A DNA stretch of 33,530 nt. Origin: Lachnospiraceae bacterium (lineage in GTDB: Bacteria; Bacillota; Clostridia; Lachnospirales; Lachnospiraceae). Both the position numbers and the translations under genes were made by a program. Below the pieces are notes generated by a model. That model saw nothing but the letters and a program-made list of their open reading frames with translations. It did not search any database and had not been told where the DNA came from. This document shows positions 1 to 33,530 of this stretch, in pieces; the stretch's first letter is position 1, and each line of letters begins with the position of its first letter. The DNA is taken from assembly GCA_015057325.1 (NCBI GenBank), contig SVEQ01000019.1, positions 1 to 33,530 of the forward strand. Direction: 5' to 3'.

Positions 1-51
1 CCTGCGTTGGAACTGCAATCATATGAGACGCATTAAAGACATATAAAGTTT

Positions 52-77
52 CGTTTTAAAATGTAACTAAACAGCAA
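52..77 (+). repeat. Left copy of a 26-bp perfect inverted repeat
   Basis: The 26 bases starting CGTTTTAAAATGTAACTAAA recur as an exact reverse complement at 33455-33480. Identity stops abruptly on both sides. This copy sits 18 bases upstream of the yidD start codon. It includes a TAAAAT that could act as a -10 hexamer, so a promoter or operator role is as plausible as a structural one. Confidence 0.8.
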
Positions 78-95
78 ATTTATGAGGATATAGGT

Positions 96-356
96 ATGGT
101 AAAAAAGGTTTTAATAAAGTTAATAAAAGTATATCAAGAGGGTCTTTCGGGATATAAGAGATATTCTTGTTGTAAGTATTATCCTACGTGTTCAAGTTAT
201 ACACTTGAAGCTATAGAAATGCATGGTGTAATTATTGGTACTTTGCTTGGAATATGGAGAATACTTAGATGTAATCCGTTTTCTAAAGGTGGATATGACC
301 CGGTACCTATTAATGTATGTAAATGTGGAAAACACAAAAAAATTAAATATTATTAA
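96..356 (+). CDS. yidD: YidD, membrane protein insertion efficiency factor
   Basis: This is an 86-aa protein of the YidD family (DUF37), small amphipathic proteins that associate with the inner face of the membrane and assist YidC-dependent insertion. The family signature is clear: a YQxGLSxYK-like start, the Cys-rich CCKYYPTCSSY around residues 25-35, an amphipathic G-rich helix, and CNPFSKGGYDPVP near the C-terminus. A GAGG lies 8 bases before the ATG. It is the first gene of a yidD-yidC-khpB run and ends 23 bases before the yidC start. The usual upstream neighbour rnpA is not recognisable in the 95 bases available; whether it lies further left cannot be seen. Confidence 0.95.
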   Translation: MVKKVLIKLIKVYQEGLSGYKRYSCCKYYPTCSSYTLEAIEMHGVIIGTLLGIWRILRCNPFSKGGYDPVPINVCKCGKHKKIKYY

Positions 357-379
357 TAACAAGGAGGACTAATGTTTTG

Positions 380-1651
380 ATGTTTTTGACAGTTCAGGGA
401 GGCATTCTCGGACCATTTGCTCTCTTACTTGGTAAGTTATTTGATATCATTTATAACTTGCTTGCAAATGATAACGGAATTGCCAATCTTGGTCTTTGTA
501 TCATTATATTTACCGTTATTGTTAAGCTTTTATTATTTCCACTTAATATTAAGCAACAAAAATCGGCAAAGATTAATTCAGTGATACAGCCGGAAATCCA
601 AAAAATCCAGAAAAAGTATAAGGGTAAGAAAGACCAGGAGTCTATGATGAAGCAGCAGCAGGAAGTACAGGCTGTATATGATAAGTACGGTACTTCGATG
701 ACAGGTGGTTGTTTGACATCATTTATTCAGATTCCTATTATATGGTCACTTTACAGAGTTATTCAAAATGTTCCTGCATACGTAACTCATATTAAAGATA
801 TGTATGAGCCTATTGCTAACAGTGTTATTGATGCAAAGGGAGATAAGGCCAGTGAATTTTTAATTAACTTTGTAAATGATAACAGTATAAACGGAGCTTC
901 ATATGCAATTAAGGCATTTGAAAAGCTTGATACAATCAAGGCTGATAATATTATTGATGTATTATCAAAGTTTGGTGTTTCGCATCTTCACACATTACTT
1001 GATACTCTTGGTAAATCAGGAGAACTTGCAGGTAATGTTGAGAACATCAACAAGATTCATTCATTTATACTTGGTATCAATATTTCGGAAGCACCCGGAT
1101 ATAAGTTATCACCGGCATTATTGATTCCTATATTATCTGCACTTTTCCAGTTCCTTTCAATGAAGGTAACTAATGCAAATAATGCAGCAATGGGAAATGA
1201 TACAGCAGGTTCAATGGCGAAGAGTATGCAGTTTACAATGCCTTTAATGTCGCTTTTCATTTGTATAACACTTCCTGCAGGTATCGGTGTTTATTGGGCA
1301 GTAAGTGCATTTATTTCGTTCCTTACTCAGATTCTTATTAACGCATATTATGATCATCAGGATATGGATAAGATTCTTGAGGAGCAGATGAAAAAAGCAG
1401 AAGAGAAGAGAAAGAAAAACGGTGGTAAGAAGCCGTTAATGCAAAGATTAATGGATACTTCAGCAGAGGCACAGGAAGAATATGATAAGAAGCAGGCAAT
1501 GAAAAAGAACTCAGCAGCTTCACTTAAGAATTATGTTCCTTCCGAAGAGTCAAAAAAGATTGTAGAGAAAAAGCAGAATAAAAAGTATAAAGAAGGAAGT
1601 ATCGGTTCAAAAGCAAACATTATGATGAATTATAATAAGGAGGATAAGTAA
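380..1651 (+). CDS. yidC: YidC/Oxa1/SpoIIIJ-family membrane protein insertase
   Basis: This 423-aa polytopic insertase integrates membrane proteins, alone or with Sec. It has an N-terminal hydrophobic segment, then the YidC core: a helix around residues 32-55 ending in PLNIKQQKS, the basic coiled-coil hairpin PEIQKIQKKYKG, then GGCLTSFIQIPIIWSLYRV. Later hydrophobic segments include LSPALLIPILSALFQFLSM and a helix containing PAGIGVYWAVSAF. The last 90 residues are a highly basic cytosolic tail, typical of ribosome-binding YidC tails. No lipobox cysteine is seen near the N-terminus. AAGGAGG at 361-367 serves either ATG 380 or the TTG at 377; ATG is preferred. The gene is followed after 2 bases by khpB. 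Confidence 0.95.
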   Translation: MFLTVQGGILGPFALLLGKLFDIIYNLLANDNGIANLGLCIIIFTVIVKLLLFPLNIKQQKSAKINSVIQPEIQKIQKKYKGKKDQESMMKQQQEVQAVYDKYGTSMTGGCLTSFIQIPIIWSLYRVIQNVPAYVTHIKDMYEPIANSVIDAKGDKASEFLINFVNDNSINGASYAIKAFEKLDTIKADNIIDVLSKFGVSHLHTLLDTLGKSGELAGNVENINKIHSFILGINISEAPGYKLSPALLIPILSALFQFLSMKVTNANNAAMGNDTAGSMAKSMQFTMPLMSLFICITLPAGIGVYWAVSAFISFLTQILINAYYDHQDMDKILEEQMKKAEEKRKKNGGKKPLMQRLMDTSAEAQEEYDKKQAMKKNSAASLKNYVPSEESKKIVEKKQNKKYKEGSIGSKANIMMNYNKEDK

Positions 1652-1653
1652 AA

Positions 1654-2412
1654 ATGGCTTATAGTGAGTTTAAGGGGAAAACAGTTGAAGAGGCACTTAC
1701 AAATGCTTCAATTGAGTTAGGTGTTGCAAGTACAGATATTGATTATGAGGTTATTGATAAAGGATCGGCAGGATTCCTTGGTCTTGGAGCAAAGCAGGCA
1801 GTTATCAAGGCAAAGAAGAAAGGTGATAATGAGCCTACTCCTGTAATTAAGAAGAACTACTCAAAGCTTGACGGTTCAAAGAATGAAACAGAAAGTGTTA
1901 AAGAAGAAAAAGCAGATGAAGTAGAAAAGTCAGCAGATAAGGTTGTAGAGAACAAAGACGAAATTATTAAGAACACATATTCTTACCTTGACGATTTATT
2001 CAAGGCAATGGATATCGATACAAAGGTAACAATTGATTTTGATGATTCAAATAACAATATGAACATTAACCTTGAGGGACCTGAAATGGGAATCCTTATC
2101 GGTAAGAGAGGACAGACATTAGACGCCCTTCAGTATCTTATCAGTCTTTTCGTAAACAAAGAGAGCAAGGCTTATATCCGTGTTAAGCTTGACACAGAAA
2201 ACTATAGAGCAAGAAGAAAAGATACTTTAGAGAATCTTGCTAAGAACCTTGCATTTAAGGTTAAGAGAAGCAGAAGAAGTGTTACTCTTGAGCCAATGAA
2301 TCCTTATGAGAGAAGAATTATTCATTCAGCACTCCAGAATGATAAGTATGTTGCAACTCGCTCAGAGGGTGAAGAGCCATATCGTAAGGTTGTAATATAT
2401 CTCAAGAAATAA
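1654..2412 (+). CDS. khpB: KhpB (Jag/EloR), KH and R3H domain RNA-binding protein
   Basis: This 252-aa protein has the three-part Jag architecture. The Jag-N domain spans residues 1-55 (FKGKTVEEAL, GFLGLGAKQA), followed by a charged Lys/Glu-rich linker. A KH domain carries the GxxG loop GKRG near residue 150. A C-terminal R3H domain (about 186-250) includes NPYERRIIHSALQ and SEGEEPYRKVVIY. Family knowledge: KhpB binds RNA and in streptococci and lactobacilli controls cell elongation, often with KhpA. Its ribosome binding site (AAGGAGG) lies inside the last codons of yidC, so the two genes are translationally linked. A hairpin follows the stop codon. Confidence 0.93.
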   Translation: MAYSEFKGKTVEEALTNASIELGVASTDIDYEVIDKGSAGFLGLGAKQAVIKAKKKGDNEPTPVIKKNYSKLDGSKNETESVKEEKADEVEKSADKVVENKDEIIKNTYSYLDDLFKAMDIDTKVTIDFDDSNNNMNINLEGPEMGILIGKRGQTLDALQYLISLFVNKESKAYIRVKLDTENYRARRKDTLENLAKNLAFKVKRSRRSVTLEPMNPYERRIIHSALQNDKYVATRSEGEEPYRKVVIYLKK

Positions 2413-2438
2413 TTTATATTATATTAATTAACGAACGT

Positions 2439-2478
2439 TACAGGGTTGTACGATTATTATTAATTGTACAACCCTGTA
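2439..2478 (+). terminator. Terminator-like hairpin after khpB
   Basis: A 13-bp perfect stem (2439-2451 pairing with 2466-2478) with a 14-base loop begins 26 bases after the khpB stop. The following tail is only moderately T-rich, so termination may be partial. It separates the yidD-yidC-khpB unit from mnmE. Confidence 0.6.
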
Positions 2479-2564
2479 GCTGTTTATTGATTTTTATTAT
2501 AAAAGAAGGTAATATTAATAATTGGATTTTGTTGAAAAAAATAAGTTGTAACGATATGGTTTTA

Positions 2565-2570
2565 TATAAT
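2565..2570 (+). promoter_or_regulatory. Candidate -10 box for mnmE
   Basis: A perfect TATAAT lies 24 bases before the mnmE ATG, downstream of the khpB hairpin. No good -35 hexamer is visible at 16-18 bases, so the call rests on the -10 and on position. Confidence 0.4.
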
Positions 2571-2593
2571 CAAAAATTGTATTGGAGGTTAAG

Positions 2594-3991
2594 ATGACAA
2601 GTATTTCAGATACGATTGCAGCGATAGCGACAGGTATGAATCAGGGTGGTATTGGTGTTATACGTGTTAGTGGTAGTGAGGCTTTAGCTGCTGTAGATAA
2701 TATATTTGTTCCCAAGAAGAGTGGAAAAGAAGTTAAGAATCTTGCTTCTTACACTGCTGCTTACGGAAATGTGGTTAATCCAAAAGATAATTCAATAGTT
2801 GATGAAGTAATTGTCCTTGTTATGAAAGCACCTTCAACATATACAAGAGAAGATGTTGTAGAGATTGATTGTCATGGTGGAATGCAGGTAATGAAAGAGA
2901 TACTGCATCTTCTTATAAGTAACAACAATAATAAGGTTAGACTTGCAAGACCCGGTGAGTTTACGGAGAGAGCTTTTCTTAACGGACGTATTGATTTGTC
3001 TCAGGCGGAATCTGTTATGGATCTTATATCTGCCAAGAGTGAGATTGCTGCAAAGACGGCACTTTCACAGTTAAAAGGAAGTCTTAAGAATAAGATTACA
3101 GACATAAGAAAAGAGTTGATTCATAATATCGCATTTATCGAATCGGCACTTGATGACCCTGAACACTACAGTCTTGAAGGTTTTCCTGAAGAACTCAAAG
3201 GTATATTAAATGATAAGCTTGATGAGATAAATCACTTAATTCAAACCGCAGATAATGGAAAAATGATGAGAGAGGGAATACACACAGTTATTCTCGGAAA
3301 ACCAAACGCAGGTAAATCATCAATTCTTAATGTGCTCGCAGGTAAAGACAGAGCAATCGTTACAGACGTTGCGGGAACTACAAGAGACACGCTTGAGGAG
3401 TTTGTTTCCATTAACGGAATACCTCTTAATATAATTGATACCGCAGGAATTAGAGATACAGATGATATAGTTGAAAAGATTGGTGTTGATAAATCCATTA
3501 TGGAAATGGAGGAAGCTGACTTAATTCTTTATATTATTGACTCATCAGTTCCTCTTGATGAAAATGATAAGATGATAATGGAAAGAATTAAGGACCGTCA
3601 GGTTATCATTTTGTCTAACAAATCAGATTTGAATAATGTGGTAAATGAGCAGGATATTAGAAAGTACTTAGACCATAGAATGATAGAGATAAGTGCTAAG
3701 GAGCAGTCAGGATTTGAAGAGTTATATGAAGAGTTAAATCATTTGTTTTTCAATGATAAACTATCATATAATGATGAGATTTTCATTACTAATGAAAGAC
3801 ATAAAGCAGCACTTATTATTGCACAAAGTTCAATTAGTAATGCAATAAACAGTATTGATGACGGCATGCCTGAAGATTTCTATACAATAGATTTGATGTC
3901 TGCATATGAGCAGCTAGGATTTATTATTGGTGAATCCGTTGAAGATGATCTTGTGGATACAATATTTAGAGAGTTCTGTATGGGTAAGTGA
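2594..3991 (+). CDS. mnmE: MnmE (TrmE), tRNA wobble-uridine modification GTPase
   Basis: This is a 465-aa protein. With MnmG it forms the complex that adds carboxymethylaminomethyl to U34 of certain tRNAs, using GTP, FAD and a folate one-carbon donor. The N-terminal folate-binding domain starts DTIAAIATGMNQGGIGVIRVSG. The G domain carries P-loop GKPNAGKSS (about residue 235), switch AGTTRDT, DTAGIRD and NKSD (about 342). It ends FCMGK, the conserved C-terminal Cys motif. The ATG at 2594 is chosen because GGAGG lies at 2584-2588; an in-frame TTG at 2582 overlaps that site and is rejected. Its partner gene mnmG is 10.9 kb away, beyond a block on the other strand. Confidence 0.96.
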   Translation: MTSISDTIAAIATGMNQGGIGVIRVSGSEALAAVDNIFVPKKSGKEVKNLASYTAAYGNVVNPKDNSIVDEVIVLVMKAPSTYTREDVVEIDCHGGMQVMKEILHLLISNNNNKVRLARPGEFTERAFLNGRIDLSQAESVMDLISAKSEIAAKTALSQLKGSLKNKITDIRKELIHNIAFIESALDDPEHYSLEGFPEELKGILNDKLDEINHLIQTADNGKMMREGIHTVILGKPNAGKSSILNVLAGKDRAIVTDVAGTTRDTLEEFVSINGIPLNIIDTAGIRDTDDIVEKIGVDKSIMEMEEADLILYIIDSSVPLDENDKMIMERIKDRQVIILSNKSDLNNVVNEQDIRKYLDHRMIEISAKEQSGFEELYEELNHLFFNDKLSYNDEIFITNERHKAALIIAQSSISNAINSIDDGMPEDFYTIDLMSAYEQLGFIIGESVEDDLVDTIFREFCMGK

Positions 3992-4014
3992 GTAAAGCAT
4001 TGCCTATAAATTTC

Positions 4015-4048
4015 AAAACTCCGGTATCTTTTCTGATACCGGAGTTTT
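4015..4048. terminator. Bidirectional terminator, copy 1 of a repeated hairpin
   Basis: A 14-bp perfect stem (4015-4028 with 4035-4048) with a 6-base loop is followed by a T run. It starts 24 bases after mnmE and also lies 42 bases past the stop of the minus-strand LRR pseudogene, so it can end both. The arm sequence AAAACTCCGGTA and its flank ATAAATTTC recur at 7146-7188. A small 5-bp hairpin (GGTGT/ACACC) follows at 4051-4063. Confidence 0.85.
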
Positions 4049-4090
4049 TTGGTGTTAGACACCAAAGAGGATATTGTATGAGAAGATCAA

Positions 4091-4844
4091 TTATTTGATC
4101 GTCACACCTTTGTTAAGTCCTGATATTACAAGAAGTTTTGAATATTTCTTCTTCTTTGATTTTGGAACTTTTGCAGTTACGTAAATATTAAGACCACTAA
4201 ATGCTTTACTTGAAACATTTTTAGGTATTATAATTGTCTTAAGACCGGTACAGTTTGAAAATGCACCCGAACTGATTTCAGTTGTATTCTTTCCGACATT
4301 TACCTTTTTAAGTTTCTTACATCTGCTAAATGCGTTGCTTCCTATCTTAGTAATATTTTCAGGAATTGATATACTTGAAAGATTTTTGCAATTAGCAAAT
4401 GCGTTATTTTCTATTTTGGTAAGGCTTGGTGGAAGGTTAACCTTTTTAAGGTTGTTACAATCACTAAATGCGTTGTCACCTATTTTTGTAATATTGCTTC
4501 CAACAGTAATACTTTCAACCTTTTTGTTGTCTTTAAATGCATTGTCGGCTATCTCTTTTGGAATACCTGTCTCTTCAAGTAATGATTCATCGATATTGCT
4601 GATTTCACAACTTGTTCCGACGCCCTCTGAAGTAGTTTCGCAAGAACTGAATTCATGCATATCCTGTAGAACTTGAACCCATTCCAAATACGTTAGGTGT
4701 TTTCAGAAGAATATTTAATCCATCCTGGGAACTTGTTGTTGTCATGTATGATAATGGATCGCCTTCATGTCCAAGCCATTGATCATCAATAACCTTTAAT
4801 TGAGGTATTTTATCATCAGTTATCTTTTTTGTATAAGTGCGTTG
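4091..4844 (-). pseudogene. Decayed BspA-type leucine-rich-repeat surface protein gene
   Basis: The intact part (4687 down to 4091) encodes 198 residues with four or five LRR_5/BspA repeats, recognisable as KIGDNAFSDCNNLKKVNLP-type units, and a basic C-terminal cap. It has only a TTG start, no ribosome binding site and no signal peptide. The DNA upstream on the same strand continues as coding-like sequence in another frame (4844 to 4653: TDDKIPQLKVIDDQWLGHE, then a Ser/Thr stretch, then TGA). That frame also has no start codon preceded by a Shine-Dalgarno. I therefore infer loss of the 5' end plus a frameshift between 4653 and about 4697. BspA-like proteins are normally exported adhesins. An alternative is that the LRR part is still translated from the TTG as a small protein. 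Confidence 0.65.
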
Positions 4845-4855
4845 TCAATAAAAGC

Positions 4856-4896
4856 TTCTATATAATTAATTGCATTTTTTTATAATTTTACTCAAA
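4856..4896 (-). promoter_or_regulatory. Shared 41-bp upstream element, copy A
   Basis: Aligned without gaps, 36 of 41 positions match 14809-14849, the region upstream of the giant-protein operon. On the minus strand the conserved core reads TTTGAGTAAAAT, an A run, GCAATTAA and TATATAGAA. It lies directly upstream of the decayed LRR gene, in the same relation as copy B to its operon. It is probably the promoter or operator left from the intact gene. No good sigma-A -35/-10 pair is evident. Confidence 0.6.
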
Positions 4897-4903
4897 AAAA
4901 AAT

Positions 4904-4937
4904 AGAAAGTTTTTCAAATATATTGAAATAACTTTCT
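4904..4937 (-). terminator. Terminator of the sigma-PrsW operon
   Basis: The stem AGAAAGTT (4904-4911) pairs with AACTTTCT (4930-4937), with further pairing of TTCAA/TTGAA inside. On the minus strand it is followed by a run of nine T (complement of 4894-4902). It lies 31 bases past the prsW stop. Confidence 0.75.
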
Positions 4938-4968
4938 ACTACAGTAAATAATAAAGTAAACAGGTATG

Positions 4969-5601
4969 TTAGTCTGCAAACAACTTGTATCTTTTATAGA
5001 AAATATAAAGCAACAAAGAGCAAAAAAGAGGTATGATAAACCCGATGCTTGCCGATATTTCTGTGCCCGATACAAGAAGATTATAAAGTCCATGGAATGT
5101 CATGGATAGAGACAGTGCACCGACAATTCCCGAAAAAGACAACGCTTTATAATGTCTTAATAAGTTAAATCCCATGGTAAGGGCTATCATACTTACCAAA
5201 TGCATAACACCTACGGCAAGTCCTCGAATAAGTATGTATGTGAGGCTTTCTGCACCTGTAGATAATATATGACAACAGTTTTCAAATGTTGCAAAGCCGG
5301 CACCGATTCCTGTTGCACCAAGTAGCAGTCCATCAGAAGAGGCCTCAAATAATAGGAGAGAAAAAAGTACGGGAATGAACTTCATAAGTTCCTCAACAAT
5401 CGGAGATATGAATATTGAAGTATCATTTGCACTCATGCCGGAAGCGGTCTTAATGAATCCGCTAATATAGGCGGACATAAGACAGACTACCATTCCGACA
5501 ACAAATGCCATTACAAAATGTCTTGCTTTGTCTTTAATAAAAAATAATGAAATTACTAAAGGTACTGCAATACAGATTAAAATGTTCTCAGCGTATATCA
5601 T
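4969..5601 (-). CDS. PrsW-family intramembrane metalloprotease
   Basis: This 210-aa, almost wholly hydrophobic protein has about seven or eight membrane segments. The PrsW motifs are present in order: EELMK at 70-74 (family EExxK), GFATFEN at 102-108, a helix with His134 (GVMHLV), and FHGLYN with His170 and Asn174. Family knowledge: B. subtilis PrsW makes the first cut in the anti-sigma factor RsiW, releasing SigW. Here the gene is last in an operon headed by a sigma factor and overlaps the preceding membrane-protein gene by 14 bases. The natural inference is that it cleaves a local anti-sigma factor. The substrate is not shown by sequence; the candidates are the 107-aa protein at 14459-14782 and the 32-aa protein at 6388-6486. 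Confidence 0.85.
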   Translation of the reverse strand: MIYAENILICIAVPLVISLFFIKDKARHFVMAFVVGMVVCLMSAYISGFIKTASGMSANDTSIFISPIVEELMKFIPVLFSLLLFEASSDGLLLGATGIGAGFATFENCCHILSTGAESLTYILIRGLAVGVMHLVSMIALTMGFNLLRHYKALSFSGIVGALSLSMTFHGLYNLLVSGTEISASIGFIIPLFCSLLLYIFYKRYKLFAD

Positions 5602-6385
5602 CTTTTGCTAACTCCTTTTTAAGAGCAATATACATAATTAATAGTGAAAGTGTGTTTAAGTCCATTGCGATGCTATAATAAAAATCTTCGCTTGCATATA
5701 ATATTAGAAGCGAACAGAAAAACAATGTAAATGAAATATATATGTAATTACCTCGTTCATTGTAAAATGATCGGATACATTTAATGATGAGCCATATTGC
5801 TATTGAAAACATTAATACATACGCAATTAAATCAGTAATATCGAAAGCCGTTCCATCCATGTTAAGTAAGGCAAATTCAATACCTGAAACAATAAAGCAA
5901 AGAGGTATAATTATTGCAATCTCAATCTTTTTCATGGATCTTGTTTCGAGTAGTCCCTTCATTAACAAATAAAGGAAATAAATATAAGGCAAACCAAAAA
6001 GTATGTCTTGTACCCATTCTCCTGACCACGCTATCCACAAAGCAATATTAGCACCGATAAATAAAACGGAAAAGATAAAAGCCATTGGAGAAAACCGTTT
6101 TTTCTTGTCATTTAATACTTCCAGTAAGGATGAAAAAAGTAAAAGTGTTGCACATTCTGCTATCTCGTCTGCCGCAATCGGTAGTCTTTCATCAGGTCTT
6201 AACAAACAGAAAACGATATAATATAAATCATCCAAAATATAACAAAACATTGCAAACGTGAAAAAGACAGGAAGAAGACCGTTACGTCCTCCCTGCATCA
6301 ATTTGACCGAAGCTGCAATAATAGGAATTAAAATTAATACCTGAATTGTTGTAATTACGATATCCTGAATTAAGAATGAATCCAT
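5588..6385 (-). CDS. Polytopic membrane protein of unknown function in the sigma operon
   Basis: This 265-aa protein has about seven or eight predicted transmembrane helices, short loops, and no soluble domain or catalytic motif that I recognise. Conserved-looking polar pairs sit within the membrane (FCYILDDLYYI around 47-57; ADEIAECATLL around 71-81; ASEDFYY near 231-237). Its start overlaps nothing; GGAGA lies just before the ATG inside the end of the 32-aa gene, and its 3' end overlaps prsW by 14 bases, so all are co-translated. Position suggests a sensor or partner for the sigma/PrsW pathway, but this is inference from context only. Confidence 0.8.
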   Translation of the reverse strand: MDSFLIQDIVITTIQVLILIPIIAASVKLMQGGRNGLLPVFFTFAMFCYILDDLYYIVFCLLRPDERLPIAADEIAECATLLLFSSLLEVLNDKKKRFSPMAFIFSVLFIGANIALWIAWSGEWVQDILFGLPYIYFLYLLMKGLLETRSMKKIEIAIIIPLCFIVSGIEFALLNMDGTAFDITDLIAYVLMFSIAIWLIIKCIRSFYNERGNYIYISFTLFFCSLLILYASEDFYYSIAMDLNTLSLLIMYIALKKELAKDDIR

Positions 6386-6387
6386 GA

Positions 6388-6486
6388 TTATTTCTCCGAC
6401 TGTTTTGTTTTCTTAATATGGAGACAAAGTTGAGTTACGGATATTCCAAGAATAAAAGCTAAAATACCAATTATTATATATTCCAT
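6388..6486 (-). CDS. 32-aa single-helix membrane protein between sigma and membrane-protein genes
   Basis: A short open frame reads MEYIIIGILAFILGISVTQL, then CLHIKKTKQSEK and a stop. It is one hydrophobic helix of about 20 residues followed by a basic tail, so N-out/C-in is expected. The ATG overlaps the last codons of the sigma gene (stop at 6474-6476), with GGGA and AAAGGA 5-12 bases upstream. The stop is 2 bases before the next ATG. It fills the only gap in an otherwise tightly packed operon, which supports it being real. Function is unknown; it could be a short regulatory peptide of the sigma, a PrsW substrate, or an accessory subunit of the neighbouring membrane protein. Confidence 0.6.
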   Translation of the reverse strand: MEYIIIGILAFILGISVTQLCLHIKKTKQSEK

Positions 6487-7043
6487 GTGTATCCCATCCT
6501 TTCAAGTTTATCTTTTAGAGCTGCTTTGCCTCTTGAAGTAATGTTATAGATTTTCTTAATGTTCATTTTCATGATTTTGCTGATTTCTTCTGCTGACATA
6601 TTTTCAAAGTAGATTAAATAAAGTACTTGTCTTGTGTCATAATCGAGATGATTAAGCGCGACATAAAGCTCTGAGTTTCTTTCGTTTGTTAATAGATTAG
6701 ATTCTGGAGATAAGACTTGTCCATTTTCTGATAGATTGTTTTCATCAAGTTCAATAAATGATGTTTTATTTTTTCTTAAAAACATTTTTGCCTGATTCTT
6801 AGCAATAGCGTAAAGCCAGGTTTTAAAGGAAATATTGTCTCGTTCTTTGTACTTTGCCGTGCCGGATGAAAGTATAGCAAAAGTATCCATCATAAGTTCT
6901 TCGGCATCATCTTCATTAAATACAATTCTGTTAAGAAACAAAAAGAGACTGTCTTTGTATTTTTCAAAAAGAATACGAAAAGAATCTTCATCGTTGTCCT
7001 TTAAATATCGAATATATAATTGTCCATCGGTATAGTCGCTCAT
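6474..7043 (-). CDS. ECF-like sigma-70 family RNA polymerase sigma factor
   Basis: This 189-aa sigma factor has region 2 at about residues 20-90 (DAEELMMDTFAIL, then SFKTWLYAIAKNQAKMFLRK) and region 4 at about 125-182 (LDYDTRQVLYLIYFENMSAEEISKIM, then an HTH-like NIKKIYNITSRGKAALKD). There is no region 1 or 3, which places it in the ECF class. The ATG at 7043 is preferred because GGGGA lies 10 bases upstream; an in-frame ATG at 7073 has no ribosome binding site. It heads the operon sigma, 32-aa peptide, membrane protein, PrsW. It has a sigma-A-like promoter at 7119-7146. No classical zinc-finger anti-sigma gene is next to it. Confidence 0.88.
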   Translation of the reverse strand: MSDYTDGQLYIRYLKDNDEDSFRILFEKYKDSLFLFLNRIVFNEDDAEELMMDTFAILSSGTAKYKERDNISFKTWLYAIAKNQAKMFLRKNKTSFIELDENNLSENGQVLSPESNLLTNERNSELYVALNHLDYDTRQVLYLIYFENMSAEEISKIMKMNIKKIYNITSRGKAALKDKLERMGYTWNI

Positions 7044-7118
7044 GTCAAAATATTCCCCATATATTATTGGCATATAAAAGTGTTAATCAGTTCAATCATA
7101 TACTCACTCGTAACATAA

Positions 7119-7146
7119 ATTATATCATTTTTTGTAAAAACTTCAA
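7119..7146 (-). promoter_or_regulatory. Sigma-A-type promoter of the sigma-PrsW operon
   Basis: On the minus strand TTGAAG (7141-7146) and a perfect TATAAT (7119-7124) are separated by 16 bases. The -35 abuts the hairpin at 7155-7188. This implies housekeeping expression of the sigma gene, not only read-through from the giant-protein operon. Confidence 0.6.
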
Positions 7147-7154
7147 TAAATTTC

Positions 7155-7188
7155 AAAACTCCGGTACCACGAATGATACCGGAGTTTT
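7155..7188. terminator. Terminator after the giant-protein gene, copy 2 of a repeated hairpin
   Basis: A 12-bp stem (7155-7166 with 7177-7188) has a 10-base loop. The arms and the flank ATAAATTTCAAAACTCCGG are the same as at 4009-4048; only the loop differs. It lies 42 bases past the stop of the 2402-aa gene on the minus strand, followed on the minus strand by GTTTTGAAATTTATT. A second small hairpin (GGGT/ACCC) sits at 7190-7201. Confidence 0.75.
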
Positions 7189-7230
7189 TGGGTTTTCACC
7201 CATTATATAAAGGATAGGATATAAGTTAAA

Positions 7231-10200
7231 TTATTTTGTAACAGTAACTTTAACTTTTTGCTTAACTCCATTCATACCAAATACATAAACGTAACATGAA
7301 CCTTTCTTAACTGCTTTGATTCTTCCCTTATCTGATACTGTTGCAATAGTATCATTTGTAGAGAAGTATCTGATTGGAGAAGCATGTTCTTTTCCAAGAG
7401 CTTTTTCATTTTTGTTTGCTTTGACTACCTTAGTTTTTAACTTCAAGCTCTTTCCTGCTTTCAAACTTACATCGGTTTTATTAACCTTAATAAGTTTTAT
7501 ATCGGTATACTGTTTGTTGGCTTTTCCAACACCATGAAGATCTAATGTCTCACCAATGTATACCTTTTCATTGTCAATCATCTTAAATGCTTTAACAACA
7601 ACCTTGTACATATGCTTTCCTTCAACTTTTTTGCCGGAAATCTTTTTAAACTCGTATTTGGTTGTCTTAGCATTTACACTCTTTTGTAATTCGAGGTCAA
7701 TACCACATTGCTGTGCAAAAATGTCGTATCCTTCTGCTTCTTTAAGTTTACCCCATGTAACCTTAACGTTCTTTGGATTAACATATATTCTTGCACCGAT
7801 ATTAAGAGTGCTGTTATTACTGTTTGTCTGTGGTGACGGATCAATATTAAAGTTGCTTACTGCTTCAAATCCATTATATAAATCGTTTTCTGCAAATACT
7901 GCTTTGACAGTATAAGAACCCTTGTTATGAGGAACTTTTTCACTGTATTCTGCAGTTTCATCATTAGCAGGTTTATATAAGATGTTTACAGTAGTTGAAC
8001 CGTTAGTTGCGCTTTCTGTATTGACAACTAATTGTTCTCCGACAGTAATATCGTTAACTGTAATGGATCCGTTACCTGTTCCCTTCTTAACAGTTAAAAT
8101 ATGTTTTACAGGTGCTTTTATTTGTTTGCCGTCATTGTCAACAATCTTTGCTGTGATTAAGAAATCACCTGTTTTGGTAACTGTAAGAGCGGAATCTGTC
8201 AATGTTCCCACACCGGTTCCCTGATCATTTATAAGTTCGTATAAAGGTGTACCAATGCTTGTATCAAGACTAAATAATGTTGAAACATCAATAGGCTTGC
8301 CCTCAAATGTCATCTCACTGCTTGTTGGCAGTTTTTCAAGATACAATGTTAATACATAAACCTTATCAAGACTTGGTAATGTATATGACAGAGCTTCTTT
8401 TCCGGAAGCAACTGCAGTTTCTGTATTGCTTGCAACATCTTTAAGTCCCCATTTAGCTACAACATATTCTTTTGGAATAACTGCGTTAAATGATACAGGA
8501 ATGTATGCAACATAGTCGTTTCCTGACTTAAGTGTCTGCTTACCGCACGCTGCTGTAATAACATTAGGTATTTCATCACCGTTTTCATCAACAGCCTTGA
8601 ATGTAAGATTGTTAGTCTTGTAACCTGCAAGTACAACTCTAATCTTAAGATCGCTTTGTACATTGGTTATTGTGTAAGAATCGAGACCACCCTGAAGAAC
8701 AGTGTATTTCTGATCATCTGTATATAATCTCCACTCTTTTATGATAACAACATCAGGAATAGTTGCTGTAAGTTTGATTGTGCTTGCTTTCTTTGCTTTG
8801 CCGTCATTTCCGGTTCCTTCAATATTGAATGAACATCCAACAATGGATTCGTCAGAAATAAACTGTGCATCAACGGTATAGAATGCTTCTTTCTCGAACT
8901 CAGCATATACGTAGATGTTGTCATCTATTGTAAGTTCGTATTCATTACCTGAGTAATTGCTTCCGTCTGCATTTTCTATTGTTTCAAGAGTTCCACCGTT
9001 TTTCGAAATCTTCCATGCTTTTACAACATATCCGTTATCAGGAGTTGCCGTAAGTACAACCTTTTTGCCAAACGGTACAGGTTCAGGCGAAACAATAGAA
9101 GATGTTTTCGTGTTACCGTTAATATAGTTAGCGCTTAAGTTTCCGTGTTCTCCGGCACCGTATGAAAGTTCATATTCAGTCATACCAAACTCAGCATGGA
9201 CAATAATATCTTTTTCAAGTGAATCAATAATAATCTTTTCGTCAACTAATTGATAATCGGTTCCTGCTGTTAAGTCGTTACCGGCAAGGTCTGTAATTGT
9301 CCACTTGGTAACAGTAAATCCTTCATCAGGGAATGCCAAAAGGCTTACATTAGTACCCTTATAGATTCCTGTTCCGGATATAAATCCAACCTGATTATCA
9401 CCATAGTATCCTTGAAGGGAACCGTTAATTGATGAATCATAAGTTACTGAGCATACGTCACTTACAATAGTAAATGTTCCGCTCTTAAACTTAACATCGT
9501 ATCTGTTTTGGAATTGTGCAGCCTTAGCCTTGTTTTCGTTTGTACTGTCATTAAATGCAGGAGTTACGCTGTATATTCCTTCAGCGGAATTTTCATCAAG
9601 CGTCGGCTCTGTAACATATTTGAATATGCTTTCAAGCGGGTAATTTGTTTTATCATCAGGAGTAATTGCCGGCTTAGTTTCGTCATTTTTATTAATGATA
9701 ATTAAGTCATTTAGACTTGGAACTTTGTCGGCAGTATTTTCTGCTGATATATTAAGTTTTGTAGGAGCAGTTACAAGTAACGGACGTTTATTAACATTCA
9801 TCCTTGTTTTTGTAAACTTTGAAGGTGCTGTAGTACTATCATTTATCTCTGCAAAAAATGTGTGTTCACCTGCAATGGTTGGATAATAAGTATGGTTGGT
9901 TCCAATATCCTTTTTCTGCCAAACGCCGTCATCATTTTTATACTGTACATAATATTTAACCGTTGTTCCGTTTGGAAGAGGTTCTTCCGTTATCTTGCCA
10001 TTGGCATCCTTGGTTCCTTTAAATGTTTCAAGTGTTACGGAATCGCCGTATGTTGAATCGTTGGCATGTACAACATAAATCGATTCATCAGTTCTTGATG
10101 TTGCATAATATACTGCTTTTCCGGATGATGCCTTGGTTGTGTCACTTCCCGAATACTCAGCGGTAATAGTGTATATACCTTCGTTTTCAGGAGTCCAAGT

Positions 10201-13200
10201 TGTTGTTGCATTACCGTTTGCATCAACGGTTGCAGGTATGGTCTTTAAATCTCCGGTTAGAGAATTATAAATGGAAATAACTGCACCGTTACCAAAAGCA
10301 GCAAGCGTACTGTTTTTCTTAACCTTAATGGTTATAGTAGTTTCGTCACCCGGGATAATGTTATCCGTATAAGTTGTATAATTTTTATCAATTTGTACAA
10401 TCTCTCCGGGAATAACGGTTGTTGTGCCGTCTTCGTTTTTGTACTGTCCCGGTTCATCAGAATGAATAGCAATTTCTGTAACCGTAACCGGATTGGTGCT
10501 TTCTTTTATTGTATAATACGTATCATCTTCTTTTTGTGTGTTATTTGCCACTACTTTTTTGTAGATATTATATGTTTTCTTTGGATTTACTGTTTCGTCT
10601 GTATATTCATAAACCTGATAAGTAGTAGTAACATTATTAACAGTAACGGTTTTTGTTATATATTCCTTTTCGGTAATTTCAACATCTTCTTTTTCGTTAG
10701 TCTTTTGATAAAATTCATCAAAATTAAGATTTTTACCATCTATTGTTACATATCTTTCTTTGTGTGTCACTTCTGATGCACTATCGGCAGTTTTCGCTGT
10801 TTCATTAACGTTTTTAAGAATATAGAACTTGCCGTTATTTAAATTACGGTAAACAAATGGTATGGTATTATTTGATGAAGTATCTTCATTATTATATATT
10901 TCATATTTTGCACTTGTTGTACCGATTGTTATTTCAACAATTTTGTTTTCTTTCGTTGTTCCGGTACCCTCAACTCGTTCCTTCGTATCCGAATATCCGG
11001 TATTCTGGCTTGTTGCAGAGTTAAGAACCGTAACGTTTGTTGTTGTATTGGCTTTACCAACATTTAATACTCCAACGTCACTGTAGGTATAAGTTCTGAC
11101 ACCGTTGTGAATCTCCGCAACGACACATCTAAAGTAGTCACCGTCCATATCTTTCGTAACGTTTTCTATTTTGAGTGTTGAGGACTTATAAGTGTTACCT
11201 ACAGAATCAACGTAATCAAATTCCTTGGCATTTTTTTCGTTCCTTTTTTCATTTGGTTCTTCGAAGTTTTTCCAATTAGATTTATTTGGATCCTTTCTTT
11301 GCCATGTGTAAGAAAGACCTGTCTTTGTTCCTACGGATGGCGAAGCTTCGATTTTGAATGTTGCATCATCGCCAACTACGACGTTTTGTTCTTTGGTTAC
11401 ATCAACAACAGTTGGTGAAGCTTCTCTGCTTAATGTTGTAGCAGTTACAGGTTCCGTAAATTCCGAAACAAGTTCTGTAGTTCCATCTCTTCCTATAGAA
11501 CGAAGTGCAAGACTGTAAGTCGTTGATGGATCCAAACCATCGAAAGTATATGTTGTCGTATCTCCCGGAACGCTATCCAAAAAGCTGTAAGGATTGTTAG
11601 TTATTCCGTCGTCAAAATACTGATAAATTTCGAATTTGTCAGCAACCTTACCGCCAAGCTCCCATCCAACAGTTATTGAATGATCGGTAACTGTATCAAT
11701 AGAGAGATTACGTGGTGGACTTGGAGGCATCTGTACATTTGATACAACGTATCCGACAACCGGAACAGTTGTATCGCCAAGTTTTGCTGACCATGTTGCA
11801 AATGTTGCCTCAAAACTATATGGACATTCTGTTTTTGGTGGATTTGCAATCGATCCGCCTTTGGTTACACCCTCGTAACTGATTACGGAAGAACCGCCTC
11901 CCCATCCGCCTCCGGCACTAACACCGCAGCCATATTCAACATCGACAATTCCTAACGGATCGGATGCTTCTCCGGCAACACCGAGAGATAATTCGAATTC
12001 ATTAAAGTAGCTTTGACTTGCTGTCGATGTTGTCTGTGAGTTTATCTCAAACTGGGTAAATGATGACCCGGAATATGTATTTGAAATGGTTTTTGTCTCC
12101 CCAGCTACGCACTCATTAAGACCGGAAGTTCCACCTGGATATGTGTCAGGTCTACCTGGTTGGTTGCTTATAACATCAGATGTAATCATTTTGTCTTTGA
12201 GTGCAGGGTCATTTTCAGCTATGCTGTTATATACGTCAACATCCATTAAGCAATATTTTGGATCTTCCTGAATACCTATTACCATGTCATATTGCTTGCT
12301 TCCGTCAGCAGGAGTTACTGTATAGTGGTACAGCGTAACGGGAGTTCTGTAAAGAACTACCATGTTAGTGTCTGTGGCAACAAAGTTATATACAAATTCA
12401 TTGGTAAGTTCATTTTCATATTCCCATTCCCACTCATGAGTAAATGTTGCCTCAACTGTGAACTTCAATGCCTGAGTACCCGCTGCAAAATTAACATATG
12501 CTCCGGCTTTTGCCTTCTGTGTTGTTGATGTAGCTCCACCACTACCTTTTACTATACCGAAAGATGTTTCTCCGACAGCATCATAATAGTCATCATAAAT
12601 ATCTTCAAAGTAAGGTGCTGCCTGAAGGACGGCCTGAACCTCAACATTTGAGTGTGTAAATTCCTTGCTCTTGTATGTAAATGTATCTGTATCCTGATCG
12701 ATATCTACAGCTGCAACCGATGCACAAGGTTTGTTATTTTTATGCTGGTGATATGAAAGATAATCACATCCTTTCATGGATGTATAGTAATCACCGGCTT
12801 GGAGTATTTCATTTTCTGTTTTGGTTTTCTTTCCGGCTATATAAGCGCGGTAGAAGTAATATGAAAGAACAGTTTGTTTATATCCGGTAGTAAACATAAC
12901 CTGTTCGATACCAAGCTCATTAGAATCAAAATTACCGGCTACACATTGGTCAACCCATGTGTTTGTAATTATCCATCCGGCAATACCGTTATCTGCTTCA
13001 TCGCAAACGGCAGGAGTGTGATCTGCCTGCCACTCACCGTCTCCGTTCAATTTGTAGAAAGTTCCGCTTAAGAATAATTCATCTGCCGCATTCCTTCCGT
13101 TAACAGCGGCACAAGTGATAGCCGGAGCTCCTTGGATGGCATCATTTTTGTAGTAACCATCTTTTGTAAAATTATTCCAATTTACAATTTGTGTAGTTCC

Positions 13201-14439
13201 AAGAGATAATTTACCTACTTCTACGTCGTTCTCTTTGTAACGAGGATTATATGCAAGTGTTGTGACGGAATACGTATCTCTTTCAATTTTATCAAGGTCT
13301 TCACCGGTTGTATTATTAGCGGTTTGTTTGCTGTAAAGACCGGCTATTATTATTTCAGGAAAACCGTTATTGTCAATATCTCCCGTAGTTATTGATGCTG
13401 TACGGACATATCCAAAATTATCATCTTTAACTTTTCCGATTGTTGCTCCATTAAGAACAACTTCAGTTGAATCTGATGATTTTGTTAACACGTTTTGTCT
13501 TTCAAGGTTTAAATCAGATGCACCTTTGTAAAAACCAAATACCGAACTTCTTTCGGTTAATTCTTTACCATCTTTATCGTTAACAATGTCAGGATATGAA
13601 CCCACAACAAGAAGATCTTCATTTCCGTCACGGTCTATATCATCTGCAGTCATAGAAACCTGAATGGTAGATCTTGCTGTGCTGTCGTCTGCTTTCATCT
13701 TAGTAGAAAGCTCTGCTCCAGTTCTTCCCATAAGATTCTTGAGTGGAAGTTCTTTTTTTACGGAAAGGTTTGAACCGTCAAGAATAGCTATATAAGGACT
13801 GTTTGCCTTTGGGACATAAACAGCGATTTCGTCTTTGCCGTCACCGTTAAAGTCACCTGTAGCTATTGTAAAATAGTTTTTATATGCCCACTGAGGGATA
13901 GCATCCAACCAATCGGCATCATCCTTTCTGTCATTTTTTAATGAGAAGGTTGCTGTTCTTGGATTTTCAGAGTTTGCTGCGTTATAACGTGCAACAACGA
14001 GTTTGCTTTCTGTGTTGTAATCACAACCTACCATGGCGATCATATTGTCATGACCGGTTCCGTAGGGGTCATACCCTTTTGTTACAACATAACGATAATT
14101 GCGTGTTCCGTTGTTAATCGTATTTTTAACGCTGCTTGCTTTGCTAATATCTACGCCTTCAATAGCGTCTGAATTATCGAAATTGTAGGCTTTTGCATTA
14201 ACGTTATCACCTTGTCTCCAAATAAATGCCTCAGACTTTGTATTAAAAGTCTGTGTTCCTTTACCGTATGGGTTTTCACCATCGTTTGCATTAAATGATG
14301 AAGGAGTTGATAAGTCAAAACCAAACTGGTCTTTTGCTGATACATCCTTCATTCTTCCCGGCCCTACACCTGAGAAAACGCCTACTATCATGGCTGTAAC
14401 AAGTGCAAGTGCTAAGACTTTTTTTGTTCGCTTTTTCAT
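7231..14439 (-). CDS. Giant secreted multidomain protein (FG-GAP, FnIII, Ig-like, InlB-type repeats, Big_2)
   Basis: This 2402-aa protein begins with a signal peptide (MKKRTKKVLALALVTAMIVG, cleavage probably after VSA, residue 35). In order I see: FG-GAP/VCBS calcium-loop repeats near residues 195, 270 and 356 (GDFNGDGKDE, DDIDRDGNED, GDIDNNGFPE); an unassigned aromatic-rich region around 600-780; a Ser/Thr- then Gly-rich stretch at about 780-855; FnIII at about 905-1005; an Ig-like domain at 1010-1125; a Thr-rich stretch with a Big_3_5-like domain to about 1500; InlB-type bacterial repeats near 1660, 1755 and 1855 (GSLQGYY, GNLSANY, PDEGFTVTKW); an FnIII-like unit near 2215-2310; and a Big_2-like C-terminal domain (2305-2402). 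There is no LPXTG, so anchoring is unknown. The gene starts 19 bases after the 107-aa membrane-protein gene, with AGGGAGGA before the ATG. An adhesin, matrix or toxin-like role are all possible. Confidence 0.9.
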   Translation of the reverse strand: MKKRTKKVLALALVTAMIVGVFSGVGPGRMKDVSAKDQFGFDLSTPSSFNANDGENPYGKGTQTFNTKSEAFIWRQGDNVNAKAYNFDNSDAIEGVDISKASSVKNTINNGTRNYRYVVTKGYDPYGTGHDNMIAMVGCDYNTESKLVVARYNAANSENPRTATFSLKNDRKDDADWLDAIPQWAYKNYFTIATGDFNGDGKDEIAVYVPKANSPYIAILDGSNLSVKKELPLKNLMGRTGAELSTKMKADDSTARSTIQVSMTADDIDRDGNEDLLVVGSYPDIVNDKDGKELTERSSVFGFYKGASDLNLERQNVLTKSSDSTEVVLNGATIGKVKDDNFGYVRTASITTGDIDNNGFPEIIIAGLYSKQTANNTTGEDLDKIERDTYSVTTLAYNPRYKENDVEVGKLSLGTTQIVNWNNFTKDGYYKNDAIQGAPAITCAAVNGRNAADELFLSGTFYKLNGDGEWQADHTPAVCDEADNGIAGWIITNTWVDQCVAGNFDSNELGIEQVMFTTGYKQTVLSYYFYRAYIAGKKTKTENEILQAGDYYTSMKGCDYLSYHQHKNNKPCASVAAVDIDQDTDTFTYKSKEFTHSNVEVQAVLQAAPYFEDIYDDYYDAVGETSFGIVKGSGGATSTTQKAKAGAYVNFAAGTQALKFTVEATFTHEWEWEYENELTNEFVYNFVATDTNMVVLYRTPVTLYHYTVTPADGSKQYDMVIGIQEDPKYCLMDVDVYNSIAENDPALKDKMITSDVISNQPGRPDTYPGGTSGLNECVAGETKTISNTYSGSSFTQFEINSQTTSTASQSYFNEFELSLGVAGEASDPLGIVDVEYGCGVSAGGGWGGGSSVISYEGVTKGGSIANPPKTECPYSFEATFATWSAKLGDTTVPVVGYVVSNVQMPPSPPRNLSIDTVTDHSITVGWELGGKVADKFEIYQYFDDGITNNPYSFLDSVPGDTTTYTFDGLDPSTTYSLALRSIGRDGTTELVSEFTEPVTATTLSREASPTVVDVTKEQNVVVGDDATFKIEASPSVGTKTGLSYTWQRKDPNKSNWKNFEEPNEKRNEKNAKEFDYVDSVGNTYKSSTLKIENVTKDMDGDYFRCVVAEIHNGVRTYTYSDVGVLNVGKANTTTNVTVLNSATSQNTGYSDTKERVEGTGTTKENKIVEITIGTTSAKYEIYNNEDTSSNNTIPFVYRNLNNGKFYILKNVNETAKTADSASEVTHKERYVTIDGKNLNFDEFYQKTNEKEDVEITEKEYITKTVTVNNVTTTYQVYEYTDETVNPKKTYNIYKKVVANNTQKEDDTYYTIKESTNPVTVTEIAIHSDEPGQYKNEDGTTTVIPGEIVQIDKNYTTYTDNIIPGDETTITIKVKKNSTLAAFGNGAVISIYNSLTGDLKTIPATVDANGNATTTWTPENEGIYTITAEYSGSDTTKASSGKAVYYATSRTDESIYVVHANDSTYGDSVTLETFKGTKDANGKITEEPLPNGTTVKYYVQYKNDDGVWQKKDIGTNHTYYPTIAGEHTFFAEINDSTTAPSKFTKTRMNVNKRPLLVTAPTKLNISAENTADKVPSLNDLIIINKNDETKPAITPDDKTNYPLESIFKYVTEPTLDENSAEGIYSVTPAFNDSTNENKAKAAQFQNRYDVKFKSGTFTIVSDVCSVTYDSSINGSLQGYYGDNQVGFISGTGIYKGTNVSLLAFPDEGFTVTKWTITDLAGNDLTAGTDYQLVDEKIIIDSLEKDIIVHAEFGMTEYELSYGAGEHGNLSANYINGNTKTSSIVSPEPVPFGKKVVLTATPDNGYVVKAWKISKNGGTLETIENADGSNYSGNEYELTIDDNIYVYAEFEKEAFYTVDAQFISDESIVGCSFNIEGTGNDGKAKKASTIKLTATIPDVVIIKEWRLYTDDQKYTVLQGGLDSYTITNVQSDLKIRVVLAGYKTNNLTFKAVDENGDEIPNVITAACGKQTLKSGNDYVAYIPVSFNAVIPKEYVVAKWGLKDVASNTETAVASGKEALSYTLPSLDKVYVLTLYLEKLPTSSEMTFEGKPIDVSTLFSLDTSIGTPLYELINDQGTGVGTLTDSALTVTKTGDFLITAKIVDNDGKQIKAPVKHILTVKKGTGNGSITVNDITVGEQLVVNTESATNGSTTVNILYKPANDETAEYSEKVPHNKGSYTVKAVFAENDLYNGFEAVSNFNIDPSPQTNSNNSTLNIGARIYVNPKNVKVTWGKLKEAEGYDIFAQQCGIDLELQKSVNAKTTKYEFKKISGKKVEGKHMYKVVVKAFKMIDNEKVYIGETLDLHGVGKANKQYTDIKLIKVNKTDVSLKAGKSLKLKTKVVKANKNEKALGKEHASPIRYFSTNDTIATVSDKGRIKAVKKGSCYVYVFGMNGVKQKVKVTVTK

Positions 14440-14458
14440 AAAATCCTCCCTTGTTTCT

Positions 14459-14782
14459 TTATGATTTACTAACAGAATCGTTTGTACTGTTTCTGTTTTT
14501 ATAATGTTTTATCAATACTGTCACAATGACACCTAAAATAAATGCTATAACTGCAGTGAGTACGTAGCTTCCAATATCTGCAAATAACAGAAAGGAGCCG
14601 TATACTGATTGCGAGTTATCAACCGAAGTATTAGCAAATACGCTGAAGGCGCCAAGCAACAAAAATGTAGTGAGACATGTGGTTGCTGATAGTATTTTGG
14701 TTATTCGCTGTTCATGCTTCTTTTTAATTAGTTTGCCACGCTTTTTGATTTCGCTTAAGGCATCATCCGTGTTGTATTTCAT
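14459..14782 (-). CDS. 107-aa two-helix membrane protein, candidate anti-sigma factor
   Basis: A short cytosolic, strongly basic N-terminus (MKYNTDDALSEIKKRGKLIK) is followed by a hydrophobic helix at about 29-50, a roughly 17-residue exposed Ser/Asn-rich loop, a second helix at about 67-92 and a polar tail. There is no zinc-binding HxxxCxxC motif. The layout resembles the small membrane anti-sigma proteins found beside ECF genes in Clostridia, but I cannot prove homology by eye. The ATG at 14782 follows AGGAGG by 8 bases; the GTG at 14791 overlaps that site. It is co-transcribed with the giant secreted protein and lies downstream of the 41-bp element. With the nearby PrsW it is the best candidate substrate of the protease. 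Confidence 0.75.
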   Translation of the reverse strand: MKYNTDDALSEIKKRGKLIKKKHEQRITKILSATTCLTTFLLLGAFSVFANTSVDNSQSVYGSFLLFADIGSYVLTAVIAFILGVIVTVLIKHYKNRNSTNDSVSKS

Positions 14783-14808
14783 TAGTTCCACCTCCTATCA
14801 TTTTGTCT

Positions 14809-14849
14809 TTCTATATACTTAATTGCACTTTTTTTGGATTTTACTCAAA
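14809..14849 (-). promoter_or_regulatory. Shared 41-bp upstream element, copy B
   Basis: This matches 4856-4896 at 36 of 41 positions without gaps. It ends 26 bases before the ATG of the 107-aa gene. On the minus strand it carries TTTGAGTAAAAT, a run of seven A, GCAATTAA and TATATAGAA. I propose it is the promoter/operator of the giant-protein operon and possibly the target of the sigma factor at 6474-7043. A TTGAGT/CAATTA pair at 17-base spacing exists, but the -10 is a poor match to sigma-A. Confidence 0.6.
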
Positions 14850-14861
14850 GTTTTCTAAAAA

Positions 14862-14892
14862 TTGTGCATTTTTTTTTGATTTATGTTATACT
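14862..14892 (+). promoter_or_regulatory. Promoter of mnmG-rsmG
   Basis: An extended -10 TGTTATACT ends at 14892, with TTGTGC at 14862-14867 (19-base spacer, on the long side). It is 45 bases before the mnmG ATG and back to back with the giant-protein operon's upstream element. Confidence 0.5.
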
Positions 14893-14936
14893 CTGCTTTA
14901 GTTTATTTGATTTATTTTTATAGAAGGAATCGGACG

Positions 14937-16847
14937 ATGAATAATTTAGAAGAAACTTATGATGCCGTTGTAATCGGTGCCGGACATGCAGGCTGCGAGG
15001 CGGCTCTTGCACTTGCAAGAATGGGAATTGAGACAATTATATTTACCGTAAGCATGGACAGCGTTGCTATGATGCCATGTAATCCTAATATTGGAGGGTC
15101 TTCAAAGGGACACTTGGTAAGAGAGATTGATGCATTAGGCGGTGAGATGGGTAAGAATATTGATAAAACCTATATTCAGTCTAAGATGCTTAATCGTTCA
15201 AAGGGACCTGCCGTTCATTCGCTTCGTGCGCAAGCAGACAAGGTTGAGTATACCAAGCAGATGAGAATTACTATGCAAAATACGGATCATTTAACGCTTA
15301 GACAGGCAGAGGTTTCGGAGATTATTGTTGATGATTCAACTTCGAAAAAAAGAGTCCGCGGTGTGCGTACTAAGTCGGGAGCAACGTATTATGCAAAGGC
15401 TGTTATTATATGTACCGGCGTGTATCTTAATGCGCGTTGCATATACGGTGATGTCGTTAATCATACAGGACCAAATGGTCTTTCAGCGGCAACATTTCTT
15501 TCCGATTCACTTGTAAAAAGCGGAATACCTGTTAGACGTTTTAAGACAGGAACGCCTGCAAGAATTGATAAGAGAAGTATTGATTTTTCCAAGATGGAAG
15601 AGCAGTTTGGTGATGAGAAGATTACGCCGTTTTCATTTACCAATAAAGCAGAGGATATTGCCAGAGAGCAGATAAGCTGCTGGCTTACATATACCAATGA
15701 AACCACACATGATATAATCCGTGCAAACATTGACCGTTCGCCGCTTTTTTCGGGTGCGATTGAAGGAACGGGACCGAGATATTGTCCGTCGATTGAAGAC
15801 AAGGTTATGAAGTTTGCGGATAAGAACAGACATCAGGTATTTATTGAGCCGGAAGGTGAGTTTACGAATGAGATGTACATTGGTGGAATGAGTTCATCAC
15901 TTCCTGAAGATGTTCAGTATGCAATGTATCGAAGTGTTCCCGGACTTGAGAATGCCAAGATTGTTAGGAATGCTTATGCAATAGAGTATGATTGTATTAG
16001 TGCGTTGATGCTTAAGCACACGTTGGAGTTTAAAGACGTGGACGGTCTGTACAGTGCGGGTCAGATGAATGGAAGCTCCGGTTATGAAGAGGCCGGTGCA
16101 CAGGGAATTATGGCAGGTATAAATGCTGCAAGAAAGCTTCAGGGAAAAGAAGAGGTTGTTCTTGACAGGTCTCAGGCATATATCGGAGTTTTAATTGATG
16201 ATCTTGTTACAAAGGAAACAAAAGAGCCTTATCGTATGATGACTTCACGTGCAGAGTACCGTTTGTTATTAAGACAGGATAATGCGGATTTGCGTCTTAC
16301 AGATATCGGGCATGATATTGGATTGATATCCGATGAGAGATATGATGCATTTTGTAAGAAGAGAGAACTTATTAACAGCGAGGTTAACCGACTTTCCGAA
16401 ACAATGGTTGGTGGTAACAAGAAGGTTCAGGCATTTCTTGAGGCGCATGACAGTACAACCTTAAAGACTGCCGTTTCACTTGCAGATATTATCAAGCGTC
16501 CGGAACTTGATTATGAAAGCATAGAAGAGATAGATGCAGAAAGAGTTGAGATTAAAGAAACTTCTCTTTATGCTGAGAATATTTCTGAGGATGTTATCAA
16601 CCAGATTAATATAGAAATCAAATACGATGGATATATTAAGAGACAGCAATCTCAGGTAGAACACTTCAAGAAGTTGGAGGATAAGAAGATTCCTGCTAGT
16701 CTTGATTACAATGATGTCAGCAATCTTCGTAAGGAAGCAAGACAGAAGTTAAATGATATAAGACCGGAGAATATCGGACAGGCATCACGTATATCGGGTG
16801 TTTCGCCGGCTGATATATCTGTATTACTTATTTATTTGAATTCGTGA
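14937..16847 (+). CDS. mnmG: MnmG (GidA), tRNA uridine-5-carboxymethylaminomethyl modification enzyme
   Basis: This 636-aa FAD enzyme is the partner of MnmE in U34 modification. It has the FAD-binding Rossmann motif [10 protein letters not shown] (14-23), the GidA signature [29 protein letters not shown]-type [11 protein letters not shown], a conserved [16 protein letters not shown], and the C-terminal helical domain ending [18 protein letters not shown]. Length is normal for the family. The ATG at 14937 is preceded by AGAAGGA; a longer frame from 14883 adds 18 hydrophobic residues without a ribosome binding site and is rejected. It is followed by rsmG after 53 bases. Confidence 0.97.
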
Positions 16848-16900
16848 TTAAAATATTTTAAGTTTAATTGTGCATGAAGATTATATGGTAGGAGTTTTTC

Positions 16901-17617
16901 ATGGAGAAATTAAGAGAGTATGCAAAGGAAATAGGAATCGATTTATCGGATGAACAACTTGATAAGTTTTTTACTTATTATGAAATGTTAATTGAAACCA
17001 ACAAGGTAATGAATTTAACTGCGATAACGGATAAGGATGAGGTTATTGTTAAGCATTTTCTTGACAGTATGCTTTTAGTTAAAGCATATCCTGATATTCT
17101 GGATTGTGAGAAAGTTAAGATTCTTGATCTTGGAACAGGTGCAGGTTTTCCCGGACTTCCGCTTAAAATAGTATTTCCTTATATTGATATCGTTCTTATG
17201 GATTCACTTAATAAAAGAGTTAAGTTTTTGCAGGAAGTAATTGATAAATTAGGCCTTAACGGTATTGAAGCAATACACGGTAGGGCGGAAGAGATGGCAA
17301 GAAATAAAACACATCGAGAGGCATATGATATATGTGTTAGTCGCGCGGTTGCCAATCTGTCAACATTAAGTGAGTATTGCCTTCCGTTTGTAAAAGTTTC
17401 CGGCTCATTTATTTCTTACAAATCTTCAGAAATAGAAGAGGAACTTAATAGTGCCAAGAAGGCAATAACAACAATTGGTGGGAAATTAACTGCGGTTAAA
17501 AAGGTTAATCTGCCGGGTTCTGACATAGAGCGATCTTTTGTTATTATCGCTAAAGAAAAGAATACTCCAAAAGCTTATCCGAGAAAAGCCGGAACAGCAA
17601 CTAAGAATCCTTTATAG
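16901..17617 (+). CDS. rsmG: RsmG (GidB), 16S rRNA 7-methylguanosine methyltransferase
   Basis: This 238-aa S-adenosylmethionine-dependent methyltransferase acts on G527 of 16S rRNA (E. coli numbering). The RsmG signature is clear: MNLTAITDKDEVIVKHFLDS around 37-56, SAM-binding motif ILDLGTGAGFPGLPLKI around 75-92, then SRAVANLSTLSEYCLP. The ATG follows GGTAGGAG. It lies in the mnmG operon, which ends at the strong hairpin 17622-17649. Loss of this gene causes low-level streptomycin resistance in several bacteria (family knowledge). Confidence 0.97.
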   Translation: MEKLREYAKEIGIDLSDEQLDKFFTYYEMLIETNKVMNLTAITDKDEVIVKHFLDSMLLVKAYPDILDCEKVKILDLGTGAGFPGLPLKIVFPYIDIVLMDSLNKRVKFLQEVIDKLGLNGIEAIHGRAEEMARNKTHREAYDICVSRAVANLSTLSEYCLPFVKVSGSFISYKSSEIEEELNSAKKAITTIGGKLTAVKKVNLPGSDIERSFVIIAKEKNTPKAYPRKAGTATKNPL

Positions 17618-17621
17618 CAAT

Positions 17622-17649
17622 AAAAAACCACTCCTATGAGTGGTTTTTT
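17622..17649. terminator. Bidirectional terminator between rsmG and the exonuclease gene
   Basis: A 12-bp stem AAAAAACCACTC / GAGTGGTTTTTT has a 4-base loop (CTAT). It starts 4 bases after the rsmG stop and lies 18 bases past the stop of the minus-strand exonuclease gene, with T runs in both directions. Confidence 0.92.
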
Positions 17650-17667
17650 ATTATACGAATATTGGAA

Positions 17668-18633
17668 TTATGAGGCATTTTCTTCTGCCTGTTTCTGATG
17701 CCTTTTTTCTAGTCTTCTAAGTTGAATATCTTTCTGTCTTTTTTTGATTTTCTCATATTCACGTTTGCCGATTTTCTCGATGGTTTTGACTACAAAACAT
17801 TCATCGGAGTTGGCGTTTTTGAAACGAATCTTTCCACATTGAAGTCCGTGATTCCAACATCTTCCCACACAAAGTTGTGTTGAATTATTGGAGAACCAAT
17901 GGATTTTCATCTTAAGGTTGCGGTTACATTTGTAACACTTCATAGCAGTTATGCGGCTGTCCTTCATGGCAGTTTTCTTATCCGGAAATGTACTGCTTAT
18001 GTATTCAATGGAATTAGTGTGTCTTATTGTTATCTCTTCTTCTTTGCAAGTCGGATATTGATAACAATCCACACTATACATATCGGACAGTCGTCGGTGA
18101 CTTAATTTCTGGAAAACCTTGGCTGTGTAAAAAGCATCATTTTTTGCACTGTGGAAAGGTCCATCAACAGGAATCCTCATTGATTCCACAGCTTTTTCAA
18201 GACTTGGATTTTTCGTGGCATCACCAAGTTTGGTCTTGGCGTATATTTCCTGTAGGTTATAGTATTTCAACGGTGACGGAAGTCTGTCAAAATAATAGTA
18301 ATCCATGTTCTGCTGAAGATGGAAGAGATCTAATTGACCCCAAGTACAGAATATATAATCTTCGCCGCACCATTTTCTAAACTCGCGAAATACCACATCA
18401 AATGGTCTGCCTTTTTTGAGAACAGATTCATCATAGTTGAGCAAATCTCTTATTGCCGGATGTATTCGGCGGTAAAGTCTTGGTTTCACAATGCTTCCGT
18501 ATTGGTCAACAATATTGAAGTTGTTATCCAGCTTGGTGGCACCAATTTCGATTACCTCAAATGGAAGATTCTTATCGGTTGTAATGTCCTTTTTACCCTG
18601 ATTCCACTCAAGATCTAAAACAATGTAGTTCAT
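17668..18633 (-). CDS. DEDDh 3'-5' exonuclease with Cys-rich C-terminal extension
   Basis: This is a 321-aa RNase T/DnaQ-superfamily exonuclease similar to KapD/ERI-type proteins. The catalytic residues are visible: D7 and E9 (LDLEW), D102 (WGQLD), H161 and D166 (HSAKNDA), giving DEDDh. Residues about 228-272 hold a CxxC, then C, C, H and C in the order CYKC...LCVGRCWNHGLQCG, which looks like a metal-binding module, followed by a Lys/Arg-rich coiled tail. The substrate is unknown; such domains act on RNA or DNA ends. The ATG is 9 bases after the stop of the membrane coiled-coil gene, with a GAGGAG site. It is last in the parA-parB gene run. Confidence 0.85.
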   Translation of the reverse strand: MNYIVLDLEWNQGKKDITTDKNLPFEVIEIGATKLDNNFNIVDQYGSIVKPRLYRRIHPAIRDLLNYDESVLKKGRPFDVVFREFRKWCGEDYIFCTWGQLDLFHLQQNMDYYYFDRLPSPLKYYNLQEIYAKTKLGDATKNPSLEKAVESMRIPVDGPFHSAKNDAFYTAKVFQKLSHRRLSDMYSVDCYQYPTCKEEEITIRHTNSIEYISSTFPDKKTAMKDSRITAMKCYKCNRNLKMKIHWFSNNSTQLCVGRCWNHGLQCGKIRFKNANSDECFVVKTIEKIGKREYEKIKKRQKDIQLRRLEKRHQKQAEENAS

Positions 18634-18642
18634 ATTACTCCT

Positions 18643-19215
18643 CTAGTTAGCTCTCATTCTTCTTACATTGTCATTGCTGTCATTGTAATAAGTGTCAAGT
18701 GTTTTGTTGATTTCTTCAAGTATTTCCATTGTTTCTTTAGAAGTACTTGATGAATTGCCGTTTAACTGAACAAGAAGTTTGGAAATGCGGTCTGAACTGT
18801 TAAGCATTTTGTTATTGTTTTCTGTAGATTTTTTGATAAGAATCTTTGTACACAATTTCTGCTGCTCAATAAGTTCGGCATTTAATCTCTGGTTTTCTTC
18901 TTTCAATTGCATGAGCTCATTAACCAAAGCTTCGTTCTGTTTCTTGTTGCTGGCTTCTTCTCTTTTTGCTACAGAGTAGATTCCCTTCTCAACTTTGACA
19001 AGTTCCGTCTGCTTGTCCATTGAAGCTGATGAAAGTTCATCTACCATTTTGACTATGCTGTCAACTAAAAAGTAAGTGTCTGCAAGAGCAATGATTCCGA
19101 AAACTATAATAAGCTGAATCATTTGCGGTGCGTTCAATATAAGGTATAGCATTATAAGAATAGAAGCAACAAAACCAACAGCGCTGAATGTAAGATTTGA
19201 TTTCTTGGTTCTCAT
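18643..19215 (-). CDS. Two-helix membrane protein with long coiled coil, unknown function
   Basis: This 190-aa protein has two hydrophobic segments (about 10-28 and 32-52) joined by a short turn, then a long cytosolic coiled coil at about 60-115 (LKEENQRLNAELIEQQKL) and a second helical stretch to 175 (EILEEINKTLDTYY). The ATG at 19215 follows GGGGG by about 7 bases; the upstream in-frame extension runs into the tRNA-Arg gene and is rejected. No family is recognised. The topology is like membrane-anchored scaffold proteins. Its position between parAB-linked genes suggests expression with them but does not define a role. Confidence 0.75.
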   Translation of the reverse strand: MRTKKSNLTFSAVGFVASILIMLYLILNAPQMIQLIIVFGIIALADTYFLVDSIVKMVDELSSASMDKQTELVKVEKGIYSVAKREEASNKKQNEALVNELMQLKEENQRLNAELIEQQKLCTKILIKKSTENNNKMLNSSDRISKLLVQLNGNSSSTSKETMEILEEINKTLDTYYNDSNDNVRRMRAN

Positions 19216-19253
19216 TGTAATACCCCCAATCATTTTTATGTAATATAGAAAAA

Positions 19254-19325
19254 TGCACCCGGCGGGAATCGAACCCACAACTAATCTTTAGGAGAGACTT
19301 GTTATATCCATTTAACTACGGGTAC
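19254..19325 (-). tRNA. tRNA-Arg (anticodon CCU)
   Basis: On the minus strand the 72 bases fold as a full cloverleaf. The acceptor GTACCCG pairs with CGGGTGC (one G-U), followed by discriminator A with no encoded CCA. The D arm is GTTA/TAAC, the anticodon stem AGTCT/AGATT and the anticodon loop CTCCTAA with CCT at the anticodon. The T arm is GTGGG-TTCGATT-CCCGC. It reads AGG codons. It lies between DUF3881 and the coiled-coil membrane gene, in the same direction. Confidence 0.92.
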
Positions 19326-19338
19326 TAAAATTAGCTGA

Positions 19339-20223
19339 TTATGAAAATTGAACCTGTCCCTGTAGCCAAATAATTCCTTTAAATCTTCTGCCAACTAACG
19401 GGATGCCTTCAAGGTCAAGTGAATTGATTACTACGTTGATAGTGATATCATTGCATAGTACAGTTAAATTATACACCATTTCTTCAGAAAAATCATTATT
19501 AATTTCTTCTATTTTTTTAATTATTCCCATAATAGAGTAGTGTTCGTTGTCTATTCCGTAAGGAATAAAATATGTTTCGACAACAGTAAGAAGATCTTCT
19601 TCTTTAATTCTCTTTGTCATAAGGGAGTATGTATCCATATCATCAAGAGTGAGATCCTCTAATGCATCCATATCTCCGGAGCGTGCTTTTGCAATAAGGC
19701 GTTTTCTCTCCTTGGCACTTATTGGCTGCTTTTCATATGGAAGAGCAACGTGGTCAAGATGTACACCATAGAGTATTCTGCCGGAAAGCGAAAGAGCACC
19801 GAACTTCACCTTTTTGGGATTCTTGTAATAGTCATTAAGCCAGATACTACGAACATAATCCGTAACATTTTGCAATTTGTAGATAAGAGTTATACCCAAA
19901 TTGTAATCATCGGAAATTGCGGAATAGGATTCAGAATCGGTATGTCCTTCTATTTGTATATCAGGTTGGTAGGTTATTGATTGACCCGCACAATAAGGAA
20001 ACGCATTGTCAACAATTACAGTTCCTTTAGAGTCCGCTTCTGCAACGACGGAAACGCCGAATCCCTGTCCGATGTGATAGTTGTATTGTATAATTTTGGT
20101 ATCCGCACCGACTTCAATTTCGCGTTTGTCTGCAGCCTCTTTTATGGCTGTGTTAATCAATACGTTTTGCTCGATTTTGTTTTTGAGTTTTGAAAAACCA
20201 ATAGCTCTATAATAACTATGCAT
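19339..20223 (-). CDS. DUF3881 family protein
   Basis: This 294-aa soluble protein starts MHSYYRAIGFSKL, which I recognise as the DUF3881 family of Lachnospiraceae and relatives. No catalytic motif is known. It has an internal GHTDSESYSAISDDYNLGITLIY segment, a conserved YGVHLDHVALPYEKQ-like stretch near 155-170, and acidic/helical regions after it. The ATG follows CAGGAG. It begins 15 bases after the DUF4446 gene, and the tRNA-Arg gene follows 13 bases after its stop. Function is unknown; the linkage to parAB is what can be stated. Confidence 0.8.
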   Translation of the reverse strand: MHSYYRAIGFSKLKNKIEQNVLINTAIKEAADKREIEVGADTKIIQYNYHIGQGFGVSVVAEADSKGTVIVDNAFPYCAGQSITYQPDIQIEGHTDSESYSAISDDYNLGITLIYKLQNVTDYVRSIWLNDYYKNPKKVKFGALSLSGRILYGVHLDHVALPYEKQPISAKERKRLIAKARSGDMDALEDLTLDDMDTYSLMTKRIKEEDLLTVVETYFIPYGIDNEHYSIMGIIKKIEEINNDFSEEMVYNLTVLCNDITINVVINSLDLEGIPLVGRRFKGIIWLQGQVQFS

Positions 20224-20238
20224 GTATGGGCTCCTGTT

Positions 20239-20796
20239 TTAATAACTTATTTCGGGCTTTTTCTCTTCTCTTTTCTTTGCTGCTTCATTTGCTCCCTCTG
20301 CACCTATTGCCACATTAAGAGCAAGTCGTTCTTCTTCCGATAATATGTAATAAGACTCTTCGTTAGTTACTTCCTTACAGTATGTGAAGCAGCCTTCTCT
20401 ACTATGCATAGAAGTAATTATGATTCCGTCATGGTTCTCTGTAAGAAGAGCAAGTGAAAAACTCAACTTTCCGGACATCTCTTTGAAGGCATCATATTTC
20501 ACAAGTCCGATTTTGCAAAATGTTGTAAGGAACTTGTCGTTAATCGCCTTGATGTCGCGGTTCTGGTTTTTCTCATTTTTTACGACTTGCCTAATTTCTG
20601 AAAATCTTTTGATGATTACTTCCTCAAGGTTTGCACCATCATTGCCGGATGTGAAATTGCTAAGTCGTCTATTCATTCTTCTGTACTTAGAATAAATTGT
20701 AAATATTAATACAAATTGAATCAGAACCAGAGCAATCAATACGATTACGATTAGATCGGTTCCGATACCAATGGACTGAAATATTCCTGATCCCAT
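20239..20796 (-). CDS. DUF4446 family membrane protein
   Basis: This 185-aa protein has one N-terminal transmembrane helix (about 13-35) followed by the DUF4446 domain: a helical part (LEEVIIKRFSEIRQVV) and the conserved GLVKYDAFKEMSGKLSFSLALLTENHDGIIITS at about 98-130, ending in a basic/acidic tail. Genes of this family often follow parB in Firmicutes. It starts 27 bases after parB and is clearly in the same transcription unit. Molecular function is not known. Confidence 0.85.
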   Translation of the reverse strand: MGSGIFQSIGIGTDLIVIVLIALVLIQFVLIFTIYSKYRRMNRRLSNFTSGNDGANLEEVIIKRFSEIRQVVKNEKNQNRDIKAINDKFLTTFCKIGLVKYDAFKEMSGKLSFSLALLTENHDGIIITSMHSREGCFTYCKEVTNEESYYILSEEERLALNVAIGAEGANEAAKKREEKKPEISY

Positions 20797-20823
20797 CAGA
20801 TTAACTCCTTTGTATAAATAATA

Positions 20824-21750
20824 TTATGACTGAATAGAATATATTAATTCCATAATATGTTCTAATTCTTCTTTAGAAAAATACTCTATTTCAATCTTTC
20901 CCTTTTCGTTGTTCTTTGCCTTGACCGTAGTCTTTGCTCCGAGTTTGTACTTGAAGTTTTCCTCTAATTCTTTGTAAAGGAAAGAGAGGTCTTCGGTTGT
21001 GGCTGCAGTTTCTTTTTCTGATTTAGGATTGTTTGCTTCATTTACTATTTTCTTAACAAGCTTTTCAGTTTCGCGAACAGACAGTCTTTCATCGAATACT
21101 TTGTTTGCAGTTTCGTACTGAAGATTAGGATCTTCTATTCCAAGAAGTGCGCGTGCATGTCCGTTGGAAAGTTTTTCGTCAATTACCATTTCCTGAACCT
21201 GCTCACATAATTTCAATAAACGAATAGTATTTGTTATTGCAGTACGACTCTTGTTAACCCTTTCTGCCACATCGTCTTGTTTTAAGTTAAATTCATTGAT
21301 GAGTTTCTGGTAAGCCTGTGCTTCTTCAATCGGGTTTAAGTCTTCACGCTGAATGTTCTCAATGAGTCCGATTTCCAAAACCTGCTGATCAGTATAGTCT
21401 TTAATTACAACAGGAACTTCCTTAAGCCCTGCCTTCATTGCAGCACGCCATCTACGTTCACCTGAAACTAACAGATAATATTTGTCTCTTTTTGTTACAA
21501 CGAGTGGTTCAATTACTCCGTGTTGAGTTATAGAATCTGCGAGTTCCTGAAGAGCATCCTCATTGAACTGTTTACGAGGCTGATCTTTGTTAATCTCTAT
21601 ATCTTTTATTTTGAGCTTCATTTCTGTGGGGATTTCCTTAACCACTTCTTTGATTTCTGTTTTTACTGAAGCTGAATTTCCTTTTCTTTTTTCTGCTGTG
21701 TTTACACCAAGCATCATATCAAGGCCGTTGCCCAATCCTTTTTTTGCCAT
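20824..21750 (-). CDS. parB: ParB/Spo0J chromosome partitioning protein
   Basis: This 308-aa centromere-binding CTPase loads on parS and slides to form the partition complex near the origin. The N-terminal ParB/Srx-like domain (about 42-130) carries the CTP-binding GERRWRA motif and ENIQREDLNPIEEA. The HTH (about 150-185) includes KQDDVAERVNKSRTAITNTIRLL. The C-terminus is a dimerisation segment. AGGAGG lies before the ATG. The parS site at 21777-21792 sits in the 42-base gap between parA and parB, so ParB likely binds in its own leader. An intact 16-bp parS here supports autoregulation or local loading. Confidence 0.96.
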   Translation of the reverse strand: MAKKGLGNGLDMMLGVNTAEKRKGNSASVKTEIKEVVKEIPTEMKLKIKDIEINKDQPRKQFNEDALQELADSITQHGVIEPLVVTKRDKYYLLVSGERRWRAAMKAGLKEVPVVIKDYTDQQVLEIGLIENIQREDLNPIEEAQAYQKLINEFNLKQDDVAERVNKSRTAITNTIRLLKLCEQVQEMVIDEKLSNGHARALLGIEDPNLQYETANKVFDERLSVRETEKLVKKIVNEANNPKSEKETAATTEDLSFLYKELEENFKYKLGAKTTVKAKNNEKGKIEIEYFSKEELEHIMELIYSIQS

Positions 21751-21776
21751 GATTATTCCTCCTAAAGTTTTAATAA

Positions 21777-21792
21777 TGTTTCACGTGAAACA
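21777..21792. other. parS site 1
   Basis: This is the perfect palindrome TGTTTCACGTGAAACA, the bacterial consensus parS bound by ParB/Spo0J. It lies between the parA stop and the parB start. Confidence 0.95.
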
Positions 21793-22560
21793 TTACACAA
21801 GAATATTTGTTATTACTTCGTCTGCAAGAAGGCGATAACTTTCTGCACCGGCGCTTCTTGGATCGTAACTTATTATTGGCAAGCCATGACTTGGTGCCTC
21901 GGCCAGACGAACATTTCTTGGGATAATTGTTTTATAAACATTCTGATGAAGGTTCATTTTTACATTCTCGACAACCTGTAGAGAGAGATTTGTTCTGGAA
22001 TCATACATTGTAAATACAACACCTTCAATTTTCAAATCTTCATTTATTTTCTGCTGAATTAATTCTATTGTATAAATCAACTGTGATAAACCGTCCAATG
22101 CAAAGAACTCACACTGTATTGGAACAAGTACTGTGTTGGCTGCTGCCATGGAGTTAATTGTCAACATACCGAGTGCAGGCGGACAGTCAATGATTATGTA
22201 GTCAAATAATTTTTGTATTTTCTGCAAATGATTTTTGAGGATGAACTGCATATCCGGTTCACCTATAAACTCAACTTCTGCACCGGCAAGGTAACGATTT
22301 GACGGAAGAATGTTAAGATCCGGAATGACATTGATTAACATTGCCTCTCCGATGTTGCAATTTTCGCACATTACATCATAGATTGTATATTCGAGTTCAT
22401 CTTTCTGTATTCCGAAGCCAGTAGTAAGATGTCCTTGGGGATCCATGTCTACAGCAAGAACCTTAAATCCTTTCTCTGCCAAACATGCTGCAAGATTGAT
22501 TGATGTTGTGGTTTTTCCTACGCCACCTTTTTGGTTAGCGATAGCAATTATTCTTCCCAT
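21793..22560 (-). CDS. parA: ParA/Soj chromosome partitioning ATPase
   Basis: This 255-aa Walker-type ATPase moves the ParB-parS complex and in B. subtilis also regulates DnaA. The deviant Walker A KGGVGKTT is at 11-18, Walker A' VDMDPQGH is at about 38-45, and a Walker B-like [12 protein letters not shown] is at about 118-129. Length matches chromosomal Soj. The stop codon abuts parS site 1. It is the first gene of the parA-parB-DUF4446-DUF3881 run and has an extended -10 promoter at 22618-22623. Two more parS sites lie just beyond that promoter. Confidence 0.96.
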
Positions 22561-22617
22561 AAGTATTACGCTTCCTTTGTTGATTTTTCGTTTGACGTCT
22601 TCAACGCCGCATTGCTA

Positions 22618-22623
22618 ATTATA
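22618..22623 (-). promoter_or_regulatory. Extended -10 promoter of parA
   Basis: On the minus strand TGCTATAAT forms an extended -10 (TATAAT complement at 22618-22623). The -35 candidate TTTCGT, 17 bases further, is weak. The spacing to the parA start is 57 bases. Confidence 0.55.
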
Positions 22624-22715
22624 GCATAATTGAGAAATTTACGAAAGACGACATGTAGTAAATTTAATTTTGAAAAATACTAGGTGTAGATTTGTGATAA
22701 TATTGACACAAAAAA

Positions 22716-22731
22716 TGTTTCACGTGAAACA
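22716..22731. other. parS site 2
   Basis: Perfect palindrome TGTTTCACGTGAAACA in the intergenic region between pyrC and parA, about 90 bases upstream of the parA -10. Confidence 0.95.
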
Positions 22732-22756
22732 TCCAATGCAGAAAAACATGGAAATA

Positions 22757-22772
22757 TGTTTCACGTGAAACA
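22757..22772. other. parS site 3
   Basis: Perfect palindrome TGTTTCACGTGAAACA, 41 bases from site 2 (start to start) and 19 bases past the pyrC stop codon. Confidence 0.95.
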
Positions 22773-22790
22773 TTCTAAAATGAATACGTA

Positions 22791-24089
22791 TTATTTTTGA
22801 TAAACAATCTTACCGTCACAAATGGTGTAAAGGATTTCTCCATCCAACTGTTTTCCTAAAAAAGGAGAGTTGGTTGATTTGGAAACAGGTTTGCCGACAG
22901 TGTAAGACTTGTCGTTAAAGATTACAAGATCTGCCGGGCCGCCCTCTGCGATATATCCGCAATCCAAGTTGTACATTTTTGCCGGATTGATTGTCATTTT
23001 CTCTATCAGTTGCAAGTATGAAAGATGACCTGCTTTTACAAGATTGGATATGCCAAGTGAAAGAGCTGTTTCAAGTCCGATTATCCCGCTTGGTGCTTCA
23101 GTAATGGGTTTTGCTTTTTCGTCAGCACTGTGTGGTGCGTGGTCAGTGGCAATTATGTCGATAGTGTTATCCTTTAATCCTTCGATGATTGCAAGTCTGT
23201 CTTTCTCGGTACGGAGTGGTGGGTTCATCTTTGCAAGAGTACCATTCTCTATAACAGCCTCTTCGGTTAGAGAAAAGTGATGAGGAGTGGCTTCACCATG
23301 AATATTGTTCATTCCTTTGGATTGAAGTTCTGCCTTCTTGCTTCTTATCAGTTCAACCCCTTCGCGTGTACTTATATGCTGAATGTCAATAATTGCATTA
23401 TAAGTTTCAGCGTAGTTTAAGTCTCTGGCAATCAAATCAATTTCGGCAGCTCTTGGTGAACCTTCGATATTATAATATTCGGATGCCTTACCATGGTTGA
23501 TGCCGTTGTTAGTTATAAGCTCCGGGTTTTCCTCGTGGAAACTTAAAGGAACATTTAGACTAGCTGCCTTTTTCATTGCTTCGATAACAATGTCATCATT
23601 CATAAGAGGAATACCGTCATCTGTAAATCCAACTGCCCCTGCATTTTTAAGTGTGTCCATGTCGGTAAGTTCTTTGCCCTGAAGTCCCATGGTGATGGAT
23701 GCACATGTAAGAACATGGATATCGGTTTCGGATGCCTTGTCGGTTACATATTTAAGAGTTTCAAGATTATCAACAACGGGTTTGGTGTTCGCCATCAAAA
23801 CTACTGTTGTGTATCCGCCTTTTGCAGCGGCCTTGGCTCCGGTTAATATATCTTCTTTATAAGTAAACCCCGGATCTCGGAAGTGAGAGTGAACATCTAC
23901 AAGACCGGGTGCAACAAATAAGTTGTCTGCGTATATTACTTGCAAATTGTTTCGCTCATCCTCGGGAAGTTCAGCTTCTATAATGAAATTGTCGATTCGA
24001 ACAATGTGATTGTCCTTGATTAAAATATCAAGTGTTTCATCTTTGTTCGACTTGGGATCTATGACGTGTCCGTTTTTAATAAGTAGCAT
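22791..24089 (-). CDS. pyrC: Dihydroorotase (PyrC, class I)
   Basis: This 432-aa zinc amidohydrolase interconverts carbamoyl-aspartate and dihydroorotate in pyrimidine synthesis. The metal-binding DVHSHFRDPG is at about 65-74 and IATDHAPHS near 310, with MANTKPVVDN and FHEENPEL between them. The C-terminal strand is typical of amidohydrolases (GGPADLVIFNDKSYTVG). The ATG follows AAGGAGG. It is monocistronic here, not within a pyr operon, and is divergent from the GGDEF gene with 163 bases between start codons. A close relative, allantoinase, is less likely because no purine-degradation genes are nearby. Confidence 0.93.
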   Translation of the reverse strand: MLLIKNGHVIDPKSNKDETLDILIKDNHIVRIDNFIIEAELPEDERNNLQVIYADNLFVAPGLVDVHSHFRDPGFTYKEDILTGAKAAAKGGYTTVVLMANTKPVVDNLETLKYVTDKASETDIHVLTCASITMGLQGKELTDMDTLKNAGAVGFTDDGIPLMNDDIVIEAMKKAASLNVPLSFHEENPELITNNGINHGKASEYYNIEGSPRAAEIDLIARDLNYAETYNAIIDIQHISTREGVELIRSKKAELQSKGMNNIHGEATPHHFSLTEEAVIENGTLAKMNPPLRTEKDRLAIIEGLKDNTIDIIATDHAPHSADEKAKPITEAPSGIIGLETALSLGISNLVKAGHLSYLQLIEKMTINPAKMYNLDCGYIAEGGPADLVIFNDKSYTVGKPVSKSTNSPFLGKQLDGEILYTICDGKIVYQK

Positions 24090-24126
24090 TTGGTTCCTCC
24101 TTTATATAAGTAGTACATTAATATCA

Positions 24127-24132
24127 ATTATA
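24127..24132 (-). promoter_or_regulatory. Extended -10 promoter of pyrC
   Basis: On the minus strand TGCTATAAT gives an extended -10 about 37 bases before the pyrC ATG. A TTGTTG lies 18 bases further upstream. No PyrR attenuator hairpins are seen in the short leader. Confidence 0.55.
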
Positions 24133-24166
24133 GCACAAGCAGTTGGCAAACAACAAATAAAAAAGC

Positions 24167-24195
24167 ATGACAATAGAAAATGATTGTGTTATACT
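24167..24195 (+). promoter_or_regulatory. Promoter of the Peripla_BP-GGDEF gene
   Basis: ATGACA (24167-24172), a 17-base spacer and TATACT (24190-24195) preceded by TG (extended -10). It is 57 bases before the ATG and divergent from the pyrC promoter. Confidence 0.65.
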
Positions 24196-24252
24196 TATAG
24201 GCGATATGTGGCTTTGTTTAGTTATGATTATGTGAAAGAGGAGATTTGTTCA

Positions 24253-26559
24253 ATGAATAAGCGCATTAAAGTCGGATTATTGGTTGATGATATCGATGCA
24301 GGATTTACACAACAGACATGCATAGGTGCAGAACTAGGTGCGAAAAGTATTGATGCAAATCTCTACATTTTCCCGATGAAGTATCTTGATCACAGAGAGT
24401 TTCTTGAGGAACACAGTCGTTTCGAGTATCAGTATAATATGATTCATAGATTTATAACAAAGAAGAATATCGATATTCTTTTTGTTATGATAGGTAATAT
24501 CGGATGTCGAACAGATTTCGAGAAACAGATTGAGTTTTTGAATAGTCTACCAAAGATACCGATAGTCACATTATTCACAGCTTATGATGGATACCCATCT
24601 GTTATATTTGATAATAAAGTCGGTTTTGAGAAAACGATTAACCATCTTATCAAGGAGCATAATGCTCAAAAGATTGGGTATGTCGGTGGTCCGATGACTA
24701 ATGGCGACGCCATTGAAAGACTTGGTGTGTTTAAGGAATGTTTAGAGAAAAACGGTTTGACTTATGATACGAACCGAGTTGTATATGGCAATTTCGAAGC
24801 GGCTTGTGAAGATGTTGTTGAAGAACTTCTTGACAAAAACCAAGATTTGGATGCAGTTGTTTTTGCAAATGATCTCATGGCACTTGGCGGATACAATGTC
24901 TTTAAGAGAAGAAAACTTAGTATCGGAAAAGATATTCTAGTAACCGGTTTTGATAATGCATCATTTACTTCTAATATTATTCCGTCGCTTACAACTGTTG
25001 ATGCAAATGCCGCAAAACTTGCATTCCAAGCGATAAGCAAGTCGAAAGAGTTTATCGCAAAAACACAGGAATCATTTAAGATAGACACGTTCTTCATCAA
25101 CAGAGAATCCTGTGGCTGTGATTCGATTGATATCACATCATATGAAGATGAAATGGATCTTACTCCGGTGTTTGAAAAGGAGAAACTTCCGGTTGATGCC
25201 ATATTTGAATATCTGTTTGGAGAGTATAGTTTGGGAAATGCACTTGATGAGATAGAGGCAGATTTCAAGGAATTCTTATATGTACTTTTCGATGCTGCCA
25301 AATATAGTCGCTTCAGTCAGGATAAGAAGTTGATAAAAGAAAAATTTGCAGCGATAACAGGGCACCCGATTCTTTTATATACGACAACTGAAAAAGTGTT
25401 TAACATGCTTTCGGTTTTTAAAAGACAGATGAGACAGTTCTCGACTGAACCTGAATATTTGGTGGAGTTGGCAGAAGTGTTTGCGATGTTATACAGACAG
25501 TTTACAATGCACAACAGCCAGATGATAGAAAAGCAGCATCAGCACATAATCGAAATCTCGGAAATGGTCAATCACATGACGAGCGATATATTTGTGTATG
25601 ATAGTAATACAGAGAATGCATACTATTCTATGTTTTCACGATTTGGAAAGTTGGGACTTAAGAGTGCTTATATGCTTTCCTTTGGTGATATAGTCAGACA
25701 TTACAGAGGCGATGATTGGGTTCAGCCACAGAAACTTCGACTTAAAGCTTATGAGGTTGATGGAGTTGTCGGGGTTTTGTCTATGGCGGATGCGTCAGTT
25801 AAAGTAAATGATATGTTTGATATGGAATATATGCCGGATCACCGCGCAACTATGGTGTTGTCACCGCTTTATTCTTTTGAAGAAGTGTATGGAGTAATGT
25901 TGTGCGAAGTGGACAGCAAAAGTTTTGACTGCGTAACTCCGGTAAGTGTTCAATTATCATCGGCACTAAAATCACTTATTCTTATCGAAAAGCAGAAAGA
26001 CATCCAAAGAGAATTAGAGAACAACTTAAAGAGAATTGAAGAGAGTAACTTTGTTCTTGATGAGATATCTAAGTCGGATGAACTGACAGGTGTTCTTAAT
26101 CGTAGAGGATTTGTTGATAAAGCACATGAAATTATCACAAAGAAGAGCAGTCGTGGCAAGCATGCCATCATAACATATTCCGATATGGATAATCTCAAGA
26201 TGATAAATGACAAGTTCGGACACGACGATGGCGACTTTGCAATCCGAGAATGTGCACAGATACTTCGAGATACATTCCGTAATTCGGATGTGGTCAGCCG
26301 ATTTGGTGGAGATGAGTTTGTGTGTCTTGCAATAATGGGAGTTGATGGTAAGGGTTCAGATATCAAGGATAGAATAGAGGTTATAACCGCTAATCATAAT
26401 GCGATGATAGATAAGCCGTATCCCGTTGAAATGAGTACCGGATACTGTGAGTTTACATGTGGCGAAGATGTAGATTTGTATAAGTTACTTGATATTGCGG
26501 ACACAATGCTTTATGAAGAAAAGAACGAGAAGAAGAAAAAGAACGGTTCTTACAGATAA
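24253..26559 (+). CDS. Soluble diguanylate cyclase with LacI-type periplasmic-binding-protein-like sensor domain
   Basis: This is a 768-aa protein. Residues about 1-290 are a Peripla_BP_3/LacI-type ligand-binding fold (VGLLVDDIDAGFTQQTCIGAE, KIGYVGGPMTNGDAIERLGVFKECL, DAVVFANDLMALGG, VTGFDNASFT) without the usual N-terminal HTH. A middle region (about 300-600) is partly helical, with a GAF-like stretch near 450-580. The C-terminus is a GGDEF domain (DELTGVLNRRGF, active-site FGGDEF at about 684-689). The inhibitory-site RxxD is present five residues before it (RNSD). There is no signal peptide or transmembrane helix, so a cytosolic ligand probably controls c-di-GMP synthesis. The ATG at 24253 follows AGAGGAG; a longer frame from 24184 overlaps the promoter. 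Confidence 0.9.
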   Translation: MNKRIKVGLLVDDIDAGFTQQTCIGAELGAKSIDANLYIFPMKYLDHREFLEEHSRFEYQYNMIHRFITKKNIDILFVMIGNIGCRTDFEKQIEFLNSLPKIPIVTLFTAYDGYPSVIFDNKVGFEKTINHLIKEHNAQKIGYVGGPMTNGDAIERLGVFKECLEKNGLTYDTNRVVYGNFEAACEDVVEELLDKNQDLDAVVFANDLMALGGYNVFKRRKLSIGKDILVTGFDNASFTSNIIPSLTTVDANAAKLAFQAISKSKEFIAKTQESFKIDTFFINRESCGCDSIDITSYEDEMDLTPVFEKEKLPVDAIFEYLFGEYSLGNALDEIEADFKEFLYVLFDAAKYSRFSQDKKLIKEKFAAITGHPILLYTTTEKVFNMLSVFKRQMRQFSTEPEYLVELAEVFAMLYRQFTMHNSQMIEKQHQHIIEISEMVNHMTSDIFVYDSNTENAYYSMFSRFGKLGLKSAYMLSFGDIVRHYRGDDWVQPQKLRLKAYEVDGVVGVLSMADASVKVNDMFDMEYMPDHRATMVLSPLYSFEEVYGVMLCEVDSKSFDCVTPVSVQLSSALKSLILIEKQKDIQRELENNLKRIEESNFVLDEISKSDELTGVLNRRGFVDKAHEIITKKSSRGKHAIITYSDMDNLKMINDKFGHDDGDFAIRECAQILRDTFRNSDVVSRFGGDEFVCLAIMGVDGKGSDIKDRIEVITANHNAMIDKPYPVEMSTGYCEFTCGEDVDLYKLLDIADTMLYEEKNEKKKKNGSYR

Positions 26560-26566
26560 AAGAAAA

Positions 26567-26596
26567 AAGCGATGAGTACGAACGTGCTCATCGCTT
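26567..26596. terminator. Bidirectional terminator between the GGDEF gene and argS
   Basis: The stem AAGCGATGAG (26567-26576) pairs with CTCATCGCTT (26587-26596), and further inner pairs are possible. T-rich tails lie on both sides. It sits 7 bases after the GGDEF gene and 14 bases past the argS stop. Confidence 0.85.
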
Positions 26597-26610
26597 AATT
26601 TTTGTTTTAA

Positions 26611-28296
26611 TTACATTTGTTCAGGACACTCAATACCGAGAAGTGCAAGAGAATTTTTCAAGGTATCTGCTGTAAGAGAAACAAGTTTAAGTCGTGCATT
26701 TCTAACTTCTTCATCATCAACCAATACTTTGTCTGCATTGTAGAAACGTGAGAATGACTGAGCAACATCCATTGCGAAACGAGCAACAACCGAAGGCTCA
26801 TATCTTTCTGCAGCATCTTCTACAACAGAAGGGAAACGGTTGATTTCTTTGAGAAGAGCAATAGCTGGTTCATCAAGAATTTGACCGCAGTTAATATCTG
26901 CTGTTTTGTCAAAGTTTGCGTTTCTTAATATACTTGCACATCGGCAGTATGTATATTGAACATAAGGACCTGTCTCTCCATCGAAATTAAGAACTTTATC
27001 CCACTTAAATGATACATCTTTGATTCTCTGATTGTATAAGTCATTAAATATGATTGCACCAACACCAACTTTTCTTGCAACACCGTCTTTGTCTTCTAAG
27101 TTCGGGTTCTTAGTAACAATAATTTCTTTAACTTTATCAATAGCTTCCTTAAGAATATCTTCTGCATATATAATGTTACCGCTTCTTGTTGAGAGCTTAG
27201 CACCCTCAAGACTAACAAGTCCATATGGTATATGAACAAGACTGTCTTTTGCCCATTCATTTCCGAGAAGTTCAATTACCTTAAACACCTGAGCAAAATG
27301 AAGCTTCTGTTCCTGACCTGTTACGTAAAGACACTTTTCAAAGTTCCAACGATCCTTACGGTAAAGGATTGCAGCAAGATCTCTGGTTGCATATATTGTA
27401 CTTCCGTCTTTCTTCATGATAAGACAAGGAGCCATGTTGTATTCTTCAAGATCAACAATCTTAGCACCTTCGCTCTCTTTTAAAAGACCTGCTTTTTCGA
27501 GACGATCAACAACGTCACCTGTTTTATCTCTGTAGAAACTTTCACCCATGAAATGATCAAAGTCCATTCCAAGTAATTCATAAGTTCCTTTATATTCTTT
27601 AAGACTTATATCTACAAACCACTGCCATATTGCAAGAGCCTCCTCGTTGCCCTGTTCCATTTCACTAAACCAGTGGCGTGCGTCATCATTTAACGAATCG
27701 TCTTTGTCTGCTTCTTCATGGAACTTAACATAGAGACGCATAAGTTCTGCAACACCGTCACGCTCAACATCTTCCTTGTTGCCCCATGTTTTGTAAGCAA
27801 CAATGAGTTTTCCAAACTGTGTACCCCAGTCGCCTAAGTGATTGATACGCTCAACTTTGTAGCCTAACTTTGAATATATTTTATAAAGTGAGTTTCCGAT
27901 GATTGTTGTACGAAGATGTCCAACGTGGAAGTTCTTTGCAACGTTAGGTGATGAGTAGTCAATACAAATAGTTTTGCCTTCGCCTTTGTTTGAAGAACCA
28001 AAGTTGTCCACGTCAGCTGTTTCAAGCATGGACTTAACGAACATCTCCTTTTTGATAAAGAAGTTAATGTAAGCTCCTTTTACTTCCAACTTTTCCAAAA
28101 TGTCAACGTCACCTATTTTTTCTGCAACATCACTTGCTATAAGAGGTGGTGCTTTGTGAAGTGTTTTTGCAAGTTGGAAACATGGGAACGCGTAGTCTCC
28201 CATTTCCGTATTCTTTGGAATCTCAAGAAGTCCGGATACCATGTCTTTATCAAGTTCTGTTGCATTTGCGATAATATCTATCAGTTTTGCTTTCAT
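26611..28296 (-). CDS. argS: Arginyl-tRNA synthetase
   Basis: This 561-aa class I synthetase charges tRNA-Arg; a tRNA-Arg(CCU) gene is elsewhere in this window. The N-terminal Arg-tRNA synthetase domain is at 1-90. The HIGH-type motif is FHVGHLRTT (about 121-129), preceded by DYSSPNVAK. The KMSKS region is the divergent GAKLSTRSGN, as is usual for ArgRS. The DALR anticodon-binding domain closes the protein (RFAMDVAQSFSRFYNADKVL). AAAGGAG lies before the ATG. It is the last gene of the carboxypeptidase-kinase-argS run, 27 bases after the kinase gene. Confidence 0.97.
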   Translation of the reverse strand: MKAKLIDIIANATELDKDMVSGLLEIPKNTEMGDYAFPCFQLAKTLHKAPPLIASDVAEKIGDVDILEKLEVKGAYINFFIKKEMFVKSMLETADVDNFGSSNKGEGKTICIDYSSPNVAKNFHVGHLRTTIIGNSLYKIYSKLGYKVERINHLGDWGTQFGKLIVAYKTWGNKEDVERDGVAELMRLYVKFHEEADKDDSLNDDARHWFSEMEQGNEEALAIWQWFVDISLKEYKGTYELLGMDFDHFMGESFYRDKTGDVVDRLEKAGLLKESEGAKIVDLEEYNMAPCLIMKKDGSTIYATRDLAAILYRKDRWNFEKCLYVTGQEQKLHFAQVFKVIELLGNEWAKDSLVHIPYGLVSLEGAKLSTRSGNIIYAEDILKEAIDKVKEIIVTKNPNLEDKDGVARKVGVGAIIFNDLYNQRIKDVSFKWDKVLNFDGETGPYVQYTYCRCASILRNANFDKTADINCGQILDEPAIALLKEINRFPSVVEDAAERYEPSVVARFAMDVAQSFSRFYNADKVLVDDEEVRNARLKLVSLTADTLKNSLALLGIECPEQM

Positions 28297-28323
28297 TAAT
28301 ATACTCCTTTATGTTGAAAATCT

Positions 28324-29460
28324 TTATCTTTTAATCGGGAACGAGAATCTTACATTGGTTCCTGATATGAGGTCACCTTCAATTTGAAGTTTTCCGTCTA
28401 ACTGGTGTATTGTTTCGTGTAACTTGTGAAGTCCTGAATACCAGGCTCCGCGATCAAGATAATCATCCGGAATTCCCACACCGTTATCATTGACATACAC
28501 ATCTATAAGTCTGCTGCTTATGAAGATTTTGGCAGTAACTTTGTTGGCGTTTGAGTGCTTGAAAATGTTGTTAAACACTTCACGAAGCATTCCTAAAAGT
28601 CTTATGCAAACAACCGGTGGCAAATTAAGTTCGTGCTCGGTGCAATCGCAAGTTGCATCAATCATACATTCAGGATGTGCCTTCTTATAATGACCGATTA
28701 ACTTGTTAACCTGATCCCATATAGGTTGCTTGGTATCTATATTATAATTTAATCGGAACAACACTCTGTCCAAAGACTTGAGTATGCCTTCTTGTGAATC
28801 ATGGAGTTCATTTAATGTAACCATTGCCCGTCCTATGTCGGAATGCAAAAGCCATTTTAAAACGTCAAGTTTGTTAAGACTTGATATCAACTCCTCACGA
28901 ACATCTCTGTTAAGAGTGGAAGCACAAACATGTCTCTCGTAATCTTCTAATTGAAGCATTTTGAAGTTGTGGTTTGCAGAATCTTCTTTATCAACTGCTT
29001 CTATGAACTCTATACCTGTATCATTGTCTTCCTGAGAACTTAAGTTGCTTTCTTTTTTGCCAAGGAGAACAGTGTGAATACATTTGCTTGCTTTTGAAAG
29101 CATGTCAACCTGTTCCTTGTAAAAGTCAATGTTTTGCTCTAATTGTTTGATTCGACCGGTGAGGCGTTCCTTCGCATCTTCAAGGTCTTTTATCTGGATT
29201 GCCAACTGTTTGCCTCTGCTAAGGGACACACTTTCCGAATCTGTAATCGGCGAAAAAACATTGCGTCTGTTATCAGAGTTGTAAGTATACAAATCTCTTG
29301 TTTTCTCAAGCGTTTCAATCTGAACCTCTAATTCAAACAGTTCGGTTTTTAGGTTCTGTACAAGTTCAAGATCCTTAAGATATGTTTGGTTGAAATATTC
29401 AAGAGTCTTTGTGTTGGCTTCCTCTATAATACTTAAAGGATTTTTTTCATCATTTGGCAT
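28324..29460 (-). CDS. DegS-like cytosolic sensor histidine kinase
   Basis: This 378-aa protein has no transmembrane helix. The N-terminal two-thirds are mainly coiled coil (about 25-125), as in B. subtilis DegS. A HisKA_3-like segment contains NELHDSQEGILKSL, with H220 the probable phosphoacceptor. The HATPase_c domain follows, with N box REVFNNIFKHSNA (about 293-305), G1 box DNGVGIP (325-331) and a C-terminal GTNVRFSFPIK. The ATG at 29460 is chosen for AGAGGA upstream; the TTG at 29481 overlaps the preceding stop. No response regulator gene is adjacent, so its partner must lie elsewhere. It sits between a cell-wall carboxypeptidase gene and argS. Confidence 0.82.
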   Translation of the reverse strand: MPNDEKNPLSIIEEANTKTLEYFNQTYLKDLELVQNLKTELFELEVQIETLEKTRDLYTYNSDNRRNVFSPITDSESVSLSRGKQLAIQIKDLEDAKERLTGRIKQLEQNIDFYKEQVDMLSKASKCIHTVLLGKKESNLSSQEDNDTGIEFIEAVDKEDSANHNFKMLQLEDYERHVCASTLNRDVREELISSLNKLDVLKWLLHSDIGRAMVTLNELHDSQEGILKSLDRVLFRLNYNIDTKQPIWDQVNKLIGHYKKAHPECMIDATCDCTEHELNLPPVVCIRLLGMLREVFNNIFKHSNANKVTAKIFISSRLIDVYVNDNGVGIPDDYLDRGAWYSGLHKLHETIHQLDGKLQIEGDLISGTNVRFSFPIKR

Positions 29461-29477
29461 ATTGTGTCCTCTTTTTG

Positions 29478-30911
29478 TCAAAAGTGTAGATGGTCATCGC
29501 GGCGTCTTCGACGATTGTTTTTGCGAAAGTCTGTATATCGTCTTCGCCTGTCATTTCTTTTCTTTGTCTGTATAAGTGAATTAATAAATGCTGCCAATAT
29601 TAAAATAATAATTAATGAAACTATAATAACAACAAGGATGATGCCGAAGTGTTTGTGTCTCTCCCAAAAAGGAAGTTTTTCTTCCTTTTGTGTACTTTTG
29701 GAAATCTGGGAGTCGAGTGACGTAGTAGTGCTTGTTATAGGGGTTTTGCCTATAATTTCGCCCTCGTAAAGAAAATCAATTTCTCCCAAACTGTTGTCGG
29801 AAACCGAGTCGTATAGCTTAACTTCCTTTTCTATTTTTGTAGTGTCGACGGTTTTGTGAATAAGCATGTGGTAATTGGTATCAACCGTCAAATCTATCAT
29901 TTCATGATTAAGGCTCTTGTAATAGTTATCAAGAAGCAGGTCGTTTTCAGAGTTTTCATTTTGCTCTTTCTGAAAAGAAAAATCAGAAATGGGATAGAAG
30001 TACATAAAATTATTGTAGCAATAATTGTACAATGCACGAGTGTCGGTGTAAGTGTATTTGAGTCCGTCACAGTCAAGAACTACGCAGATTAATTCGAGTC
30101 CGTCTTTCTTGGCAAAAGTAACGAGCGTGTTGTTCGCGTTAGTTGTATACCCGTTCTTACCACCCTCGCAATCCTCGTAGTAATAAGGGCTTGCGGGATT
30201 GATCATTTTTGTACCGGTCCATAATGGACGCTCTTCGTCCTTTAAATTGGTTGGAGGAATAGTGTAATTGACGGTTCCTGCAATCTCCCTGAACTGGTCA
30301 TTTTTGATGGCGGCCTGTGTTATCAGTGCCATGTCATATGCTGTTGTATAGTGGTCGTCGTCATGAAGACCATTGGGTGTTACAAAATGTGTATGCTTGC
30401 AGCCAAGTTCTTTGGCTTTCTCATTCATAAGTTTGGCAAATGATTCAACATCTCCGGCAACTAATTCGGCTACGGCGTATGCACACTCATTAGCAGAATT
30501 GACCATTGTTGCATAAAGAAGATCTCTTACGGTTACTTCCTCGCCAACGTCAAGACCAATGTTAGTACTTGAACGTTCAATTCCCCAAATGGCATTCTCT
30601 GACATTGTGACTTTCTGATCCAAATCAACATCATGTTCAAGTGCGATAAGTACCGTGATTATCTTGGTGATACTGGCCGGGTATTTGCCCATTTCCGAGT
30701 TCTTTTCGTAAAGCACCTGTCCGGTTGACGCGTCCATAACGATAGCAGCGTCGGAGACTATATCCGGTTCATGTGTCGGATTATCAACGTATTCTGTTGT
30801 TTCCGGATGCTCTGTGGTTTCCTGTTCTTGCGTTGTTTCTGTGCCATGACTGACAAAAGAAAAAGAAAAGACCAACAGTAATACCATAAAAAGAGCTAAC
30901 ACTTTCTTCAT
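29478..30911 (-). CDS. D-alanyl-D-alanine carboxypeptidase (DacF-type penicillin-binding protein)
   Basis: This 477-aa peptidase S11 enzyme trims the terminal D-Ala from peptidoglycan pentapeptides. A signal peptide (about 1-22) is followed by a Thr/Glu-rich linker. The active site is SITK (S80-K83), then SAN (139-141), and GGKNG (K242-N243-G244) in place of the common KTG. After the catalytic domain there is a C-terminal transmembrane helix (about 420-443), not the usual amphipathic helix, and a strikingly Arg-rich cytosolic tail (RRRRYTDFRKNNRRRRRDD). The ATG at 30911 follows GAGGAG; the ATG at 30932 lies before that site. A sigma-A-like promoter is at 30959-30987. Confidence 0.9.
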   Translation of the reverse strand: MKKVLALFMVLLLVFSFSFVSHGTETTQEQETTEHPETTEYVDNPTHEPDIVSDAAIVMDASTGQVLYEKNSEMGKYPASITKIITVLIALEHDVDLDQKVTMSENAIWGIERSSTNIGLDVGEEVTVRDLLYATMVNSANECAYAVAELVAGDVESFAKLMNEKAKELGCKHTHFVTPNGLHDDDHYTTAYDMALITQAAIKNDQFREIAGTVNYTIPPTNLKDEERPLWTGTKMINPASPYYYEDCEGGKNGYTTNANNTLVTFAKKDGLELICVVLDCDGLKYTYTDTRALYNYCYNNFMYFYPISDFSFQKEQNENSENDLLLDNYYKSLNHEMIDLTVDTNYHMLIHKTVDTTKIEKEVKLYDSVSDNSLGEIDFLYEGEIIGKTPITSTTTSLDSQISKSTQKEEKLPFWERHKHFGIILVVIIVSLIIILILAAFINSLIQTKKRNDRRRRYTDFRKNNRRRRRDDHLHF

Positions 30912-30958
30912 GGAAAAACTCCTCAATATCATTTATATGTCTGATAAACACTCATAAC

Positions 30959-30987
30959 ATTTTAACACAATTAGTAATAAAAGACAA
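30959..30987 (-). promoter_or_regulatory. Promoter of the carboxypeptidase-kinase-argS operon
   Basis: On the minus strand TTGTCT (30982-30987), a 17-base spacer and TAAAAT (30959-30964) lie 47 bases before the carboxypeptidase ATG. Confidence 0.6.
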
Positions 30988-30993
30988 ACAAAA

Positions 30994-31012
30994 GGGACGA
31001 TTAACTCGCCCC
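30994..31012 (-). terminator. Terminator of mecA
   Basis: On the minus strand GGGGCGA pairs with TCGTCCC (one G-U) across a 5-base loop and is followed by TTTTGTTTGTCTTTT. It begins 24 bases past the mecA stop and its T tail overlaps the next promoter's -35. Confidence 0.65.
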
Positions 31013-31036
31013 CCTTATTTGATAAAAACCATATTG

Positions 31037-31882
31037 CTAAATGCTTGCAAGAGTCTGGATTGCATCCTTCTTGATAATTAATGTGAAATGTTCTTTGAAG
31101 TAGTATGGCATTGCATAATTACCTTTTACCTTAGTTCCGTATTCGCTAAGGAGATTACATGTGCGCTGGTAGTTGCCGGTATCTCCTGACTGATTGTGAA
31201 CAATAAGGTAATACAAGTTGTCGATAGGACTCTTATATAGTGAGTTCTCATCCTTATAAATGGATGAAACCATGCTTGCTGCTTTGCTGATATCATTGAT
31301 ATTCTGGAATGCAAATATTCGATATGAAGTAGCAGGTGTTTCTTTCTTTTGTTGTTTGAGTTTCTCTTTTGCTGCTTTCTTGCTGTTATTTTCTCTAAGT
31401 GAAGCAGAAAGCGGAACAAAGTTTGCCTTGTTGCCGGACTCGCTTTGTTTCTTGGCTTGTTCAATGTTCTCAACAATGTTTGAAAGGGTATCTAACAAAG
31501 AACCGGTTGACTCTAAAAGTGAAATGTCATCGCCGGAATCGTTGTCTGATTCCTCACTTTCATCATCATCGGAATCATCAATCTCTATATCTGTGTATTT
31601 GGAAAATCTTGAGAATCTTGTATCCAATTCCTCGGGATCTTCAACCTTGGTTATTATTAGGATTAAACAATCCGGAGAAACCGGTATGGCTTCAATCATT
31701 AATGGAATGTCATTAGCTTCAAAACCAAGTTCCTCGGAAGCCTGCTCCATCATCTCGCGGAACAACTCCTTGGCTTTGTCTGTACCGTATGCTAATTCAT
31801 TTAACATTAATTCTCTGTCTGCCAAATCTGCTTTGTTAAGTGTGCAGCGAATCTGATTCTCGCTTAAGCGTTCAAGTTTCAT
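31037..31882 (-). CDS. mecA: MecA-family ClpC adaptor protein
   Basis: This 281-aa protein has the N-terminal MecA substrate-binding domain (MKLERLSENQIRCTLNKADL, about 1-95). A long acidic, Ser/Asp-rich linker (DDSDDDESEESDNDSGDD, about 100-118) is followed by a basic segment near 160-185. The C-terminal ClpC-binding domain (about 190-281) contains YRIFAFQNINDISKAA. Family knowledge: MecA brings substrates such as ComK or SigH to ClpCP in bacilli; in a Lachnospiraceae the substrates are not known. The ATG follows AGAAGGAG. It is a single-gene unit with its own terminator. Confidence 0.9.
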   Translation of the reverse strand: MKLERLSENQIRCTLNKADLADRELMLNELAYGTDKAKELFREMMEQASEELGFEANDIPLMIEAIPVSPDCLILIITKVEDPEELDTRFSRFSKYTDIEIDDSDDDESEESDNDSGDDISLLESTGSLLDTLSNIVENIEQAKKQSESGNKANFVPLSASLRENNSKKAAKEKLKQQKKETPATSYRIFAFQNINDISKAASMVSSIYKDENSLYKSPIDNLYYLIVHNQSGDTGNYQRTCNLLSEYGTKVKGNYAMPYYFKEHFTLIIKKDAIQTLASI

Positions 31883-32514
31883 AGAATCATCTCCTTCTAT
31901 ATTAAGTGCAAAAGCACATCCCTGCTATTAGTATATATATATTAACATATTTTTTTCAGATGTAAAGAACTTCATTAAAAATACATAATTTTGAACATTT
32001 TTACATATTTTCACAGTAAATGTACAAACTTTCAAAAATTTCCTTAAATTTCCCCAAGAAAATACATTGATGTTCATAATTTGCGGATGTATATTCGATT
32101 TAAGGGTTTCGAAGCTCAGGACGTGGAAAACGGCTACCATGTTCGATGTTATACACTCAATCAAATATGCACCGATAAGGAAATGGCCGAATAACAAAAA
32201 AAGGAGGATTAATTTATTAATAAAATCAACAATCATAATAAGTGAAAGCATAAGACCTTTTCCTGATAAAATATAGAATAACAGTAGTTAGGGCATTATG
32301 TGAAAAAATCCGGGATTGCCATGGTGATAGTTTCTTATTCACTCCGTAAATATCATTATAAATCATTGTTCTTTTCTGAACGCATACAAATGGTTTGCCA
32401 TGGCAATACGGATTCTCTCTATATATAATATGCAAATATGTAGTATATACTACTTGTCTGAAGTGTAATTATAGTGATACAATTAGTGCAAGTATCAGGC
32501 AAGGAGGGAAAGGA
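31883..32514. other. AT-rich intergenic region of about 630 bp
   Basis: No convincing gene is seen. Between mecA and about 32080 the DNA is very AT-rich. At 32087-32194 (plus) a 35-codon open frame, MYIRFKGFEAQDVENGYHVR and onward, has balanced, coding-like codon use but no ribosome binding site, so it may be a gene fragment. A good AAGGAGG at 32201-32207 is not followed by a start codon, which also suggests decay. ATTGCCATGG at 32315-32324 is repeated inverted at 32398-32407. Confidence 0.5.
32454..32483 (+). promoter_or_regulatory. Promoter of the 52-aa gene
   Basis: TTGTCT (32454-32459), an 18-base spacer and TACAAT (32478-32483) lie 31 bases before the ATG at 32515. Confidence 0.5.
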
Positions 32515-32673
32515 ATGGAAGAAGAAATGGGCGAACTTAATATCAAAGTTGCTTTACGGGAAGAAAGAGATCGTTTACTTGAAATACTACGTGTTTTGCC
32601 TCAAGAAGCAACAGAAGCAAAGAGGTTAATAGAGGTTAGGCTTGCAACCATCAAGGAATCACTTGAAAACTAA
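32515..32673 (+). CDS. 52-aa charged helical protein, unknown function
   Basis: The ATG at 32515 follows AAGGAGG by 7 bases; a second ATG at 32527 is possible. The product (MEEEMGELNIKVALREERDR, then a Leu/Glu/Arg-rich segment ending ESLEN) is almost entirely helix- or coiled-coil-forming, without a membrane segment. It is about the size of Spo0E-type phosphatases but lacks their SQELD motif, so I do not assign it to them. It has its own promoter and a shared terminator and stands alone on the plus strand. Confidence 0.7.
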   Translation: MEEEMGELNIKVALREERDRLLEILRVLPQEATEAKRLIEVRLATIKESLEN

Positions 32674-32684
32674 TTCGTACTAGC

Positions 32685-32716
32685 AAAAAACTTCCAACAT
32701 ACGTAGGAAGTTTTTT
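32685..32716. terminator. Bidirectional terminator between the 52-aa gene and cwlD
   Basis: The stem AAAAAACTTCC (32685-32695) pairs with GGAAGTTTTTT (32706-32716) across a 10-base loop. It starts 11 bases after the 52-aa gene and touches the cwlD stop codon. Confidence 0.85.
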
Positions 32717-33392
32717 ATTGTTTATTCTGAAACTTGCACACCCCTATAGATATCGCATAAGCCAAGTCCTTCTGGTAGTTGGAATCAATTAGTTTGGCGG
32801 TTTCTTCGGGGTTTGACAAAAAGCCACATTCGACAATGACAGCGGGCGCAGGGCAGTTCTTTAATAGATAGTAGCCGTCGTTATCCTTGGCAAGTCTTTG
32901 ATTGGTTGGGTCAAAAGATAAAAGAGAATCCTGAATGCACTCGGCAAGTTGCTTGTCGTTATCGCGTCCTTTATAATAGAAAGTCTGCGCTCCATGCTGG
33001 GCAGAGTCGGGGTAACTGTTTTGATGAATGCTTATTACAATATCTGCTTTTTTCTCTGAAACCAAACGGATTCGATTGTTAAGATCGGATCTTTTTTTGT
33101 TCGAAGCAGTTTCGTCATACAAGCCATAATCATCATTTCTTGTCATATATACGACAAAGTCCTGCGCGATAAGATATTCCTTAAGATAATTTGCGATTTC
33201 AAGATTAATATCTTTTTCTTTGATACCGTCAGTGCTTACTTTTCCCGGATCATTACCGCCGTGACCGACATCAATTATAACGGTTGCGGTGTTTCTTTTT
33301 GCAGAAAACACGCCTGTGGTAATATTCTCAAGCAGGAGTGGAACAAACAAAAGACCAGTTATTATAATTGCATACAATATAGGTTTCTTCAT
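32715..33392 (-). CDS. cwlD: N-acetylmuramoyl-L-alanine amidase, CwlD-like
   Basis: This 225-aa amidase_3 protein has one N-terminal transmembrane anchor or signal (about 5-22). The zinc ligands are H44 (DVGHGG), E59 (GIKEKD) and H123 (SIHQN), with catalytic E188 (VECGFLSN). Size, N-terminal anchor and lack of extra binding domains match CwlD, which in spore formers makes muramic-delta-lactam in cortex peptidoglycan. Whether this organism sporulates is not shown here, so a general wall-amidase role remains possible. The 26-bp inverted repeat lies 63-88 bases upstream of its ATG. Confidence 0.85.
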   Translation of the reverse strand: MKKPILYAIIITGLLFVPLLLENITTGVFSAKRNTATVIIDVGHGGNDPGKVSTDGIKEKDINLEIANYLKEYLIAQDFVVYMTRNDDYGLYDETASNKKRSDLNNRIRLVSEKKADIVISIHQNSYPDSAQHGAQTFYYKGRDNDKQLAECIQDSLLSFDPTNQRLAKDNDGYYLLKNCPAPAVIVECGFLSNPEETAKLIDSNYQKDLAYAISIGVCKFQNKQ

Positions 33393-33454
33393 ATATAAAT
33401 GTCCGAAGCTTCTTATCTTTCATATATGCGCCTCAACCCGCAAGTATTCCTATA

Positions 33455-33480
33455 TTGCTGTTTAGTTACATTTTAAAACG
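33455..33480 (-). repeat. Right copy of the 26-bp perfect inverted repeat
   Basis: Exact reverse complement of 52-77. Relative to the cwlD gene it has the same orientation as the left copy has to yidD. Exactly 50 bases remain to the window end, against 51 at the left. Confidence 0.8.
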
Positions 33481-33530
33481 GACGCATACTTATTTTTAAA
33501 TGTATTATGTTCATGTATGCCTGATTGTTC

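Follow-up and report, generated by a model that had tools for sequence, protein, structure and literature searches.

The genes mnmE (2582-3991, plus strand) and mnmG (14883-16847, plus strand) are separated, in the 33,530-nucleotide stretch of Lachnospiraceae DNA analysed here (the window), by an island of about 10.8 kb in which all genes lie on the minus strand. The locus raises the question of what these genes do together. The initial annotation had described a sigma factor, a PrsW-type protease, membrane proteins and a giant exported protein between mnmE and mnmG, and gene calls together with domain matches confirmed this island.

Organization of the island

The genes for the sigma factor (6474-7073), a 32-aa one-helix peptide (6388-6486), a 265-aa multi-TM protein (5588-6385) and a 210-aa PrsW-type intramembrane protease (4969-5601), all on the minus strand, touch or overlap, which suggests that the four form a single operon. 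The giant, an exported protein of 2402 aa taken as the effector (7231-14439, minus strand), is preceded by the gene of a 107-aa 2-TM protein, TM2b (14459-14782, minus strand). A promoter-like element (element A, 14816-14849, minus strand) lies 5' of this 2-TM/giant unit, with a matrix score of 30.8 and a perfect match in the whole-genome search. Element B (4863-4896, minus strand; matrix score 27.9, also a perfect match) lies 5' of a decayed unit, in which part of another exported protein, one with LRR repeats, is left (4091-4829, minus strand; LRR_5 at 4091-4687, 2.8e-36). The same stem-loop was found 3' of both surface genes: it is terminator-like behind the giant gene (7155-7188, minus strand), and its counterpart at 4015-4048 was reported on the plus strand, the stem being symmetrical. 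The parts list of the initial annotation held for the genes, but had missed the copies of the element and the paired stem-loops.

A weak sigma-70-type promoter match lies 5' of the sigma gene (7119-7146, minus strand). Matches of this type were set aside, as 32 were found against 42.9 expected from shuffles, that is, fewer than expected. No Rfam family reached its gathering score in the island, and the whole window yielded one tRNA only. Elsewhere in the window, a GGDEF domain is fused to a periplasmic-binding-like domain (24184-26559, plus strand), and two reading frames beside housekeeping genes (18643-19278 and 31928-32251, both minus strand) gave no Pfam match at E 0.01.

The sigma factor of 199 aa matches Sigma70_r2 (1.1e-11, residues 35-103), Sigma70_r4_2 (1.7e-9, residues 135-186) and TIGR02937 (1.4e-23). 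It contains the sigma2 and sigma4 domains only, which is the domain composition of the ECF type. The PrsW protein matches PF13367 (2.6e-17) with 63.5 bits against a cut-off of 23.5. Residues E70, E71, K74, F103, E107, H134, H170 and N174 are invariant in 15 PrsWs from cassettes of this type, and all of these except N174 make up what we take to be the E-E-x-x-K, F-x-x-x-E and histidine motifs of PrsW proteases. The source genome also has a gene for a peptidase M50 (site-2 protease), which is of little weight because all 14 control genomes have one. The giant possesses an N-terminal hydrophobic stretch and matches fn3, FG-GAP, Flg_new_2 and Big_2 above cut-off; no LPXTG-like motif was found in its last 60 residues.

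A recurring gene set and its membrane proteins

Queries with the window proteins found the multi-TM protein in 9 and the 2-TM protein in 13 of 200 genomes of the same family, often side by side. At E <= 1e-20, profile matches to the multi-TM family and to the TM2 family fell in one and the same set of 11 among the 200 genomes; most of those 11 had supplied sequences for the profiles, A1 and A3, with G122 and G187 contributing to neither and the G187 locus being nearly identical to that of G218. The second sample comprised the best 80 of 378 PrsW relatives drawn from 84,980 species genomes, and its counts concern cassette-type PrsWs, not PrsWs at large, the alignment (A2) having been made from cassette PrsWs. 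Among these best 80 of 378, the multi-TM gene lies 5' of PrsW in every locus and the sigma gene in 79, the contig of the remaining one starting 916 bases before PrsW. The TM2 gene is downstream in 67 of the same 80 loci and divergent in 5. The contigs of six of the other eight end within 1.2 kb of PrsW, and no TM2 gene was found behind PrsW in L104 (within 2.7 kb) or L153 (within 8 kb). Co-occurrence across Lachnospiraceae, by which the initial annotation proposed to judge the island, is thus borne out by the 11 shared genomes and by the gene order kept around PrsW. These comparisons support the view that the cassette genes travel together, as a set that recurs mostly in gut and rumen bacteria; judging by record titles, most of the 80 loci belong to assembled genomes from Lachnospiraceae and from other Clostridia, with ruminants as a frequent source. 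In four loci titled Fibrobacter (L124, L141, L174 and L177), and likewise in L139, the cassette has its TM2 gene divergent from sigma. No description of such a cassette was seen among the papers listed by full-text searches of an open-licence library, from which most subscription papers are missing.

A second cassette subtype is distinguished by a PrsW 32-38% identical to that of the window. Subtype II was assigned from PrsW identity, except in G183 C41 and C55, where the TM2 sequence alone was used, and both subtypes occur within one genome in G060, G088 and G183.

TM2b of the window starts with the ATG at 14782, giving 107 aa; a GTG at 14791 falls within the apparent ribosome-binding site. 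The protein (family profile E 1.7e-29) was aligned with 24 relatives, and conservation was read over 132 distinct TM2 sequences. In these, the N-terminus is basic with an E-I-x-x-R motif and is followed by the first helix and a Y-G-S loop, and the second helix is best conserved (G-Y-V ... F-x-L-G ... T), with basic residues at its end. The 32-aa peptide beside sigma matches positions 68-92 of the TM2 profile (at 6409-6483, E 1.3e-5), corresponding to the second helix alone, and is named mini TM2a here. The membrane peptide and the 107-aa protein, originally listed as separate parts, both exist, but by this match they are members of one family. A full-length TM2 lies between the sigma and multi-TM genes in 38 of the 80 loci by profile, which corrects the earlier proposal that the anti-sigma is encoded with the effector and not with the sigma. 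In addition, a one-helix match occupies this place in 8 of the 80 by profile (16 loci by eye), and the profile found no TM2 adjoining sigma in 34 of the 80, about half of which have a one-helix peptide by eye.

None of the window proteins scored above cut-off with known anti-sigma models in Pfam and NCBIfam, and 24 TM2 and 65 multi-TM relatives gave weak scattered matches only. TM2 matches to Yip1, PspB, DUF4179 and the like were set aside, being scattered and below cut-off (DUF4179 once, E 0.0074). By analogy with known systems, TM2 is a candidate for both the anti-sigma factor and the substrate of PrsW.

The multi-TM protein of the window matches no Pfam family above cut-off. Larger proteins likewise match its profile at their N-terminus, and five of the six scanned are hybrid histidine kinases. 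Profile comparison of the multi-TM proteins of both subtypes with the kinase membrane domain yielded an E value of 2.4e-17 over 216 columns, and with subtype I only a weak 1.5e-4 over 60 columns, values to be read with the caveat that membrane proteins may align through composition alone. The motif D-L/Y-Y-W-x-x-Y is common to the multi-TM proteins and the kinase domains. At the level of these alignments, the multi-TM protein resembles the membrane domains of hybrid histidine kinases, and we propose it as the sensor. Hybrid histidine kinases with an N-terminal membrane domain of this appearance are encoded in L212, L213, L214, L215 and L216.

The promoter-like element and its output units

The element consists of GTGAGTAAAA, N11 and TGCAATTAA and lies 5' of TM2b genes, where TGCAATTAA or a near form follows 21 bases after GTGAGTAAAA. 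Half of the loci served for training of the matrix and the remainder for test, with a threshold of 15 bits chosen by the analyst. At 15 bits, 56 of the 79 sites tested have the element 5' of the TM2b/effector unit. The test is not fully independent, because the starting string had been picked after every site had been viewed and both halves contain related loci. Some of the scores in the comparison of subtypes below also depend on the matrix, since the contig of L098 is that of G004 and L142, L161 and L175 are apparent duplicates of G060 C53, G128 C20 and G130. The controls on the same 79 stretches gave no match at 15 bits, either reversed (0/79) or on the opposite strand (0/79). At the same threshold the element was absent 5' of the multi-TM gene (0/72) and the PrsW gene (0/73), and stood 5' of the sigma gene in just one of 69 cases. 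Of the 69 matches across 912,573 bases, 57 lie no more than 260 bases 5' of a TM2 gene. The other 12 include a scar in G004, where element A runs into a giant remnant, and matches close before sigma in L174 and L177. Six of the 23 test sites lacking the element at 15 bits belong to TM2 copies placed directly before sigma, before PrsW or just behind PrsW.

Where TM2b diverges from sigma, the element stays with TM2b (L124, L139, L141 and L174), and it also lies 5' of TM2b in G128 C10 and C30, with no sigma in the stretches examined. The distribution supports the assignment of the element to the TM2-effector unit. The initial annotation would have been refuted by a giant operon independent of the sigma; at the sequence level no such independence was seen, and the 2-TM/giant unit has its own cassette-linked promoter-like element. 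The element was detected at 11 of 12 subtype-I TM2b sites versus none of the nine subtype-II sites scanned (15 bits), several of the latter having TGTAnCTATATA in common by eye. That the promoter seems to change along with the subtype is, among the comparative data, the strongest indication of the sigma reading the element.

Early criteria for ECF sigma factors, as given in the part of the source available, included a promoter with AAC (-35) and CGT (-10) and positive autoregulation, and later criteria were narrowed (PMC8103513). AAC and CGT are absent at the usual ECF places from GTGAGTAAAA-N11-TGCAATTAA, the element that the sigma is predicted to read. The sigma gene mostly lacks the element, and therefore no sign of autoregulation was seen in most loci.

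In the 3.05-Mb source genome the element has three perfect sites, two of them inside the island, and no site with one or two mismatches; eight sites have three mismatches, and the reversed pattern gave six in all. The third perfect site (G000:C8:33854-33882; L097:13852-13885, minus strand) lies 5' of a dCMP deaminase gene, which is followed by genes for a FecR-domain protein and a 912-aa exported-looking protein. Its counterpart in G004 scores 13.4, with the second box changed, and the matches in other listed same-genus genomes cover mainly the gene itself. The site may be either a member of the regulon or a scar.

The region 3' of TM2b encodes, in many loci, a long protein whose N-terminus is hydrophobic and whose length can exceed 2500 aa. 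The effector was defined as the longest frame 3' of TM2b, giving 99 rows, and several of the short frames among them are possibly not the genuine gene; the domain scan covered 10 of the 99, and clustering took those of at least 400 aa. The window giant could be aligned with other effectors over the first 900-1000 residues or so at about 21-27% identity. The group to which it belongs has 15 members, including some duplicates; many further long effectors have no link to this group. Nine loci have an effector of 233-275 aa with a trypsin-type end by eye, and Trypsin_2 was found in both of those scanned (L111 and L148). A 315-aa effector occurs in L102, L120 and L144, with an S66 LD-carboxypeptidase domain in L102, the one scanned. 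Neither the window giant nor any of the 10 scanned effectors showed a toxin domain. Units of TM2 and effector are also present on the sigma-free stretches G128 C10 and C30, the C30 effector having 268 aa. Only these two count as sigma-free units, because G183 C41 has a partial sigma match (45 bits) near it and G183 C55 has no long effector.

The trypsin-like and LD-carboxypeptidase effectors rule out giant surface proteins as the only output. Of the sigma/PrsW switch with giant-protein output that had been put forward, the core idea is supported by the co-occurrence and by the element, whereas the giant is not its invariable output. By these comparisons, the effector is exchanged between loci.

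Proposed switch, alternatives and insertion site

We propose, at slightly better than an even chance, that the island encodes a narrow ECF sigma switch. The sigma factor, mini TM2a, the multi-TM protein and PrsW would be produced from one packed operon, as their overlapping and touching genes indicate, and the sigma would read GTGAGTAAAA-N11-TGCAATTAA before the units of TM2b and exported effector, as the comparative data suggest. The small 2-TM protein would tether the sigma at the membrane. The multi-TM protein, a putative stand-alone relative of histidine-kinase membrane domains, would sense a signal and license PrsW, which would cut the 2-TM protein; a general site-2 protease would then complete the release of sigma, by analogy with RsiW. 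As every output unit would make new 2-TM protein, each effector would bring its own brake. We assign these roles because PrsW acts on RsiW, SigM has a two-protein membrane anti-sigma, and the cassette offers no other candidate. A broader claim, which we hold more tentatively and at somewhat less than even chance, is that this is an undescribed modular ECF system, combining a kinase-type sensor domain, a co-encoded PrsW, a duplicated 2-TM anti-sigma with a brake for each unit and a one-helix brake beside sigma, a tiny exchangeable exported regulon, and parallel versions with different promoters in one genome.

Clostridial SigI-RsgI systems have a dedicated sigma for large extracellular proteins, with RsgI bearing its own outer sensor domain; compared by description, the sensor candidate of the island is a separate multi-TM protein. 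In Bacillus subtilis, the anti-sigma RsiW is cut by PrsW and RasP, and 89 genes are strictly SigW-dependent (PMC3498285). The SigW-RsiW-PrsW-RasP system shares an ECF-type sigma and a PrsW protease with the island. The island differs from the SigW system as that source describes it: it showed no RsiW-like protein, its PrsW gene shares the sigma operon with the multi-TM gene, and the output is very narrow, three perfect sites against 89 strictly dependent genes. The SigM-YhdL-YhdK system of B. subtilis uses more than one membrane protein as its anti-sigma, and these are encoded together with the sigma (PMC6827917). It was likened to the island by description; no PrsW is tied to it in the available part of the source, whereas the small protein of the island is also encoded with each effector.

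TM2b could have another role, helping to export or anchor the effector, with the multi-TM or another protein as the anti-sigma on which PrsW acts. Its gene is indeed directly 5' of the effector gene, including in G128 C10 and C30, where no sigma is nearby, and the only other membrane protein kept in all 80 loci is the multi-TM protein. However, the partners of TM2b are of unrelated kinds, among them the 315-aa LD-carboxypeptidase with no obvious signal peptide, and TM2 also lies beside sigma without an effector, even as a single helix; we therefore consider this role unlikely, though worth keeping in mind. It is less probable still that PrsW processes the exported protein or TM2b for export or release, with the sigma only setting the amount made. 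For PrsW domains that are fused to toxins, a role in the processing of exported proteins has been put forward, and in these PrsW-linked polymorphic toxins, as in the island, a PrsW is found beside large exported proteins (PMC3482391). Yet the PrsW of the island is a separate protein of 210 aa and sits in the sigma operon, outside the effector unit; moreover, the effectors vary widely in kind and size, and no PrsW-effector fusion is present among those listed.

If the sigma switch proposed above is correct, bacteria of the gut and rumen would possess a defined path leading from an external signal to exported proteins, with a promoter readable from sequence, so that the proteins under its control could be listed. 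It would also be an ECF system whose sensor is built from the membrane domain that hybrid histidine kinases use and whose brake is encoded with each output. Being small and self-contained, its parts could be put to use as a switch for anaerobes.

The close relatives allow part of the history of the island to be read. Among 25 same-genus genomes a close sigma was found in G004 only, 73% identical and with the same cassette at the same site. The unit behind PrsW is intact in G004, with a 2-TM gene and a 1484-aa protein, and the window has a remnant there. Of the G004 homologue, only residues 796-853 (97% identical), 890-932 (93%) and part of the LRR stretch are left in this remnant, spread over two frames, so the initial description of a decayed surface gene was right. 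The stretch 5' of sigma in G004 has element A joined to about the last 20 codons of a window-type giant and to its stem-loop. The two remnants are opposite in the two genomes, and therefore the ancestor probably had both output units, each lineage having lost a different one; the initial annotation had missed these opposite losses.

A true mnmE was identified in 19 of 26 same-genus genomes, the others giving related GTPases only, and mnmG starts within about 0.45 kb of mnmE in 12 of the 19. The island occupies this site in G000 and G004; the gap holds other genes in G020 and G011 and measures about 0.8 kb in G025 and some kb in G001, and no mnmG was seen in G022. Such variety would fit chance neighbours gathered at an insertion-prone spot. 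This explanation is highly improbable and was rejected, as the same gene order occurs at other places in other genomes and the co-occurrence counts contradict it. In the L208, L209 set, the mnmE-mnmG gap of G020 carries a 318-aa protein, and that of G011 a protein which, by the look of its sequence, is presumably sodium/proton antiporter-like.
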